Source of the DNA: Blastococcus colisei
GTDB taxonomy: Bacteria; Actinomycetota; Actinomycetes; Mycobacteriales; Geodermatophilaceae
Direction: 5' to 3'
Assembly: GCF_006717095.1 (NCBI RefSeq)
Contig: NZ_VFQE01000001.1
Span: 248,001 to 312,000, forward strand
Length of the DNA stretch: 64,000 nucleotides
Positions 1-64,000 of the stretch are shown one piece after another. The notes below the pieces were generated by a model. It was given only the letters and a program-made list of their open reading frames with translations, made no database searches and was not told where the DNA came from. A program made the translations under genes and the position numbers. The stretch's first letter is position 1. The number at the start of each line of letters is the position of its first letter.

Positions 1-724
1 CGAGGTGAGTGACGTTGTGCTCACCTTCCTGCCCGGACCGGAGCAGGTCCGGAAGGTGGCGCTGGATCCCGATACCGGCGTGCTCGTGGGGCTCGGGGCC
101 GGCCGGGCGATGCTGGACATGTCCACCTGCGGGCCCGACCTGGCCGCGGTGCTCGGCGCGGCCTTCGAGACCGCCGGCCGACGTTTCGTCGACTGCCCGG
201 TGAGCCGGAAGGCGCCGAACATGACAGTGCTGGTCGGCGGTCACGCGGGCGTGCTGGGGGAGGACGAGGAGGTCCTCGCCGCCGTGTCCCGGGTCATCGT
301 CCACTGCGGTCGGCGGGGCGCCGGCTACGCGGTGAAGCTGCTCAACCAGCAGGTGAAGTACGGTTGGTACCTCGCCTCGGCGGAGGCCCTGCTCGTGGGT
401 GCGGCCCTGGGGCTGGACCCGGCGACGGTCACCACGGCCATCGAGGAGTCAAGCGGGTCGGACTCCGGCTTCTCCACCGCCGCCAAATACTTCCTCGGCG
501 ACGCCGAGGGCATCACCACGCACGCGCCGGCGAGCACGATCGAGAAGGATCTCGCGCTCGCCGAGGCCATGGCGTCGGACGCCGGTGTGCGCAGCAGGCT
601 GCTGGCCGCCGCCGTCGACTTCTTCGTCACCGCCGGTGGCACCCCCTACCGCGGACGCCCCTACCCGGAGAGCTCCGCCCTTCTTCACGCACTGCGGGCG
701 ATGCCCCCACGAACAGGAGAGTGA
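1..724 (+). CDS. 3-hydroxyisobutyrate dehydrogenase-like NAD(P)-dependent oxidoreductase, 5' truncated
   Basis: Beta-hydroxyacid dehydrogenase family, expected to oxidise a 3-hydroxy acid with NAD(P). The visible 239 residues begin inside the Rossmann domain: the GxGxxG loop is missing, and the first residues (DVVLTFLPGPEQV) match the strand that normally lies about 60 residues into the protein, so the gene enters from the left edge. The C-terminal half carries the substrate-site segment GAGYAVKLLNQQ, whose Lys is the family's catalytic lysine. The stop overlaps the aldolase gene's upstream sequence, so the two are co-transcribed. In this setting it probably handles a hydroxy-acid intermediate of the catabolic pathway. 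Family confident, substrate unknown. Confidence 0.85.
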   Translation, partial: EVSDVVLTFLPGPEQVRKVALDPDTGVLVGLGAGRAMLDMSTCGPDLAAVLGAAFETAGRRFVDCPVSRKAPNMTVLVGGHAGVLGEDEEVLAAVSRVIVHCGRRGAGYAVKLLNQQVKYGWYLASAEALLVGAALGLDPATVTTAIEESSGSDSGFSTAAKYFLGDAEGITTHAPASTIEKDLALAEAMASDAGVRSRLLAAAVDFFVTAGGTPYRGRPYPESSALLHALRAMPPRTGE

Positions 725-726
725 CC

Positions 727-1488
727 GTGACCATCACCGACCGGACCGTTCCGGGCCTCGGCTCGTCCGCGGAACTCCGCGACCTCGTGGCGCTCGGCTG
801 CCGGGTGCTGGCCTTTCGCGGTCTGGCCGAGGACATCCTCGGGCACATCAGCGTCCGCACGACAGCCGACGAGCTCCTCGTCCGGTGCCGGGGTCCGCAG
901 GAGCGGGGCCTGCTCTTCACCGGCTCCGCGGACGTGCACGCGGTCTCCCTGGACGGGGAGAGCGAGCTACCCGCCCGCTTCTCGGCGCCCAATGAGCTCC
1001 CCATCCATACGGAGGTGCTCCGGGCACGACCCGACGTCCAGGCCGTGGTGCACGTGCACCCCCCGGCCGTCGTCGCGGCAGACCTGGCAGGTCTGCCGCT
1101 CCGGCCCATCGTCGGCGCGTACAACATCCCGGCGATGCGCATGGCCCAGAATGGCGTCCCCACCTATCCGCGCGGTGTGCTCATCAACCGTCCGGAGCTG
1201 GGGCGCGACGTGGCCCGCGCCCTCGGCGATCGCCCCGCATGCATCCTCCGCGGGCACGGCATCGTCGCCACGGGGGACTCGGTGGAGCAGGCCGTCGTGC
1301 GCGCACTCAACCTCGACGCGCTGGCCCGCATGACTCTGCAGGCCAGCGCCTTCGGGACGACCCCGCCGGAGCTGTCGGCGGAGGACATCGCCGCCATGCC
1401 CGACTTGGGGTCGGCCTTCAACGACGCGCAGGTCTGGGCGTACAACATCAGCCGGCTGGAGAACGCCGGCCTGGCCGGCGACCTGTGA
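727..1488 (+). CDS. class II aldolase/adducin-family protein, likely decarboxylase or aldolase of aromatic catabolism
   Basis: A 253-residue metal-dependent class II aldolase. The fold's metal ligands are visible: H94/E96 (HTEVL), H109 and H111 in VVHVHPP, and H177 in LRGHGIV. The GTG at 727 is preferred over the GTG at 721 because AGGAG at 715-719 lies 7 bases upstream of it. Members act as L-fuculose-phosphate-type aldolases or, in ring-cleavage pathways, as decarboxylases of hydroxylated aromatic acids such as 3,4-dihydroxyphthalate (PhtC). The Rieske dioxygenase nearby favours a decarboxylase-like role, but that is inference. It ends at a strong hairpin shared with the convergent GntR gene. 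Confidence 0.85.
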   Translation: MTITDRTVPGLGSSAELRDLVALGCRVLAFRGLAEDILGHISVRTTADELLVRCRGPQERGLLFTGSADVHAVSLDGESELPARFSAPNELPIHTEVLRARPDVQAVVHVHPPAVVAADLAGLPLRPIVGAYNIPAMRMAQNGVPTYPRGVLINRPELGRDVARALGDRPACILRGHGIVATGDSVEQAVVRALNLDALARMTLQASAFGTTPPELSAEDIAAMPDLGSAFNDAQVWAYNISRLENAGLAGDL

Positions 1489-1495
1489 CCAACAA

Positions 1496-1530
1496 CTGAG
1501 CGGGACCGGCCCCGGCCGGATCCCGCTCAG
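1496..1530. terminator. bidirectional hairpin terminator between aldolase and GntR genes
   Basis: A near-perfect inverted repeat begins CTGAGCGGGA and ends TCCCGCTCAG, with an inner CCGGCC/GGCCGG stem and a 2-base loop. It lies between two convergent genes and includes the stop codon of the GntR gene. There is no clear U-tract, which is common for actinobacterial terminators. Confidence 0.75.
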
Positions 1531-2243
1531 TGCCCCGCGACGCGGCGGGCGGTCCGCTGGAGATGGTCGGCCATGATCCGCTGCGCCCGGTCGGGGTCGC
1601 GCGTGCGCACGGCCTCGACGAAGGTTCGGTGCTCGGCAACGCCCTGGCGTCCTTCGTGCTGTGCCTCTCGCAAGGACATCAGCACGGGTTCCCGCAATGA
1701 CCGCATCAGCATGACCAGCGCCGGGTTGTGCGCCGCTGCCGCGACCTGCAGGTGGAAGTCGAACGACATCGTCACCGTGTAGGTTCCCGCGTCGCGGGCT
1801 CGCTCCGCCTCATCGCACAGCTGCACCAGCTCGTCCAGCTCTCCCTCGGTGGCGCGTTCGCACACCAGGGGGACGATGCCCAGCTCGAACACCTCGCGGG
1901 CCTCGGTCACCTCGGCCGCCGACAGCGCTGACAGGCTGAGCAGGTCGGTGATGCCCTCGCCGACCCGCCTGGTAGTGGGAGCGGTGACGAACGCGCCGCC
2001 CCGCGAGCCGACGCGGATCTCGATGAGGCCGCTGGCCTCGAGCACCCGCAGGGCTTCGCGCACGGTCACCCGGCTGACCCCGAAGCGCTCGCCGAGTTCC
2101 CGCTCCGACGGCAGTCGGGCGCCGATGCCGAGCTCGCCGGTGCGGATGAGTGCCCGCACCTGTTCGACGATCGCCTGCGAGATGCGCCCGACGGCCACGG
2201 GCCGGAACAGGTCGGCGTTGGACGGGGCCAGGCCGTCGCTCAC
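1527..2243 (-). CDS. FadR-subfamily GntR transcriptional regulator
   Basis: A 238-residue regulator. The N-terminal winged helix (about residues 20-90) contains the classic GntR segment LPSERELGERFGVSRVTVREAL. The C-terminal helical FCD effector domain carries spaced His/Asp residues (SFDFH, EHRTF, DHLQ) typical of metal-assisted binding of carboxylic acids. It lies 91 bp downstream of, and co-directional with, the MFS transporter gene. It most likely binds the palindromes in the MFS/ferredoxin divergent promoter and is released by a pathway acid. The ligand is not known. Confidence 0.9.
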   Translation of the reverse strand: MSDGLAPSNADLFRPVAVGRISQAIVEQVRALIRTGELGIGARLPSERELGERFGVSRVTVREALRVLEASGLIEIRVGSRGGAFVTAPTTRRVGEGITDLLSLSALSAAEVTEAREVFELGIVPLVCERATEGELDELVQLCDEAERARDAGTYTVTMSFDFHLQVAAAAHNPALVMLMRSLREPVLMSLREAQHEGRQGVAEHRTFVEAVRTRDPDRAQRIMADHLQRTARRVAGH

Positions 2244-2334
2244 CGCCGGCCTCCTCTCATCGGATGCGGAGATTACTGCACGGCGCCCACCCGGACGTGC
2301 CCGTAGCGGGTCCGGACTCGTGGCGGACAGGGAC

Positions 2335-3492
2335 TCAGCCTGCCGGGCGCAGTCGGCCGAGGCCCACCGCCGGTGCCGTGATCAGGATCCCGGCGGTGAC
2401 GACGGCGGCGGTGAGGGGGATGACGGTGACCATGCCGGCGACGGCGAACGGCGCGACCAGGAGAGCGGCGGCGCGGAAGGTGCCCGTGGAGGCGATGGCC
2501 TCGCCGCGCTCCTCGGCGTCGACGGCATCGGTCGCCACGGCGGGGCCGACCGTCTGGACCGCGCCCGCCCCGATCCCCGAGACGAACAGCGCGAGCGCGG
2601 TCAGCGCCGCCATCTCGGCGAGCGGCCCGACCACGGCGATGCCGATGCCGCTGGCGAGGATGCCGAGCACCAGTGACCGGCGTAGACCGGCGCCGCGCAA
2701 GCGGCCGGCGATCGCGCTCCCGGCAACCTGGGCGCCGTTGGCGACGGCGACGAGCGCGCCGATCGTCGTGGAACTCTGCCGCGCGTGCTCGAGGGCGACG
2801 GGGACGTAGGACCCCAGGAGCCCGCGCCAGGCACCCGCGCTGGCGCCTGCCCAGCACCCGACGTCGACGCCCGGGCGCCGCCAGATCCGCACCCGGCCGC
2901 GGTCCTTGCTGCGTGGCGCAAAGGGTGGCAGCCGGATGAGCAGCAGGGCGCTCACCACGCCGAGTGCGCTGATGGCCCCGGCCACGCCGAGGGCGAGCTG
3001 GGGGGAGTGGGCGATCAGCAGGCCGGCCATCAGCGGGCCGGCGATCTGTCCCAGCCCGGATACCAGGTTGACCCGTGCGAGCGCTCCCACGGCGGACTCC
3101 GACGTCCGCACGGCGTGAGTCTGTGTGCCGGTCCAGAAGAAGGCCCGGGCCAGCCCCTGGAGCAACTGGGAGACCGTGAAGATCAGCCACGTGGTCGAGA
3201 TGACGAGGACGCCGCAGGACAGTGCCAGCGACGCGGCGGAGATGATGACGAACACCTTGTCCGGCAGGCGCCGCATCATCGCGCCCATGAAGAGCCGGGC
3301 GCCCATCTGGGACACGGCGGACATCGCGACGATGACACCCACCTCGGCGGTCGAGTACCCGACCCGCAGCGCCAGGAGCGGCACGGCCACGCTGGCGATG
3401 CCCTGGCCCACGGCGAAGATCACCGCCCCGACAAGACTGGCTGTCGCGTCCCGGCGGGAGCCGCCCGCGCCCTCCCGCGACGTTGGCGCCAT
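2335..3492 (-). CDS. MFS transporter
   Basis: A 385-residue inner-membrane permease of the major facilitator superfamily with about 12 hydrophobic segments and the loop-2/3-like motif MGARLFMGAMMRR. The ATG at 3492 is chosen because a GAGGAAGG ribosome site lies just upstream; a longer reading frame reaches 3597 but would run through the promoter. It is first in an operon with the GntR regulator and divergent from the dioxygenase operon, so it probably imports the aromatic substrate or exports an intermediate. Residues after the last helix (LGRLRPAG) are short. Substrate is inferred from context only. Confidence 0.85.
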   Translation of the reverse strand: MAPTSREGAGGSRRDATASLVGAVIFAVGQGIASVAVPLLALRVGYSTAEVGVIVAMSAVSQMGARLFMGAMMRRLPDKVFVIISAASLALSCGVLVISTTWLIFTVSQLLQGLARAFFWTGTQTHAVRTSESAVGALARVNLVSGLGQIAGPLMAGLLIAHSPQLALGVAGAISALGVVSALLLIRLPPFAPRSKDRGRVRIWRRPGVDVGCWAGASAGAWRGLLGSYVPVALEHARQSSTTIGALVAVANGAQVAGSAIAGRLRGAGLRRSLVLGILASGIGIAVVGPLAEMAALTALALFVSGIGAGAVQTVGPAVATDAVDAEERGEAIASTGTFRAAALLVAPFAVAGMVTVIPLTAAVVTAGILITAPAVGLGRLRPAG

Positions 3493-3535
3493 GCGGCGGT
3501 TCCTTCCTCGCTGGGGCTGGATGTCGATCGCCCGG

Positions 3536-3597
3536 TTGACAGTGGCCTCGACCACTCTTACCGTACAATGGACAGACCATTTGCACAACGTGTGCAA
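3536..3597. promoter_or_regulatory. overlapping divergent promoters with two palindromic operators
   Basis: Rightward promoter: TTGACA at 3536-3541, 17-bp spacer, TACCGT at 3559-3564. Leftward promoter, read on the minus strand: TTGTGC (3588-3583), 17-bp spacer, TACGGT (3565-3560). The two -10 boxes occupy almost the same bases. Two inverted repeats sit inside: AATGG-N5-CCATT at 3567-3581 and TTGCACA-N3-TGTGCAA at 3581-3597. They cover the rightward start site and the leftward -35, so one bound repressor could silence both the MFS-GntR and the dioxygenase operons. The first repeat contains TGGACAGACCA, one base from a FadR-subfamily TNGTNNNACNA site. Confidence 0.7.
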
Positions 3598-3696
3598 TGC
3601 TGGCCGCGGACCGGGGGCTGGCGGTCGCCTGCCGGCGGCAAAGCGTCATCCCCACCGCGCCCCGAGCACCCGGAACGAGTACGGAGACCGACCCTC

Positions 3697-3897
3697 ATGC
3701 AGATCAAGGCCGACGTGGGCAAGTGTCAGGGCTACGGCAACTGTGTCGACCTGGATCCTGAGCACTTCGACCTCGATGACGACGGACTCGTCGTCCTGCT
3801 CCGTACCTCCGTGGGCGACACCGAGCGGGAGACGTCCGGCGCCGCCGTGCGCAGCTGCCCCGTGCAAGCCGTGTGGCTGGTCGACGATGACGCGTGA
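3697..3897 (+). CDS. [3Fe-4S]-type ferredoxin of Rieske dioxygenase
   Basis: A 66-residue ferredoxin that passes electrons from the reductase encoded next to the oxygenase. Its cysteines are C10-x5-C16 (KCQGYGNC) and C54 followed by Pro (SCPVQAV). The position where a [4Fe-4S] protein has its second cysteine is Tyr13, so a [3Fe-4S] cluster is expected. This single-cluster type serves actinobacterial P450s and phthalate-type dioxygenases. The gene overlaps the reductase gene by 11 bp. Confidence 0.9.
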   Translation: MQIKADVGKCQGYGNCVDLDPEHFDLDDDGLVVLLRTSVGDTERETSGAAVRSCPVQAVWLVDDDA

Positions 3898-5140
3898 CCG
3901 GACGCCCGAGCGGGTCGTCGTCGTCGGCGCGTCCGTCGGCGGCATCAGGACCGGGCAGGCTCTCCGGGCCGCGGGCCACACCGGCGAGGTGGTGCTGGTC
4001 GGTGCCGAGGACGTCGCTCCCTACGACAAGCCTCCATTGTCCAAGCAGGTGCTGGTCGGCAGCCAGACGGCGGCCGACATCTCGCTTCTCGGTCCCGACG
4101 GCTGGGCGGGCGACGGGCTGACGCCGATGACGGGCCGCGCCGCGGTGCGTCTGGACCCGGTCGGCAAGCAGGTGATCCTGTCCGACGGCGAGCCGGTGGC
4201 CTACGACGCCGTCGTGCTGGCGACCGGCGCATTTCCGCGGAGCATTGCGGCGCCAGAGGGTGACCTGGTGTGCACCGTGCGCGAGTTGCGCGACGCCGCC
4301 GCGATTCGGGAGCGGTTCTCGCGCGGTGGACCGGTCGTCGTCGTGGGCAGCGGCTTCATCGGCGCCGAGGTCGCCTCGAGCGCCCGCCAGCTGGGTCTGG
4401 AGGCAACGATCGTCGAGGCGCTGCCCGAGCCGTTCGCCCGCGTCCTGGGGCCCGAAGTCGGTGCCCGGATCAGTCGCCTGCACGCCGATGCCGGGGTGCC
4501 GGTCATGGGGTCCGCGGCCGTGGCGCGCGTGGAGTCACTGGCCGACGGCACCGGTGTCGTGCACCTGGCGGACGGCAGACGCCTGCCCGCGGCGACGGTC
4601 GTCGTCGGAATCGGCGTGGTCCCCAGCACCGGGTGGCTGGAGGGCTCTGGTCTGGATCTCGGGTTCGGCGTGCTGACAGACGAGTTCTGCCGGGCGTCGG
4701 GAGCGCCGGACGTATACGCCGTCGGCGACGTCGCGCGTTGGCTGGACGTGCGCAGCGGCGAGCACCGCCTGGTCGAGCACTGGACCAATGCGGTGGAGCA
4801 GGCCAACCTCGTGGCGCACAACATGCTGAACCCCGGAGACCTGCGCCCCCACGTGAAGGCGCCGTACTTCTGGTCCGACCAGCACGGTCTGAAGATCCAG
4901 ATGGTCGGGCGCATCCACCCCGACGACCGGGTGAGCTTCCTGCGCTGCACCACCGCTGCGGGTGACAAGGACGTCGCTCTCTATTCCCGCGGGGGTGGCT
5001 TCTCCGCCGCCGTGGTGCTCGGCTGGCCGCGCGCCGTCGTGGCATGCAGGCAGGCCTGGGAGCGCGGCGAGGACCTGGCGCAGGTCACCGCGCGGCTGTC
5101 CGGTCTCGCCACATCGATCCTCTCCGTCCCGGCCGCCTGA
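3887..5140 (+). CDS. FAD-dependent ferredoxin reductase (dioxygenase reductase component)
   Basis: A 417-residue NAD(P)H:ferredoxin reductase. It has an FAD-binding dinucleotide fold at the N-terminus (VVVVGASVGGIRTG), a second NAD-binding GxGxxG (VVVVGSGFIGAEVA) near residue 155, and the C-terminal FAD motif YAVGDVARW. The C-terminal reductase domain includes the WSDQHG segment typical of BphA4/HcaD-like reductases. The ATG at 3887 lies inside the ferredoxin gene, indicating translational coupling. It would supply electrons through the [3Fe-4S] ferredoxin to the Rieske oxygenase downstream. Confidence 0.92.
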   Translation: MTRDRTPERVVVVGASVGGIRTGQALRAAGHTGEVVLVGAEDVAPYDKPPLSKQVLVGSQTAADISLLGPDGWAGDGLTPMTGRAAVRLDPVGKQVILSDGEPVAYDAVVLATGAFPRSIAAPEGDLVCTVRELRDAAAIRERFSRGGPVVVVGSGFIGAEVASSARQLGLEATIVEALPEPFARVLGPEVGARISRLHADAGVPVMGSAAVARVESLADGTGVVHLADGRRLPAATVVVGIGVVPSTGWLEGSGLDLGFGVLTDEFCRASGAPDVYAVGDVARWLDVRSGEHRLVEHWTNAVEQANLVAHNMLNPGDLRPHVKAPYFWSDQHGLKIQMVGRIHPDDRVSFLRCTTAAGDKDVALYSRGGGFSAAVVLGWPRAVVACRQAWERGEDLAQVTARLSGLATSILSVPAA

Positions 5141-5201
5141 CCGGGTCCTGATGTCGCTCCACCGACCCCGACAAGTCCACACGCCAGAGGAGAACGAGCA
5201 A

Positions 5202-6692
5202 GTGACGACAGTCGAAGAGCCCACCGGTACCGGCGCTCGGCAGGTGCGCGACCTGGTCGACGTCCGCAAGGGCGAGATCAGCCGCGAGATTTTCATCGAC
5301 GAGCAGATCTTCAAGGCCGAGTTGGAGAATCTGTTCCCGCGTGCGTGGCTGTTCGTCGGCCACGCCACGCAGGTGCCCAACCCCGGGGACTTCTTCTCTT
5401 CGTGGATGGGTGCCGACCCCGTCCTGCTGACCCGGGACGACAAGGGTGAGCTGAACGTCCTGCTCAACTCGTGCCGGCACCGCGGCATGCGTGTCTGCCG
5501 CTACGACGAGGGCAACACCCTTCAGTTCACCTGCCCCTATCACGCCTGGTCGTACTCGATCGACGGCTCGCTGGTCGACACCCCCGGCGCCCTGCACGGT
5601 GTCCCGCAGCAGAAGGCGGCGTACGGCACCAACCTGGAGCGGCAGAAGTGGGGGCTGGTTCGCGCCGCCAAGGTGCACAACTACAAGGGCCTCGTCTTCG
5701 CCAACTGGGACCCGCAGGCGCCGTCGTTCGACGAGTACGTCGGTGACTTCCACTGGTGGCTGGACAACCTGGCCGACGCCTTCGACGGCACCGAGGGCGG
5801 CACCGAGGCCTACCGCGGCGTGCACAAGTGGCGGATCCGGTCGAACTGGAAGTTCGTCTCGGAGAACTTCCTCGGCGACACCTACCACGGCGCCTCCACC
5901 CACGCCTCGGTCGAGGCCGTCGGCATCGGCCCGGGCGGGAAGGGCAAGCGGCGTCACGGCGAGCGTCAGAACGAGGGTGGATTCTCGAAGGGGCGGATGA
6001 AGACCTCCTTCCGGCGCGGACACGGTGCATCGGACAACCTCGCCTACGAAGTCCCGTACCCGGAGTTTGCCGAGGACGACCTGAACGATTACTTCGTCGC
6101 CGCATGGGAGAAGCGCAAGGAGAAGCTGCAGGCGGAGGGGCGCCTGCTGGGCGGCCGGGGTCCTGCGACGCTCTTCCCGAACATGTCCTTCGCCGGAGGT
6201 TTCCCGCGGACCATCCTGGTCGCGCACCCGATCAGCCCGACCGAGACCGAGGTGTGGCGCTGGTACCTGGTGGACAAGTCCGCGCCCGAGAACGTGCGCG
6301 ACTGGCTGCGCCACTACTACATGCGCTATGCGGGTCCGGCCGGCATGACCGAGCAGGACGACATGGAGAACTGGGACTACGCCACCGAGGCCAGCCGGGG
6401 CGTCGTCGCTCGGCGCTACCCCTACAACTACCAGCAGGGGCTCGGTCAGGAGACCGCGAGCGACCTGGCCGGCTCGGTGCACTCCCACCACGCCATCGCC
6501 GGCGAGGTCAACGCCCGCGCCTTCTACCGGCGGTGGGCCGAGTTCGTAGACAACCTCTCGTGGCCCGAGCTCACCGAGCTCGCACGGGTCGACGACCGCG
6601 CCACGGAACGCGATGCCGACGTCACCGACGTCGCCGACGGCGTCAAGGTCCTCGACGCTGTCGACGTCGTCGACGGCCCCCCCGCGCAGTAG
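5202..6692 (+). CDS. aromatic ring-hydroxylating dioxygenase, alpha subunit (Rieske)
   Basis: A 496-residue catalytic subunit. The Rieske [2Fe-2S] centre is C91-x-H93 (CRHRG) and C111-x2-H114 (CPYH), with the expected 17-residue spacing. The mononuclear iron site lies in ENFLGDTYHGASTH. The length, somewhat above the usual 430-460, comes from an N-terminal extension and an acidic D/V-rich tail (about the last 45 residues). GTG 5202 is preceded by AGAGGAGA. The enzyme should cis-dihydroxylate an aromatic ring with the beta subunit encoded 30 bp downstream. The substrate cannot be read from the sequence; the ferredoxin type and the aldolase hint at an aromatic carboxylate. Confidence 0.93.
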   Translation: MTTVEEPTGTGARQVRDLVDVRKGEISREIFIDEQIFKAELENLFPRAWLFVGHATQVPNPGDFFSSWMGADPVLLTRDDKGELNVLLNSCRHRGMRVCRYDEGNTLQFTCPYHAWSYSIDGSLVDTPGALHGVPQQKAAYGTNLERQKWGLVRAAKVHNYKGLVFANWDPQAPSFDEYVGDFHWWLDNLADAFDGTEGGTEAYRGVHKWRIRSNWKFVSENFLGDTYHGASTHASVEAVGIGPGGKGKRRHGERQNEGGFSKGRMKTSFRRGHGASDNLAYEVPYPEFAEDDLNDYFVAAWEKRKEKLQAEGRLLGGRGPATLFPNMSFAGGFPRTILVAHPISPTETEVWRWYLVDKSAPENVRDWLRHYYMRYAGPAGMTEQDDMENWDYATEASRGVVARRYPYNYQQGLGQETASDLAGSVHSHHAIAGEVNARAFYRRWAEFVDNLSWPELTELARVDDRATERDADVTDVADGVKVLDAVDVVDGPPAQ

Positions 6693-6721
6693 GACCACCA
6701 CTACTCCACGAAAGGACTGCC

Positions 6722-7255
6722 ATGCCGATCGACGAGGCCCTGCTCGAGCGGGTGCTCCTGCTCGAGAGCGTGTCCGAATTTTTGTACCGGGAGGCCGATC
6801 TGCTCGACGAGCGGCGGTACACCGAGTGGCTGGACATGCTCGCCGAGGACTACCAATACTCGGTGCCGCTCCGGATGAACGTCGCCTACGGGGAGACGGA
6901 CGCGCGTGAGGAGACGCGTGCCGGCCGAGAGATCTGCTGGTTCGACGAGGGCAAGGAGACGATGTCTCTCCGCGTCGACCAGCTGAACACGGGCCTCCAC
7001 TGGGCGGAGGAGCCGGTGTCCCGGGTGTCGCACCTGGTGACCAACATCCGGCTCGAAGCCATCGAGCTGCCCGAGGTCGCGGTGAGCTGCCGCTTCCTGG
7101 TCTACCGGAACCGGGTGGCGGACGAGACCGACTTCCTCGTCGGCCGCCGCAAGGACCGCCTGCGCCAGGTCGGTGACTCCTGGCAGGTCGTCCGCCGGGA
7201 GCTGCTGCTCGACCAGTCCGTCCTCCTGGCGAAAAATCTCTCCATCTTCGTCTGA
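6722..7255 (+). CDS. aromatic ring-hydroxylating dioxygenase, beta subunit
   Basis: A 177-residue small subunit of the NTF2-like/SnoaL fold that forms the alpha3beta3 oxygenase. Typical features are the acidic N-terminus with FLYREADLLDERRYTEWL, the central TMSLRVDQL region, and the C-terminal VGRRKDRLRQVGDSWQVVRRELLLDQ that packs on the alpha subunit. It starts 29 bp after the alpha stop behind CGAAAGGA. It has no catalytic residues of its own and is structural. Confidence 0.93.
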   Translation: MPIDEALLERVLLLESVSEFLYREADLLDERRYTEWLDMLAEDYQYSVPLRMNVAYGETDAREETRAGREICWFDEGKETMSLRVDQLNTGLHWAEEPVSRVSHLVTNIRLEAIELPEVAVSCRFLVYRNRVADETDFLVGRRKDRLRQVGDSWQVVRRELLLDQSVLLAKNLSIFV

Positions 7256-7267
7256 GCCCACCGTTAC

Positions 7268-7301
7268 CGGGTCTTCTCCGGCCGCCGGCGGAGAAGGCCC
7301 G
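7268..7301. terminator. strong intergenic hairpin after dioxygenase beta gene
   Basis: A 13-bp stem (12 Watson-Crick pairs plus one G-U) with an 8-base loop; the core arms are CTTCTCCG and CGGAGAAG, flanked by CGGG/CCCG. It lies between the oxygenase beta gene and the alcohol dehydrogenase gene on the same strand. It may be a partial terminator or an mRNA 3'-end stabiliser that sets a lower level for the downstream genes. No U-tract follows. Confidence 0.55.
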
Positions 7302-7345
7302 TCGGGGCGTCGCCGCCCCGTGCCCCACCCGAGAGGAGCACCGAC

Positions 7346-8467
7346 GTGCCGATCCCGTCGTCGAGCCGGGCCGCGCTGCTGCGCGCGTTCGGGCAGCCGG
7401 CCTCCGTCGAGGACGTCCCGGTGCCCGCGGAACTCGAGCCCGGGGCGCTCCTGGTCCGCGTGACCATGGCGTCGGTGTGCGGCACGGACGTGCACATCTG
7501 GGAGGGCGGGGCCTTCACCGCGAACGCCGCGAACCTGCCGCAGGTGATGGGGCACGAGATGGTGGGGGAGGTCGTCGCCTTCGGCGACGGTCCGCGCACC
7601 GACTCCCTCGGCCGGCCCCTGGCGACCGGCGACCGGGTCGTCTGGACGCACGCGCCGTGCGGCCGATGCTTCTACTGCACGGTCGACCGGCAGCCCTCGC
7701 TGTGCTCGCACCGCCAGAGCTACGGGCGGCTACCCGCGTCCGCCTTTCCCCACGTCACGGGTGGTTTCGCGGAGTACTGCTACGTGTTCCCGGGGTCCGG
7801 GCGCGTCCGGGTGCCCGACGAGGTGCCCGACGCGTGGGCCGCTCCGGCGAGCTGCGCGCTGCGCACGGTGGTGCACGTGCTCGAGCAGGTCGGCACCGTG
7901 CAGCCGCACGAGTCCGTGGTCGTCCAGGGTGCCGGACCACTGGGTCTGTACGCGACGGCGGTGCTCCGCCACCTCGGGGTGGGCTCCGTCATCGTGCTGG
8001 GAGCCCCCGACGGTCGCCTCGAGCTGGCAACGGCCTACGGCGCCACCGGGACCGTATCGGTGGAGCACCTGCCGGATGCCCGCGAGCGGAACGAGGCCGT
8101 GCGCCGGCTGACCTCCGACGGGCGGGGCGCCGACGTCGTCCTGGAGCTCTCCGGTGCGCGGTCGGCCTTCGGGGAGGGCCTCGAGCTGCTCCGGGCGGGC
8201 GGCCGCTACGGCGTGGCCGGGCAGACCAACGCGGTGGACCTCGCGATCGACCCCAGTCTGATCGTGCGCAAGCAGCTCATCGTCCGGGGCGTCCTGTCGG
8301 CCCACGCCGGCCACTACTGGAAGGCCCTGGACTTCCTCCGGCAGACCCGGGACTCCGTCGACTGGGACGCGCTGGTGACCGCGCCCGTCGGGCTGGACCA
8401 CGTCACCGACGCCATGCGGTCGATGAAACGCGGAGTCCTGAAGCCGCTCGTCGACCCCCTCCTGTGA
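7346..8467 (+). CDS. zinc-dependent alcohol dehydrogenase (MDR superfamily)
   Basis: A 373-residue medium-chain dehydrogenase. Catalytic zinc ligands are C45 (VCGTDVH) and H70/E71 (MGHEMVGE). The four structural-zinc cysteines are in CGRCFYCTVDRQPSLC, and the coenzyme fold has GAGPLGLYA. It has a longer loop after H70/E71 (FGDGPRTDSLGRPL), as in several sugar- or cyclohexanol-type dehydrogenases. GTG start follows GAGAGGAG. Directly followed by an aldehyde dehydrogenase, so the pair likely takes an alcohol side chain to its acid. The mycofactocin genes nearby raise the possibility of an MFT-linked dehydrogenase, but this is not the well-known NDMA-dependent type by motif. Confidence 0.88.
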   Translation: MPIPSSSRAALLRAFGQPASVEDVPVPAELEPGALLVRVTMASVCGTDVHIWEGGAFTANAANLPQVMGHEMVGEVVAFGDGPRTDSLGRPLATGDRVVWTHAPCGRCFYCTVDRQPSLCSHRQSYGRLPASAFPHVTGGFAEYCYVFPGSGRVRVPDEVPDAWAAPASCALRTVVHVLEQVGTVQPHESVVVQGAGPLGLYATAVLRHLGVGSVIVLGAPDGRLELATAYGATGTVSVEHLPDARERNEAVRRLTSDGRGADVVLELSGARSAFGEGLELLRAGGRYGVAGQTNAVDLAIDPSLIVRKQLIVRGVLSAHAGHYWKALDFLRQTRDSVDWDALVTAPVGLDHVTDAMRSMKRGVLKPLVDPLL

Positions 8468-8559
8468 CTCCGCGCTCCCCGCGCGCAGAAGCCGTCGTGG
8501 CGCCTCCTGGTGGGGCGCATCCCGGGCCGCCCGCCCGTCGTCCCATCGAGGAGATGCAC

Positions 8560-10044
8560 ATGTCCCCCACCGCCACCTATGCCGGCACCGCGCCGGATCG
8601 GCTGATGCTGATAGACGGCAAGCTCTGCGCCAGCGTCGGCGACGGCTGGCTGACCGCCATCGACCCGAGCAACGAGAACGTGCTCGGCCGGGTCCCCGAG
8701 GCCACGGCGGAGGACGTCGAGCTGGCGGTCGCCGCAGCCGACCGCGCCGCGCCCGCGTGGGCCGCCACGCCTGCGCTGGAGCGGGGCCGGCTGGTGCGGG
8801 AGCTCGCCCGCCGCGCCCTGGAGCGGGCCGACGAGCTGCTGGAGCTGGAGGTCCGCGACACCGGGAACACCCGGCGGCGGATGGTCCGCGACGTCACCAT
8901 GGCCACGGATCTGCTGGAGTATTTCGCCGGTCTGGCCCTGGAGACGAAGGGCGAGACCATCCCGTCCACCGCCACCGGGCTGCATCTCTCGGTGCGTGAG
9001 CCCTACGGGGTCGTGGGCCGCATCCTCGCCTTCAACCACCCCTTCTACTTCGCCGCCTCGCGGCTGGCGGCCCCCCTCGTCGCCGGCAACACCGTGGTCC
9101 TGAAGCCGTCGGAGGAGGCGCCGCTGTCGACCACCGTGCTGGCCGAATTGTGTGCGGAGGTCTTTCCGCCCGGCGTGGTCAACATCGTGACCGGCACGGG
9201 CCTCGTCGCCGGGGCCGCTCTGGTCCGGCACCCTCGCGTCAAGCGGCTGACGTTCATCGGATCGGTCCCGACCGGCCGGGCCATCCAGCGCCAGGCTGCG
9301 GAGTCCTCGGTCAAGCACGTCTCGCTCGAGCTGGGCGGCAAGAATCCGATGATCGTCTTCGGTGACGCCGACCCGGAGAAGGTCGCGACCGCGGCGGTCG
9401 CCGGCATGAACTTCGGCCACCAGGGTCAGTCGTGCGGCTCGACCAGCCGGCTGCTGCTCCACGAGGACCTCTACGACGACGTCCTGGCGCGCGTGGTGGA
9501 GAAGGTCACGGCCCTGCGGCTGGGCGACCCCACACGCGACGACACCGACATGGGCCCCCTCAACAACGCCCGGCACCTCCAGAACGTGAAGAGCCACATC
9601 GCGGCTGCGGAGCAGGACGGTGCCCGGCTCGTGACGGGCGGGCGGCGCCCCGGCGGTGCGCAGTTCGAGCGGGGGTTCTGGCTTCAGCCCACAGTGTTCG
9701 CCGACGTGACACCCGACATGCGCCTGTTCCGGAGCGAGGTCTTCGGGCCGGTCCTGGCGGTCAGCAGGTGGTCCGACGACGACGACCTGCTGGCCGTCGC
9801 GAACGGCGTCGACTACGGGCTGACCGCCTCGATCTGGACCGACGACCTGAACCGGGCTCTGGTCACCGCGCGCGCGGTGCAGGCCGGATACGTCTGGATC
9901 AACGGCAACTCGTCGCACTTCCCCGGCACCAGCTTCGGCGGTCGCAAGGAGAGCGGTACCGGAACGGAGGAGGGGCTCGACGAACTGCTCAGCTTCACCG
10001 AGGTCAAGACCATCAACATCGTGCTTCCGGCCCAGCTGTCCTGA
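8560..10044 (+). CDS. NAD(P)-dependent aldehyde dehydrogenase
   Basis: A 494-residue enzyme of the ALDH superfamily oxidising an aldehyde to an acid. General base E257 lies in LELGGKNP and nucleophile C292 in GQSCGSTSR. The Rossmann segment IGSVPTGRAIQRQ and the C-terminal ESGTGTEEG are also present. ATG 8560 has CGAGGAG 7 bases upstream; the ATG at 8554 is too close to that site. Acts downstream of the alcohol dehydrogenase in the same operon and closes the plus-strand catabolic run. Confidence 0.92.
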   Translation: MSPTATYAGTAPDRLMLIDGKLCASVGDGWLTAIDPSNENVLGRVPEATAEDVELAVAAADRAAPAWAATPALERGRLVRELARRALERADELLELEVRDTGNTRRRMVRDVTMATDLLEYFAGLALETKGETIPSTATGLHLSVREPYGVVGRILAFNHPFYFAASRLAAPLVAGNTVVLKPSEEAPLSTTVLAELCAEVFPPGVVNIVTGTGLVAGAALVRHPRVKRLTFIGSVPTGRAIQRQAAESSVKHVSLELGGKNPMIVFGDADPEKVATAAVAGMNFGHQGQSCGSTSRLLLHEDLYDDVLARVVEKVTALRLGDPTRDDTDMGPLNNARHLQNVKSHIAAAEQDGARLVTGGRRPGGAQFERGFWLQPTVFADVTPDMRLFRSEVFGPVLAVSRWSDDDDLLAVANGVDYGLTASIWTDDLNRALVTARAVQAGYVWINGNSSHFPGTSFGGRKESGTGTEEGLDELLSFTEVKTINIVLPAQLS

Positions 10045-10104
10045 CGGGACGGAGCGGCGTGCAGGTGGCCGGATCGGGCGACGCGACAATGCATCGAGAC
10101 CCAT

Positions 10105-10110
10105 TAGGAT
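10105..10110 (+). promoter_or_regulatory. -10 box of a probable leaderless IclR-gene promoter
   Basis: TAGGAT ends 6 bases before the ATG at 10117 and there is no Shine-Dalgarno sequence. Transcription would therefore begin at or next to the start codon. The same arrangement occurs at mftE, the HNH gene and the amidohydrolase gene. Confidence 0.5.
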
Positions 10111-10116
10111 CGTCGG

Positions 10117-10914
10117 ATGGCTGAAACGGTGACCACCGCCGCGAAGGCCGGCCCCGCCTACCCGATCTCGTCCGTGGACAACGCGCTCCGGCTCGTGCTG
10201 ATGCTGCGGGACCAGCCGCGCCTGCGGCTCTCGGGGATCGCCGTGGCGCTGGACATCGCTCCCTCCACCGCGCACCGGCTGCTGGCGATGCTCGTCCATC
10301 ACGGCTTCGTCCGGCAGGAGGATGGCATGGGTACCTATGTCGCCGGTCCGGCGTTGCTGGAGCTGGGGCTGGCTGCCGTGCGCAACCTCGACATCCGCAC
10401 CTACGCCCGGCCGATCCTGGCCGACCTCGCCAGGAAGACCGATGAGACGGTGCATTTGGCGCAGCTGGAGGGCGCCAAGACGCGGTACCTGGCCGCCGCC
10501 GAGAGCGGCCAGCCGCTGCGGGTGGCCGACCGGACCGGCCAGCTCCTCCCGGCGCACCGCACGGCGACCGGCAAGGCGATCCTCGCCTCGTTCACCGGTC
10601 AGCAGCTGGACGAGATCTTCTCGCTGGACCAGCTCGGCAACGGCGAGGGACTCACCCCGGAGGACCGGGCGCAGCTCGATGCCGAGCTGCTCGAGGTACG
10701 GGAACGGGGATATGCGACCAACCACCGGGTGGCAGAGGACATCATCTCCGTCGCCGTGGCGGTGCAGGACCACCGCGGGGCCAGCATCGCCGCCATCAAT
10801 GCGTCCGCGCCGTCGAGCCGCATGACCAAGAAGAGGCAGATCGCCGTGGTTCGGGACCTGCACGCCGCCGCCGCCCAGCTGGAGGGCCTGCTCAGCACCG
10901 GAGGCCGCACCTAG
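10117..10914 (+). CDS. IclR-family transcriptional regulator
   Basis: A 265-residue regulator. The N-terminal winged helix (residues about 20-80) contains LSGIAVALDIAPSTAHRLLAML. The effector domain follows, with the conserved HRTATGKAILA and the closing segment SIAAINASAPSSRM. IclR proteins commonly switch aromatic-catabolic operons in response to ring-cleavage acids. Placed immediately after the aldehyde dehydrogenase gene with its own leaderless-type promoter, it may regulate the island together with the GntR protein. Ligand unknown. Confidence 0.9.
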   Translation: MAETVTTAAKAGPAYPISSVDNALRLVLMLRDQPRLRLSGIAVALDIAPSTAHRLLAMLVHHGFVRQEDGMGTYVAGPALLELGLAAVRNLDIRTYARPILADLARKTDETVHLAQLEGAKTRYLAAAESGQPLRVADRTGQLLPAHRTATGKAILASFTGQQLDEIFSLDQLGNGEGLTPEDRAQLDAELLEVRERGYATNHRVAEDIISVAVAVQDHRGASIAAINASAPSSRMTKKRQIAVVRDLHAAAAQLEGLLSTGGRT

Positions 10915-10949
10915 ACAAGGGCGCCGGCCCCGGGTGTAGCGGTCCTGGC

Positions 10950-12182
10950 TCAGGCCTCGCGGCGGCGCTGGGCGGGTGACGTGGCCAGCAGCGCGTTCTC
11001 GACGGCGGCGTCGCCGAGCTTGCGCTCGAAGCCGGCGGGGATGACGAGGTCGTCGCGACTGAGCTCGGCGACGTCGGGGCGGCCGAGGCCGACCATCGCC
11101 GACCCGAGACCGTCGCGCAACAGGTCGAGCACGTTCTCCACGCCGGCCTGGCCGTTGGCCGCGAGGCCCCACAGGTAGGCGCGGCCGATCATGACCGCCT
11201 TGGCGCCCAGGGCCAGGGCCTTGGCGACGTCGCCACCGCGGCGGATGCCGCCGTCCAGGAGCACCTCGATCTGGTCGCCGACCGCGTCGGCGACCGCCGG
11301 CAGCGCCCGTACCGAGGCCGGCGTGCCGTCGAGGTTGTTGCCGCCGTGGTTGGAGACCGAGATGGCCGTGACTCCCGCGTCGACGGCGCGCCTGGCGTCG
11401 TCGACCCGCATGACGCCCTTGAGCATGAAGGGCCCGTCCCACTGCTCGCGCAGCCAGGCGACGTCCTCCCACGTGGGCATCGGCGACTGCATCCACATGC
11501 CGTAGGCGCCGAAGAAGGTGGGTGCGTCGTCACCGGGGTTCGCCACCATGTTCGGGACGGTGAGGTCCGGGATCTTCCCGGTCCTCGCGAAGTCCAGGAG
11601 CCAGCGCGGCTTGACCAGGACCTGGGGCGCGTACCGGCGGGCCGCCGCGAAGTCGATCTTCTCCGGGATGAACGGGCTGCCCCAGTCGCGGCCGTACGCG
11701 AAGGACCAGTCGAGCGTGGCGATCAGCCCGACGGCGCCGGCCTTCCTGGCCCGCTCCATGCGGGCGAGCATCTCCTCGCGGGTGCCCACCCAGTACATCT
11801 GGAAGAAGGTCTGCGGGTTGGCCGCGGCGACCTCCTCGATCGGCTTGCTCGCGAACGACGAGAGCCCCATCGACACCCCGCGGGCGGCTGCGGCGCGGGC
11901 GACGGCGACCTCGCCGTCGGGGTGGACCGCCTGCACACCGGTCGGGCTGATCAGAATCGGCATCGACATGGACTGGCCCATGACGGTCACGCCCATGGTG
12001 CGCTCGTTGGCCAGGCCGGCGGTGTGGGGGGCGAAGCCGATCTCGGCGAAGGCGGCCAGGTTGTCCTCGAGGGTCAGGCCGCGCTCGGAGCCGGCGACCA
12101 GGGCGCCGTACACGCCCTTGGGCAGCCGCTTCCTGGCCCGGCGCTGGGCCTCGGCGACCGACTCGAACCACGGGTTAGCCAT
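10950..12182 (-). CDS. mftD: pre-mycofactocin synthase MftD (FMN-dependent)
   Basis: A 410-residue flavoenzyme of the L-lactate dehydrogenase/glycolate oxidase fold. In mycofactocin biosynthesis it oxidatively deaminates AHDP, the heterocycle released by MftE, to give redox-active pre-mycofactocin. The FMN barrel motif with the catalytic His is visible as SNHGGNNLDGTPAS, followed by the phosphate-binding LLDGGIRRGGDVAKALALGAKAVMIGR split over two strands. ATG 12182 is chosen because GAGGAGG precedes it; upstream in-frame starts would cross the operator. It lies downstream of mftR on the minus strand, divergent from mftABC. In many genomes mftD follows mftC, so this is a rearranged position. 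Confidence 0.93.
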   Translation of the reverse strand: MANPWFESVAEAQRRARKRLPKGVYGALVAGSERGLTLEDNLAAFAEIGFAPHTAGLANERTMGVTVMGQSMSMPILISPTGVQAVHPDGEVAVARAAAARGVSMGLSSFASKPIEEVAAANPQTFFQMYWVGTREEMLARMERARKAGAVGLIATLDWSFAYGRDWGSPFIPEKIDFAAARRYAPQVLVKPRWLLDFARTGKIPDLTVPNMVANPGDDAPTFFGAYGMWMQSPMPTWEDVAWLREQWDGPFMLKGVMRVDDARRAVDAGVTAISVSNHGGNNLDGTPASVRALPAVADAVGDQIEVLLDGGIRRGGDVAKALALGAKAVMIGRAYLWGLAANGQAGVENVLDLLRDGLGSAMVGLGRPDVAELSRDDLVIPAGFERKLGDAAVENALLATSPAQRRREA

Positions 12183-12239
12183 CGTCGGACCTCCTCGGGC
12201 CCGGTCGTCCGGGTCCATCGACCGGCCCTCGACGGCCGG

Positions 12240-12260
12240 TGGCACTGAGTGCCAGCCTAT
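12240..12260 (-). promoter_or_regulatory. palindromic operator at the mftD promoter
   Basis: TGGCACT-G-AGTGCCA at 12240-12254 is a perfect 7-bp inverted repeat around a single base. On the minus strand it directly abuts a TAGGCT -10-like box (12259-12254), so it would cover the transcription start of mftD. Its half-site GTGGCAC plus a pyrimidine and G recurs in the palindrome before mftA. Binding by MftR is inferred. Confidence 0.55.
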
Positions 12261-12422
12261 CCGTCGGTGCGGGCACCAACGCTCCCCCCGCGAGGGTGGA
12301 CCCCGCGGATGCCCGGCCGCGTCGGCTGACGTCCAGCCGTGCTCCGGCGCGGCTCGACGTCAGGTCGGGCGGCTCCCCATGCGCGCCGCACCTCATCGCA
12401 GGTGTCGCAGGGAGTCCGGTCC

Positions 12423-13022
12423 TCACCGGCCGAGGGTCGGGAATCCCGCCGCCATCTCGTCGAACGCTCGGTGCAGGAGCCGGGTGAGGGAGGACCGCCC
12501 GTCGGCGAGCCACGCCTCGAACGCCGTCGTCGCCGCCGCCCGGGTGCTCGCCGCCACCAGCCGGGGGACCAGCGCGTCGGCCGAGGTCCGGGTCCGCTCG
12601 GCGACGTGCCGCGCGACCACCCGGTCGACCTCGGCGAACCGCAGCTGCGAGTGCGCCAGCAGCGCCGGCTCGCCCAGGATCAGCCGCATGCGCTCGCGGA
12701 GCAGCGGCAGTTCGGCGTCCGGATAGTCGTTCGCCTCGACGTAGGCCGCGCAGACCGAGGCGAGCACCCCCGTCGCAGGGTCCGTGGCGGTGAGCAAACC
12801 CTCCAGGCGGGCGACGTGGCCGGCGAAGTCGCCCCACACGGCGTCGGCCTTCGTGGGGTAGTAGCGGAAGAACGTCCGGCGGCTGATGCCTGCGGAGTCG
12901 GCGACCTCGTCGCTGGTCACGTTCTCGAAGCCGCGGGAGGCGAAGAGCTCCAGGGCCGCCCGCTCGACGCGCACCCGCGTGCCCCCGGTCGGTGGTGTCC
13001 CCGTCCCGGTCACGCGCAGCAT
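12423..13022 (-). CDS. mftR: mycofactocin system TetR-family regulator MftR
   Basis: A 199-residue TetR protein. The HTH at residues about 20-65 reads GFENVTSDEVADSAGISRR then TFFRYYPTKADAV, the signature of MftR-type regulators. The helical C-terminal ligand domain ends in DEMAAGFPTLGR. ATG 13022 is preferred because the longer frame to 13070 would consume the intergenic operator. Mycobacterial MftR represses MFT synthesis and is released by long-chain acyl-CoAs. Here the gene is divergent from mftA with 78 bp between starts, so it can control both directions and possibly mftD 240 bp downstream. Confidence 0.9.
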   Translation of the reverse strand: MLRVTGTGTPPTGGTRVRVERAALELFASRGFENVTSDEVADSAGISRRTFFRYYPTKADAVWGDFAGHVARLEGLLTATDPATGVLASVCAAYVEANDYPDAELPLLRERMRLILGEPALLAHSQLRFAEVDRVVARHVAERTRTSADALVPRLVAASTRAAATTAFEAWLADGRSSLTRLLHRAFDEMAAGFPTLGR

Positions 13023-13026
13023 TGTG

Positions 13027-13061
13027 CCGGTGTTGCCAGTGGCACCGGGTGTCACTAACGT
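13027..13061 (+). promoter_or_regulatory. mftA promoter overlapped by candidate MftR operator
   Basis: Predicted -35 TTGCCA (13033-13038), 17-bp spacer, -10 TAACGT (13056-13061), giving a leader of about 35 bases before mftA. A nested palindrome covers the -35: outer arms CCGGTG (13027-13032) and CACCGG (13043-13048), inner TGCCA-G-TGGCA (13034-13044). It shares GTGGCAC with the mftD palindrome. A repressor here would block RNA polymerase at mftABC and also lie just upstream of mftR. Confidence 0.6.
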
Positions 13062-13100
13062 CCGCGGCACCCGCCCTCGCCCCGCTCCGGAGGTATCGCC

Positions 13101-13235
13101 ATGCCCGAGACGCCCCAGACCGACGTTCCCGTCCTCGAGGCCGGATCGGGCGGGCAGGCCCTCGTCGAGGAGGACCTGGTGGAGGAGTCGCTGGTCGAGG
13201 AGGTCTCCATCGACGGCATGTGCGGCGTCTACTGA
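13101..13235 (+). CDS. mftA: mycofactocin precursor peptide MftA
   Basis: A 44-residue ribosomally made precursor. It ends in IDGMCGVY, the conserved core: MftC decarboxylates the last Tyr and joins it to the adjacent Val, and MftE later releases the Val-Tyr-derived heterocycle. The remainder is an acidic leader for MftB binding and contains three tandem pentapeptides, LVEED-LVEES-LVEEV (residues 21-35). GGAGG sits 9 bases before the ATG. Clearly the start of the mftABC operon; nothing is truncated. Confidence 0.96.
   Translation: MPETPQTDVPVLEAGSGGQALVEEDLVEESLVEEVSIDGMCGVY
13161..13205 (+). repeat. three 15-bp tandem repeats inside mftA
   Basis: Three consecutive 15-base units encode LVEED, LVEES and LVEEV in the MftA leader. 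They differ mainly at third codon positions and the last codon. The number of units could vary by slippage and would change the length of the leader peptide. Confidence 0.75.
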
Positions 13236-13261
13236 GCCGCCCGGTCGACGAGGTCGCCACC

Positions 13262-13549
13262 GTGCTGACGGACGTCGCCTTCGATCCGTCGCTGCCGTGG
13301 CAGAAGGCCCGGTCGGTGGCGCTGCGGCCGGAGCCGTTCGGTGCGCTGGCCTACCACTTCGGCAACCGGAAGCTCTCCTTCCTGAAGTCGAGGACGCTGG
13401 TCGCCGTCGTGGAAGCGCTGGCCACCCACCCGAGTGCCGAGGCGACGCTGGCCGCCTGCGCCGTGCCTGACGGGCAGCGCCCCGCCTACGTCAAGGCGCT
13501 GGCCGACCTTGCCCGTTCGCAGATGATCGAGCCCCGGGAGACCCCGTGA
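13262..13549 (+). CDS. mftB: mycofactocin peptide chaperone MftB
   Basis: A 95-residue PqqD-like RiPP recognition element that presents the MftA leader to MftC. The family core RPEPFGALAYHFGNRKLSFLK is present, with a C-terminal helix (PAYVKALADLARSQMIEPRE). GTG 13262 is chosen because GAGG lies 8 bases upstream and it gives a normal length; a GTG at 13220 would overlap mftA by 16 bases without a good ribosome site. Its stop overlaps the mftC start. Confidence 0.92.
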   Translation: MLTDVAFDPSLPWQKARSVALRPEPFGALAYHFGNRKLSFLKSRTLVAVVEALATHPSAEATLAACAVPDGQRPAYVKALADLARSQMIEPRETP

Positions 13550-14769
13550 CCACCGTCTTGCCGTCCCGCCCGCAGCGCCCCCAGGGCGGCCGGCTGGTCG
13601 ACCAGTTCGAGTACGGCCTGGACGCCCCGATCTGCCTGACCTGGGAGCTCACCTACGCCTGCAACCTGGCGTGCGTGCACTGCCTGTCCTCCTCGGGACG
13701 ACGCGACCCGCGCGAGCTCTCCACCGCCGAGGCCGAGGCGGTCATCGACGAGCTGCAGCGGATGCAGGTCTTCTACGTCAACGTCGGCGGCGGCGAGCCC
13801 ACCGTGCGCCCGGACTTCTGGCACCTGCTCGACTACGCCATCGGCCACGACGTCGGCGTCAAGTTCTCCACCAACGGCATCAGGCTCGACCGGGCCCGCG
13901 CCGACCAGCTGGCCCGCACCGACTACGTCGACGTCCAGATCTCCCTGGACGGCGCGACCGCCGAGGTGAACGACGCCGTCCGCGGCACCGGCTCCTTCGC
14001 GACGGCCGTGAAGGCCCTGGAGAACCTGGCCGAGGCCGGGATGAAAGATGTCAAGGTCTCGGTCGTCGTCACCCGCGAGAACGCCGGGCAGCTCGACGAC
14101 TTCAGGGCGCTCACCGACCGCTACGGCGCCCAGCTGCGGATCACCCGCTTCCGGCCCGCGGGGCGCGGTGCCGACGTCTGGGACCGGCTGCACCCCACCC
14201 AGCAGCAGCAGCGGGAGCTGTACGCCTGGCTGCTCGACAACGGCGACCGGGTGCTGACCGGCGACTCCTTCTTCCACCTCTCGGCGCTCGGCGAGGCCCT
14301 GCCCGGGCTCAACCTGTGCGGCGCGGGCCGGGTGGTCTGCCTGATCGACCCGGTCGGCGACGTCTACGCCTGCCCGTTCGCCATCCACGAGAACTTCCTC
14401 GCCGGCAACGTGCGCGACGAGGGCGGCTTCCAGCGGGTGTGGCAGCAGTCGGAGCTGTTCGCCGACCTGCGCAACCCGCAGACGGAGGGCGCATGCACCA
14501 AGTGCGCCCACTTCGACGCCTGCCGCGGCGGTTGCATGGCGGCCAAGTTCTTCACCGGGCTGCCCCTGGACGGCCCCGACCCCGAGTGCGTGCAGGGCTA
14601 CGGCGAGACGGCGCTGGCCGCCCGCGACCTGGGGCTGGCCACCCCGCGCAGCCACATCGACCACTCGCACAAGGGCCCGGTCCGCGGCCAGCCCACGCTG
14701 CTGGGCATCCCGTCGATCCCCAGCAAGATCTGCGACGAGTCACCGCTGGCCGGGCTCGACCTGCGCTGA
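13546..14769 (+). CDS. mftC: mycofactocin radical SAM maturase MftC
   Basis: A 407-residue radical SAM/SPASM enzyme. C39, C43 and C46 (CNLACVHC) bind the SAM [4Fe-4S] cluster, and NVGGGEPT is the SAM-binding loop. The SPASM domain has the cysteine series starting at CGAGRVVC and CPF, then CTKCAHFDACRGGC, for auxiliary clusters. It performs oxidative decarboxylation of the MftA C-terminal Tyr and then the Val-Tyr cross-link. Its GTG overlaps the mftB stop (GTGA). The tail DESPLAGLDLR is typical of the family. Confidence 0.96.
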   Translation: MTTVLPSRPQRPQGGRLVDQFEYGLDAPICLTWELTYACNLACVHCLSSSGRRDPRELSTAEAEAVIDELQRMQVFYVNVGGGEPTVRPDFWHLLDYAIGHDVGVKFSTNGIRLDRARADQLARTDYVDVQISLDGATAEVNDAVRGTGSFATAVKALENLAEAGMKDVKVSVVVTRENAGQLDDFRALTDRYGAQLRITRFRPAGRGADVWDRLHPTQQQQRELYAWLLDNGDRVLTGDSFFHLSALGEALPGLNLCGAGRVVCLIDPVGDVYACPFAIHENFLAGNVRDEGGFQRVWQQSELFADLRNPQTEGACTKCAHFDACRGGCMAAKFFTGLPLDGPDPECVQGYGETALAARDLGLATPRSHIDHSHKGPVRGQPTLLGIPSIPSKICDESPLAGLDLR

Positions 14770-14855
14770 AACGTCTCCCGCGGTGATCCACCCCGAAGGG
14801 GGCAGCTGACCGGTCGGGGGTACAGCGAGCCGGGCGAGCAGCCGATGCGGGGAAC

Positions 14856-16739
14856 GTGATCCTCCGACTCCGCGACCGGTGTGCCCGGCTGCTGCCCGAG
14901 GGTCGGCTGCTGCCCGAGGCCGTCTGGGAGCGTCGGCACCGCGCCATCATGCGGCTCTGCCTGGCCTCGGCCGGGCTGCTCGTGCTCGTCGCCTGGCTGC
15001 AGGGCGGCGGTCAGCCGGCCGCCGTCGCCGTCCTGGCCGCCGTGGCCGGCCCCGTCGCCCTGGCCGCCGTCCCGCGGCTGGGACGCAAGGGCCGCGCCGC
15101 CGCGACGACGGCGAGCCTCCTGGCCGCTTCCGTGGCGCTGGTCCATCTCTGGGGCGGGGTCACCGAGGCGCACTTCATCTTCTTCGTGATGATCGGCGTC
15201 GTCTCGCTGTACCAGGACTGGGTGCCGTACGGCATCGCCCTGGTCGTCGTCGTCGTGCACCACGGCGTCTTCGGCACGATGTACCCGCACGAGGTGTACA
15301 GCCACGACGCGGTGCACGACCCCTGGCTGTGGGCGGGGATCCACGCGGCGTTCGTGCTCGCGGCGAGCATCGCTCACCTGGCCGCCTGGCGGCTCAACGA
15401 GGACCAGGTCCTCAGCGACCCCCTGACCGGCCTGGCCAACCGGACGCTGCTCGAGGAGATCACCCACCGCCTGCTGGCTCGAGGCGGAGCGGTCAGCCTG
15501 CTGTTCATCGACCTCGACGACTTCAAGGACATCAACGACAGCCGCGGGCACGCGGCCGGCGACGGGCTGCTGCTGGTCCTCGCCGAGCGGCTCCACGGTT
15601 GCGTGCGGCCGGGGGACGTCGTCGCGCGGATCGGCGGCGACGAGTTCGCCGTCGTCGTCAACGGTGGCCCGGACGTCGCCCGCTCGGTCGGCGAGCGCGC
15701 CCTCGTGGCGCTGTCGGTCCCCGTGCCACTGGCCGACGGCATGGTGACGGTGCACGCCAGCGTGGGTGTCGCCGCCTCCACGGACGCCACCGACCGCACC
15801 GCCGGCGCTCTGCTCCGCAACGCCGACCTCGCCATGTACCTGGCGAAGGCCCAGGGCAAGAACCGGCTGGTCGTCTACGCCGACGGCATGGCCGAGGCCG
15901 CGCGCCGCCGCGCGGGCCTTGCCCAGGACCTGGCCGTCGCCGCCGACGCCGGGCAGCTGGAGGTCCACTACCAGCCGACGGTGCGCCTGACCGACGGCCG
16001 GACCACCGGGTTCGAGGCGCTGGTCCGCTGGAACCACCCCGGCGGCGGCCTGGTGCCGCCCGGGGAGTTCATCCCGCTCGCCGAGGAGACCGGCGCGATC
16101 ACCGGCATCGCCCGCTGGGTGCTGCGCGAGGCCCTGCGCCAGGGCGCCGTCTGGCTGGCGGAGACCGGGACGCCGCTGCGCATGGCCGTCAACCTCTCGC
16201 CGCGCCAGTTCCAGGACGGCGACGTGACCGCCGACGTCGTGGCCGCGCTCGAGGAGAGCGGATTCCCCGCGGAGCTGCTCACCCTCGAGGTCACCGAGGG
16301 CGTCCTGGTCCGGGACGTCGACTCGGTCGTCGCCCACCTGGAGGCGCTGCGCACCCTGGGGATCCGCATCGCCATCGACGACTTCGGCACCGGATTCTCC
16401 GGACTGTCCTACCTGCGCCACCTGCCGGCCGACATCATCAAGATCGATCGCAGCTTCGTCATGGACCTGCCGCGGGGCCGCTCGGCCACCACGTTGATCA
16501 CGTCGATCGTCGAGCTGGCCCGCACCCTGGGCCTCGACGTCGTCGCAGAGGGCGTGGAGACCGAGGGGCAGCGCCAGGCGCTCGCCGACCTGCACTGCGC
16601 CCAGGCGCAGGGCTACCTGTTCGCCCGGCCCGCCCCGGCCGCGCGCGCCGGGGCGAGCCTGCCGGGCCGTCCGGCGCGGGTGCCGGCGCAGCCCGGGGCG
16701 CCCGCGGTCGAGCGGTTGCAGGGCACCCGCAGGCACTGA
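14856..16739 (+). CDS. membrane GGDEF-EAL protein (cyclic-di-GMP synthase/phosphodiesterase)
   Basis: A 627-residue membrane protein. About residues 30-185 form a multi-helix sensor with His-rich loops (VVHHGVFGTMYPHEVYSHDAVH). The GGDEF domain has an intact GGDEF at 260-264 and an RxxD inhibitory I-site (RPGD 251-254) five residues before it. The EAL domain has EAL at 387-389, NLSPRQ, EVTEG, DDFGTGFSGLSYL, KIDRSF and EGVETEGQ, so both catalytic sites look competent. It lies 86 bp downstream of mftC on the same strand, an unusual neighbour for the MFT operon. Whether it is read from the mftA promoter is unknown. Confidence 0.93.
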   Translation: MILRLRDRCARLLPEGRLLPEAVWERRHRAIMRLCLASAGLLVLVAWLQGGGQPAAVAVLAAVAGPVALAAVPRLGRKGRAAATTASLLAASVALVHLWGGVTEAHFIFFVMIGVVSLYQDWVPYGIALVVVVVHHGVFGTMYPHEVYSHDAVHDPWLWAGIHAAFVLAASIAHLAAWRLNEDQVLSDPLTGLANRTLLEEITHRLLARGGAVSLLFIDLDDFKDINDSRGHAAGDGLLLVLAERLHGCVRPGDVVARIGGDEFAVVVNGGPDVARSVGERALVALSVPVPLADGMVTVHASVGVAASTDATDRTAGALLRNADLAMYLAKAQGKNRLVVYADGMAEAARRRAGLAQDLAVAADAGQLEVHYQPTVRLTDGRTTGFEALVRWNHPGGGLVPPGEFIPLAEETGAITGIARWVLREALRQGAVWLAETGTPLRMAVNLSPRQFQDGDVTADVVAALEESGFPAELLTLEVTEGVLVRDVDSVVAHLEALRTLGIRIAIDDFGTGFSGLSYLRHLPADIIKIDRSFVMDLPRGRSATTLITSIVELARTLGLDVVAEGVETEGQRQALADLHCAQAQGYLFARPAPAARAGASLPGRPARVPAQPGAPAVERLQGTRRH

Positions 16740-16752
16740 GCCGGGAGCGCGC

Positions 16753-17235
16753 CTACGAGAGGTCGACCTTCTCGTTCTCCCCGGCGTCGGTCCGCTCGCC
16801 GGTGACCTTGGCCTTCACGAAGCTGAACGCCGTCGCCAACCGGCCGCCCGGGCTGTCCCAGTACTCCGCGGAGTCGGCCTCCACCTTGATCAGGACGACG
16901 CTGTCGTCGTCCGGACCCTGCGGGAACCACGCCTCGACGGCGCCGTTCCACAGCTCTCGCTTCTTCGCCGTGTCCGTCACGACGACGGCGTCGCCGGTGA
17001 GGGACACCCACGTGCCGCCCGACCCGACGCCGACGTTCACCTGCGGGGAGGCGGTGACGTGCTGGACGGGGTTCGAGTCGCGCTCGGCGAAGAACCACAG
17101 GTCACCGTCGAACTCCACCTCCTGCAGCGTCATGGGCCGGCTGGTCAGCGTGCCGTCGGTCCGGATGGTGGTGAGGAAGCCGAACCGCTCACCCTTGATC
17201 AGCTCGGCCACCTTGCGCGTCTGGTCTGTCGTCAT
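16753..17235 (-). CDS. pyridoxamine 5'-phosphate oxidase-fold (general stress protein 26-like) protein
   Basis: A 160-residue split-barrel flavin- or F420-binding-type protein. Recognisable pieces are RFGFLTTIRTDGTLTSRPMTLQ, GDLWFFAERDSNPVQHV and the WVSLTGDAVVV strand. The full length matches the general stress protein 26 group, whose cofactor and substrate are not fixed. ATG 17235 follows AAGGGAGG. It is transcribed against the surrounding mycofactocin genes and ends 13 bp from the GGDEF-EAL gene. A role in MFT biology is not shown. Confidence 0.82.
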   Translation of the reverse strand: MTTDQTRKVAELIKGERFGFLTTIRTDGTLTSRPMTLQEVEFDGDLWFFAERDSNPVQHVTASPQVNVGVGSGGTWVSLTGDAVVVTDTAKKRELWNGAVEAWFPQGPDDDSVVLIKVEADSAEYWDSPGGRLATAFSFVKAKVTGERTDAGENEKVDLS

Positions 17236-17259
17236 GGGCCTCCCTTGCCCACCACCGAT

Positions 17260-17283
17260 CCGCCGACACCCCGTGTCTAGGCT
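17260..17283 (+). promoter_or_regulatory. leaderless-type mftE promoter with small inverted repeat
   Basis: TAGGCT at 17278-17283 ends 6 bases before the mftE ATG and no ribosome site is present. GACAC-CCC-GTGTC lies immediately upstream and could be an operator. It is only weakly like the two palindromes near mftA and mftD. Confidence 0.4.
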
Positions 17284-17289
17284 GCGCCG

Positions 17290-17985
17290 ATGACCTCTCT
17301 GGCCGGCGCCGTCTGGCCGGAGATCCCCGATGCGCCGTTGCTCGTCGTGCCCCTCGGCTCGGTCGAGCAGCACGGCCACCACCTGCCGCTGGGCACCGAC
17401 ACGTCGGTCGCCCGCGCCGTCGCCGCCGCGGCGGCCGGGGCGCTGGACGGCGCGCTCGTGGCACCCGCCCTGGCGTACGGCGCGAGCGGTGAGCACGAGG
17501 GCTTCCCGGGCACGATCTCGCTCGGCACCGAGGCGCTGACCGGCCTGCTCGTCGAGTACGGCCGCTCCGCCGGCCGCTGGGCCACCCGCGTGCTGGTCGT
17601 GAACGGGCACGGCGGCAACCTCGATGCCCTGCGCGCGGCCGTGCCGCTGCTGCGGTCGGAGGGGCGCGACGTCGCCTGGTTCCCGTGCGGGGTACCCGGG
17701 GGCGATGCGCACGCGGGGCGCACCGAGACGTCACTGATGTTGCACGTGGAACCTCATGGGGTGCGGGAGGAGCGCGCCGTCGCCGGGGCGACCGCGCCGA
17801 TCCGCGATCTGCTCCCGCGACTGCGGGCGGAGGGCGTCCGGGCGGTGAGCCCGACCGGCGTCCTCGGCGACCCCGCCGGCGCTTCACGCGCCGAGGGCGC
17901 CGCACTGCTGGCGGAGATCACCGGGCGGCTGGTCGCCGCCGCCGAGGGGTGGAACGTCGACGGCGCCGGCCGGCTCCTGGACTGA
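17290..17985 (+). CDS. mftE: mycofactocin peptidase MftE (creatininase family)
   Basis: A 231-residue metallo-amidohydrolase that cleaves the MftC-modified precursor and releases the Val-Tyr-derived AHDP unit. Metal-site motifs of the creatininase fold are visible: PLGSVEQHGHHLPLGTD near the N-terminus, VNGHGGN, and GGDAHAGRTETS. Length is normal for MftE. It is separated from mftC by the GGDEF-EAL and stress-protein genes and has its own probable promoter. Confidence 0.93.
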   Translation: MTSLAGAVWPEIPDAPLLVVPLGSVEQHGHHLPLGTDTSVARAVAAAAAGALDGALVAPALAYGASGEHEGFPGTISLGTEALTGLLVEYGRSAGRWATRVLVVNGHGGNLDALRAAVPLLRSEGRDVAWFPCGVPGGDAHAGRTETSLMLHVEPHGVREERAVAGATAPIRDLLPRLRAEGVRAVSPTGVLGDPAGASRAEGAALLAEITGRLVAAAEGWNVDGAGRLLD

Positions 17986-18019
17986 CAGGGCCGACCGACG
18001 CCGCAGGCCGTGTCAGAGC

Positions 18020-19030
18020 TCAGCCGTCCAGGGCGTCGGCGAAGAGCGGGACCGTCGTCTCCAGGGCGTAGAGCAGGCCCGGCGCCGAGGCGCTGGAGAA
18101 GGCGTTGAGCACGGTGAGGTCGTCGAGGACGACGGCGCGACCCTCCTGCACCGAGGGCAGGGCCTGCCACAGCGGGTTCCCGGTGAACTCCGACGCCTCG
18201 ACGAAGATCGGGAACACCACCGTCAGCTCGGCGTCGAGCAGGCCGAGCTGCTCCTCGCTGACCGGGATGAAGAAGTTCTCCGTCGCGAGGTCCTCGATCT
18301 CGGTCTTGTTCTCGAAGCCGAGCTGCTCCATGAAGGCGACCCGGGCATCCCCGCTCACGTACGCCCCGAAGCCCTCCGAGGTGTAGGCGCCGACGGCGAC
18401 CTCGGTGCCCTCGAACTCGGGGTGCGCCGCGGCGGCGTCGGCGAACGCCTGCTCCACCTCGGCGGCCAGCTCCTCGGCCTCGTCGGTCCTGCCGAGGGCC
18501 TGGCCCACCATCTCCAGCTGCTGCTGCCACGTGGTCTGGTACGGACCCACGCCTTCGGGCTGGCTGATCGTGGGGGCGATCTCGCTGAGGAGCTCGTGGC
18601 GCTCCTCGGTTGCGGCGGACCTGGTGTCCAGGATCAGGTCCGGCTCGAGGGCGGCGATCGCCTCGAAGCTCGGCTCCATCGTCTCGATGAGCTCCGGTGC
18701 CTCCTCGTAGCCCTGCTCGACCCACTCCCCGAGGCCGTCGTCGCCGCCGACGGCGAGCCAGTCGCTGGCGCCGACCGGCTCGACGCCGAGCGCGAGCGCC
18801 GTCTCGGCGTCCGACCAGCCCAGCGCCACGACGCGGGTCGGCTCCTCCTCGACGGTCACGTCGCCGAAGGCGGTGCTGATCGTGACCGGGAAGGCCTCCG
18901 ACGAGCCGGACGCCGACCCGCCGGTCCCGGTGGCGGAGTCGTCGCCGGAATCGTCGCCGGAGCCGCAACCGGTGACGACGAGGGCGGTGACGAGGAGGGC
19001 AGCACCGCGGAGGGCGGGACGGGCAGACAT
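18020..19030 (-). CDS. iron-siderophore ABC transporter substrate-binding lipoprotein
   Basis: A 336-residue FecB/FhuD-type periplasmic-binding protein. The signal peptide ends in a lipobox (VVTGC, lipidated Cys22), followed by a Ser/Gly/Asp linker. The mature protein begins with the family's FPVTISTAFGDVTVEEEPTRVVAL split motif. It would deliver a ferric siderophore to a FecCD-type permease, but no permease or ATPase gene lies near. An IdeR/DtxR-like box sits just upstream, so iron repression is expected. It interrupts the mycofactocin cluster between mftE and mftF. Confidence 0.9.
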   Translation of the reverse strand: MSARPALRGAALLVTALVVTGCGSGDDSGDDSATGTGGSASGSSEAFPVTISTAFGDVTVEEEPTRVVALGWSDAETALALGVEPVGASDWLAVGGDDGLGEWVEQGYEEAPELIETMEPSFEAIAALEPDLILDTRSAATEERHELLSEIAPTISQPEGVGPYQTTWQQQLEMVGQALGRTDEAEELAAEVEQAFADAAAAHPEFEGTEVAVGAYTSEGFGAYVSGDARVAFMEQLGFENKTEIEDLATENFFIPVSEEQLGLLDAELTVVFPIFVEASEFTGNPLWQALPSVQEGRAVVLDDLTVLNAFSSASAPGLLYALETTVPLFADALDG

Positions 19031-19049
19031 GCGTGTTCCCTTCCGGAGA

Positions 19050-19068
19050 CCAGGTAAGGCTGACCTAA
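19050..19068 (-). promoter_or_regulatory. IdeR/DtxR iron box
   Basis: The plus strand reads AGGTAAGGCTGACCTAA at 19052-19068, differing at two positions from the consensus core AGGTTAGGCTAACCT. It lies 22 bases upstream of the binding-protein ATG on the minus strand, where an iron-loaded repressor would block transcription. Confidence 0.8.
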
Positions 19069-19137
19069 GCACACGATCCTGTGGGTGTGGCCGCCACCCC
19101 GTCCACGGCTCGCGACCGCACGGGAGAGAATCGCCGG

Positions 19138-19692
19138 GTGAGCACACCTGGACCGGAGCTCGAGGGCTGGCTCGTCGTCGTCGACCTGCAGCGCGTGTTC
19201 GCCGACGAGTCCTCGCCCTGGACCACGCCGCGCTTCGAGGAGGCTCGTGCGAAGGTCCGCCGGCTGGTCGCGGCGTTCGGCGACCGGGTGGTGTGGACAC
19301 GGTTCGTCGCACCGGAGCAGCCGACCGGGGCGTGGAAGGAGTACTACGCGAAGTACGACTTCGCCCTCCAGCCCCCGGACGCCGAGTGCTACCAGTTGGT
19401 CGAGGACCCCGGCACCCACCGCGTCCTCGACGCGACCACGTTCGGCAAGTGGGGGCCGGAGATGGCCGAGGTGGTCGGGGACGGGCCGCTGACCGTCGTC
19501 GGGGTGGCCACCGACTGCTGCGTCCTCTCCACGGTGCTCCCCGCGGCCGACGCCGGGGTGGCCGTCCGCGTCGTGGGCGACGCCTGCGCCGGTTCCTGCG
19601 ACGAGGACCACGACCGCGCGCTGCGGATCATGGGCCTGTACGCACCGCTGGTGGAGATCACCACCACCGACGAGGTGCTGGCCGGGCGGTGA
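19138..19692 (+). CDS. isochorismatase-family cysteine hydrolase
   Basis: A 184-residue alpha/beta hydrolase of the nicotinamidase/isochorismatase family. The catalytic triad candidates are D16 (VVVDLQ), a Lys in TTFGKWG and C128 in the TDCCVLST motif. It acts on an amide or ester whose identity is not evident. GTG 19138 has GGGAGAGA upstream. Its stop overlaps the GTG of mftF (GTGA), so the two are translationally coupled. It is not a standard mycofactocin gene and its link to MFT chemistry is open. Confidence 0.88.
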   Translation: MSTPGPELEGWLVVVDLQRVFADESSPWTTPRFEEARAKVRRLVAAFGDRVVWTRFVAPEQPTGAWKEYYAKYDFALQPPDAECYQLVEDPGTHRVLDATTFGKWGPEMAEVVGDGPLTVVGVATDCCVLSTVLPAADAGVAVRVVGDACAGSCDEDHDRALRIMGLYAPLVEITTTDEVLAGR

Positions 19693-21167
19693 CGCCGGCC
19701 GCGCCCGAAGGCAGGCTCCCTGCCGGGTTCGCCGTCCGGCTGGACCCGCGGACCCGCGCCCGGGACGGCGGTGCCGTCCTGGTCGGCGGCTCGCCGCTGC
19801 GCCTGCTGCGGCTCTCCCCGCGCGCCCGGGCACTGCTCGGCGACGGCCGGCTGGTGGTCCGCGACGCGACGACGGCGGCCCTCGCCGCCCGGCTGCTGGA
19901 CGCCGGGCTGGCCCACCCCGACCTCGCCGGGCGGCCCGCGGACGACGTGACGGTCGTCGTCCCGGTGAGGGACCGCCCCGCGGCGCTCGACCGATTGCTG
20001 GCGGCGCTGCGCACCGACCCGGGGACGGCGGGCCTGCCGGTGGTCGTGGTGGACGACGGCTCGGCGGTTCCGGTGGACGTGCCGGAGGGGCTCCGGGTCG
20101 TGCGGCATCCCGTGGCCCGGGGGCCGGCAGCGGCTCGGAACGCGGGCCTGCGGGTGGCGGCGACGCCGTTCGTGGCGTTCCTGGACTCCGACTGCGTCCC
20201 GCTCCCCGGCTGGCTCCATCGCCTGCGGCCGCATCTCGACGACCCGCAGGTGGCCGTCGTCGCCCCCCGGATCGTGCCGCTGGGCGGAGGTCCGGGCTGG
20301 TTCGCCGCGTACGAGGCGGCGGTCAGCGCCCTCGACATGGGCGAGCACCCCGCCGCCGTGCGGCCGGGGTCGGCCGTCTCGTACGTGCCGAGCGCGGCGC
20401 TGCTCGCCCGCCGGGAGGCGCTCGGACCGGGCTTCGACGAGTCGATGCGCGTCGCCGAGGACGTCGACCTGGTCTGGCGGCTGTCCGCCGCGGGGCGGCG
20501 GGTGCGGTACGAGCCGGCTGCCGCGGTGGCGCACGACCATCCGGCGACGACGGGGGAGTGGCTGCGCCGGCGTGCGTTCTACGGCACGGGCGCCGCCCTG
20601 CTCGCGGCCCGGCACGGGAACGCCGTGGCGCCCCTCGTGATCGCCCCGGAGACGGCTCTGGCATGGGGGCTGGCGCTGTCCGGGCGGCGCTGGGGCCGGA
20701 TGGCCGCGCTGGGTGTCCTGGGCGTGACCGCAGCCCGCCTCGCGCCCCGGCTCGCGGCGCCCGGGGAGCGGCCGCCGGCCGGGTTCGCCGCCCTGCTCGT
20801 CGCCCGGGGCGTGGGCGCCTCCGGCCGGGCGCTCGCCCGTTCGGTCACCCGGCACCACTGGCCGGTGGCGCTGGCGGCGGCGCTGGTCTCCCGCCGCGCC
20901 CGTCGCTGGGTGCTCACGGCCGCCGTCGTCGATGCCGCCCTGGCCTGGTGGCCGCACCGGCAGTGGGTGGGACCGGTCCGTTTCGCCGTCGCGCGGCGGC
21001 TGGAGGACCTGGCCTACGGCGCCGGGTTGTGGACCGGCGTGGTGCGCCGAGGCAGCCCGGCAGCGCTCCTCCCCACCCGACCACCGAGGGAACGTGCCGA
21101 TGAACACCCTGCCGGTTCCCGTCCGGCCGGAATGAGCCCGGACCCCCGGGACTTGTCGCCCTCGTAG
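19689..21167 (+). CDS. mftF: mycofactocin glycosyltransferase MftF
   Basis: A 492-residue family-2 glycosyltransferase that decorates (pre-)mycofactocin with beta-1,4-glucose units. An N-terminal PqqD-like/recognition region (about 1-80) precedes the GT-A domain starting DDVTVVVPVRDRP. VVVVDDGS, FLDSDCVPLPGW and VAEDVDLVWRL (acid/acceptor site) are present. The C-terminal third is Ala/Arg-rich with weakly hydrophobic helices, consistent with membrane association. It is the last mft gene of the cluster here; mftG is not in the window. Confidence 0.9.
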   Translation: MTPAAPEGRLPAGFAVRLDPRTRARDGGAVLVGGSPLRLLRLSPRARALLGDGRLVVRDATTAALAARLLDAGLAHPDLAGRPADDVTVVVPVRDRPAALDRLLAALRTDPGTAGLPVVVVDDGSAVPVDVPEGLRVVRHPVARGPAAARNAGLRVAATPFVAFLDSDCVPLPGWLHRLRPHLDDPQVAVVAPRIVPLGGGPGWFAAYEAAVSALDMGEHPAAVRPGSAVSYVPSAALLARREALGPGFDESMRVAEDVDLVWRLSAAGRRVRYEPAAAVAHDHPATTGEWLRRRAFYGTGAALLAARHGNAVAPLVIAPETALAWGLALSGRRWGRMAALGVLGVTAARLAPRLAAPGERPPAGFAALLVARGVGASGRALARSVTRHHWPVALAAALVSRRARRWVLTAAVVDAALAWWPHRQWVGPVRFAVARRLEDLAYGAGLWTGVVRRGSPAALLPTRPPRERADEHPAGSRPAGMSPDPRDLSPS

Positions 21168-21222
21168 TGCGGCACGGCCAGCGTCGGTCCCCCGCGTCAC
21201 CGACGATCGGACGAGGACCCCC

Positions 21223-22491
21223 GTGACCACACTCCAGGAGCGGCCGGCCGCCGCGCCGCCGCTCGCCGTACCGCGCCCGGACGCGGCCCGCACGGCGCTC
21301 GTGCTCGGCGCCTTCGTGGCCATCGGCCCGCTGACCATCGACATGTACCTGCCGGCGCTCCCGACGATCACGCGTGAGCTCGAGACGACGTCGGCCGCGG
21401 TGCAGCTGACGCTGACCGGCACGCTCATCGGTCTCGCGCTCGGCCAGCTGGTGCTGGGCCCGCTGTCCGACGCGTTCGGCCGGCGCCGGCCGCTGCTGGC
21501 CGGCACCGCCCTGCACGTGCTGGCCTCGCTCCTGGTGATCGTCGCCCCGAACCTGGCGGTCCTCGGTGGGCTCCGCGTGCTGCAGGGCGTCGGGACGGCG
21601 GCCGGGGCGGTGGTCGCCCTCGCGATCGTGCGCGACCTCTACGACGGGCGGGCCGCGGCCACGATGCTCTCGCGGTTGTTCCTCGTCCTGGGCGCGGCGC
21701 CGGTGCTCGCGCCCACCATCGGCGGGGAGCTGCTGCGGTTCACCTCCTGGCGCGGGATCTTCGCGTTCCTCGCCGTCTACGGCGTCGTCATGATCGTCGT
21801 GGGCTACCGCCTCCTGCCGGAGACGCTGCCACCGGAGCGCCGGGTGAGCAGCGGCGTCCGGGGGACCCTGCGCGGCTACCGGAGCCTGTTCCGCGACCGG
21901 GCCTACGTCGGCCTCGTGCTGGTCGCCGGGCTGACGATGGCCGGCCTGTTCAGCTACGTCTCCGGCTCGGCCTTCGTCTACCAGGGCGAGTTCGGCCTCG
22001 ACGAGCAGCAGTTCGGGCTGCTCTTCGGCGCCGGCGCGTTCTGGCTCATCGCGGCCACCCAGCTCAACCCGCTCCTGCTGCGCCGGTGGTCGCCGCAGCA
22101 ACTGCTGGTGGCCGGCACGGTCGCCGGCGCCGCGGCCGGCGCCGCCCTGGTGGTCCTCGCCGGCACGGGGACCGGCGGCCTGCCCGCCGTCGCGGGCTCG
22201 CTGTGGGCCGTGCTCTTCGCCTGCGGTCTGGCCCTGCCGAACGCTCCGGCGCTCGCCCTCTCCCGGCACGGGGACGCCGCCGGGACCGCCGCGGCCCTGC
22301 TGGGGGCCATCCAGTTCGGCGTGGGCGCCGTCGTCTCCCCGGTGGTCGGCCTGCTCGGCAACGACGCGGTGGCCATCGGCACCGTCGTCGTCACCGCGCT
22401 GGTGCTCGCGATCGCGGTCCTCGCGCTGGTCGTGCGGCCGTGGGAGCTGCCCGTGCCCGACGATGACGCGGTTCCCGTCGCGGCGCACTGA
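21223..22491 (+). CDS. Bcr/CflA-family multidrug efflux MFS transporter
   Basis: A 422-residue 12-helix exporter. The Bcr/CflA signature is plain: GPLTIDMYLPALPTITRELETT in helix 1, followed by GQLVLGPLSDAFGRRRPLL. Proteins of this group export chloramphenicol, bicyclomycin or similar amphiphiles by proton antiport. The start codon GTG lies 55 bp after mftF. Probably independent of MFT. A hairpin follows the gene at 22498-22522. Confidence 0.9.
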   Translation: MTTLQERPAAAPPLAVPRPDAARTALVLGAFVAIGPLTIDMYLPALPTITRELETTSAAVQLTLTGTLIGLALGQLVLGPLSDAFGRRRPLLAGTALHVLASLLVIVAPNLAVLGGLRVLQGVGTAAGAVVALAIVRDLYDGRAAATMLSRLFLVLGAAPVLAPTIGGELLRFTSWRGIFAFLAVYGVVMIVVGYRLLPETLPPERRVSSGVRGTLRGYRSLFRDRAYVGLVLVAGLTMAGLFSYVSGSAFVYQGEFGLDEQQFGLLFGAGAFWLIAATQLNPLLLRRWSPQQLLVAGTVAGAAAGAALVVLAGTGTGGLPAVAGSLWAVLFACGLALPNAPALALSRHGDAAGTAAALLGAIQFGVGAVVSPVVGLLGNDAVAIGTVVVTALVLAIAVLALVVRPWELPVPDDDAVPVAAH

Positions 22492-22497
22492 GGCACA

Positions 22498-22522
22498 CGA
22501 TCCGGTGCCGTGCGCCGGATCG
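22498..22522 (+). terminator. hairpin after the Bcr/CflA transporter gene
   Basis: CGATCCGG at 22498-22505 pairs with CCGGATCG at 22515-22522 around a 9-base loop, starting 7 bases after the stop codon. A Rho-independent-like terminator without a strong U-tract. Confidence 0.6.
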
Positions 22523-22602
22523 CTGGTGGCTCCTGCCCTGGTCAAAAGGGCCGCGACCAGCCACGATGGCCGTGACATGAGCCACCGTCGGCGGAGCCTC
22601 CT

Positions 22603-23928
22603 GTGCCGTCGGCCGTGAATCCCTGGCTGGCGCTCCCCACGGGGCGGCCCGGCCCGGACCACGACCGGCGGCTGCGCGCTGCCCACGAGCGGCTGGTGAC
22701 CGGGACGGCGCTCGGCGACGGACCGGCCGACATCGCGGTGCGCTCGGTGGTCCACGACTCGTGGCGGCGCTCCCTCGGCAGCGGCGTCGACCCCGACGGC
22801 GGGGAGCCCCCGGTCGACCTGCTGGACGACGACCTGATCGCCTACCGCGAGGCCCATCCGTTGGCCCTGGTCATGCCGGTGATCCGGCGGCTCCTGGTCG
22901 AGGACGCCGAGGACGGCCGGATGATCGTGGCGGTCACCGACGCCGGCGGCCGGATGCTCTGGGTGGAGGGCGACTCCGCGCTGCGCTCCCGGGCGGCGGG
23001 CATGCACTTCGTCGAGGGCGCCCGCTGGTCCGAGGAGGTCGTGGGCACCAACGCCCCCGGCACCGCGCTCGCCGTCGACCACGCCGTCCAGATCTACGGC
23101 AGCGAGCACTTCCGGCGGCCGGTCCAGCCGTGGAGCTGCTCGGCCGCGCCCGTGCACGACCCGGTGACCGGCGTCCTGCTGGGCGCGATCGACGTGACCG
23201 GCGGGGACCACGTGGCCAGTCCGCACGTGCTCACGCTCGTCCGCGCGACGGTCGCTGCGGTGGAGTCCGAGCTGCGCTGGCAGCACCGCGAGCAGCTCCA
23301 GCGGGGGAGCCGTGCGACGCCGCTGCAACGACTGGCCCCCCGGCTCGACGTGCTCGGCCGGGAGCGCGCCAGGCTCACCCTGCCGGCCGGCCCGGTGGAG
23401 CTGTCGCTGCGGCACTCCGAACTGCTGCTCCTGCTGGCCGAGGCCGCCGTCGCCGGCGAGGGCCGGACGGCGGTGCAGCTGGCCGCCGAGTGCCATCCCG
23501 GCGAGGCCGCGGAGGTCACCGTCCGGGCGGAGCTGTCCCGGCTGCGCCGCCTGGTGGGCGCCGACCTGGTGGGCTCCCGCCCGTACCGCCTGCTCGGGCG
23601 GATCGACACCGACCTGGACCGGGTCCGCCGGCTGCTGGCGCGGGGCGCCGTCGGCGAGGCGCTGGAGCGCTACCCCGGCGCGGTGCTGCCCGGCTCCCGC
23701 GCGCCGGGGGTCGCCGTCGCCCGCGAGCGGGTGGGCGCGCTGCTCCGGCAGGCGGTCCTGCGCAGCCGCCGTCCGGAGCTGCTCCTGCGCTACGCCCAGC
23801 TGCCGGAGGCCCGGGACGACGTGCTGGTGTGGCAGACGTGCCTGGAGTGGCTGCCGGCCAGCTCCCCGCGTCGGGCGGCGGCGGCCGCGCACCTGCTGCG
23901 CCTGCGGCGGGGACCCCGCCCGCGCTGA
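22603..23928 (+). CDS. GAF-domain transcriptional regulator (AcoR N-terminal type, lacking the AAA+ domain)
   Basis: A 441-residue protein. The N-terminal half resembles acetoin/aldehyde-dehydrogenase regulators: the VVHDSWRRS opening, a GAF sensor (about 105-235) with the SEEVVGTNAPGTAL motif and a conserved IYGSEHFR segment. The AAA+ sigma54 activator domain and Fis helix are absent. Instead the C-terminus has a helical, Arg-rich region (RHSELLLLLAEAAV, VRAELSRLRRLVGADLVGSRPYRLLG) that looks like a winged-helix fold. This architecture is common beside aldehyde dehydrogenase genes in actinobacteria. Its target here is not adjacent. Confidence 0.78.
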   Translation: MPSAVNPWLALPTGRPGPDHDRRLRAAHERLVTGTALGDGPADIAVRSVVHDSWRRSLGSGVDPDGGEPPVDLLDDDLIAYREAHPLALVMPVIRRLLVEDAEDGRMIVAVTDAGGRMLWVEGDSALRSRAAGMHFVEGARWSEEVVGTNAPGTALAVDHAVQIYGSEHFRRPVQPWSCSAAPVHDPVTGVLLGAIDVTGGDHVASPHVLTLVRATVAAVESELRWQHREQLQRGSRATPLQRLAPRLDVLGRERARLTLPAGPVELSLRHSELLLLLAEAAVAGEGRTAVQLAAECHPGEAAEVTVRAELSRLRRLVGADLVGSRPYRLLGRIDTDLDRVRRLLARGAVGEALERYPGAVLPGSRAPGVAVARERVGALLRQAVLRSRRPELLLRYAQLPEARDDVLVWQTCLEWLPASSPRRAAAAAHLLRLRRGPRPR

Positions 23929-23939
23929 ACCCGCCGGGA

Positions 23940-25220
23940 ATGCCGACCGACAGTGAGCTCTTGGCACAGCGAGTGAGTGCCGTGTCGTCGCCCGCAAGCC
24001 CCCCGTCCCTGAGCACCGTCCGCGTCGTCGTCGCCGTGGTCGCCCTCGCGCTCGGTGGGTTCGCGATCGGCACGACGGAGTTCGTGACGATGGGCGTCCT
24101 GCCCGACATCGCCGACGGCGTGGGTGTCGACATCCCCTCGGCCGGTCACCTCATCTCCGTCTACGCCCTGGGCGTCGTCGTCGGGGCTCCGGTCATCGCC
24201 GCGCTGAGCGCCCGGCTGCCCCGGCGGGCCCTGCTCGTCGGGCTGATGGGCGCGTTCCTGCTCGGCAACGTGCTGACCGCCGTGGCGCCCGGCTACCCCA
24301 CCCTGCTGGCCGCCCGGTTCCTGAGCGGGCTGCCGCACGGCGCCTACTTCGGCGTGGCCTCCCTGGTCGCGGCGTCGCTCGTCGCCCCGCACCTGCGCGG
24401 GCGCGCGGTGAGTTCGGTGCTGCTGGGCCTGGCGGCGGCGATGCTCACCGGTGTCCCCGCGGCCACCTGGCTCGGGCAGCAGTTCGGCTGGCGCTCGGCG
24501 TACTGGACGGTCGTGCTCCTCGCCGCGGTCACGGTCGCCGCCGTGCTGGCCGTCGTCCCCTCGTCGCCGGGACGCCCCGAGGCCACGGTGCGGGGTGAGC
24601 TCCAGGCCCTGCGCCGGCCCCAGGTGCTGCTGACGCTGGGAGTCGGGATCGTCGGCTTCGGCGGGATGTTCGCCCTCTACAGCTACATCGCCCCCGTCAT
24701 CACCGACGTCGCCGGGCTGTCGCGCGGAACGGTGCCGCTGATCCTGCTGGTCTACGGGGCGGGTGGCGTGATCGGCACGGCGCTCGGCGGTCGCCTGGCC
24801 GACCTGGCGCTGTTCGGCTCCCTCGTCGCGGCCCTCGTCGCGCTCGGCGTCCTCCTCGCCCTCGTGGCGCTCACCGCCTCGTCCCCGGCGGCGCTCGTCG
24901 TCGGCGTCTTCCTGGTGTCCGTGGGCGCCTCCGTGCTGGCCGTCTGCCTGCAGATGCGGCTCATGGAGACCGCGGGCGACGCCCAGATGCTGGGAGCAGC
25001 CCTCAACCACTCGGCCCTGAACCTGGCGAACGCGCTCGGCGCCTGGCTCGGCGGCCTGGTCATCGCTGCGGGTCTGGGCTTCCGCGCGCCCAGCGCCGTC
25101 GGTGCCGGGCTGGCCGCCGCCGGCCTCGTCCCGCTCGCGGTGTCAGCCGTCCTGCGCCGTCGCGAGACGGCCGCTCCGGTGGCCGCCGTGCCGACGCCGT
25201 CCGGCGTCCCGGTCGGCTGA
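23940..25220 (+). CDS. MFS transporter, AraJ/PbuE-like sugar or purine efflux type
   Basis: A 426-residue 12-helix transporter of the DHA1 group. Helix 1 reads ALGGFAIGTTEFVTMGVLPDIADGVG and is followed by PSAGHLISVYALGVVVGAPVIAALSARLPRR split over two helices, the signature of AraJ-type exporters. The start is uncertain: ATG 23940 has no convincing ribosome site, and GTG codons at 23973 and 23982 are alternatives. It lies 11 bp after the GAF regulator and could be regulated by it. Confidence 0.85.
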   Translation: MPTDSELLAQRVSAVSSPASPPSLSTVRVVVAVVALALGGFAIGTTEFVTMGVLPDIADGVGVDIPSAGHLISVYALGVVVGAPVIAALSARLPRRALLVGLMGAFLLGNVLTAVAPGYPTLLAARFLSGLPHGAYFGVASLVAASLVAPHLRGRAVSSVLLGLAAAMLTGVPAATWLGQQFGWRSAYWTVVLLAAVTVAAVLAVVPSSPGRPEATVRGELQALRRPQVLLTLGVGIVGFGGMFALYSYIAPVITDVAGLSRGTVPLILLVYGAGGVIGTALGGRLADLALFGSLVAALVALGVLLALVALTASSPAALVVGVFLVSVGASVLAVCLQMRLMETAGDAQMLGAALNHSALNLANALGAWLGGLVIAAGLGFRAPSAVGAGLAAAGLVPLAVSAVLRRRETAAPVAAVPTPSGVPVG

Positions 25221-25403
25221 GCTGCAACCACGCTGCAACGTTGCGCGACAACCGGGAACAGTCGATCTTCCCGGTTTTCCGCCGTTTTCGGCGTCCCGGA
25301 GCCCTCCGGGGCGATCACTGAGCCTGGCCTAACCTGCGCCGGGCAGTACAGACTCCGCCCGAAGGCCGGCAGTGACCGGGGCCACACCTCAGAGCGGAGG
25401 GCC

Positions 25404-25907
25404 ATGACCCAGATCAACGTGCGGGTCGACGGGGCGTCCTACAGCGACGACGTCGAACCGCGGACGCTGCTCGTCCACTACCTGCGGGAGCAACTCGGCA
25501 AGGTCGGCACCGTCGTCGGTTGCGACACCAGCAACTGCGGCGCGTGCACCGTGCACCTCGACGGCGAGGCCGTGAAGAGCTGCACCGTCTTCGCCGTCCA
25601 GGCCGACGGCAGCGAGGTCACCACGATCGAGGGCATCTCCTCGAACGGGACCCTGCACCCCATGCAGAAGGCATTCCACGAGATGCACGGCCTGCAGTGC
25701 GGGTTCTGCACCCCCGGGATGATCATGGCGTCGATCGACCTGGTGAAGGACAACCCGGACCCCAGCGAGGACGAGGTGCGCGAGGGCATCGAGGGCAACC
25801 TCTGCCGGTGCACCGGCTACCAGAACATCATCCGCGCGGTGCAGCAGGCCGCCGGTGAGATGAGCGGCCGCACCGCTGCTGCCGACACCCTCGGAGCGCA
25901 GTCATGA
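25404..25907 (+). CDS. coxS: CO-dehydrogenase/xanthine-dehydrogenase family small [2Fe-2S] subunit (CoxS-like)
   Basis: A 167-residue iron-sulfur subunit of a molybdenum hydroxylase. The plant-type [2Fe-2S] site is C40, C45, C48 and C60 (CDTSNCGAC). The second four-helix cluster site is C99, C102, C134 and C136 (CGFCTPG, CRCTGY). It transfers electrons from the molybdenum centre to the FAD subunit. It is first in an S-L-M operon and its stop overlaps the large-subunit ATG. Confidence 0.93.
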   Translation: MTQINVRVDGASYSDDVEPRTLLVHYLREQLGKVGTVVGCDTSNCGACTVHLDGEAVKSCTVFAVQADGSEVTTIEGISSNGTLHPMQKAFHEMHGLQCGFCTPGMIMASIDLVKDNPDPSEDEVREGIEGNLCRCTGYQNIIRAVQQAAGEMSGRTAAADTLGAQS

Positions 25908-28414
25908 CCCTCGTCGAGGAGCCGGCCGCCGCGACGCCGGAGAAGGAGATCGGCAGGGCGCGCCGCCGCAAGGAGGACGCCCGGCTGATCACGGGCAGGA
26001 CCACGTGGACCGACAACATGGTCCTGCCGGGGATGCTGCACCTCGCGATCGTCCGCAGCCCCGTGGCCCACGCCAGGATCACCAACGTCGACGTCTCGGC
26101 GGCCCAGCAGGCACCCGGCGTCATCGCGGTCTTCACCGGGGCAGACCTCGCCGAGGAGCAGGGTTCCCTGCCCTGTGCCTGGCCGGTCACGCCGGACATG
26201 GTGAACCCGGGGCACCCGTCGGTCGCCGTCGACGAGGTGAACCACGTCGGCGAGGCCGTCGCGGTCATCGTGGGGCGCAGCAAGGTCGCCGCCCAGGACG
26301 CCGTCGAGCTGGTCGACGTCGATTACGACCTGCTGCCCGTCGTCCTCGACATGGAGGAGGCGGTGAAGGACGGGGCGGACCTCGTCCACGACCACACGTC
26401 GGCCAACACCAGCTACCACTTCGTCTTCGACGCCGGCGAGGCCGGCACCGGTGCCGACACCGAGCAGGCGTTCGCCGACGCCGAGGTCGTGGTCAGCCGA
26501 CGGTTGATCAACCAGCGGCTGATCCCGGCCTTCATGGAGCCCCGCTCCGTGGTGGTCCAGCCGCAGGGGGACAACTACACCTTGTGGTCGGCCACCCAGA
26601 TCCCGCACATCCTCCGGGTGATGCTGGCGATGGTCACCGGTGTTCCCGAGCACAAGCTGCGGGTCATCGCGCCGGACGTGGGGGGCGGGTTCGGCGGCAA
26701 GATCACGCCCACGCCCGAGGAGGTCCTGACCCTCCTGGTCGCCCGGCGGCTCGGGAAGCCGATCAAGTGGACCGAGACGCGCAGCGAGTCGCTGATGACC
26801 GCCCACCACGGCCGCGACCAGATCCAGTACATCGACATCGCGGCCGACCGCGAGGGCAACGTCAAGGGCCTGCGCGTCCGGCTGCTGGCCGACATGGGCG
26901 CCTACCTGCGGCTCATCACGCCGGGCATCCCGGCGCTCGGGGCGTTCATGTTCCCGGGCATCTACAAGTTCCCGGCCTACCGGTTCGAGTGCGACGGCGT
27001 CTTCACGAACAAGGTGCCCACCGACGCCTACCGCGGCGCCGGCCGGCCCGAGGCGACCTTCGCCATCGAGCGGATCATGGACGAACTCGCCGTCGAGCTC
27101 GGCATGGACCCGCTGGAGCTGCGGCGGAAGAACTGGATCCGGGCCGAGGAGTTCCCGTTCACCACCGTGGCCGGGCTGCAGTACGACAGCGGCGACTACG
27201 ACGGCGCCACCCAGGCGGCGCTGGAGCTGCTCGGCTACGACGAGCTGCGCGCGGAGCAGCAGCGGCGCCGGGAGTCGGGCGACCCGGTCCAGCTGGGCAT
27301 CGGCTTCTCCACCTTCACCGAGATGTGCGGGCTGGCCCCCTCCCGGGTGCTGGGGTCGCTGTCGTTCGGCGCCGGTGGCTGGGAGTCCGCGTCGATCCGG
27401 ATGCTCCCCACCGGCAAGGTCGAGGTGGTCACCGGGTCCACGCCGCACGGGCAGGGCCACGAGACGGCGTGGAGCCAGCTGGTCGCCGACCACCTCGGCG
27501 TCCCGTTCGAGGACGTCGAGGTGCTGCACGGCGACACCGCCATCTCCTCCAAGGGGCTGGACACCTACGGGTCCCGGTCCCTGGTCGTCGGCGGCACCGC
27601 GGTGGTGAAGGCCGCCGAGAAGGTGGTGGCCAAGGCCCGGAAGATCGCCGCGCACCTGCTCGAGGCCAGCGAGGACGACCTGGAGTTCTCCGGCGGGAAG
27701 TTCTCCGTCCGGGGCACGCCGGGAACGGGCCTGGGCATCCAGGAGATCGCCCTGGCGATCTTCGCCGCGCACAACTACCCGGAGGGCGTCGAGCCCTCGA
27801 TCGACGCCGAGGCCACGTTCGACCCGGAGAACTTCTCCTTCCCCCACGGCACGCACATCTGCGCCATGGAGGTCGACACCGAGACCGGGTTCGTCAAGAT
27901 CCGCAAGTACGCCTGCGTGGACGACGTCGGCACGATCGTCAACCCGCTGATCGTCGAGGGGCAGGTGCACGGTGGGTTGGCGCAGGGGATCGCGCAGGCG
28001 CTGTACGAGGAAGCCGTGTACGACGCCGACGGCAACCTGACCACCGGCACCTTCGTCGACTACCTGGTGCCGTCGGCCGCCGACCTGCCGCACTTCGACA
28101 CCGGGAACACGGTGCACGAGGCGACGTCGAACCCGATCGGGGCCAAGGGCGTCGGCGAGGCGGGATGCATCGCCAGCACCCCGGCGGTGGTCAACGCCGC
28201 CATCGACGCCGTCCGGCACCTGGGGGTCAGCGACCTCCGGATGCCCCTGACACCCGAACGGGTCTGGCGGGCACTCCATGAGGGCGGGGACGGTGCTGGT
28301 CTCCCACCCGGCCCCGACCGTGCCACCGCCGGCACCATCGCCTACGGCGGCGCCTCCACGGAGACGTCGTCGGGGGTCTCGACCGATGCTTCCTCGCTGG
28401 GAGGGGACCGATGA
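25904..28414 (+). CDS. coxL: form II CO-dehydrogenase-like large molybdopterin subunit
   Basis: An 836-residue molybdopterin-cytosine-dinucleotide hydroxylase. The active-site loop at residues 375-381 is AYRGAGR, the mark of form II (BMS) CoxL proteins; form I, proven to oxidise CO, has AYXCSFR. VGGGFGGK, the Gln-rich GQGHETAW and the C-terminal KGVGEAG with the catalytic Glu are present. The S-L-M order also fits form II. The true substrate of form II enzymes is uncertain and may be another aldehyde or heterocycle rather than CO. Confidence 0.92.
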   Translation: MTLVEEPAAATPEKEIGRARRRKEDARLITGRTTWTDNMVLPGMLHLAIVRSPVAHARITNVDVSAAQQAPGVIAVFTGADLAEEQGSLPCAWPVTPDMVNPGHPSVAVDEVNHVGEAVAVIVGRSKVAAQDAVELVDVDYDLLPVVLDMEEAVKDGADLVHDHTSANTSYHFVFDAGEAGTGADTEQAFADAEVVVSRRLINQRLIPAFMEPRSVVVQPQGDNYTLWSATQIPHILRVMLAMVTGVPEHKLRVIAPDVGGGFGGKITPTPEEVLTLLVARRLGKPIKWTETRSESLMTAHHGRDQIQYIDIAADREGNVKGLRVRLLADMGAYLRLITPGIPALGAFMFPGIYKFPAYRFECDGVFTNKVPTDAYRGAGRPEATFAIERIMDELAVELGMDPLELRRKNWIRAEEFPFTTVAGLQYDSGDYDGATQAALELLGYDELRAEQQRRRESGDPVQLGIGFSTFTEMCGLAPSRVLGSLSFGAGGWESASIRMLPTGKVEVVTGSTPHGQGHETAWSQLVADHLGVPFEDVEVLHGDTAISSKGLDTYGSRSLVVGGTAVVKAAEKVVAKARKIAAHLLEASEDDLEFSGGKFSVRGTPGTGLGIQEIALAIFAAHNYPEGVEPSIDAEATFDPENFSFPHGTHICAMEVDTETGFVKIRKYACVDDVGTIVNPLIVEGQVHGGLAQGIAQALYEEAVYDADGNLTTGTFVDYLVPSAADLPHFDTGNTVHEATSNPIGAKGVGEAGCIASTPAVVNAAIDAVRHLGVSDLRMPLTPERVWRALHEGGDGAGLPPGPDRATAGTIAYGGASTETSSGVSTDASSLGGDR

Positions 28415-29265
28415 TTCCCGCGCCGTTCGCCTACGCCCGCCCGTCCACGATCGACGAGGCGCTGCAAGCGGTCGCCTCCGGCGGGGAGGACGTGAAGATC
28501 CTCGCCGGTGGCCAGTCGCTCATCCCGGTCATGCGGCTGCGGCTGGCCGCCCCGGAGACCGTCGTCGACCTGACCCGCGTCGCGGAGCTCCGCGGGGTCC
28601 GGGACGACGGTGACGTCATCGTCATCGGTGCCATGACGACGCACTCCGACGTCCTCTCCGACCCGCTGATCGCGCGGTACGCGTCGCTCATCGCGGAGGC
28701 CACCGAGACGGTCGCGGACCGGCAGGTGCGCCACCGCGGCACCTTCGGCGGAGCCCTGGCCCACGCCGACCCGGCCGGTGACCTGCCGGCCGTCGCCCTG
28801 GCCCTGGACGCCGAGTTCGTCGTCGCCGGGCTCGAGGGGCGGCGCACCGTGAGAGCGTCGGAGTTCTTCGTCGACTACCTGACCACCGCGCTGCAGGAGG
28901 GGGAGCTGCTCGTCGAGATCCGCGTCCCCAAGCGCGAGGGCTGGGGCATGCACTACGAGAAGTTCAACCGGGTGGCGCAGGCCTGGTCGATCGTGGCCGT
29001 CGCCGCGGCCGTGCGGATGGAGGGCGGCCGGATCGCCGAGGCGCGGATCGGGCTGACCAACATGGGCCCGACCCCCCTGCGGGCGTCGGCGGTCGAAGCG
29101 GCGCTGACCGGCGCCGAGGCCACTGCCGAGGCGATCTCGGCAGCGGCGGGACGTGCCGGTGAGGGCACCACCCCGAGCAGCGATCTCAACGCGCAGGCCG
29201 ACTACCGCCACCACCTCGCCACGGTGCTCACTCGCCGTGCGGTGACGGCGGCCTGCGGGCTGTAG
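28411..29265 (+). CDS. coxM: FAD-binding medium subunit of CO-dehydrogenase-like enzyme (CoxM-like)
   Basis: A 284-residue subunit that binds FAD and passes electrons onward. FAD motifs AGGQSLIPVMRLRL near residues 30-45 and VRHRGTFGGALAHADPAGD (HRGT-TxGG type) near 108 are present. The C-terminal domain (SDLNAQADYRHHLATVLTRRAV) is complete. ATGA overlap with coxL. A hairpin separates it from the coxG-like gene. Confidence 0.93.
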   Translation: MIPAPFAYARPSTIDEALQAVASGGEDVKILAGGQSLIPVMRLRLAAPETVVDLTRVAELRGVRDDGDVIVIGAMTTHSDVLSDPLIARYASLIAEATETVADRQVRHRGTFGGALAHADPAGDLPAVALALDAEFVVAGLEGRRTVRASEFFVDYLTTALQEGELLVEIRVPKREGWGMHYEKFNRVAQAWSIVAVAAAVRMEGGRIAEARIGLTNMGPTPLRASAVEAALTGAEATAEAISAAAGRAGEGTTPSSDLNAQADYRHHLATVLTRRAVTAACGL

Positions 29266-29277
29266 CGTCAAGAAGGA

Positions 29278-29326
29278 CCCCGTTCTCCCCACCCCTCGCA
29301 CGCTCGGGGCGGTGCCCTGAACGGGG
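29278..29326 (+). terminator. intergenic hairpin between medium-subunit and CoxG-like genes
   Basis: CCCCGTTC (29278-29285) pairs with GAACGGGG (29319-29326), enclosing a smaller GC-rich stem. It may end or attenuate the S-L-M transcript before the CoxG-like gene, which is encoded 81 bp further on the same strand. Confidence 0.5.
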
Positions 29327-29406
29327 CCGTCGGGTCCGTCATCGTCCGTCCCGGCCGGTCCGCCCGTTCCGGGCGGGCCGGCCGAGCGCACCTCCAGGAG
29401 GTCCCC

Positions 29407-30486
29407 GTGCAGCTGGAGAACTCGTTCACCGTGCCCGTGCCGATCGACGAGGCCTGGCGGGTGCTCCTCGACATCGAACGGATCGCCCCCTGCATGCCGG
29501 GTGCGGCGCTCGACTCCGTCGACGGTGACGACTTCACCGGCCGGGTGAAGGTCAAGCTCGGCCCGATCAACCTGACCTACCAGGGCAAGGCGTCCTTCAT
29601 CGAGAAGGACGAGGCCGCCCACAAGGCCGTGATCGACGCCCGCGGCAAGGACCAACGCGGCAACGGCACCGCAGCCGCCGTGGTCACCGCGAAGCTGGCC
29701 GCCGAGGGCTCGATCACCCGGGTCGACGTGCTGACCGACCTCAACATCACCGGCCGCCCGGCCCAGTTCGGCCGCGGTGTCATGACCGACGTCGGCAACA
29801 AGCTGCTCGGCCAGTTCGCCGACAAGCTCGCCGCGCAGCTCGGTGAGGGCGACGCCCAGGGAGACGCCGACCGTGCCGCCGCGGCGGAGGAGACCGCGGC
29901 CCAGAAGGCCGCGGCGACGGCGACCGGCGCCGTCGAGGAGATCGCCGCCTCCGCCGAGCAGGCGGCCGGGAACGGCGCCGCCGGCAAGGCGGTCAAGAAG
30001 GCGGCCGCAGGGACCAAGAAGGCCGCCGCCGCGGCCACGGACAAGGTCAGCGCGACCAGTGCCACGGAGCCGGCGAAGACGGCGCCCGCGAAGAAGGCCG
30101 CACCCGCGAAGAAGGCGGCTGCGGCCAGGACCGCTCCGGTGAAGGCCGTTCCGCCGCTGGCCGGCTCCGCCCCTGCCGCGGCCGACATCGCAGCCGTCGC
30201 AGCGGAGACCGCCCCGGCTGCGACCGCCCCGGCCAAGAAGGCGCCCAGTGGCCCGCCCGCAGGTCCCACCGCGCCGCCGACCCGCCCGGCCACCGGTGCA
30301 CCGGTGCGCACTCTGCCTCCCGCCGGTACGCACGTCGTCCACCCGCAGGAGGAGCCGGAGCCGATCGACCTGCTCGAGGTCGCCGGCGGGGCGGCGATGG
30401 CGCGGTACGCGGCACCCGCCGCCGGCGTCGCCGGTGTGGTGCTGCTCGTCGCGCTGCTCGTGCGCCGCCGTCGACGTCGGCGCTGA
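29407..30486 (+). CDS. coxG: CoxG-like SRPBCC protein with Ala/Lys-rich linker and C-terminal membrane anchor
   Basis: A 359-residue protein in three parts. Residues 1-150 form an SRPBCC lipid-binding fold (CMPGAALDSVDGDDFTGRVK). Residues about 150-330 are a low-complexity linker rich in Ala, Lys, Pro and Thr, with repeated APAKKAA units. Residues about 333-352 are one membrane helix followed by seven arginines, a tail anchor with a cytoplasmic positive cap. CoxG proteins carry menaquinone between the membrane and CO dehydrogenase in mycobacteria; the anchor here would tether the enzyme. GTG start follows AGGAGG. Confidence 0.85.
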   Translation: MQLENSFTVPVPIDEAWRVLLDIERIAPCMPGAALDSVDGDDFTGRVKVKLGPINLTYQGKASFIEKDEAAHKAVIDARGKDQRGNGTAAAVVTAKLAAEGSITRVDVLTDLNITGRPAQFGRGVMTDVGNKLLGQFADKLAAQLGEGDAQGDADRAAAAEETAAQKAAATATGAVEEIAASAEQAAGNGAAGKAVKKAAAGTKKAAAAATDKVSATSATEPAKTAPAKKAAPAKKAAAARTAPVKAVPPLAGSAPAAADIAAVAAETAPAATAPAKKAPSGPPAGPTAPPTRPATGAPVRTLPPAGTHVVHPQEEPEPIDLLEVAGGAAMARYAAPAAGVAGVVLLVALLVRRRRRRR

Positions 30487-30516
30487 GCCGCAGCGCGACT
30501 GATTCGGAGGCCGGCC

Positions 30517-30939
30517 ATGGGCGACGCGAACGTCGTCGACGAGGGGCGGCCGGACCCGCTGCGCCGACCGTCGTCCGGTCTACCGCCGGGCCCCGGAACG
30601 TCCGCTCGATCGGTGCCACCCGTCCGGTGGATGGACGACGGGGCGCGGCTGGCGATCACGATCTGGGGCAGCAGCCGTGCACCGACCGTGGTCACGGGTG
30701 CCCGCGTGGAGGGGCAGCGGCTGAGCTTGACCGGTGCGGTCCGGAACCCGGGGGGCGGGCCGGTGACCGCCGATCTGAGCCCGTACGTCACCGTCATCGA
30801 GACGCCAACCGGTCTGGATCCACGCTCGCCCGTGGTCGTGGCCATGGGCGGCCAGGAGTACGACCTGCCGCCGGCGTCCGAGCAACGGGACGAGCCGCGC
30901 ATCGAGCTGAGGCCCGCGGGGCGCCCGCCGAGACTCTGA
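30517..30939 (+). CDS. hypothetical protein
   Basis: A 140-residue protein of no recognised family. The first 35 residues are proline/arginine-rich and probably disordered. The rest contains beta-like stretches (ARLAITIWG, RLSLTGAVRNPGG, YVTVIETPTG). No signal peptide or membrane helix. ATG 30517 is preceded by GGAGG with 6 bases of spacing, which argues for a real gene. It lies 30 bp after the CoxG-like gene and may be part of that operon. Confidence 0.6.
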   Translation: MGDANVVDEGRPDPLRRPSSGLPPGPGTSARSVPPVRWMDDGARLAITIWGSSRAPTVVTGARVEGQRLSLTGAVRNPGGGPVTADLSPYVTVIETPTGLDPRSPVVVAMGGQEYDLPPASEQRDEPRIELRPAGRPPRL

Positions 30940-31024
30940 GGGCTCTGCGCTCTCGTCCGCGTGTAGGCGTCCGCCGTCGCCACTCCATGCTGGTCACAGC
31001 TCCGAAAGTGTCAGACCCCGTCCG

Positions 31025-31030
31025 TAGATT
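31025..31030 (+). promoter_or_regulatory. -10 box before the HNH gene (leaderless type)
   Basis: TAGATT ends 7 bases before GTG 31038 and there is no Shine-Dalgarno. This supports GTG 31038 as both transcription and translation start. Confidence 0.5.
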
Positions 31031-31037
31031 CGCTCAT

Positions 31038-32702
31038 GTGTTCGAGGGCGGTGGTTTCGGGGTCGGGGTGACGGTCACCTCGCTCGATGTCGCGCCATGG
31101 CCGGAGGAGGTGCTGCCGCCGGGTGTGGTGGCCCGGCCGACGCGGCTGGGCGAGATGCTGCCGGTGGCCTCCCGGACCGATGCCGAGATCGCGGCGGAGC
31201 TGCAGCGGATTCAGCAGATGGAGGCCCGGCTGGCCGCCTACACTGTCGAGCTGGTCACCGAGATGTCCGCCCGCCGGCCGGACACGCTCGACCGGCAGAT
31301 CGGTGAGCCGGGCGCCGCCTCCCCGGACTGGGCGCCGGGCCCGGGCTTGGAGCCGGCGCCGGGGGTGAGCGAATTCTTCGCCGACGAGCTGGCGATGATC
31401 CTCAACTGCTCGCGGACCGCGGCCACGAAACTGGCCGACACGGCGGCGTTGTTGACCCAGAGACTGCCGGTGACCTGGGCGGCATTGGCCGACGGTCAGC
31501 TGGACTGGCCCCGCGCCCGGGCGCTGGCCGCAGAATTGATGGATCCGGCCCGCGACGTCGAGCCGCAGGTGATCGCCGAGGTGGAGGCCGCGGTCCTGCC
31601 GCGGGCGAACCGGCTGTCGATCCGCGGGCTGCAGGCAGCGGCCCGCGCCGAGCTGCTGCGCCTCGACGCCGGCGCGGCCGACCGGCGACGTAAGCAGGCC
31701 GAGCGGGGAGCCGACGTCACCCTCCGCCCGGAACGGGACGGGATGGCCGAGCTGTCGGTGTTCCTGCCGCACCCGATGGCGGCCACCATCCACCAGACCC
31801 TGGACCACTACGCCCGCCTCGCCAAGGTCGCCGGCGACGACCACCCGCTCGGTCAACTGCGTGTCGGGGTGCTCTACGACCTGGTGACCCGTCCCTGGGA
31901 CACCAGCCGAGCACCGGTCACCGCCCACGTCACCGTGCTCGCCCGGCTGGACACTCTCCACGCCGCGGCCGCCGGACACGATGCGTGCGCCACCGCCCAC
32001 CTGCCCAGCGACCACCTGCGCGCCGACCCACCGTCAGCCGCAGCGAATCCGACCGATGAACCGGGTGCGGGTGCCGGTTGTCCTCCGGCCGCCGGTGGTG
32101 ACGGGTGTGGACGCGTGGAGCCCGCCGAGGTGGACGGGCAGCCGATCACCGCCGCCCACCTGCGCGAGCTGCTCGAACAACTCGACGCCCTCTGCCCGGG
32201 CGGCCTGCAGGCCCCGGCCGGGGGCAACCTGACCATCGCGCTCACCGACCCGGTCAGCGGCGCCCTGCGGGCGACCGTCACCCGCGCCGAACTGGAGCGG
32301 CTGGCCCGCCGTGGCTGCCCCGACCACCCCGCCGGCGACTGCGGCTGCCCGCTGCTGGACAGGCCTCCACCGGTGGACCGCTACCGGCACACCCCGGCCC
32401 AGGAACGGTTCCTCACCACCCGCGACCGCACCTGCCGCCACCCCGGCTGCCACAACAAGGCCGCCTGGGCCGACCTCGACCACGTCCTCCCCCACGCCGA
32501 CGGCGGAGAGACCGCCTGCGAGAACCTCTGCTGCCTGTGCCGCCGACACCACCGGCTCAAGACCCACGCCCCCGGCTGGTCCTTCACCATGGCCCCCGAC
32601 GGCACCCTCACCGTCACCACACCCAGCGGCATCACCCGCGTCACCCGACCACCCGGCCTCGCCGAACCCGACGACCCGGACGACGAACCACCACCGTTCT
32701 GA
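31038..32702 (+). CDS. DUF222/13E12-repeat HNH endonuclease-domain protein
   Basis: A 554-residue protein. The N-terminal DUF222 region contains the conserved DAEIAAELQRIQQMEARLAAY and the NCSRTAATKLADTAALL helix. The C-terminal HNH motif lies in WADLDHVLPHADGG, then CCLCRRHH with CRHPGCH upstream, giving zinc-binding cysteines around the nuclease core. Such genes occur in many copies in mycobacteria and Geodermatophilaceae; the function is unproven and some may be mobile. The central region is Pro/Ala-rich. GTG 31038 is chosen for the TAGATT box just upstream; an in-frame ATG at 30987 is possible. Confidence 0.85.
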   Translation: MFEGGGFGVGVTVTSLDVAPWPEEVLPPGVVARPTRLGEMLPVASRTDAEIAAELQRIQQMEARLAAYTVELVTEMSARRPDTLDRQIGEPGAASPDWAPGPGLEPAPGVSEFFADELAMILNCSRTAATKLADTAALLTQRLPVTWAALADGQLDWPRARALAAELMDPARDVEPQVIAEVEAAVLPRANRLSIRGLQAAARAELLRLDAGAADRRRKQAERGADVTLRPERDGMAELSVFLPHPMAATIHQTLDHYARLAKVAGDDHPLGQLRVGVLYDLVTRPWDTSRAPVTAHVTVLARLDTLHAAAAGHDACATAHLPSDHLRADPPSAAANPTDEPGAGAGCPPAAGGDGCGRVEPAEVDGQPITAAHLRELLEQLDALCPGGLQAPAGGNLTIALTDPVSGALRATVTRAELERLARRGCPDHPAGDCGCPLLDRPPPVDRYRHTPAQERFLTTRDRTCRHPGCHNKAAWADLDHVLPHADGGETACENLCCLCRRHHRLKTHAPGWSFTMAPDGTLTVTTPSGITRVTRPPGLAEPDDPDDEPPPF

Positions 32703-32872
32703 CGTCACAGGGCAGGCCGGGCGCCAGGGGCGGCTGCCGTGGAACAAGGCTGGCGCTCGTACTGGCTGACGCGAGTTCGGTAGAAGGCGTGCTTTGAGCG
32801 ATGAGCCCCGGCGACGCCGCTGCGGAATTGACCAGACCGGATGAGACCTGCGCCGATCAGGCTCAGCAGCCG

Positions 32873-33103
32873 CTAGGGATCTTCCGGACCTACCGCCGGG
32901 GCAAGGCGCTCACGTGCGGCCGCGAGCAGTTCGCTGTAGCGGGGATCGATGGTCTCGACCAGCGTCCGCTCCAGCGCGCCGGCCAGCTGCAACAAAGCGC
33001 CCAGTTCGCCGCGGTGCGTGAAGGGGAGGTCCGCCCAGTCCTCTTCCTCGCGCTGGGTCAACCACTCGAACAAGACCAGCGCGACGTCATGTGACAGCTC
33101 CAT
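32873..33103 (-). CDS. small hypothetical acidic protein
   Basis: A 76-residue acidic helical protein (SHDVALVLFEWLTQREEEDWADLPF, split) of a type often called hypothetical in actinobacteria. AGGAG abuts the ATG at 33103, closer than usual, so the exact start is uncertain. No domain recognised. It stands alone between the HNH gene and the alpha/beta hydrolase operon. The 170 bp on its 3' side (32703-32872) shows nothing. Confidence 0.6.
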   Translation of the reverse strand: MELSHDVALVLFEWLTQREEEDWADLPFTHRGELGALLQLAGALERTLVETIDPRYSELLAAARERLAPAVGPEDP

Positions 33104-33277
33104 CTCCTAGTCGCGGGAGGCGAGCGACCCTTCTGATCCGGTGCGCCGCCACTTTCGAGGGACGACCCGCCAGATCCCATCGCGTCGCCTCGGGCCTTGC
33201 ACCGTCTCGCAGGGCTGAGGCTGTGCCTCTGCGAGAGGCATCGACTCCTGGACCATTTCGCACCTCGGCTGTCGGAC

Positions 33278-33904
33278 TCAACCTGCCGTGACCTCGCCGA
33301 GCCACGACATCGCGGCCGCGGCGACGACGTCGACGTTGCGCTTCAGCGAGTGGTCGCCGGGGACGGCGTAGACCGAGGCGCCGGCCTGCCCCGTGAGTGC
33401 TGCAGCCACCTCCGCCGGCCCACCGAAGGCGTCGGTCTCGCCCTGGATCACGACCAGCGGCACGGGGACGGCGGTCAGCTCGACGGCGCGGCTCTTCTCC
33501 GGCTTGCCGGGCGGGTGCAGCGGGAACGCGAGCGCCAGCACACCTGCGGCGCCCTGGTCGGCCGCCGTCCGGCACGCCACACGGGCGCCGGCGCTGCGCC
33601 CGCCCAGCACCAGGGGACCGGTGAGGAGGTCGCCCGCCCGGAGGTGGTCGAGCACCGCCCGCCAGCCCTCGTCGAGCGTCGGCGGCGCGGCGGCGATCCG
33701 CTTCCCCGCGACCCGCCACGGCTGCTCGACCCGCACCACCCGCCAGCCGGCTCCAGCCGCCTCCGTGGCCACCTGCACCAGGTCCGCCGACTCCACGCCG
33801 CCGCCGGCTCCGTGGCCCAGGACGAGCGTCCCGCTGCTCCCGCCCGTCGTGACGTGCGCCCGCGCCGGGCCGTGCGGGGTCCCGATGTCGTGCACCTCGG
33901 TCAT
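33278..33904 (-). CDS. alpha/beta hydrolase (KANL3/Tex30-like dienelactone hydrolase type)
   Basis: A 208-residue small alpha/beta hydrolase. LVLGHGAGGGVESADL supplies the oxyanion-hole region, GGRSAGARVA the nucleophile Ser elbow (GxSxG), and GDHSLKR the catalytic His. A typical acid residue sits in QGETDAFGGP. The substrate is unknown. The ATG overlaps the preceding HAD gene's stop (ATGA), so it is third in a DedA-HAD-hydrolase operon. Confidence 0.85.
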   Translation of the reverse strand: MTEVHDIGTPHGPARAHVTTGGSSGTLVLGHGAGGGVESADLVQVATEAAGAGWRVVRVEQPWRVAGKRIAAAPPTLDEGWRAVLDHLRAGDLLTGPLVLGGRSAGARVACRTAADQGAAGVLALAFPLHPPGKPEKSRAVELTAVPVPLVVIQGETDAFGGPAEVAAALTGQAGASVYAVPGDHSLKRNVDVVAAAAMSWLGEVTAG

Positions 33905-34572
33905 GCGGCAGGCAGGGCCAGGAGCGCGTCGACGGCGGCGGCGAGTCCGCCTGCCTCGATGTGGGCCGGCTCGTACACCGCCGGGTAGACCCGCTCGCTC
34001 CGTGGGAACCAGGCGCCGGTGAGCCCGGCCCGCTGCGCGCCCAGCACGTCCCAGCCGTGCGCGGCGACCAGCGCCATGCGGTCGGGAGCGACGCCGCAGG
34101 TGCCGGCCGCCCACAGGTAGACCTCGCGGGCCGGCTTCCACGCCCGGATGGCCTCGCTGGAGAGGCTGCGCTGCACCAGCGGGGTGATCCCGCCGCGGGC
34201 CAGGCCTGCCTCCGCGACGCCCGGTGAGCCGTGGGTCAGGGTGACCACCCGGAGGCCGACCTCCACCAGCCGGCGCAGCGCGGGCTCGACGTCCGGGTGC
34301 GGGGCCAGTTCGCCGAAGGCCTCGATGACGCGGCCGCGCGCGCCGGCGTCCAGCTCGGAATCTTGGGCGAGCGCGGAGTCGAAGGCGTCGCGGAACCGGC
34401 ACCAGGTGCCGGATGCCGCCGCCGCGAAACCGGTCAGCAGCGTGCGGGCGAAGACGGTCGGCAGCAGGGTCTCCGGTTGCCCGGCCTCCACCAGGGTGGC
34501 GCGGACGGGCGCCAGGTCCAGCAGTGTCTCGTTGACGTCGAACGCGACGACCTCGGGCCGGACCCGGGTCAC
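33901..34572 (-). CDS. haloacid dehalogenase type II-like HAD hydrolase
   Basis: A 223-residue HAD-superfamily enzyme. The nucleophile D12 is in FDVNETLLD, followed by the cap helical domain (VFARTLLTGFAAAASGTWC). THGSPGV supplies motif II and KPAREVYLWAAG motif III. AAHGWDVLGAQRAGL is motif IV. This is the subgroup containing L-2-haloacid dehalogenases, though phosphatase activity is also possible. GTG 34572 overlaps the DedA gene's stop and fits the expected N-terminus. Confidence 0.86.
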   Translation of the reverse strand: MTRVRPEVVAFDVNETLLDLAPVRATLVEAGQPETLLPTVFARTLLTGFAAAASGTWCRFRDAFDSALAQDSELDAGARGRVIEAFGELAPHPDVEPALRRLVEVGLRVVTLTHGSPGVAEAGLARGGITPLVQRSLSSEAIRAWKPAREVYLWAAGTCGVAPDRMALVAAHGWDVLGAQRAGLTGAWFPRSERVYPAVYEPAHIEAGGLAAAVDALLALPAA

Positions 34573-35258
34573 GACGTCTGGTCGCGTTCGTCGGCGGGCA
34601 GGCCGGCGCCCGCCGTGGGCGGGCGCCGCAACTTGCCGCTGGCCTTGCGATAGACGAACCAGGCCACGGCGAGGACGACGGCGGCGACCAGCGCGTAGTC
34701 CAGGTACTTGAGGTTGTCGCGCACGAAGTCGCCGGCGGCCACGCCCAGCCCGATGAGCACGCTGTTCCAGATCAGGCTGCCGGCGGTGGTGAACAGCAGG
34801 AACTGCCCCAACGGCATCCGGACGACACCGGCCGGCACCGAGATGAAGCTCCGCACGATCGGCACCATGCGGCCGAAGAAGACCGCCGAGCGGCCGTGCC
34901 GTTGGAACCACGCGAAGGTCCTGTCGACGTCCTCGGTCTCGACCAGCGGCAGCCGGTCGAGGAAGGCGTGCGAGCGGCGCGGGCCCAGCGCCCGGCCGAC
35001 GTAGTAGAAGAAGATCGCGCCCAGGACCGAGCCCAGGGTGGCGAAGAGCACCACCGGGACGACCGACATCCGGCCCTCGTTGATCAGCACCCCGGCCAGC
35101 CCGAGCACCGCCTCGCTGGGGATCGGCGGGATGACGGTCTCCGCGAGGATGCTCAACCCCACGCCGACGGCACCCAGCCTGTCGACCAGGTCGAGCAGGA
35201 AACCGGTGATCCCGCCCTCGTCGGATGCGGTGGCGGCGAGGAGCGACATGGCCTCCAC
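34569..35258 (-). CDS. DedA-family membrane protein
   Basis: A 229-residue inner-membrane protein of the DedA/SNARE-associated family, implicated in lipid flipping and membrane homeostasis. The family signature is visible: ETVIPPIPSEAVLGLAG and FFGRMVPIVRSFISVPAGV, with conserved acidic and arginine residues in re-entrant loops. Four to five hydrophobic helices are evident. Start is GTG 35258 or ATG 35249; GGAGG is too close to the latter. First gene of a three-gene operon with HAD and alpha/beta hydrolase genes. Confidence 0.9.
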   Translation of the reverse strand: MEAMSLLAATASDEGGITGFLLDLVDRLGAVGVGLSILAETVIPPIPSEAVLGLAGVLINEGRMSVVPVVLFATLGSVLGAIFFYYVGRALGPRRSHAFLDRLPLVETEDVDRTFAWFQRHGRSAVFFGRMVPIVRSFISVPAGVVRMPLGQFLLFTTAGSLIWNSVLIGLGVAAGDFVRDNLKYLDYALVAAVVLAVAWFVYRKASGKLRRPPTAGAGLPADERDQTS

Positions 35259-35307
35259 GGTATCTGCGGGTACCGGGAGCCGCCGGGCCCCGCAGGGATG
35301 CCGGCAC

Positions 35308-35313
35308 TAGGTT
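35308..35313 (+). promoter_or_regulatory. -10 box of leaderless-type amidohydrolase promoter
   Basis: TAGGTT lies 8 bases before ATG 35322 and no ribosome-binding site is visible between them, so transcription probably starts at the initiation codon. Confidence 0.45.
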
Positions 35314-35321
35314 CGGGTGCC

Positions 35322-36623
35322 ATGCCGCTCCGCTTCACCGCCCGCGCCGCCGTCATCGGGGATCGCGCCGGAACCGTCGTCCCCGACGCCGTCGTCGACG
35401 TCGCGGACGGGCGGATCAGCTGGGTGGGACCGGCCGCGGAGGCGCCGCCGCCCGGGGAGGCCGAGCTGGTCGAACTGCCCGGACTGCTCATGCCGGGGCT
35501 GGTCAACACCCACTCCCACGCACCGATGGTGCTGTTCCGCGGCCAGGGGGAGGGTCTGCCGCTGGACCGCTGGCTGCAGGAGGTCATGTGGCCGCGCGAG
35601 GCGCGGCTGACCGCCGACGACGTCGAGGTCGCCATGACCGCCGCGTCCGCGGAGATGCTGGGCAACGGGGTGACCACCAGCGTCGAGATGTACTTCCACC
35701 CGGAACGGATCGCGGCCGCCGTCGGCACCACCGGCGCCCGCGTGATCATCGCCACCCCGCTGATCCCGTTGCCGGGCATGCCGCCGTTCGAGGAACAGCT
35801 GCGGACCGCCGTCGGCCTGGCCGCCGGCGCCCCGGACGACGGCACCGTCGAGTTCGGCATAGGACCGCACGCCGCGTACACGGTGCCGCTGCCGGTGCTG
35901 CGGGAGGCGGCCGCCGCCGCACGGGAGCACGGGCTGCTCCTGCACCTGCACGTGGCCGAGACCGCCACGGAGGGCGCGGACCTGCTCGCCGTCCACGGAC
36001 TGTCGGTGCCGGCGCTGCTGGCCGCGCACGACGTCCTCGGTGGCCGGGTGCTGGCCGCGCACTGCGTCCACATGGACGGCGGCGACCTCGAGCTGTGGTC
36101 GGAGTACGACGTCGCCGTCGCTCACTGCCCGGCGAGCAACGCGAAGCTGGCCAGCGGCATCGCGCCGCTGCGCGCCATGCTCGACCGCGGCATCAGGGTG
36201 GGGATGGGCACCGACGGGCCGGCGTCCAACGACGGTCTGGACCTGCTCGCCGACCTGCGACTCACGGCGTCGATCGCGCGGCTGGCGGGCCGCTCGGCGA
36301 CGGCGCTGACCGCGGCCGAAGCGATCTGGCTGGCCACGGGCGCCGCCGCCGACGCCGTCGGCCGACCGGACCTGGGACAGCTGTCGGCCGGTCGCCGGGC
36401 CGACCTGGTGCACGTCGACACCCGCGACCTGGTCTTCGAGCCGGTCGGCGACCCGGCCGACCTGCTGGCGCACCTGGTGTGGTCCGGCTCTGGACGGCAC
36501 GTCCGGGACGTGTGGGTCGGCGGGCGGCACGTCGTGCGGGACGGCGCATCGACGACGGTGGACACCGAGGCGCTTCGGCGCGACGTCGCCGAGCGGGCCG
36601 CCCGGCTGGCGGCTGGGGGATGA
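35322..36623 (+). CDS. amidohydrolase, MtaD/TrzN/AtzA-like adenosine/triazine deaminase family
   Basis: A 433-residue metallo-amidohydrolase of the subgroup that deaminates 5'-methylthioadenosine and S-adenosylhomocysteine or hydrolyses s-triazines. Metal ligands H64 and H66 are in NTHSHAP, then LHLHVAET, AAHCVHMD and GTDGPASNDGLDLL. The metal-dependent barrel is complete, with a small C-terminal beta domain (RHVRDVWVGGRHVVRDG). Exact substrate unresolved. Adjacent to the ArsR-SRPBCC operon without obvious linkage. Confidence 0.88.
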   Translation: MPLRFTARAAVIGDRAGTVVPDAVVDVADGRISWVGPAAEAPPPGEAELVELPGLLMPGLVNTHSHAPMVLFRGQGEGLPLDRWLQEVMWPREARLTADDVEVAMTAASAEMLGNGVTTSVEMYFHPERIAAAVGTTGARVIIATPLIPLPGMPPFEEQLRTAVGLAAGAPDDGTVEFGIGPHAAYTVPLPVLREAAAAAREHGLLLHLHVAETATEGADLLAVHGLSVPALLAAHDVLGGRVLAAHCVHMDGGDLELWSEYDVAVAHCPASNAKLASGIAPLRAMLDRGIRVGMGTDGPASNDGLDLLADLRLTASIARLAGRSATALTAAEAIWLATGAAADAVGRPDLGQLSAGRRADLVHVDTRDLVFEPVGDPADLLAHLVWSGSGRHVRDVWVGGRHVVRDGASTTVDTEALRRDVAERAARLAAGG

Positions 36624-36746
36624 GCGCCGACCGGGTCGCCGCGCTCGGCCGGACCTCCTCCACGCGCTGCGGTACTCGTCCTCGCCGTCGACCGCGGGGA
36701 CGACGGTGATACCGCGCGGACGAGGTCCGCGCACCCGGCAGAGTTC

Positions 36747-36808
36747 TCAACCGATGGGTTGACTACGGCAGCGAGTCGGCCTACCGTCTTATTCAACCGG
36801 AAGGTTGA
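36747..36808 (+). promoter_or_regulatory. ArsR promoter with two tandem palindromic operators
   Basis: Promoter TTGACT (36759-36764), 17-bp spacer, TACCGT (36782-36787). Two copies of TCAACC-N4-GGTTGA flank it: 36747-36762 overlaps the -35 and 36793-36808 covers the predicted start site. Their centres are 46 bp apart, which suits two ArsR dimers on the DNA. A clear autorepression layout. Confidence 0.8.
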
Positions 36809-36827
36809 GCACGAGGGGGGCGACGTG

Positions 36828-37187
36828 GTGGCTGATCCGCTTACCCGGGTGTTCTCGGCGCTGGCCGACCCCACCCGGCGGGACATCGTCGCGCGACTCG
36901 CGATCGGTGACGCCACGGTGAGCGAGCTCGCCGTCCCCTTCGACGTGAGTCTCCAGGCCGTGTCCAAGCACCTGAAGGTGCTCGAGGACGCCGGTCTGGT
37001 GAGCCGGAGCCGGGAGGCCCAGCGCCGCCCGGTCCACCTCGAGGCGGAGGTGTTCGACCTGATGACCACGTGGATCGAGCGCTACCGCCGTCGCGCCGAG
37101 GCGCGTTACCGCCGCCTCGACGACGTCCTCCGGTCCATGCCGGATGAGCCGACACCCATCGCACCCCAGGAAGGAACACCGTCATGA
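36828..37187 (+). CDS. ArsR-family repressor (SRPBCC-linked type)
   Basis: A 119-residue winged-helix repressor. The HTH is in TVSELAVPFDVSLQAVSKHLKVLEDAGLVSR, read in two parts. It lacks the cysteine metal-binding sites of classical ArsR/SmtB proteins, so it likely senses an organic ligand or the partner protein. GTG 36828 has a G-rich ribosome site 7 bases upstream; GTG 36825 is the alternative. The stop overlaps the SRPBCC gene by 4 bp. The pair is a widespread actinobacterial module. Confidence 0.88.
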   Translation: MADPLTRVFSALADPTRRDIVARLAIGDATVSELAVPFDVSLQAVSKHLKVLEDAGLVSRSREAQRRPVHLEAEVFDLMTTWIERYRRRAEARYRRLDDVLRSMPDEPTPIAPQEGTPS

Positions 37188-37675
37188 CCAGCAGTCAGAC
37201 GCGGCACCGCGAGACCGAGATCGCCGCCGACCCCGACGTCCCGCTCATCCGGATCACCCGCGAGTTCGACGCGCCGAGGGAGAAGGTCTTCCGCGCGCAC
37301 GTCGACCCGCAGCTGGTGGCGCAGTGGCTCGGCCCGGACAGCACCCGGACCCGCATCGACCAGTGGGACTGCCGCACCGGCGGCTCGTACCGCTACGTCT
37401 CCATCCACGAGGGCACCGAGTACGGCTTCTACGGCAGCTTCCACGAGGTGCGCCCCGACGAGCTGATCGTCCAGACGTTCACCTTCGAGGGCATGCCCGA
37501 CGGCGTCGCGCTGGAGAAGCTGGCCGTCGAGGACCTCGGCGACGGCCGCAGCCGGCTCACGACGACGTCCCTCTGCGACTCCTTCGCCGACCGCGACGCC
37601 ATGCTCGCCAGCGGCATGGACGTCGGCGTCACCGAGGGCTACGCGAAGCTGGACGACATCCTCGCCCGCGGCTGA
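37184..37675 (+). CDS. SRPBCC/AHSA1-domain protein
   Basis: A 163-residue START-like ligand-binding protein. The family opening IRITREFDAPREKVFRAHVDPQLVAQWLGPD, split, contains the conserved Trp-Gly-Pro turn, and the C-terminal helix is GVTEGYAKLDDILA. Such proteins bind small hydrophobic molecules and pair with the ArsR gene through an ATGA overlap. Ligand unknown. Confidence 0.9.
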   Translation: MTSSQTRHRETEIAADPDVPLIRITREFDAPREKVFRAHVDPQLVAQWLGPDSTRTRIDQWDCRTGGSYRYVSIHEGTEYGFYGSFHEVRPDELIVQTFTFEGMPDGVALEKLAVEDLGDGRSRLTTTSLCDSFADRDAMLASGMDVGVTEGYAKLDDILARG

Positions 37676-37732
37676 CCGCCCCGCTCGGAGGCGCGAAGGG
37701 TTCGTGGGGGTTCCTCGCCGCGGGCCCTTCCG

Positions 37733-38575
37733 TCACGCCCGCAGCGAGATGGTGTCGCCGCGGCCGACGGTGCGCAGCTGCCCGGGGAGCTCCCGGCGCC
37801 CGACCTCCGCGACGAAGTCGCCGAGCGGGCTCCGGAACCGGTCGTAGTCGTCGTAGTGGACCGGCACGGTGACCGGGGGCTTCAGCAGCTCCACCAGGTC
37901 CGCGCCCTGCCGGGCGTCCATCGTCACCGTGAGGCCGAGCGCCTTGGTGCCGCCGAGGTGGGGGATGAGGACGTCGAGCGGCCCGCACCGTTCCAGGACC
38001 TCACCCAGGAAGGGCCGGTAGAGGGTGTCGCCGCTGACGTAGCCGCGCCAGCTGACCTCCCCTCCCCGCACCAGCTCGATCACGCTACCCATCACCTGTG
38101 GCAGCACGCGGGCGAGCGGGCCGGGGCCGTGGACGCCGGGGACCGAGGTGATCCGCAGGGTGTCGGTGTCGCGGGTGAATTCGTGGGTCTGCCACGACTG
38201 GAGGTCGGCGGTGGCGGTGAAACCGCGGCCGGCCAGGTACTTCGCCGCCTCGGGCGTGGTGACCACCGGGATCTCCTTGGGCAGCGACCTCGTGGCGATG
38301 CGGTCCCAGTGGTCGCCGTGCATGTGCGAGAGCAGGATGCCGTCGAGCGCCGGCAGCTGGGTCGGCTGCAGCGCGGGCTCGGTCAGCCGCTTGGCGCGCA
38401 GGCCGTAGCCCAGGTGCGCCCGCTGGCCGCGGTGCAGGAAGTTCGGATCGGTGAGCAGCGTGAACGGGCCGATGCGCAGCAGCATCGTGGCCGTCCCGCC
38501 GAAGGTCATGGTGACGTCGTCCGCGTCGTCGCGACCGGGTTGCCCTGTGGGGCGCGCGTCCGTCGGTTGTGCCAT
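37733..38575 (-). CDS. MBL-fold metallo-hydrolase
   Basis: A 280-residue metallo-beta-lactamase-fold protein. The metal motif HMHGDHWD supplies H84, H86, D88 and H89; later ligands are His in VPGVHGPG and the Asp in VSGDTLY, and VPVHYDDYDRF near the end. The fold resembles UlaG/NAPE-PLD-type hydrolases. ATG 38575 follows GGAGGTG. The gene is divergent from the radical SAM gene with 103 bp between, possibly sharing a regulatory region. Confidence 0.87.
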   Translation of the reverse strand: MAQPTDARPTGQPGRDDADDVTMTFGGTATMLLRIGPFTLLTDPNFLHRGQRAHLGYGLRAKRLTEPALQPTQLPALDGILLSHMHGDHWDRIATRSLPKEIPVVTTPEAAKYLAGRGFTATADLQSWQTHEFTRDTDTLRITSVPGVHGPGPLARVLPQVMGSVIELVRGGEVSWRGYVSGDTLYRPFLGEVLERCGPLDVLIPHLGGTKALGLTVTMDARQGADLVELLKPPVTVPVHYDDYDRFRSPLGDFVAEVGRRELPGQLRTVGRGDTISLRA

Positions 38576-38678
38576 GTCCACCTCCTGAGGTCCGGTGGTC
38601 TCCATGCCCCGGGTGGGATCCGTGCAACCCGACGCCGGCGGACCGGCGCGCCCGCTGCCGGGCGACGACACTGGCGCC

Positions 38679-40094
38679 ATGCCCTCGCTCCTGAGACGCC
38701 TCCGTGCGACCTGGCACGGATTCGCCGACCGCTCCCGGCCGGTGCACCCCGAGACGGCTCGCGCGCTGCGCGAACGCTGGGCGGCCCTGCCCGCGCACGT
38801 GCAGACCCCGGCCCAGACGCTCGGCCGGCACGCCGTCGGCTGCGAGGGCACCCATGGCGTCTTCCCCAAGTGCAACCTCACCTGCACGCCCTGCTACCAC
38901 TCGGCCGACGCCAACAAGGTGCGGGTCGACGGCGGGCACACGCTGCGCGAGATCGAGTCGCAGATGTCCTTCCTGCGCGAGCGGCGGGGGCCCTACGCCC
39001 ACGCCCAGCTGATCGGCGGCGAGGTCAGCCTGCTCTCCCCCGACGACCACGCAGCCGCCCTGCAGGCCATGCGCGACCACGGCCGCTCCCCGATGTCGAT
39101 GACGCACGGCGACTTCGACCCCGAGTACCTGCGCGACCTGGTCACCGGCCCCGACGGGACGCTGCGCTTCGACCGGATCAGCTTCGCCGCCCACGTCGAC
39201 TCCCTGATGCGCGGCCGGCGCGGCGCGGTGCGCCCGAGGAGCGAGGCCGAGCTGCACCCCTTCAGGCAGCAGTTCGTGCAGATGTTCCGCGACCTGCGCG
39301 CCGCGACCGGCCTGCGCTACTACCTGGCGCACAACATGACCGTCACGCCGGCCAACCTCGGCCAGGTGGCCGAGACGGTCCGCGCCGTCCTGCCCATGGG
39401 CTTCTCGATGATGAGCTTCCAGCCGGCCGCCCACGTCGGCGACGACCGGCGGTGGAAGGAGTCCTACACCGCCGTCGACGCCGACGCGGTCTGGGCCGAG
39501 CTGGAGAAGGGCCTGGGCCAGCGCATCGCGCACGAAGGCATCGAGTTCGGCGATCCGCGCTGCAACCGGCTCGCCTTCGGCTTCCTGGCCGGCGGCCGCT
39601 GGACGCCGTTCGTCGATCCCGATTCCGCCGCCGACCGCGCCGCCCGCGAGCGGTTCTTCGCCCACTGGGGCGGGCTGGCCTTCAGCGGCACCCCGCCGCT
39701 CCTGCTGCTGGTCAAGATCGCCCGCGTACTGCGGCACCATCCGGACGATGCGGCCGTCGCCGCACGCTGGTTCGCCCGCCTGCTGCGCCGGGCCGGTGGC
39801 CTGCGCCACCTGGTCCGCGCCGCGCGTGCCGGCACGCTGGGGCTGATGACCTTCGAGGTGCACAGCTTCATGGACGCCGCCGACGTCGGGCCGGCGTGGG
39901 AGCTCATGCAGCAGGGCGTCGAGTCCGACGACCCGCGGATCAGGGCCACCCAGGAGCGGCTGGCGGCCTGCACCTACTCGATGGCCCACCCCGAGACCGG
40001 GCAGCTGGTGCCCGCCTGCGCCCAGCACTCCGTCCTCGACGTGACCGAGAACGCCCAGCTGCGCAGGCTGCTGCCGCTCACCGTCGTCGGCTGA
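38679..40094 (+). CDS. radical SAM protein of unassigned function
   Basis: A 471-residue radical SAM enzyme. The SAM [4Fe-4S] cysteines are in CNLTCTPC, preceded by the unusual HGVFPK. LIGGEVSLL is the SAM-binding loop. A distinct second half follows with Arg-rich helices (VAARWFARLLRRAGGLRHLVRAAR) and a C-terminal pair of Cys separated by 15 residues (CTYSMAHPETGQLVPAC). No SPASM pattern is present and no precursor peptide lies near. The family is not one I recognise. Its last 17 bases overlap the convergent ABC ATPase gene. Confidence 0.8.
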   Translation: MPSLLRRLRATWHGFADRSRPVHPETARALRERWAALPAHVQTPAQTLGRHAVGCEGTHGVFPKCNLTCTPCYHSADANKVRVDGGHTLREIESQMSFLRERRGPYAHAQLIGGEVSLLSPDDHAAALQAMRDHGRSPMSMTHGDFDPEYLRDLVTGPDGTLRFDRISFAAHVDSLMRGRRGAVRPRSEAELHPFRQQFVQMFRDLRAATGLRYYLAHNMTVTPANLGQVAETVRAVLPMGFSMMSFQPAAHVGDDRRWKESYTAVDADAVWAELEKGLGQRIAHEGIEFGDPRCNRLAFGFLAGGRWTPFVDPDSAADRAARERFFAHWGGLAFSGTPPLLLLVKIARVLRHHPDDAAVAARWFARLLRRAGGLRHLVRAARAGTLGLMTFEVHSFMDAADVGPAWELMQQGVESDDPRIRATQERLAACTYSMAHPETGQLVPACAQHSVLDVTENAQLRRLLPLTVVG

Positions 40095-41193
40095 CAGCCG
40101 CGGTCGTGGGACTCCCGGTGGTTCCGGCCGGAGTCGCCACCACCCATCGGTCGGCCACCGGCAACCGCAGGCCCACGGTGGCGCCCGGGGGCACGTCCTC
40201 ACCCGGGCCGAGCTCGGCGTCCACCGACGCGGTGCCGGCCCCACCCGCGCCGCCGTCCCCGGTCACCTCGACGGTGACCAGCGAGCGCAGGCCGCGGCGC
40301 CGCAGCCGGACGACGGTGCCGACGCAGTCGCCGTCCGCGGGGGAGGTGACGGTCACCGCCTCGTGCCGCACGACGAGCACGGCGGGCCCGTCGGGAACGC
40401 GCGCCGGGAGTTCGAGCGTGCCCAGTGGCGACTCGTGCCGTCCCTCGCGCACCACCCCGGTGACCTCCGTGCGCCCGCCCAGCAGGCGGCAGACCGCCAG
40501 TGACGCGGGGCGGGCGTAGAGCGAGCGCATCGGTCCGGTCTGCAGCAGGACACCCTCGTCGAGGACCGCGGCGGTGTCGGCGAGGGCATCGGCCTCGGCG
40601 TGGTCGTGGGTCACCAGCAGGATCGTCGGGTCCAGCCGCATGCGCAGGTCGCCGAGCAGCTCGTGCATCTCCTCGCGCAGCGCGGCGTCCAGGGCGCTGA
40701 ACGCCTCGTCGAGCAGCAGCACCCGTGGTTCGGCGGCCAGCGCCCGGGCCAGGGCCACCCGCTGCTCCTGCCCGCCAGACAGCGCCCGCGCCGGTCGCCC
40801 GCCGTAGCCGCCCAGCTGCACCAGCTCGAGGAACTCCTCGGCCCGTCGCCGCGCCGTCCGCCGGGGCACCCCGCGCACCCGGTCGGCGAAGGCCACGTTG
40901 TCCCGCACGGAGAGATGGGGGAACAGCAGCGGCCGCTGGAACACCATGGCCATGCCGCGTCGCTCGGGGACCACGCCGGCGAGATCGGCGCCGTCGACCC
41001 GGACCGTGCCGGCCGTCGGCTCGTCGAGCCCCGCGGTCAGCCGCAGCACCGTGCTCTTGCCCGACCCCGAGGGTCCCAGGATGGCCACGCAGGAGCCGGC
41101 GGGCACGTCGAGGGAGAAGTCGTCCAGCGCAGGGCGCTGCCCCGGGCGGTGCACCCGGGTCAGCCCGGTCAACTTCAGCGAACCGCCGCTCAT
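40078..41193 (-). CDS. ABC transporter ATP-binding protein (importer type)
   Basis: A 371-residue ATPase. Walker A GPSGSGKST, Q-loop VFQRPLLFPHLS, signature LSGGQEQR, Walker B VLLLDEAF and the H-loop THDHAEA are intact. A C-terminal TOBE-like domain (about 250-371) is typical of MalK/PotA/FbpC-type importers. It is last of a four-gene operon with a binding protein and two permeases, overall resembling the YnjBCD or spermidine/iron type. Its stop overlaps the radical SAM gene's 3' end. Confidence 0.92.
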   Translation of the reverse strand: MSGGSLKLTGLTRVHRPGQRPALDDFSLDVPAGSCVAILGPSGSGKSTVLRLTAGLDEPTAGTVRVDGADLAGVVPERRGMAMVFQRPLLFPHLSVRDNVAFADRVRGVPRRTARRRAEEFLELVQLGGYGGRPARALSGGQEQRVALARALAAEPRVLLLDEAFSALDAALREEMHELLGDLRMRLDPTILLVTHDHAEADALADTAAVLDEGVLLQTGPMRSLYARPASLAVCRLLGGRTEVTGVVREGRHESPLGTLELPARVPDGPAVLVVRHEAVTVTSPADGDCVGTVVRLRRRGLRSLVTVEVTGDGGAGGAGTASVDAELGPGEDVPPGATVGLRLPVADRWVVATPAGTTGSPTTAAVSRRR

Positions 41194-42008
41194 CGTCTCC
41201 CTCTCCGGCCCAGCATGCCGACGACGACCAGCAGGGCCACCGGCGGCAGGACGGCGGTCAACGACAGGACGGCGACCTGGGCGTCGTTGCCGGTGGCCGA
41301 TGCGGCCGACGCGACGAGCAGCGGCAGCGTCGTCAGCCGGCCGCCACCGATCAGCACGGTGACGATGTAATCGCTCCAGCCGACGAGGAACGCGAGGAAC
41401 GCCGCTCCGGCCAGGGCCGGGGCCAGCAGCGGCAGCTGCACCGAGCGCACGGTCTGCCAGCGGGTGGCGCCGAGCAGGCGCGCCTCGTCCTCGAAGCCGC
41501 GGTCGTGCGCGGCGTAGGCGGCCCGCATGGTGATCGTCGTGTAGGGCAGGGCGGCCACGACCAGCAGGACGACGACGCCGAGCGCCGCCGGCACGCGCAG
41601 CCGCAGCAGCAGCACGTCCAGACCCAGGGCGACGGCGAAGGGCGGGAGCACCAGCGGCGACAGCAGGACCGCCAGCACCGCGGTCGACCCGGGGACCTGC
41701 CGCGAGGCCAGCGCCCGCCCGGCCATCGCCCCGGGCGGGGTGGCCAGCAGCGCGACGACCGCGCCGAGCAGCGTCGAGCGCAGGAACGCCCCGCCGGCGC
41801 CGGAGGCAGCGGCCTCGGCCAGCCCCTGGACGCCCCACTCCTGCGGCAGCAACGCGGGGTGGGTCCACCGGTCGGCGAAGGCCCAGAGCAGCAGGGGGAC
41901 GACGGGCAGCACCAGCCACAGCGCCAGCAGCCCGCGGCCCGTGCGCGAGGCCGCCCGCACCGCGCGGTCGGTCCGCATCCTGGCCGGCCGCGCGGGCGCG
42001 ACGGTCAC
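41190..42008 (-). CDS. ABC transporter permease (second subunit)
   Basis: A 272-residue inner-membrane permease with six predicted helices. The EAA loop is EDEARLLGATRWQTVRSVQLPLLAPA, read in two pieces, the contact for the ATPase. GTG 42008 overlaps the preceding permease stop (GTGA), fixing the start. It and the first permease form the heterodimeric channel. Confidence 0.9.
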   Translation of the reverse strand: MTVAPARPARMRTDRAVRAASRTGRGLLALWLVLPVVPLLLWAFADRWTHPALLPQEWGVQGLAEAAASGAGGAFLRSTLLGAVVALLATPPGAMAGRALASRQVPGSTAVLAVLLSPLVLPPFAVALGLDVLLLRLRVPAALGVVVLLVVAALPYTTITMRAAYAAHDRGFEDEARLLGATRWQTVRSVQLPLLAPALAGAAFLAFLVGWSDYIVTVLIGGGRLTTLPLLVASAASATGNDAQVAVLSLTAVLPPVALLVVVGMLGRRGRR

Positions 42009-42919
42009 TGCTCGGCCGCCAGCCGGCGCAGCGCCCGCAGCGCGAGCAGGACGACGGCGAGCGCGAGCAGCGCCGTCGTCACGGCCACCGCGGCCGCCTG
42101 CGGGCGGGCGGCGAGGTCGATGGAGGTGAACAGCCGGAAGGCGAGCACCGCCAGCGGCTCCGGGTAGGCGCGGCCGAGCAGCGCGGCCACCTCGTAGGAG
42201 CCGAGCGTGTAGACGAAGCTGACCGCGGCCGTGGCGCCGAGCGCGGGCGCGGCCAGCGGCAGGGTGACGTGCCGCAGGCGGGCCCAGCGGCCGGCTCCGA
42301 GCAGCGCGGCGGTCTCGGCGTAGGACGCCGCCCGGGAGGACAGCACCCCGGCGACCACCAGCGCGACGAACGCCGACTCCTTCCACGCGTACTCGGCCAC
42401 CACGGCCACCCACAGCCGACCGCCCACCAGCGGGGGCCACGAGGACGGGTCGACGCCGACCAGCCGGGAGAGGAAGCCGGCGTCGGCCAGGAGCAGGCCC
42501 ATGGCCGCCGCTCCCACCAGGTGCGGGATCGGGATGGTGAGCGCGGCCAGCGTGCCCAGCAACCGGCTGCGGCGGACCGCGGCGGTGGCGGCCAGCGCCA
42601 GGCAGAGGCCCACGGCGGCGGCGATCGCGGTGGACGCTGCGGCGATGCCCAGCGAGGTGCGCAGCGAGCTGCCCAGGTCGGTCGCGACGGCCCGGTAGGC
42701 GTCCAGGGAGAGACTCGGCTCGCCCACCAGGGGTGTCAGTCCCAGGCTCAGCAGCACCGCCGACGTGAGCGCCGCGCCCACGACCGCGACGACCGGCACC
42801 AGGGCCGGGAGGACCAGCAGGGCGGCGCGGGTCCGGGGGCCGGGTCGACGACGAGCCGCGCCCGCCTTCCCTGACGGGCTCGTCGGGGCGGACGGCTCGG
42901 CGTCCCTCGTCGTCGTCAT
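42005..42919 (-). CDS. ABC transporter permease (first subunit)
   Basis: A 304-residue permease with a Pro/Arg-rich cytoplasmic N-terminus and about six helices. The EAA loop is YAETAALLGAGRWARLRHVTLPLAAPA, read in two pieces. It pairs with the downstream permease. It sits 13 bp after the binding-protein gene, consistent with a single operon. Confidence 0.9.
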   Translation of the reverse strand: MTTTRDAEPSAPTSPSGKAGAARRRPGPRTRAALLVLPALVPVVAVVGAALTSAVLLSLGLTPLVGEPSLSLDAYRAVATDLGSSLRTSLGIAAASTAIAAAVGLCLALAATAAVRRSRLLGTLAALTIPIPHLVGAAAMGLLLADAGFLSRLVGVDPSSWPPLVGGRLWVAVVAEYAWKESAFVALVVAGVLSSRAASYAETAALLGAGRWARLRHVTLPLAAPALGATAAVSFVYTLGSYEVAALLGRAYPEPLAVLAFRLFTSIDLAARPQAAAVAVTTALLALAVVLLALRALRRLAAEQ

Positions 42920-42932
42920 CGCCTTCGGTGGG

Positions 42933-44183
42933 TCAGCCGGCGGCGATCTGCCGGCGCCACCCCTCGTCCAGGGCGGTCACCCATCCGGCCTCGACCTCGG
43001 GGTCGGCGTCCTCGCTGAGCTCGGCGTAGGAGGGCAGGACCTCCGACTGCGGCAGCTCGGCGAACTGCGTCTGCACCTCGCCCGGCAGGCGCTCGGGGTC
43101 GAGGACGGTGTACTGCCCCCACACCTCGGGCCGGGCCTTCGCCAGCTGCTGCTCCGGGGAGAGCGCCAGGTTCGCCACGACCATGGCACCCGCCCGGCTG
43201 CCCGACGTGGACGGGACGGCCAGGAAGCTGGCGTTGCCGATGGTGCCGTCCTCGACCAGCAGCACCCGCGTGGTGGGCGGGAAGGTGCCCTCCTCCACCA
43301 GGTCGGGGAGCGTCGCCGGTCCGTAGGTCATGGTGAAGTCCACCTGGCCGTCGGCGTAGAGCTGGTCGAGCTCCTGCAGGCTCTGCGGGTACGTCTGCCC
43401 CTCGCGCCACAGCGAGGGCTCAATGTCCTCGAGGGTGCCGAACAGCTCCGGCGCGAGCTCGTCGTAGGCGTCCTGGGAGAACTCGAGGGGCACGTTGTCC
43501 ACCCCGCCGGCGACGGAGTACAGCACCTGCCGGACGAACACCGAGCCGGTGAAGTCCGGCGGGGCGGGATAGGAGAACCGGCCCGGGTGCTCCTCGATCC
43601 AGGTCAGCAGCTCATCGACGCTGCCCGGCGGGTCCTCGACCCGCGCCTCGTCGTAGACCAGCGCGAACTGGGCCTTGTGCCAGGGCGCCTCGCACCCGTT
43701 CACATCGAGCCCGAAGTCGGTGGTGAGCAGCGGGTCCTCGGGGTCGACGTACTCCATGTTGGGCAGCATCGACGTCCAGTCGCACAGCCACGCACCGGCC
43801 TGCTGCCCGGTGGCGAAGTTCTCGCCGTTGATCCAGATCAGGTCCACCTCGCCGTCGGTGACGCCGGCCTGTCGTTCTGACAGCACGCGGTTGACCGCGT
43901 CGCCGGTGTCGGCGATCGGTACGCGCTCCAGCGTCACGCCCTCCTCGGCGGCGGCCGGGGCCAGGACGTCGTCCACGTAGGCGTTGCCCTTGTCGTCGCC
44001 GCCGTACATCCACAGCCGCACGGTCTGCCCGTCGGCCTCGGCGAGGACGTCGTCCCAGCCGCGTGCCTCGGCGGTCGTCGGCTCGCTCACGGGTGCGGCG
44101 CAGCCGGCGAGGGCGAGCAGCAGCGCGCCCACGCCCACCGCCGTCCTGCGGGCTCGCCGGCTCGCGGGGCGTCGTGCGGCCAT
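42933..44183 (-). CDS. ABC transporter substrate-binding lipoprotein
   Basis: A 416-residue extracytoplasmic binding protein. A signal peptide with twin arginines ends in lipobox LALAGC (Cys28). The mature part has DDVLAEADGQTVRLWMYGGDDKGNAYVDD, in the style of YnjB-type binding proteins, with many Trp, Asp and Glu residues. ATG 44183 follows GAGGAGG. First gene of the four-gene operon. Substrate cannot be assigned; YnjBCD-type systems have no firm ligand. Confidence 0.9.
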   Translation of the reverse strand: MAARRPASRRARRTAVGVGALLLALAGCAAPVSEPTTAEARGWDDVLAEADGQTVRLWMYGGDDKGNAYVDDVLAPAAAEEGVTLERVPIADTGDAVNRVLSERQAGVTDGEVDLIWINGENFATGQQAGAWLCDWTSMLPNMEYVDPEDPLLTTDFGLDVNGCEAPWHKAQFALVYDEARVEDPPGSVDELLTWIEEHPGRFSYPAPPDFTGSVFVRQVLYSVAGGVDNVPLEFSQDAYDELAPELFGTLEDIEPSLWREGQTYPQSLQELDQLYADGQVDFTMTYGPATLPDLVEEGTFPPTTRVLLVEDGTIGNASFLAVPSTSGSRAGAMVVANLALSPEQQLAKARPEVWGQYTVLDPERLPGEVQTQFAELPQSEVLPSYAELSEDADPEVEAGWVTALDEGWRRQIAAG

Positions 44184-44347
44184 CGGGAAGGTCCTCCTCG
44201 GACTGCGATCGTGGGCGTCGACCCGCGCCCGAAGCGTGTTCGTGCCCGACCGGAGATCCGGATGCGGCCGTCGTCGAGGTCGTGCGAAAGGATCGTCCCC
44301 GACCTGATGTCGCCCCGCCACGGGGCCGCCGGCCGTGGAGGTGCCCG

Positions 44348-44974
44348 GTGCTCGATGCGGCGGCGCGGCGCGTGCTCGACGCGCCCCTGGCGCGCGCGGC
44401 CGGCGCCCTGGACCGGCCGTGGCTGAGCCCGGACCGGCTGACCGCCCTCGGCCTGGCTCTCGGGCTGGGCTGCGCGGTCGCTGCCGCCGTCCAGTGGTGG
44501 GGGACGGCGCTGGTGCTGTGGCTGGTGTCCCGGGTGGCGGACGGGCTGGACGGGCCGCTGGCGCGCCGGCGCCGGGCGGTCGGGGCGCCCGGCGACGCCG
44601 GCAGCGGTGGGTTCTTCGACATCACCGCCGACTTCTGCGTCTACGGCAGCACGGTGGCCGGGGTGGCCGTCGGGGTCACGCACGCCTTCGGTGCGCCGTG
44701 GGAGCCCTTCCTCGCCGTCCTGCTCGCCTACTACGTCAACGGGACGGCGTTCCTGGCCTTCTCGTCCATCGCCGAGCGGAGCGGCCGGCAGCTCGACGAC
44801 GGCCGGTCGCTGTCCTTCCTCGGCGGGCTGGCGGAGGGCACCGAGACGATCGTCGTCCACGCGCTGTGGCTGCTGCTGCCGACGGTCGCCTGGCAGCTGG
44901 CGTGGGGATGGGCCGCGGTGGTCGCGGTCAGCGCCGTGCACCGGATGTGGGTCGGTTACCGCTCGCTGCGCTGA
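44348..44974 (+). CDS. CDP-alcohol phosphatidyltransferase family protein
   Basis: A 208-residue membrane enzyme transferring a substituted phosphate from a CDP-alcohol. The D-x2-D-G-x2-A-R...G-x3-D-x3-D motif is complete: D65, D68, G69, A72, R73, G87, D91 and D95. Four to six helices. GTG 44348 follows GGAGGT. The acceptor alcohol is unknown. Its 3' end overlaps the convergent disulfide-oxidoreductase gene by 19 bp. Confidence 0.85.
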   Translation: MLDAAARRVLDAPLARAAGALDRPWLSPDRLTALGLALGLGCAVAAAVQWWGTALVLWLVSRVADGLDGPLARRRRAVGAPGDAGSGGFFDITADFCVYGSTVAGVAVGVTHAFGAPWEPFLAVLLAYYVNGTAFLAFSSIAERSGRQLDDGRSLSFLGGLAEGTETIVVHALWLLLPTVAWQLAWGWAAVVAVSAVHRMWVGYRSLR

Positions 44975-46398
44975 CCGCCCCGAAGGCGACCGCGGACCCA
45001 CACCGCCGCCCGCAGGGCGCCTCGGACGAGCGGGTTCGCCAGGCGGGCCCGGACGTCGTCGAGCGCGGCGTCGACGATCGCGTCGTCGTAGGTGGGATAG
45101 GCGTGGGTGGTGCCGGCCAGGTCGCCGGCGGTCAGCCGCTGCCGGACGGCGAGAGTCAGCTCGCCCAGGGTCTCCCCCGCGCGCGGGCCGACGACGACGG
45201 CACCGACCACGCGGTGCCGCCGGTCGAGGACGAGCGAGGTGAACCCCTCCGTCTCGCCTTCGGCGACCGCACGGTCCACCGCCGCGTGCTCGACACGGCG
45301 CACGGTGCAGCCGCTCCCCGCCGCCTCGGCGGGGCTCAGGCCGACCGAGGCCACTTCCGGGGAGGTGAAGGTGACCCGGGGGACGACGGGGTCGATGCGG
45401 CGGGCCAGGCCGAGGACGGCGTTGCTCGCGGCGACGCTGCCGTGCATGCCGGCGGTGTGGGTGAAGAACGGCGGGCCGGTGACGTCGCCGGCCGCCCAGA
45501 TCCGCCGATTGGTGGTGCGCAGGGCCGCGTCGAGGGTGACGCTCCCGTCGTCGTCCAGGTCGACCCCGGCGGCGTCCAGCCCGAGGCCGGTGGTCCGGGG
45601 CCGGCGGCCGACGGCGACCAGCAGGCGGTCGAAGGGCAGCGCCGTCCCGTCGTCCAGGTGCAGGACGCCCGGTTCGATACGTACGCCCTGCGAACCCAGT
45701 CGCAGCTGCGCCCCGTCCCGCTGCAGAGCCGCGGCGACCAGGGCCGCGGCGTCGGGATCCTCGGGCTCGAGCAGCCGGTCCGACCCGTCGACGACGGTGA
45801 CCGCCGAGCCGAGCCGGGCGAAGGCCTGACCGAGCTCGCAGCCGATCGGGCCACCGCCCAGGACCACCAGGCGCCGGGGCAGCTCCTCCACGTCCCAGAG
45901 CGTCTCGCTGGTGAGCGGCTCGATCGTCTCCATGCCGTCGATCGGGGGCATCGCCGGGTCGGCGCCGGTCGCCAGCAGGGCCGCGGAGAAACGGACGGAG
46001 CGCTCGCCGATGCGGGCGGTGTCGGGGCCGGTGAACACCGCGCTGCCGGTCAGCACCGAGACGCCGGCCTTCTCGAGCGCCTCGGGGGAGTCCTTCGGCT
46101 GGACGGCGGTGATGGCGGCACGGACGTGGGCCCGGACGCGGGCGAACTCGACGCGCACCTCGCCGACGTCGACGCCGAGGCTGCTCGCCCGGCGGGCGGA
46201 CGCAGCGGCCGAGGCGGCGGCGAGCAGGGCCTTGGAGGGGACGCACCCGGTCCAGAGGCAGTCGCCACCGGTGCGTCCGTGCTCCACGAGCACGGTGCGG
46301 GCACCGAGGGCAGCGGCGGTGTGCGCGCCGACCAGCCCGGCGGTGCCGCCACCGACGACCAGCAGGTCGACGGTGTCCTCGATCGGGTGCACCGGCAT
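44956..46398 (-). CDS. MerA-like FAD-dependent pyridine nucleotide-disulfide oxidoreductase
   Basis: A 480-residue flavoprotein of the mercuric reductase/dihydrolipoamide dehydrogenase family. The redox disulfide is C47/C52 (GGDCLWTGCVPSK), with FAD motifs GGGTAGLVGAH and AAGDVTG. The C-terminal HAYPTYDD replaces the usual HPTxxE proton-relay, and the C-terminal CC pair of true MerA is absent, so it is not a mercury reductase by motif. ATG 46398 follows GGGAGG. Confidence 0.85.
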   Translation of the reverse strand: MPVHPIEDTVDLLVVGGGTAGLVGAHTAAALGARTVLVEHGRTGGDCLWTGCVPSKALLAAASAAASARRASSLGVDVGEVRVEFARVRAHVRAAITAVQPKDSPEALEKAGVSVLTGSAVFTGPDTARIGERSVRFSAALLATGADPAMPPIDGMETIEPLTSETLWDVEELPRRLVVLGGGPIGCELGQAFARLGSAVTVVDGSDRLLEPEDPDAAALVAAALQRDGAQLRLGSQGVRIEPGVLHLDDGTALPFDRLLVAVGRRPRTTGLGLDAAGVDLDDDGSVTLDAALRTTNRRIWAAGDVTGPPFFTHTAGMHGSVAASNAVLGLARRIDPVVPRVTFTSPEVASVGLSPAEAAGSGCTVRRVEHAAVDRAVAEGETEGFTSLVLDRRHRVVGAVVVGPRAGETLGELTLAVRQRLTAGDLAGTTHAYPTYDDAIVDAALDDVRARLANPLVRGALRAAVWVRGRLRGGQRSER

Positions 46399-46507
46399 CG
46401 TCTGGCCTCCCTCGGTCCGGCGACGGTCGCCGCGGGTCACGCTAGTGCCGCTCGCACGATCCGGTCGTGCCCGGCCGATCCGCGCCGGCCGAGGGAGGAT
46501 CGGCCTG

Positions 46508-47593
46508 GTGAACACGGAGCCGGAGATCCAGGTCCTGGTGATCGGAGCCGGTCAGGCCGGTCTGGGCACGGCGTACCGGCTGCGGCGGGAAGGCGTCCAC
46601 GACGTCCTCGTGGTGGAGGCCGGTGAGGTCGCGCAGAGCTGGCGGGAGCGGTGGGCGAGCCTGCAGCTGTTCACCCCGCGCCGGTTCAGCTCCCTGCCCG
46701 GCAGGCGCTTTCCGCCGGGCCCGACCCGCAGTCCCTCCCGGCTGGAGATGGCCGACTACCTCGTGTCCTACGCAACAAGCCTCGAGCTGCCGGTGCGCAC
46801 CCGGACACCGGTGCGGCGGCTCGTGCGCAGGGAACACGGCTTCGTGGCGGCCACGCCGTCCGGGGAGATCCGGGCCCGGCACGTGGTGGTGGCCACGGGG
46901 GCCTTCCGCCGTCCCCGCGTGCCGGCCGCGGCCGGCGGCCTGAGCCCGGCGGTGCACCAGCTGCACTCCTCGCAGTACTGCACGCCCGACGACGTGCCCC
47001 CCGGCCCGGTCCTGGTGGTGGGTGGCGGCAACTCCGCGGCGCAGCTGGCGATCGAGCTCTCGGACGGGCACGAGGTGACCGTGGCCGCCCCGACGGAGCC
47101 GCGCTTCCTCCCCGAGGACGTGCTGGGCGTGAGCAGCTACTGGTGGCTCCTGGTCAGCGGGATCCTCAACGCCGGCGCGTCGACGCCGGTCGCCCGGTTC
47201 CTGCGCAGCCGCCACGAGGCGATCCTCGGCCGGGAGCTGAAGCGGGAGGTCCGCGCCGGCCGGATCCGGCTGGCTCCGCACCGCGTGGTCGCGGCGGACG
47301 GAAACCGGCTGCGCCTCGCCGACGGCAGCACCGAGCAACCCCGCACGGTGCTGTGGTGCACCGGCTTCGAGCCCGACACCGCGTGGATCGCGATCGACGG
47401 CGCCCTCGCGGACGGCGGGGCCCCGGTGCACTCGAAGGGGGCCTCACCGGTAGCGGGACTGCACTGGATGGGCCTGCCCTGGCAGACGCGGGTCAACTCC
47501 TCGCTGGTCGACGGCGTCGACCGCGACGCCCGCCGGACGGCGCGGCGGATCCGCCGGCGAGAACGGCAGTTGCCGGAGGGTGGCGGCTGGTAG
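46508..47593 (+). CDS. CzcO-like FAD-dependent oxidoreductase (flavin monooxygenase type)
   Basis: A 361-residue NAD(P)/FAD-dependent protein. VLVIGAGQAGLGTAYRL is the FAD dinucleotide fold and VLVVGGGNSAAQLAIEL the NADP fold; VVVATGAFRRPRVP follows. RSPSRLEMADYL and the ATG motif place it with the CzcO/trkA-like monooxygenase family. Substrate unknown. It is divergent from the MerA-like gene with about 110 bp between them, and ends 10 bp before tldD. Confidence 0.85.
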   Translation: MNTEPEIQVLVIGAGQAGLGTAYRLRREGVHDVLVVEAGEVAQSWRERWASLQLFTPRRFSSLPGRRFPPGPTRSPSRLEMADYLVSYATSLELPVRTRTPVRRLVRREHGFVAATPSGEIRARHVVVATGAFRRPRVPAAAGGLSPAVHQLHSSQYCTPDDVPPGPVLVVGGGNSAAQLAIELSDGHEVTVAAPTEPRFLPEDVLGVSSYWWLLVSGILNAGASTPVARFLRSRHEAILGRELKREVRAGRIRLAPHRVVAADGNRLRLADGSTEQPRTVLWCTGFEPDTAWIAIDGALADGGAPVHSKGASPVAGLHWMGLPWQTRVNSSLVDGVDRDARRTARRIRRRERQLPEGGGW

Positions 47594-47603
47594 ACAGGGG
47601 CGC

Positions 47604-49115
47604 GTGTCAGCACGCTCCGTCGACGAGTCCTTCCTCGCTCTCCCGCTGTCCGCCCTCACCGACGCCGCGCTGACCCGCGCCGTCGACCTCGGCTGCGAGC
47701 ACGCCGACATCAGGGTCGAGCGGCTCCGCACCCAGACGATCAGCCTGCGCGACGCCCGGCCCGAGGCCTCCATCGACGGGGAGGACCTCGGCCTGTCGGT
47801 GCGCGTCGTGCACGAGGGCACGTGGGGCTTCGCCGCCGGCGTCGTCCTCACCGCGGCCGAGGCCGTCCGGCTGGCCGAGGAGGCCGTCGCCGTGGCGCAG
47901 GTGTCCGCCGCCATCAACACCGATCCCGTCGAGCTCGCGCCCGAGCCGGTGTACCCCGACGCCGTCTTCGTCTCCGCCTACGACGTCGACCCCTTCGAGG
48001 TGCCGGACCCGGAGAAGACCGGCCTGCTGACCGACCTCTCCGAACAGCTGCTCGCCGCCGACGGCGTCGAGCACGTGCAGACGCGGTGCATGCACGTCAA
48101 GGAGCAGAAGTACTACGCCGACACCGCCGGCACCCGCACGCGACAGCAGCGGATCCGCATCCAGCCGGAGTTCACCGCGCTGACCGTCGACCGGGCGACC
48201 GGCTCGTTCGAGAGCATGCGCACGCTGGCCCCGCCGGTCGGCCGTGGCTGGGAGTACCTGACCGGCACCGGCTGGGACTGGCGCGCGGAGCTCGCCGAGA
48301 TCCCCGAGCTGCTGCGCGAGAAGACCAAGGCGCCGTCGGTCGAGGCCGGCCGGCACGACCTCGTCGTCGATCCGTCGAACCTGTGGCTGACCATCCACGA
48401 GTCCATCGGGCACGCCACCGAGCTCGACCGGGCGCTCGGCTACGAGGCGGCCTACGCCGGGACGTCGTTCGCCACCGTCGACAAGCTCGGCACGCTGCAG
48501 TACGGCTCGGCGCTGATGAACGTCACCGGCGACCGGACGGCGCTGCACGGGCTGTCCACGGTGGGCTGGGACGACGAGGGCGTCGCCGGCCAGCAGTGGG
48601 ACATCGTGAAGGACGGCGTGCTGGTGGGCTACCAGGTCGACCGCAACATGGCCCGGCTGCGCGCGCTGGGTCGGTCGAACGGCTGCGCGTTCGCCGACAG
48701 CCCCGGGCACGTGCCGGTCCAGCGCATGGCCAACGTCTCGCTGCGCCCCGACCCCGACGGCCCCTCCACCGAGGCACTCATCGCCGGCGTCGAGCACGGC
48801 ATCTACGTCGTCGGCGACAAGAGCTGGTCGATCGACATGCAGCGCTACAACTTCCAGTTCACCGGTCAGCGGTTCTACCGCATCGAGGGGGGCCGGCTGG
48901 CCGGCCAGCTGCGCGACGTGGCCTACCAGGCGACGACGACGGACTTCTGGGGCTCGATGTCGGTCGTCGGCGGGCCGGACACCTACGTGCTCGGCGGGGC
49001 CATGAACTGCGGCAAGGCCCAGCCCGGTCAGGTCGCCCCGGTGAGCCACGGCTGCCCGGTGGCGCTGTTCGAGGGCGTGAACATCCTGAACACGGTGCAG
49101 GAGGCGGGGCGATGA
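47604..49115 (+). CDS. tldD: metalloprotease TldD
   Basis: A 503-residue zinc protease subunit. The HExxxH motif is H265-E266...H270 (HESIGHATE), as in the TldD/TldE heterodimer that digests modified peptides and antitoxins. Later metal ligands lie in CGKAQPGQVAPVSHGCP. GTG 47604 follows AGGGG. Its stop overlaps tldE (ATGA). The pair matures microcin-type RiPPs in some bacteria, but no RiPP gene is adjacent here. Confidence 0.92.
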   Translation: MSARSVDESFLALPLSALTDAALTRAVDLGCEHADIRVERLRTQTISLRDARPEASIDGEDLGLSVRVVHEGTWGFAAGVVLTAAEAVRLAEEAVAVAQVSAAINTDPVELAPEPVYPDAVFVSAYDVDPFEVPDPEKTGLLTDLSEQLLAADGVEHVQTRCMHVKEQKYYADTAGTRTRQQRIRIQPEFTALTVDRATGSFESMRTLAPPVGRGWEYLTGTGWDWRAELAEIPELLREKTKAPSVEAGRHDLVVDPSNLWLTIHESIGHATELDRALGYEAAYAGTSFATVDKLGTLQYGSALMNVTGDRTALHGLSTVGWDDEGVAGQQWDIVKDGVLVGYQVDRNMARLRALGRSNGCAFADSPGHVPVQRMANVSLRPDPDGPSTEALIAGVEHGIYVVGDKSWSIDMQRYNFQFTGQRFYRIEGGRLAGQLRDVAYQATTTDFWGSMSVVGGPDTYVLGGAMNCGKAQPGQVAPVSHGCPVALFEGVNILNTVQEAGR

Positions 49116-50500
49116 CTCGCGTGAAGCCGCAGGAGCTGGTCGAGCAGGCCCTCGCCGCCTCGACCGCCGACGACCAGATCGCCTTCGTCGTCGAGAGCTC
49201 CGGGGCCAACCTGCGCTGGGCGGCCAACAGCCTGACGACGAACGGGTCGATGCGCTCCCGCCAGGTCGTCGTCATCTCCTTCGTCGACGGCGGCGCCGGC
49301 ATGGCCGCCGGCACCGTCACCCGCACCGGCACGCCGGACGTCGCCGAGCTGGTCGCCGCGAGCGAGCAGGCCGCCCGGGACGCCGGCCCCGCGGAGGACG
49401 CCGTTCCGCTGATCGGCGATGCCCCGGACGGCAACGGCGACTGGGACGCCCCGGCCGCCGAGACGTCGATCGGGGTGTTCACCGACTTCGCCCCCGACCT
49501 CGGCCAGGCGTTCGGCGAGGCCCGTGACCGCGACGAGCTGCTCTTCGGCTTCGCCGAGCACCGGATGGCCACGACCTACCTCGGCAGCTCGACCGGTCTG
49601 CGGCTGCGGCACGACCAGCCCACCGGCCGGGTCGAGCTCAACGGCAAGAGCCCGGACTTCGGCCGCTCCGTCTGGGCGGGCGTGGGGACGCGGGACTTCC
49701 GGGACGTCTCGGTGGCCGGCCTCGCGGCCGACGTCGAGCGGAAGATGGGCTGGTCCCGGCGCCGGGTGGAACTGCCGGCCGGCCGCTACGAGACGCTGCT
49801 GCCGCCGTCGGCGGTCAGCGACCTGATGATCTACCTGTACTGGACGATGGAGGCCCGGGACGCCGACGAGGGCCGCAACGTCTTCGCCAGGCCGGGCGGC
49901 GGCAACCGGGTGGGCGAGCGGCTGGCCGCGCTCCCGCTGACCCTGTGCAGCGACCCGCACGCGCCCGGCCTGGAAGCGGCGCCCTTCCAGGTGGTCGGCG
50001 CCTCCTCCGGATCGGCGTCCGTCTTCGACAACGGCATGGCCGCCCCGGCGGTGAACTGGATCGAGCAGGGCACCCTCACCAACCTGATCCGGCCCCGGGC
50101 ATGGGCGCTGAAGACCACCGCCCCGGCGACGGCAGCCGTGGACAACCTGATCCTCGAGGACCCGACGGCGACGGCGTCCCAGGAGGAGATGCTGGCCGCC
50201 ACCGACCGCGGCCTGCTCCTGACCACCCTCTGGTACATCCGCGAGGTGGACCCGCAGACCCTGCTGCTCACCGGGCTGACCCGCGACGGCGTCTTCCTCG
50301 TCGAGGGCGGGGAGGTGACCGCGGCGGTGAACAACTTCCGCTTCAACGAGTCGCCGGTCGATCTGCTCGGTCGGACGGTCCAGGCGGGTCGTACCGAGCG
50401 CACGCTGCCCCGGGAGTGGAACGACTGGTTCACCCGCTGCGCGATGCCACCGCTGCGGGTGCCGGACTTCAACATGAGCAGCGTCAGTCCGGCCAGTTGA
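49112..50500 (+). CDS. tldE: TldE/PmbA-type partner of TldD
   Basis: A 462-residue subunit that lacks a metal site and, with TldD, forms the proteolytic cavity. FVDGGAGMAAGTV and the C-terminal TREGVFLVEGGEVTAAVNNFRFNESPVDLLG-type block, read in parts, are present. The overlapping ATGA start gives tight coupling to tldD. Confidence 0.9.
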   Translation: MTRVKPQELVEQALAASTADDQIAFVVESSGANLRWAANSLTTNGSMRSRQVVVISFVDGGAGMAAGTVTRTGTPDVAELVAASEQAARDAGPAEDAVPLIGDAPDGNGDWDAPAAETSIGVFTDFAPDLGQAFGEARDRDELLFGFAEHRMATTYLGSSTGLRLRHDQPTGRVELNGKSPDFGRSVWAGVGTRDFRDVSVAGLAADVERKMGWSRRRVELPAGRYETLLPPSAVSDLMIYLYWTMEARDADEGRNVFARPGGGNRVGERLAALPLTLCSDPHAPGLEAAPFQVVGASSGSASVFDNGMAAPAVNWIEQGTLTNLIRPRAWALKTTAPATAAVDNLILEDPTATASQEEMLAATDRGLLLTTLWYIREVDPQTLLLTGLTRDGVFLVEGGEVTAAVNNFRFNESPVDLLGRTVQAGRTERTLPREWNDWFTRCAMPPLRVPDFNMSSVSPAS

Positions 50501-50527
50501 GGGGCGCCTTGTCGGCCGTCCGAACCC

Positions 50528-50549
50528 TTCCGTCACACCCGTCACGGAA
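50528..50549. repeat. inverted repeat downstream of tldE
   Basis: TTCCGT (50528-50533) and ACGGAA (50544-50549) flank a 10-base spacer that itself contains CGTCAC. It may end the tldDE transcript or be an operator. Also in this 294-base gap (50501-50794) is the 10-bp palindrome TTGCGCGCAA at 50581-50590; no gene was seen. Confidence 0.4.
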
Positions 50550-50794
50550 ACGAATCCGACCGGTGTAATTCCCACAACCGTTGCGCGCAACCGCTGGTGA
50601 GTAATGACGGCGACGACCCGTGCAGAGCCGATTACGCTCGGTACCCGGGGGCGATGCCGCCGAACCTGAACTGAACGAAATCTCTGCGCCAGGCATTCAG
50701 CGCCACCCGGATCCTGCCGATATCTCGTTCACGTCATCCGCAACGTGCAACACGGGTCGCGAACAACGCGCGGGACCGTCGAGGGGAGGGCTCC

Positions 50795-51097
50795 GTGAGC
50801 AGGAGTCGCAAGCCGTCCGTCTTCCAGGTGGGCAAGGTCCGGGACGACGGCCGCACCGTCGTCATCTCCGGCTGGGGTCTGGGGCTGTGCGCCTCCGGCT
50901 GCGCCTGCCATCGCCACCCCGTCGCCGGGCACCTCGCCATCGCCGAGGACCAGGCCGGCGGAAAGCTCGGCCTCGCCACCTACGGCGAGGACGAGTGCGA
51001 CTGCTGCGAGGCGTGGACCGCCGACGAGCTCGCTGCCATCCTCCGCGATCTCGACACCGTGGCCGGCCTGCAGGCGCAGGAGCCCCTCGCCGGCTGA
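50795..51097 (+). CDS. cysteine-rich hypothetical protein
   Basis: A 100-residue protein of unknown family with two cysteine groups: CASGCACHRHP (C32, C36, C38 and His residues) and ECDCCEAW (three cysteines). The pattern suggests a metal or Fe-S site, perhaps a zinc ribbon. No signal peptide or membrane segment is visible. GTG start is 9 bases after GGGAGGG. The 23-bp inverted repeat follows about 40 bases downstream. No function is claimed. Confidence 0.65.
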   Translation: MSRSRKPSVFQVGKVRDDGRTVVISGWGLGLCASGCACHRHPVAGHLAIAEDQAGGKLGLATYGEDECDCCEAWTADELAAILRDLDTVAGLQAQEPLAG

Positions 51098-51137
51098 ACG
51101 TTCGACAACTTCTGCCCGTCGTCCTCGGCGGGCGACG

Positions 51138-51188
51138 ATGTGCGCCCAGGGCGCATTCCCACCACGGGAATGCGCCCTGGGCGCACAT
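51138..51188. repeat. 23-bp perfect inverted repeat with 5-base spacer
   Basis: Arms 51138-51160 and 51166-51188 are perfect reverse complements around ACCAC. Each arm is itself almost palindromic (TGCGCCC-A-GGGCGCA), so the DNA could fold as one long hairpin or two short ones. It lies between the cysteine-rich gene and the NlpC gene. No U-tract. Candidates are a transcription terminator, a REP-like repeat or a protein-binding site. The rest of the 283-base gap shows nothing else clear. Confidence 0.85.
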
Positions 51189-51380
51189 TCATGTGGGGAC
51201 CTGCCGTCGATGAAGTCGCGGGTGTTCCCCGTGTGGCGGGTGTGACGGGCGTGGTGCGGCCACGACAGGGCACCTGCGCGCCTCCCACTACTTCTCGATG
51301 TCGAATCCTTACGGTCCGTCCTGACGCGCATGGAACGAGGCCCCTTCCCCGGGTCCGGCGCACTCTGACGGAGGCCGACG

Positions 51381-52397
51381 GTGCAGTCCACGCGCACGAC
51401 GACCCGGCGCCGGTCCCGTGCCGTCCTCGCCCTGGGGGCCGTGCTCGTCGCGGCGTCCACCGGGGTCCTCGCGCCGTCGCCCGCCGCGGCCGACCCGACG
51501 ACGTCGGCCCAGGTACAGGCGCTGATGCGGGAGACCGCCCAGCAACTGACGGTCATCGACGAGCAGCTGCACGAGGCCGAGCTGATCGTGGCCGCTCAGC
51601 AGCAGGCCGCCGACGCGGCCGCCGCACAGGCCGCCGCGGCCCAGCAGGCACTCGACGTCTTCGCACCGCAGATCCGGGCGATCGCCCAGAGCGGGTTCAC
51701 CGGAAAGACCCAGTCGCGGGTGGCCGCGTTCCTGACCAGTGCCTCCGCCGAGGAGCTCGTCCAGCAGATGACGACGCTGGACATGATCGCCGCGCACACC
51801 AACGACGTCGTCACCGAGGCGTCGCTCGCGCAGAAGGCCGCGCAGGACGCGCAGACGGCCGCCGACCAGGCCGCCGCCGCCGCCCGTGCCGGGCTCGAGC
51901 AGCTGCAGGCGCAGAAGGCCGAGGCCGAGCAGAAGGCCGCCGCCTACCAGGCCGACTTCGCCCGGCTGTCGGCCGCCGAGCAGGCTGCCCTCACCACGGC
52001 CGTGGCCGGACGGTCCCTGCAGGCGCCGCGGAACCTGCCGCTGCCTCCCGGGGCCGCGGGTGCGGCCATCGAGACGGCGCTCGCGCAGGTGGGTGACCGT
52101 TACGTGAGTGGGGCCTCCGGACCGGACGCCTTCGACTGCTCCGGCCTGACCTCCTACGCGTACGCGGCGGCCGGGATCACGCTGCCCCGCTCGAGCCGAG
52201 CCCAGTCGCAGATCGGCACCCAGGTCTCCCGGGCGGAGCTGCAGCCCGGCGACCTCGTCTTCTACTACACGCCCATCAGCCACGTGGCCCTCTACATCGG
52301 CGACGGGATGATCGTGCACGCCCGCACCCACGGCGTCCCCCTCTCGGTCACCAGCGTCGACCAGCGCGGGTTCCGGTTCGGCGTCCGCCTGGGTTGA
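51381..52397 (+). CDS. NlpC/P60 peptidoglycan hydrolase
   Basis: A 338-residue secreted cell-wall hydrolase. A signal peptide (about 1-37, AxA-type cleavage at PAAAD) precedes a long Ala/Gln-rich coiled coil (about 40-215), then an NlpC/P60 domain. Catalytic C253 is in FDCSGL and His in SHVALY; VHART supplies the third polar residue. It should cleave D-glutamyl-diaminopimelate bonds (RipA-like). GTG 51381 follows GGAGG. Confidence 0.92.
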   Translation: MQSTRTTTRRRSRAVLALGAVLVAASTGVLAPSPAAADPTTSAQVQALMRETAQQLTVIDEQLHEAELIVAAQQQAADAAAAQAAAAQQALDVFAPQIRAIAQSGFTGKTQSRVAAFLTSASAEELVQQMTTLDMIAAHTNDVVTEASLAQKAAQDAQTAADQAAAAARAGLEQLQAQKAEAEQKAAAYQADFARLSAAEQAALTTAVAGRSLQAPRNLPLPPGAAGAAIETALAQVGDRYVSGASGPDAFDCSGLTSYAYAAAGITLPRSSRAQSQIGTQVSRAELQPGDLVFYYTPISHVALYIGDGMIVHARTHGVPLSVTSVDQRGFRFGVRLG

Positions 52398-52426
52398 GCG
52401 CCCGCCCCGCCTGGCACCATCCGGAC

Positions 52427-53893
52427 GTGACCGTCCGACCCGCCGCGCCCTCCGAGGCGACGCTCCGGCCCGACGCGGTCGGGTTCCTCGACGGGCTGGT
52501 GATCGGCCTGGCCGCCACCTCCCCGGCGTACTCGCTGGCCGCCGTCCTCGGGCCGGTCGTCGCCCTGGTCGGCGTGCACGCCCCGGGCGTGCTCCTGGCC
52601 TCGTTCGTGCCGATGCTGCTCATCGCCGGTGCGTTCGCGGCCCTCAACCGTGTCGACCCCGACTGCGGGACGACCTTCTCCTGGGTCACCCGCGCGATGG
52701 GGCCGTGGGCGGGATGGATCGGTGGCTGGGCGATCACCATGACCGGCGTCCTGGTGCTGGGCTCCCTGGCGGAGGTGGGCGTCCGCTTCACGCTGCTGGC
52801 CGCGGGACTGGACGGCTGGACGGAGTCGACGCCGGTGGTCATGGGGCTGACCGCCGGGCTGATCCTGCTCATGGCCTGGATCTGCGTCCGCGGCACCGAG
52901 GTGTCCGCGCGGCTGCAGAACGGCCTGATCCTCGCCCAGACGGCGGCGCTCGCCGTCTTCGCCGTCGTCGCGGTCACCCGGGGCCTGCGGGGCGACAGCC
53001 CCTTCGGTGGGCTCACCCCGTCCTGGGAGTGGCTGGACCCCTTCGGCGCGGGTGGGGCGGCACTGACCAGCGGCCTGCTGCTGGGCGTGTTCGCCTACTG
53101 GGGCTGGGAATCCGCGGTCAACCTGACCGAGGAGACGACGAACCCGCGGACGGCGCCCGGGCGGGCGGCCGTGCTCTCCACCGTCGTCCTGCTGCTGACC
53201 TACCTCGGCGTGGCGACCGCGGTCGTCTCCTTCGCCGGCACCGGGTTCCTGGCGGGGAACGCCGACGAGGAGGAGGCGGTCTTCGCGCTGCTCTCGGCGG
53301 AGACGCTCGGCGGGTGGGACTGGGTGGTCCTCCTCGCCGTCGCCACCTCGGCCATCGCCTCCACGCAGACGACGATCATCCCCGCCTCCCGCACCGGCCT
53401 GTCCATGGCCCGCCGCGGCGCCCTGCCCCGTCGGTTCGCCTCGATCTCGCCCACGCACCGGACGCCCGACGTCTCCACGTGGTGGGTCGCCGGCGTCGGG
53501 ATCGCCTGGTACGTCGTGGTGGGCCTGATCAGCGAGAACGCGCTCTACGACTCGATCACCGGGCTGTCGCTGCTCATCGCCCTGTACTACGCGCTGACCG
53601 GCCTGGCCTGCGCCGTCTACTTCCGCCGGCGACTGCTGCGCAGCGTGCGCGACCTGCTGCTGCTGGGCGTGGGCCCGCTGGTCGGCGCCGGCCTGCTGGC
53701 CTGGTTGCTCGTGCTCTCGGTGCGCGACCTCGCCGACGCGGACAACTCCTACACCGGGCAGGCGTGGCTGGGCGTCGGACCGCCGCTGGTGATCGGCGTC
53801 GGGGTCATGACCGCGGGCGTCGTCCTGATGCTGTGGTGGCGACGGCGGGACACGGCCTTCTGGCGCGAGCGGGCGAGCACGTACGACGCCTGA
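52427..53893 (+). CDS. APC-superfamily amino-acid permease
   Basis: A 488-residue membrane transporter with about 12 helices. AATSPAYSLAAVLGPVVA is helix 1 with its unwound motif, and GWAITMTGVLVLGSLAEVG and FAYWGWESAVNLTEET are conserved APC pieces. It probably imports an amino acid or amine. The GTG at 52427 is picked; GTG 52394 would overlap the NlpC stop. No pathway link to neighbours. Confidence 0.88.
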   Translation: MTVRPAAPSEATLRPDAVGFLDGLVIGLAATSPAYSLAAVLGPVVALVGVHAPGVLLASFVPMLLIAGAFAALNRVDPDCGTTFSWVTRAMGPWAGWIGGWAITMTGVLVLGSLAEVGVRFTLLAAGLDGWTESTPVVMGLTAGLILLMAWICVRGTEVSARLQNGLILAQTAALAVFAVVAVTRGLRGDSPFGGLTPSWEWLDPFGAGGAALTSGLLLGVFAYWGWESAVNLTEETTNPRTAPGRAAVLSTVVLLLTYLGVATAVVSFAGTGFLAGNADEEEAVFALLSAETLGGWDWVVLLAVATSAIASTQTTIIPASRTGLSMARRGALPRRFASISPTHRTPDVSTWWVAGVGIAWYVVVGLISENALYDSITGLSLLIALYYALTGLACAVYFRRRLLRSVRDLLLLGVGPLVGAGLLAWLLVLSVRDLADADNSYTGQAWLGVGPPLVIGVGVMTAGVVLMLWWRRRDTAFWRERASTYDA

Positions 53894-53904
53894 GCGCCGT
53901 GCGC

Positions 53905-54483
53905 TCAGTGCAGCCGGCGGCCCTCGCCGAGCATCTGCACGAGGGTGGCGATCCGCTTGGCCCGGGTCGCCGGCGTGGCCGCCGTGTGCACCCGCCAGAG
54001 GACGGCGTAGCGGTTCTGCCCGTCGAGCCCGTCGAACGCCGCGCGGGCCGCAGGCTCGGCGTCCAGGGCCGCGCCCAGGTCGTCGGGCACGGTGACGGTA
54101 GCGGGGCCGGCGTAGGCGCGCTCCCAGCGCCCGTCGGCCTTCGCCGCCTCGACGGCGGCCAGCCCGGCGGGTCGGATCCGCCCCTCGGCGATCAGCCGCT
54201 CCACCGTCGCGACGTTCTTCTGCGACCACACGCTGCGTGGACGCCGCGGCGTGATCCGCTGCAGGTAGAACCGGTCGTCCAGCCGGTTGGCCCGCCCGTC
54301 GATCCAGCCGAAGCAGAGCAGCACCTCGACCATCTGCTCCCAGTTGATCGACGGGACGCCCGAGCCCTTCTTCGCCAGCTTCACGTACAACCCCGGAGCG
54401 GTCAGGTGCTCGGCCTCCAGCCATGCCTCGAGCGCGCCCTGGTCGGCGAAGGCGAGCACCGGGAGGTCGGTGGGCAGCGTCAC
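53905..54483 (-). CDS. YdeI/OmpD-associated family protein
   Basis: A 192-residue soluble protein of the YdeI family. INWEQMVEVLLCFGWIDGRANRLDDRFYLQRITPRR is the family core, read in pieces. RSVWSQKNVATVERL and the C-terminal RAKRIATLVQMLGEGRR are also typical. Function is uncertain (antimicrobial-peptide response suggested). GTG 54483 sets a natural length. Convergent with the permease gene, whose stop is 12 bases away. Confidence 0.82.
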   Translation of the reverse strand: MTLPTDLPVLAFADQGALEAWLEAEHLTAPGLYVKLAKKGSGVPSINWEQMVEVLLCFGWIDGRANRLDDRFYLQRITPRRPRSVWSQKNVATVERLIAEGRIRPAGLAAVEAAKADGRWERAYAGPATVTVPDDLGAALDAEPAARAAFDGLDGQNRYAVLWRVHTAATPATRAKRIATLVQMLGEGRRLH

Positions 54484-56168
<1,685 letters not shown>

Positions 56169-56182
56169 CACAGGAGGACGGC

Positions 56183-56761
56183 GTGGCCGACAACTACATC
56201 GCGGAACTGCCCTTCGGCGCACCGAAGATCGACGAGGACGCGTTCGTGGCGCCCACGGCGGTCGTCGTGGGCGCGGTGACCATGGGGCCGCGCGCGAGCA
56301 TCTGGTACGGGGCCGTCGCCCGCGCCGACCACGAGACCATCGAGATCGGCGAGGGCTCCAACGTGCAGGACGGCTGCACGCTGCACTGCGACCCGGGCTT
56401 CCCCCTGGTCGTCGGCCGGAACGTGACGGTCGGGCACCGGGTCGTGCTGCACGGTGCCCGGATCGACGACGAGGTGCTGGTCGGCATGGGCAGCGTCGTC
56501 ATGAACGGGGCGCACATCGGCTCCGGCTCGATCGTCGCCGCCGGGGCCGTCGTCACCCAGGGCAAGCAGTTCCCGCCCCGGTCGGTGATCGCCGGCGTCC
56601 CCGCCAAGGTCGTCCGCGAGGCCACCGACGACGACCTGCTGCACATCCGCGGCAACGCGGCCGCGTACTACGACCGGCTGCCGGAGGCGCGCAAGGTCCG
56701 CCCGGTCGTCCGGCGTCCGCTGCCGCCGGCCGGGATGGTGCCGGGGGACGCGCTGGCCTGA
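56183..56761 (+). CDS. gamma carbonic anhydrase-family protein
   Basis: A 192-residue left-handed beta-helix. Three metal-binding His are at expected spacing: H68 (CTLHCD), H85 and H90 (GHRVVLH). The hexapeptide repeats VGRNVTVGH and VVMNGAHIGSGSIVAAGAVV follow. May hydrate CO2 or be a paralog without activity. GTG 56183 follows AGGAGG, 14 bp after gdhA, so the two are probably one operon. Confidence 0.9.
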   Translation: MADNYIAELPFGAPKIDEDAFVAPTAVVVGAVTMGPRASIWYGAVARADHETIEIGEGSNVQDGCTLHCDPGFPLVVGRNVTVGHRVVLHGARIDDEVLVGMGSVVMNGAHIGSGSIVAAGAVVTQGKQFPPRSVIAGVPAKVVREATDDDLLHIRGNAAAYYDRLPEARKVRPVVRRPLPPAGMVPGDALA

Positions 56762-56770
56762 CGTCCGCGC

Positions 56771-57976
56771 TCAGCGGACGGCGAGCCACTCCCGCAGGCC
56801 GGCCACCAGCCGGTCGACGTCGTCGCGGTCGCTGTAGGGCGCGAGCCCCACCCGCAGGCCGCCGGTGTCGCCCAGCCCGAGCCAGCGGCTGGCCTCGATG
56901 GCGTAGAACGAGCCGGCCGGTGCGTTCACCCCGCGCTCGGCGAGGAAGCGGTAGGCGTCGGCTGCCTCGCGCCCGTCGAAGGTGAGCAGCAGCGTGGGCG
57001 TCCGCTGCGCGGCCTTCGACCACAGCCGGACGCCGGGCAGCGTGGCCAGCTGCGTCTCGAGGTGCACGCGCAGCCCGTCCTCGTACTCCTCCAGCGCGGC
57101 CATCGCGGCCAGCAGCCGCTCGCGCCGGCTGCCGTCCGTGGGCGCCAGGCCGGCGAGGAAGTCGATCGCCGCCGTCGTCCCGGCCATGAGCTCGTAGGGC
57201 AGGGTGCCGAGCTCGAACCGCTCGGGGACGTCGTCCGACGAGGGCAGCAGCTTGGCCGGTGCCAGCGACTCGAGCAGGGCGGGGTCGGCGGCCAGGACGC
57301 CGCAGTGCGGGCCGAGGAACTTGTACGGCGAGCAGGTGAAGAGGTCCGCACCCAGCGCGCGCACGTCCACCGGTGCGTGCGCGGTCAGGTGGACGCCGTC
57401 GACGGCGAGCAGTGCGCCCACGGCGTGCACCCGCTCGGCGATCTCGGCCACCGGCGGCCGGGTGCCGATCAGGTTGGACGCCCCGGTGACGGCGACCAGT
57501 CTGGTCCGCTCGGTCAGCACCTCGGCGACGTCGTCGGCGGTGAGCTCGCCGGTCGCCGGGTCGAACGCCGCCCAGCGCACCGTCGCGCCGGCCTGCTCGG
57601 CCGCGATCACCCAGGGCCGCACGTTCGCGTCGTGGTCGAGCCGGGAGACGACGACCTCGTCACCCGACCCCCAGCCGGCGGCCAGCGCCCGGGAGACGTC
57701 GAAGGTGAGCGACGTGGCGCTGCGGCCGAAGACGATGCCGCGCGGATCGGCGCCGAGCAGATCCGCCAGGGCCTGACGGGCGCCCGCGACGACGTCGTCC
57801 GCCGTCCGCTCCGCCGCGGTGACACGGCCGCGGTTGGCGATCGGCGCGGTCAGGGTGTCGGCGACGGCGCGCGCGACCGGCTCGGGCACCTGGGTGCCCC
57901 CCGGGCCGTCGAAGTGGGCAGTGCCCGCCCGTAGTGCCGGGAACTGCGCCCGGACGGCGGCGACGTCGTAGCTCAT
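56771..57976 (-). CDS. cysteine desulfurase-like PLP enzyme lacking the expected catalytic cysteine
   Basis: A 401-residue class V aminotransferase-fold protein. PLP lysine K219 is in SPYKFLGPHCG and the cofactor-holding LAVDGVHLTAHAPVD is intact. It matches the cysteine-desulfurase-like (SufS-related) group. The mobile loop that carries the persulfide Cys in SufS/CsdA has no Cys here: no Cys follows residue 230. Desulfurase activity is therefore doubtful. It is next to no Suf gene. ATG 57976 gives normal length. Confidence 0.83.
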   Translation of the reverse strand: MSYDVAAVRAQFPALRAGTAHFDGPGGTQVPEPVARAVADTLTAPIANRGRVTAAERTADDVVAGARQALADLLGADPRGIVFGRSATSLTFDVSRALAAGWGSGDEVVVSRLDHDANVRPWVIAAEQAGATVRWAAFDPATGELTADDVAEVLTERTRLVAVTGASNLIGTRPPVAEIAERVHAVGALLAVDGVHLTAHAPVDVRALGADLFTCSPYKFLGPHCGVLAADPALLESLAPAKLLPSSDDVPERFELGTLPYELMAGTTAAIDFLAGLAPTDGSRRERLLAAMAALEEYEDGLRVHLETQLATLPGVRLWSKAAQRTPTLLLTFDGREAADAYRFLAERGVNAPAGSFYAIEASRWLGLGDTGGLRVGLAPYSDRDDVDRLVAGLREWLAVR

Positions 57977-58274
57977 GCCCCCGACGCTATCCCGGTGGCC
58001 GTCCTCGCGAGATCTGCTCGGCGTAGCGGAACTCTGTCATGTAGAGGGTGGGTCAACGCCTGAGCTGTAGCCCGCAACCCACTCGACGTTCTTGCCCGGT
58101 GTTGACTGAACTCGCTCGACCTGGTGATCCATCAATGTTGCTTTTGTTCCATTTTCGGGCATGCTTGGACCAGCTCACCCCCTGAGGGCGGTGGGAAGTG
58201 AGGCCGGGACCCCCGCCGGACGACGGGACCCGGCCTTCGCGCTGTCCGAGGCGCGTCTGTCAGGAGCGGCCCGC
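57977..58274. other. AT-richer intergenic region
   Basis: 298 bases between two minus-strand genes. No gene is visible. The bases 58080-58175 are clearly AT-richer than the window average, with TTGTTCC- and TTTTCGG-like runs. The hairpin at 58201-58236 and a promoter for the desulfurase-like gene should lie here. Confidence 0.5.
58201..58236 (-). terminator. hairpin downstream of the DUF3800-like gene
   Basis: AGGCCGGG at 58201-58208 is complementary to CCCGGCCT at 58229-58236. It lies 39 bases beyond the stop of the minus-strand gene above and could end its transcript. Confidence 0.5.
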
Positions 58275-58964
58275 TCAGAGCGTCGAGACGTCGATCTGCT
58301 CCACGCGCCCGATCAACTCCAGCCACTCGCTTCTGCCGCGGTCCCGCGCTGCTCCGAAGGCTCCGGCGACGGAGTCGGGGAGCCACAGCATCGGTTCCTC
58401 CTTCGGTCTCGCTGTCTCCACCCGCAGTCCTGCGGTGATCAGCCGCTTACCGCGCACGGCCGTGATCATCTTTCGGTCCGACTCGACCAGGCTCCGGGTG
58501 CGCTCCTCCATCACGACGCGGGTGACGCCCATGGTTTCCAAGTTCGGCAGAAGCGTCTCCAGGCACTTGCGCCGAGCGCGCTCTTGCTTCGACTTGGCCA
58601 ACGGCGTTCCGATCACGACGGTGGCCGCAAGATCGAGCGCTCCGATGGCCTCGGCGATCTTCGTGCGACGTGGAGCCTCTTCGTCGCGCCAGTGCAGCCG
58701 ATCCTGCCGCCGGTAGAGCAGCGACCGGAGGACTTGGCGGATCTCGTCGATCCGGACCGTGTCGACGACCACGGCTACCAGCAGGTAGGTGCCCTGATTC
58801 GCAGGGGTGATTCGCATGGACTCATCGACGAAGGCGCACCACTGAGGAGCCTCCGGCTCCTTCGGGGCTGCGGCGCGACGACGACCTAGCACTCCAGGAG
58901 TGTGACCGGTCGTTCCGACAGGAGGGAAACCTCGCCTACATCTTTCCCTGTGGATAACCCCCAT
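58275..58964 (-). CDS. DUF3800-like hypothetical protein
   Basis: A 229-residue protein. The WCAFVDESMRI segment (about residue 42) resembles the FIDESG opening of DUF3800, an RNase H-like fold found in many stand-alone and mobile-element genes. LLVAVVVDT and VVIGTPLAKSK fit later strands of that fold. Start uncertain: ATG 58964 has only a weak ribosome site and a GTG at 58892 is possible. The surrounding DNA is AT-richer. Function unknown. Confidence 0.65.
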   Translation of the reverse strand: MGVIHRERCRRGFPPVGTTGHTPGVLGRRRAAAPKEPEAPQWCAFVDESMRITPANQGTYLLVAVVVDTVRIDEIRQVLRSLLYRRQDRLHWRDEEAPRRTKIAEAIGALDLAATVVIGTPLAKSKQERARRKCLETLLPNLETMGVTRVVMEERTRSLVESDRKMITAVRGKRLITAGLRVETARPKEEPMLWLPDSVAGAFGAARDRGRSEWLELIGRVEQIDVSTL

Positions 58965-59126
58965 GGGGTCTCAGTCGTCCCACGCGGAACAGCCGTCGAG
59001 CGCAGCGGTAACCGTGCTCGCCGCGGCACGGCACGACCGGCAAGAGACAGCGTGGGGACCCTCCGGGAAACGGCAGGTCCCGCGGGAGTGGACTGCTGCA
59101 AATCTCTGCGAGTACCGACGCGTGGA

Positions 59127-60197
59127 TCAGGCGAGCAGGTCGCGCAGGAGTCGGCCGACGGCGGCGGTCTCGATGAGGAAGCCGTCGTGCCCGTACGGCG
59201 AGGAGATCACCTGCAGCGGGACCCCGAGGCCGTCGGCGACCTGCTGCTGCAGCTCGATCGGGTAGAGCCGGTCGCTGTCCACGCCCGCGACCACCGACCG
59301 GGCCGTCACCCGGGAGAGCGCCGCCTCCACCCCGCCCCGGCCGCGGCCGACATCCCAGCTGTTCATCGCCTCGGTGAGCAGCACGTAGCTGCCGGCGTCG
59401 AACCGGCGGCCCAGCTTGCCCGCGTGGTGCTCCAGGTAGGAGGCGACGGCGAACCGCCCGTCCTCCTGCACCGTCGCGCCGAAGCGCTCGCCGAGCTCGA
59501 AGGCGCTGCGGTAGGTCAGGTGGGCGATGCGGCGGGCGACGCCCAGCCCGTCCACCGGTGGGTCGGACAGGTCGTAGTCGCCGCCGGCCCAGCGCGGATC
59601 GGCGCGGACGGCGGCCTGCTGCGTGGTCTGGGTGCCGATCTGGTCGGCGGTGGCCACCGCCCCCGACGCCAGGAAGAACAGCGTCGCCACGCGGTCGGGC
59701 ATCGCCACCGCCCACTCCAGGGCCCGCATCCCACCCATCGAGCCACCGACGACGCACGCCCAACGGGCGATGCCGAGCGCGTCGGTCAGGGCCGTCTCCA
59801 CCCGTACCTGGTCGCCGACGGTCACCTCGGGGAAGCGGGAGCCCCAGCGCACGCCGTCCGGGTCGAGGGACGACGGCCCCGTCGTCCCCTGGCAGCCGCC
59901 GAGCACGTTGGCGCAGACCACGAAGAGCCGGTCGGTGTCCAGCGGCGCGCCGGGGCCTACCAGGCCGGCCCACCAGCCGGGGGTCGGGTGGCCTGGACCG
60001 GCCGGCCCGGCGACGTGGCTGTCGCCGGTGAGCGCGTGCTCGACCAGGACCGCGTTCGAGCCGTCCGGCGCGAGCGTGCCCCAGGTCTCGTAGGCGACCC
60101 GGACCGACGGGAGGACACCGCCGCGCTCGGGGGAGAACGCGGGCAGGTCGAGGACGACCCGGTCGCCCACCGGATCCCCCTCGACCCACCCGCCCAT
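59127..60197 (-). CDS. metX: homoserine O-acetyltransferase
   Basis: A 356-residue alpha/beta-hydrolase-fold acyltransferase that makes O-acetylhomoserine for methionine synthesis. The nucleophile Ser153 is in [11 protein letters not shown] and the catalytic His near the end in GHDGFLIE; the acid is in [10 protein letters not shown]. It lies 19 bp downstream of metY and is presumably under the same riboswitch. Ends near the AT-richer patch. Confidence 0.93.
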
Positions 60198-60216
60198 CGT
60201 CAGCTGCGCCGCTCGG

Positions 60217-61509
60217 TCAGGCGGCCTTCGCGGCGCGGAAGCCGGCCTCGAGGTCGGCGAGGATGTCCTCGATGCCCTCCAGGCCGACGGCCAGCCGCAC
60301 CAGGCCGGGCGTCACACCGGTGGTGAGCTGCTCGTCGGCGGTCAGCTGCGAGTGCGTGGTCGAGGCCGGGTGGATGACCAGGCTGCGCACGTCGCCGATG
60401 TTGGCCACGTGGCTGTGCAGCTCCAGGGCCTCGACGAACCGCTGGCCGGCCTCGCGGCCGCCGTGCAGCTCGAACGTGAGCACGGCGCCGGCGCCCTTCG
60501 GCGCGTACTTCTGCTGCGCCGCGTGCCACGGCGAGGACGCCAGGACCGGGTAGTTCACCCGGTCCACCTCGTCGTGCGCCTCGAGGAACTCCGCGACGCG
60601 CACGGTGTTCTGCACGTGCCGCTCCATGCGCAGCGACAGCGTCTCGATCCCCTGGACGACCAGGAACGCGTTGAACGGCGAGAGGGCCGGGCCGAGGTCG
60701 CGCAGCAGCTGCACCCGGGCCTTCAGCGCGTAGGCCGGCGCCCCGAGATCGGCGTAGACCACGCCGTTGTACGTCGGGTCCGGCGTGGTGAAGCCGGGGA
60801 ACTTCCCGCCGGTCCAGTCGAACGTCCCGGCGTCCACGATCAGCCCCGCGATCGCGGTGCCGTGCCCGCCGAGGTACTTGGTCGCGGAGTGCACCACGAC
60901 GTCGGCACCGAACTCGAAGGGCCGGATGAGGAACGGCGTGGCGATGGTGTTGTCCACGATCAGCGGGACGCCGTTGCGGTGCGCGACGTCGGCGATCTGC
61001 TCGATGTCGAGGACGTCGCCCTTCGGGTTGCCGATGGACTCGCCGAAGAACGCCTTGGTGTTCTCCCGGACCAGCGACTGCCACGCCTCGGGGTCGTCGG
61101 GGTCCTCCACGAAGGAGACCGTGACGCCGAGCTTGGGCAGCGAGTGGTGCAGCAGGTTGTAGGTCCCGCCGTACAGCGAGGCCGACGCGACGACGTGGTC
61201 GCCGGCCTCGGCGACGTTCAGGAGCGCGAGCGTCGTCGCCGACTGCCCCGACGCGACGGCGAGCGCGGCGACACCGCCCTCGAGCGAGGCCACGCGCTGC
61301 TCGAGCGCGTCCTGCGTCGGGTTCATGATCCGCGTGTAGATGTTGCCCATCTCGGCCAGCGCGAACAGGTCCGCGGCGTGCTGGCTGTCGCGGAACTGGT
61401 ACGCGGTGGTCGCGTAGATGGGCAGCGCGCGGGCTCCGGTCGTGGGGTCGGGGCTCGTGCCGGCGTGGATCTGCCGGGTCTCGAAGCTCCAGCTCTGCGG
61501 GTCGGTCAT
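60217..61509 (-). CDS. metY: O-acetylhomoserine sulfhydrylase
   Basis: A 430-residue PLP enzyme converting O-acetylhomoserine and sulfide to homocysteine. PLP lysine K211 is in [26 protein letters not shown] and the [12 protein letters not shown] segment are characteristic. First gene of the metY-metX operon, with a SAM-IV riboswitch in its leader. ATG 61509 follows GAGGAGA. Confidence 0.95.
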
Positions 61510-61539
61510 GCGCCGTCTCCTCTTCGCTCGCGGAGAGCC

Positions 61540-61675
61540 CGCGGCGCGCAGGAACTCCGTCCTTGCCGGACGACGGACGCCGCCCGGCCGGCTCTTCCCC
61601 TGGGAGCACCTCAGACGGAGTAGAGGTTGCCGGGCAGCCAGCCAGGTGCTTGTCGCTGCCTCTCGTGAGCCGTTC
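61540..61675 (-). ncRNA. SAM-IV riboswitch in the metY leader
   Basis: On the minus strand, GGCTC (61671-61667) and GAGCC (61594-61590) form the closing stem. Between them are GAGAGGCAGCGAC, then GCACCTGGCTGGCTG and CCCGGCAACC, then GAGGTGCTCCCAGGGG, matching the SAM-IV core of actinobacterial methionine genes. Extra GC stems on the 3' side (to about 61540) fit the additional SAM-IV helices. High SAM should reduce metY and metX expression. Ends given are approximate. Confidence 0.85.
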
Positions 61676-61721
61676 CGATCCTAGGACGCCGACTCGCCGG
61701 GCTGCACGGGGCCCTCGACGG

Positions 61722-62780
61722 TCAGCCGGCGAGCGTCGCGATCCCGCGCCGGATCTCCGGGAGCGACAGCGCCATGGTGGCGTCGCCGACCGGCAGCTCG
61801 ACCCGCTGGACGGCCGGGTCGACCGTCGCCATCGACCGCTCCCAGGTCCACAGCCCGTCCTCGGCCAGCGCCCGTGCCGCGGTCCGGAAGTCCTCGGCAC
61901 CGGTGCGCAGCAGCAGGTGCAGCATCGGCGTCTGCGGCGGATCCGGGACGACGGCCACGCCGGGCAGGTCGCGCACCGCCGCGGCGATCTCCCGCGCCCG
62001 CTCCAGGTAGGCCGGCATCAACGGCAGGCGCCGGCGCAGGCACGTCAGCGCCGAGGCCGCGCCGGGCCACAGGCCGAACAGTGTGCCGCCCATCCGCCGC
62101 CGCCACTCCCGGACCTCGGCGACGACGTCGACCGGACCGGCCAGGCAGCACCCGGCGAGCGCTCCGATGCCCTTGTAGAAGCTGACGTAGGTGGTGTCGA
62201 ACAGCCCCGCCACCTCCGCCGGGGTGCGTCCGTACCCCGCGGCCGCCTCCCACAGGCGTGCACCGTCCAGGTGCGCCGCGGCGCCGCGCTCGCGCGCCCA
62301 GGCGACCTGGGCGACCAGGTCGTCCCAGGGCGGCAGCTGACCGCCGAGGTCCCGCTGCGGCAGCTCGACGAGCAGGGCGGCCGGCGCCTCGGCGACGGCG
62401 TCCAGGTCATGGCGCAGCAGCAGCCGGTAGCGGTCCCCCACCGGCCGGCCGACCAGACCCTGCAGCCGTTCCAGCGCGCGACCCTCGTGCCGGTCGAGGT
62501 GGCTCTCGGGATGGAAGAGCACGGTGCGCCGGCCGCGCCGGTCGGCGTGCACCCGCAGTGCCGCCTGCTGGGCCATCGTTCCGCTGGGCAGGTACACGGC
62601 AGCGGGCTGCCCGAGCAGCGCCGCGACCTCCGCCTCCAGTTCGGCGACCACGCCGCCGTCGCCGTAGCGGTCGGGATCGGTGTCGGCCGGGATGGTCGCG
62701 AGCAGGTCGGCTGCGCGCTGCGGGCCGTGTCCGGCGAGCGCGCGGTCGCAGGTCCGGCGGAGGGTGTCCAGATCGTCCAC
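61722..62780 (-). CDS. threonine aldolase-family PLP enzyme (beta-eliminating lyase)
   Basis: A 352-residue PLP enzyme of the L-allo-threonine aldolase family. PLP lysine K203 is in SFYKGIGAL, with HLDGARLWEAA providing the cofactor Asp. It should cleave a beta-hydroxy amino acid to glycine plus aldehyde, though the substrate is not proven. Upstream ATG 62780 gives normal family length. Not part of the metY operon by its own position upstream of the riboswitch. Confidence 0.88.
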   Translation of the reverse strand: MDDLDTLRRTCDRALAGHGPQRAADLLATIPADTDPDRYGDGGVVAELEAEVAALLGQPAAVYLPSGTMAQQAALRVHADRRGRRTVLFHPESHLDRHEGRALERLQGLVGRPVGDRYRLLLRHDLDAVAEAPAALLVELPQRDLGGQLPPWDDLVAQVAWARERGAAAHLDGARLWEAAAGYGRTPAEVAGLFDTTYVSFYKGIGALAGCCLAGPVDVVAEVREWRRRMGGTLFGLWPGAASALTCLRRRLPLMPAYLERAREIAAAVRDLPGVAVVPDPPQTPMLHLLLRTGAEDFRTAARALAEDGLWTWERSMATVDPAVQRVELPVGDATMALSLPEIRRGIATLAG

Positions 62781-62826
62781 GCCGGTCAGTCTGTCCGGCG
62801 TCGATGTCCCACGTGAAACACCCGCC

Positions 62827-63534
62827 TCAGGACGGCGGCATCGCGAACCAGAGTGCCTGCGCCCGGGCGCACACCTCGCCGTCGGGGCCGATCAGCGCCG
62901 ACGCCGTCGTGGACCGGCGCCCCTCGCGGCCGATCACCCAGGACAAGACGACGTGGTCGGTGTCCAGCCGCACCGGGGTGTCCTGGCGCGCGGTGATGGT
63001 CCCGAGCAGGTGGGGTAACGAGTCCAGTGGCGCGATCGGCTGGAACGACGGACAGTCCAGCGCCGCCCAGACCGTCTCCGGTGCGGCGGCGCCGTCCGAC
63101 GAGGGCAGCTCGGCGGTGGGCCGGAAGACTCCGGCCCAGAGGTCGGGCCGGTCCGGGAGCGGTCCGACGAACACGGCGACGGCCTCGCCGGGCGTGCGCT
63201 CGGGCCCGCAGCCGAAGCACCGGGGGAAGGGATGCCCCGTCCGCGGCGGCAGCGCGGCCTGCGCGGCCGCCGCCTCGGCGGGGGACGGCGCGGCCGGGAC
63301 CTCGAGGTCGAGCTCGGCCGGTGTCGCGACGGCCAGCACCTCGTCGCCGTCCAGGAGCTCCACGCCGGTCCCCGCGGGACGGACGTCGAGGGGCCGGTCC
63401 AGCGGAGTGGGCCGGCGCAGCCGCACGCTCACGGTGCTCGAGTCGGTCAGCGCCGCCAGCCGGCCGGCCAGGTAGCCGCCGTTGGCGGTGCCGGGTGGAC
63501 CGCAGAAGCGCCCGGCGACGGTGAGGGTCGGCAT
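62827..63534 (-). CDS. hotdog-fold acyl-CoA thioesterase-like protein
   Basis: A 235-residue protein whose fold suits a double-hotdog thioesterase. GGYLAGRLA and [12 protein letters not shown] resemble TesB-like N-terminal and linker pieces, and [13 protein letters not shown] is a conserved Cys/Gly segment of this family. The C-terminal [13 protein letters not shown] closes the fold. Active residues were not identified with confidence. ATG 63534. Confidence 0.75.
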
Positions 63535-63568
63535 CCGGGCGATGGTAGGCGCCGGGCAGGCTGGCACC

Positions 63569-64000
63569 GTGCGCGCCCTGGTCTTCGAGTCCTTCGCCGG
63601 TCCGCTGTCGGTGCAGGAGGTGCCCGTCCCCGACCCCGCGCCCGGAGGCGTCGTCGTCCGGGTGGCCGCCAGCGGGATCTGCCGCAGCGACTGGCACGCC
63701 TGGCAGGGGCACGATGCCGACGTCGTCCTGCCGCACGTGCCCGGGCACGAGCTGGCCGGCACTGTCGAGGCGGTCGGCGGGGGAATCCGCCGCTGGCGGG
63801 TCGGCGACCGGGTGACCGTGCCGTTCGTCAACGCCTGCGGCCGGTGCGCCCAGTGCGCGGCCGGCGACCACCAGGTGTGCGCCCACCAGACCCAGCCCGG
63901 CTTCACCCACTGGGGTTCGCTGGCGGAGTTCGTCGCCCTGGACGCGGCCGACGTCAACCTGGTCGCCGTCCCGGAGGAGCTCGACCTGACCACTGCGGCG
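63569..64000 (+). CDS. zinc-dependent alcohol dehydrogenase, 3' truncated by the window edge
   Basis: The first 144 residues of a zinc MDR dehydrogenase. The catalytic zinc Cys is in GICRSDWH and the adjacent His-Glu in PGHELAG; the structural zinc Cys set is [18 protein letters not shown] 63569 starts 34 bp from the divergent thioesterase-like gene. Reading frame continues through base 64000 without a stop. Confidence 0.88.

Follow-up and report, generated by a model that had tools for sequence, protein, structure and literature searches.

The window, as we call the whole 64,000-nucleotide stretch analysed here from the soil dweller Blastococcus colisei, carries what appears, as far as its sequence tells, to be an ordinary and intact mycofactocin locus of the Blastococcus-like Geodermatophilaceae, in a dispersed layout that is common in the family. 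We think it likely that the genes lying among the pathway genes are neighbours and not parts of the pathway, because they vary among pathway-bearing relatives and most of them persist in relatives without the pathway, and that MftR acts on mftABC and mftD only. The features of the locus, with bit scores against profile cut-offs, are:

10950..12182, minus strand: mftD, pre-mycofactocin synthase (TIGR03966, 693.7 against 470.85)
12233..12256, minus strand: MftR-operator-like site 5' of mftD, perfect palindrome TGGCACTCAGTGCCA (PWM score 16.2)
12423..13070, minus strand: mftR, TetR-type regulator (TIGR03968, 224.5 against 224.9)
13038..13061, plus strand: MftR-operator-like site between mftR and mftA (PWM score 39.4)
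13101..13235, plus strand: mftA, precursor of 44 aa with C-terminus IDGMCGVY (TIGR03969, 44.8 against 25)
13262..13549, plus strand: mftB, precursor chaperone (TIGR03967, 110.6 against 33)
13546..14769, plus strand: mftC, radical SAM maturase (TIGR03962, 645.9 against 265)
14856..16739, plus strand: GGDEF-EAL protein (PF00990, PF00563), read as a bystander
16753..17235, minus strand: PPOX flavin-fold protein (PF16242), read as a bystander
17290..17985, plus strand: mftE, peptidase (TIGR03964, 331.8 against 172)
18020..19030, minus strand: siderophore-type substrate-binding lipoprotein (PF01497, lipobox-like VTGCGSG), read as a bystander
19050..19069, no strand assigned: iron-box-like palindrome assigned to the lipoprotein gene (matching the consensus in 14-15 of 19 letters)
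19138..19692, plus strand: isochorismatase-like cysteine amidohydrolase (PF00857), overlapping mftF by 4 bp
19689..21167, plus strand: mftF, glycosyltransferase (TIGR03965, 505.3 against 280)

Coordinates and profile scores agree with the original prediction that mftD, R, A, B, C, E and F are all present and intact, and strand, gaps and intervening genes bear out its count of at least four transcription units (four to five predicted: mftD, mftR, mftABC, mftE and isochorismatase-mftF). Its naming of the inserted genes (a GGDEF-EAL enzyme, a flavin-fold protein, an iron-boxed lipoprotein and a cysteine hydrolase) is likewise borne out, and its 4-bp overlap is real (GTGA at 19689-19692). Six of the seven mft proteins pass their NCBIfam cut-offs, the exception being MftR, whose C-terminal domain scores well above that of Pfam (PF17754, 111.2 against 22.7) and whose real start may lie closer to 13022 than to 13070. 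The mftA gene adjoins mftB and mftC, all above curated cut-offs, and the genome carries mftD, mftE and mftF above theirs; a compact collinear cluster, which is usual for the system without defining it and occurs in several loci from outside the family, is absent from the window.

As far as the available text of PMC3023750 (Haft 2011) and PMC8728441 describes the known mftABCDEF cluster with mftR, the window has the same genes, the same type of precursor end and, as in PMC8728441, a divergent mftR-mftA pair with a GGCA-N5-TGYC palindrome. MftG (C1:492288) and coupled dehydrogenases are encoded elsewhere in the genome, as in the known system. Unlike the cluster as those texts describe it, mftD is divergent with an operator-like site of its own, and mftE and mftF are split from mftABC by non-pathway genes and lack the operator pattern. 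Among the papers searched, mycofactocin and Geodermatophil- were mentioned together only in PMC3023750.

The family was surveyed by profile in 112 Geodermatophilaceae genomes. The gene-order tally began with 69 locus rows, 12 of which did not have all of mftC, mftE and mftF on their stretch and were set aside to give 57 loci. Removed before the 69 were counted were 14 same-assembly duplicates (the named copy being retained even if shorter), the four pathway-free loci, a foreign cluster in G028 and the satellite loci L003 and L116-L118, four in number. One duplicate pair, L046 and L102, stayed among the 69 rows; since L046 is within the excluded 12, neither the 57 loci nor the 46 discussed below are affected. 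The scattered layout is common in the family, but the window's exact order is found in five of the 57 loci, itself included. Where mftD is on the stretch (22 loci), it precedes mftC in 17 and lies between mftC and mftE in five, so that its displaced position, described originally as a move, stands as a lineage trait but not as a peculiarity of this genome. The PPOX and lipoprotein genes occur in 49 and 48 of the 57 loci. GGDEF-EAL is found in 18/57, which rules it out as a conserved pathway partner, and the hydrolase in 38/57; variability of this kind among close relatives had been named beforehand as what would tell against a functional link. The same comparison had been proposed for the isochorismatase-mftF overlap, which is conserved (44 of 46 loci), and for the position of GGDEF-EAL, which is not.

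Relatives without the pathway offer a natural test. A three-genome clade (support 100/98) has no mftC, D, E or F above cut-off in genome-wide profile searches, which is how we define it as pathway-free. All three members retain the lipoprotein, hydrolase and MFS genes, and in two the PPOX gene adjoins the lipoprotein gene; in the third, G090, no PPOX gene was found within nearly 19 kb read past the lipoprotein gene. Against the same two cofactor-making congeners the clade's hydrolase is 87-90% identical, its lipoprotein 73-78% and its MFS protein 83-84%. The many weak matches of mft proteins to pathway-free loci (E values from 0.05 down to roughly 1e-6, identities of 22-50%) are read as compositional noise or unrelated regulators. 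A separate loss, in G031, left GGDEF-EAL, PPOX, mftE, lipoprotein and MFS genes in place with the hydrolase reduced to 46 residues, and in G111 pathway and hydrolase are both absent. The proposed functional link of the inserted genes to mycofactocin is thus not supported, and because pathway loss left most neighbours in place, the four candidate genes are largely removed from the hunt for missing mycofactocin functions.

Some observations on the hydrolase speak against this reading. It lies immediately 5' of mftF in all 46 loci holding both on the stretch, which is more than pure bystanders would lead one to expect. With each assembly represented once (46 distinct loci, L025 and the window among them), the overlap phase is shared by 44, with an mftF start of ATG, GTG or TTG in 40 and CTG in the same phase in four more; L025 and L090 deviate. 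This supports the original argument that the overlap has been actively kept and did not arise by chance insertion, but the functional link drawn from it is not supported. Also against bystanders are the frequency of the PPOX gene, the destruction of the hydrolase in G031, its absence from G111 and the fact that G090 has no PPOX gene next to that of the lipoprotein; moreover, the pathway-free genomes with an intact hydrolase all stem from a single loss, and hydrolase-free genomes could use a different enzyme for the same step.

The hydrolase has the PF00857 fold and residues D16, K104 and C128, invariant in 49 sequences, which we take to be the catalytic triad of isochorismatase-like cysteine hydrolases, and it shares fold and Asp-Lys-Cys set with that group (maleamate amidohydrolase, nicotinamidase, biuret hydrolase). 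Its fold resembles maleamate amidohydrolase and nicotinamidase (best Foldseek E 9.5e-12), at 13-23% identity across the 50 structural matches listed; no NCBIfam profile scored above cut-off. True isochorismatases of the EntB type hydrolyse isochorismate and have the catalytic Cys replaced; since Cys is present and invariant here, membership of that type is unlikely. By its fold the protein would be a C-N amidohydrolase acting on a small-molecule substrate of its own.

That substrate might instead come from the cofactor pathway: the hydrolase could be a lineage-specific tailoring or clearing enzyme beside MftF that attacks the lactam or amide group in one of the intermediates, with the overlap setting equal dosage. 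The shared phase and unbroken adjacency fit such a role, as do fold relatives that cut C-N bonds and the lactam that mycofactocin contains, by the available text of PMC8728441, as a target. We nevertheless consider it unlikely. At a threshold of at least 200 bits (G097, with hydrolase pieces only at 96.9 bits, being excluded), the hydrolase is present in 61 of the 112 genomes and in 57 of the 101 that are mftC-positive, falling below 200 bits or absent in the other 44; none was found in 30 loci from outside Geodermatophilaceae, and it is intact and well conserved in the pathway-free clade. On presence and absence, together with that clade, it was rejected as a pathway enzyme. A conserved 4-bp overlap does not have to imply common chemistry: mftF most likely depends on the preceding hydrolase gene for both its transcription and its translation, which would explain the arrangement. 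Among the papers searched, none treated both mycofactocin and isochorismatase.

Control by iron, with the divergent box rendering the hydrolase-mftF transcript iron-responsive and cofactor glycosylation tracking iron supply, would suit a box placed between the lipoprotein and hydrolase genes, but seems very unlikely. At least 13 of the 19 letters occur in 57/59 fepB upstream regions, and of 1500 random 200-bp stretches of the window only two reach 13, both containing the 19050..19069 box. A box precedes the hydrolase in just 18 of 49 loci, every one with a divergent lipoprotein gene, and mftF in 8/99, non-family loci counted; the box thus belongs to the lipoprotein gene, and the idea that mftF is generally controlled by iron was rejected.

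The published MftR operator palindrome is T-N2-GGCA-N5-TGCC-N2-A, as given in the available text of PMC8728441. The operator pattern, TGGCACNNNGTGYCA, occurs in exactly two places in the 5.16 Mb genome, before mftA and before mftD, both with N5 spacing, the mftA site being one letter off the published palindrome. An operator-like site lies upstream of mftA in 51/55 loci examined by PWM. The pattern is absent genome-wide from mftE, hydrolase-mftF, GGDEF-EAL, any inserted gene and a second mft locus, and a reversed control pattern also gives one match per strand. Because a pathway-free locus (L108) holds a site scoring 16.9, above the 16.2 of the mftD site, the latter is weighted by its location and perfect palindrome. 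Both are predicted MftR operators, through which MftR would control mftA, B, C and D, that is precursor, maturation and oxidation; mftE and mftF seem to be expressed outside its control, since the pattern stands only before mftA and mftD. This hints at regulation dividing the pathway in two.

The second, partial locus, outside the window (L003), is an mftDABC cassette without the operator pattern. That it has taken over from a decaying window locus is hardly credible: it is complete for mftD, A, B and C, but the 20-kb stretch containing it yielded neither mftE nor mftF, while the window's mft genes are intact (above or within 0.4 bits of cut-off), its operators are retained, and scattered order is usual also in genomes with one mftC. 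A recent origin of its mftC by copying from the window was also rejected; the gene groups weakly (96/71) with another family clade.

The cassette closes a same-strand run of sugar-oxidation genes: a TIGR03971 mycofactocin-coupled SDR, then lactonase, KDPG aldolase, kinase, sugar ABC transporter and sugar-acid dehydratase, then mftDABC. The SDR adjoining the cassette (L003:4892-5689) was rejected as mycofactocin-coupled at 166.1 bits against a cut-off of 300; the qualifying one heads the run. The genome encodes two TIGR03971 and two TIGR03989 dehydrogenases above cut-off. Satellite cassettes occur in two other family genomes as well, with coupled dehydrogenases in two of the three. Tentatively, and with more doubt than confidence, we suggest a modular supply in the family, in which one common mftE-mftF pair finishes the cofactor and interchangeable mftDABC cassettes move between genomes with catabolic operons that require it; in this genome mycofactocin would then accept the electrons from an Entner-Doudoroff-type oxidation of sugars that carries a dedicated source of the cofactor. 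Such mobile cassettes linked to catabolic operons are hinted at here and, if true, would add sugar oxidation to alcohols among mycofactocin-dependent reactions. Our literature search found no paper containing both mycofactocin and sugar dehydrogenase and, on a second or duplicated mft, only an engineered mftG copy. Mycofactocin and gluconolactonase were found mentioned together only in work on ethylene glycol.

The genome that contains the window (5.16 Mb on 4 contigs) encodes an MftF that, among named records, is nearest to Blastococcus (over the best segments, 83% for Blastococcus tunisiensis and 78% each for B. haudaquaticus and B. litoris). With gene families called by Pfam and NCBIfam, mftA, B, C, D, E and F all exceeded the curated NCBIfam cut-offs; MftR fell 0.4 bits short of its own and has the Pfam MftR domain. 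All seven mft genes are intact. Interposed among these genes are those for a GGDEF-EAL protein, a PPOX protein (PF16242), a siderophore-type binding lipoprotein and an isochorismatase-like hydrolase, the last overlapping mftF by four bases. MftG (C1:492288; 464.5 bits against a cut-off of 387.45) and mycofactocin-coupled dehydrogenases are encoded elsewhere in the genome and make the system complete. Features of the window referred to here are:

10117-10914, IclR-type regulator gene, convergent with mftD and found in the same place in one near relative (L095, 91%)
12233-12256, perfect MftR-type palindrome belonging to mftD
19138-19692, plus strand, isochorismatase-like hydrolase gene
19689-21167, plus strand, mftF
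25404-29265, three-subunit molybdenum hydroxylase of the CO dehydrogenase/xanthine dehydrogenase kind

For the comparison of loci we used 80 named loci from an MftF scan (30 of them from outside the family Geodermatophilaceae) and 40 stretches from further family genomes, and gene order was tallied over the 57 family loci, the window included, that have mftC, mftE and mftF on one stretch. The PPOX gene is present in 49 of the 57, the lipoprotein gene in 48 (41 between mftE and mftF, 7 after mftF), the hydrolase gene in 38 and the GGDEF-EAL gene in 18, and the exact order of the window is found in five, itself counted. The dispersed layout with interposed genes is real and was described well in the original prediction; it is typical of the family rather than special to this strain. 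Several non-family loci (L071, L072, L080) have the order R-A-B-C-D-E-F. Of 68 family loci, 22 have genes resembling the mycofactocin-coupled SDR (tblastn, at least 200 bits). Both mftC and mftE were found in 56 loci, and in 19 of these such genes sit between the two; the window has none in that interval. One same-genus genome (G028) carries a compact foreign mft cluster (L091; mftC 73%, mftF 45%), which the MftC tree places outside the family, in a weakly supported pair with Nocardioides (90/38).

By its predicted fold the hydrolase is a C-N amidohydrolase, the AlphaFold model (pLDDT 92.6) matching structures of maleamate amidohydrolase, biuret hydrolase and nicotinamidase. Among the genes tracked it lies immediately 5' of mftF in all 46 loci that have both, and the overlap is conserved: 40 of the 46 distinct junctions have ATG, GTG or TTG within the 4-bp overlap with the mftF frame open from there, and a further four keep the phase with CTG at the start position, the phase differing only in L025 and L090. 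Junction geometry is constant across this set while the start letters vary. This conservation most likely reflects co-expression, in which translation of mftF may be coupled to the hydrolase gene as a one-way dependence. The proposed functional link to mycofactocin is unsupported, since natural losses separate the hydrolase from the pathway.

Counting mft genes by cut-off and the hydrolase as present at 200 bits or more, we found mftC in 101 of 112 family genomes, and the hydrolase in 57 of those 101 and in 4 of the 11 that are mftC-negative. One of these four (G036), which still has mftD and mftF, is probably an incomplete genome. In the others (G090, G093 and G099, 95-99% complete) none of mftC, D, E and F exceeded the cut-off, and their hydrolases form one clade (100/98) nested among those of cofactor-making genomes in the hydrolase tree (98/86), which makes this one loss event. 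All three retain the lipoprotein, hydrolase and MFS genes in order; in G093 and G099 the PPOX gene still adjoins the lipoprotein gene, and the almost 19 kb read past the lipoprotein gene in G090 do not contain it. The hydrolases of this clade share 87-90% identity with those of two same-genus relatives that make the cofactor, above both the lipoprotein (73-78%) and the MFS protein (83-84%), and they keep the invariant D16, K104 and C128. In a separate loss, G031 no longer has mftC, D or F and its hydrolase is reduced to 46 C-terminal residues, with mftE and the GGDEF-EAL, PPOX, lipoprotein and MFS genes retained; in G111 neither the mft pathway nor the hydrolase was found. These patterns, in which whole-pathway losses are few, indicate that hydrolase and pathway do not need each other, and show that their gain and loss are separate.

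A palindrome in the mftR-mftA gap closely resembles the published MftR operator (PMC8728441). Of the 55 loci examined, 51 have an operator-like site upstream of mftA; none was found in L008 (too little upstream sequence), L049, L090 or the foreign cluster L091. The TGGCACNNNGTGYCA pattern occurs at two places in the whole genome, before mftA and before mftD only; the reversed control pattern gave one hit per strand. Five named relatives (L010, L012, L013, L028, L044) have a weaker site right before mftD (scores 15.6-18.2), and because a stray site scoring 16.9 lies in the pathway-free locus L108, the score of mftD-type sites alone is no proof. The pattern is absent at mftE, the hydrolase-mftF unit, the inserted genes and the second mft locus. 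Judged from these sites, MftR would control precursor, maturation and oxidation, with cleavage and glycosylation set apart. An iron box of at least 13 of 19 letters precedes 57 of 59 lipoprotein genes, against 18 of 49 hydrolase and 8 of 99 mftF genes. The box is therefore that of the lipoprotein gene; among random stretches of the window just two reached 13 letters, and both contain the iron box itself.

The more promising lead is a second mftD-A-B-C set outside the window (C1:1846035-1865431; stretches L137 and L003), with 79% (MftD), 82% (MftB) and 89% (MftC) identity to the window's proteins and no mftE or mftF found on its stretch. This cassette closes a one-strand run of sugar-oxidation genes that begins with a mycofactocin-coupled SDR (415 bits, cut-off 300) and continues with an aldo-keto reductase, SDRs, an acetoacetate-decarboxylase-like protein, a lactonase, a KDPG aldolase, a kinase, an IclR regulator, a sugar ABC transporter, another SDR, PfpI and a sugar-acid dehydratase. 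Close relatives of the dehydratase (89-90%) occur in two of the 111 other family genomes, G052 (L143/L145) and G098 (L144), which have the same run as far as it was read; it is headed by the coupled SDR (94.5% identical) in G052, and the G098 stretch ends short of this position. Behind the dehydratase G052 keeps just a 26-residue piece of mftD, and the DNA match in G098 extends about 44 bases into that gene, from which we infer that the cassette once belonged to the run and has been lost in both.

More than one full-length mftC over the cut-off was present in three of 112 genomes (the window's own, G086 and G105). The satellite mftD/ABC cassettes of G086 (L116, L117) and G105 (L118) have no mftE or mftF on their stretches, and L116 has an MftR paralogue below the cut-off. 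Coupled SDRs lie within the stretches read for three of the four extra cassettes, two of them satellites; none was found in the 16 kb of L117. Their origins look mixed in the MftC tree: the position of G086b beside G086a (100/73) suggests copying, and that of G086c with G065 (99/93) suggests transfer within the family. A further mftD is represented by a 5' fragment with about 56 matching residues at C1:241131-241410 (L138:13132-13410); a gene for a TIGR03989 alcohol dehydrogenase lies roughly 2.3 kb away.
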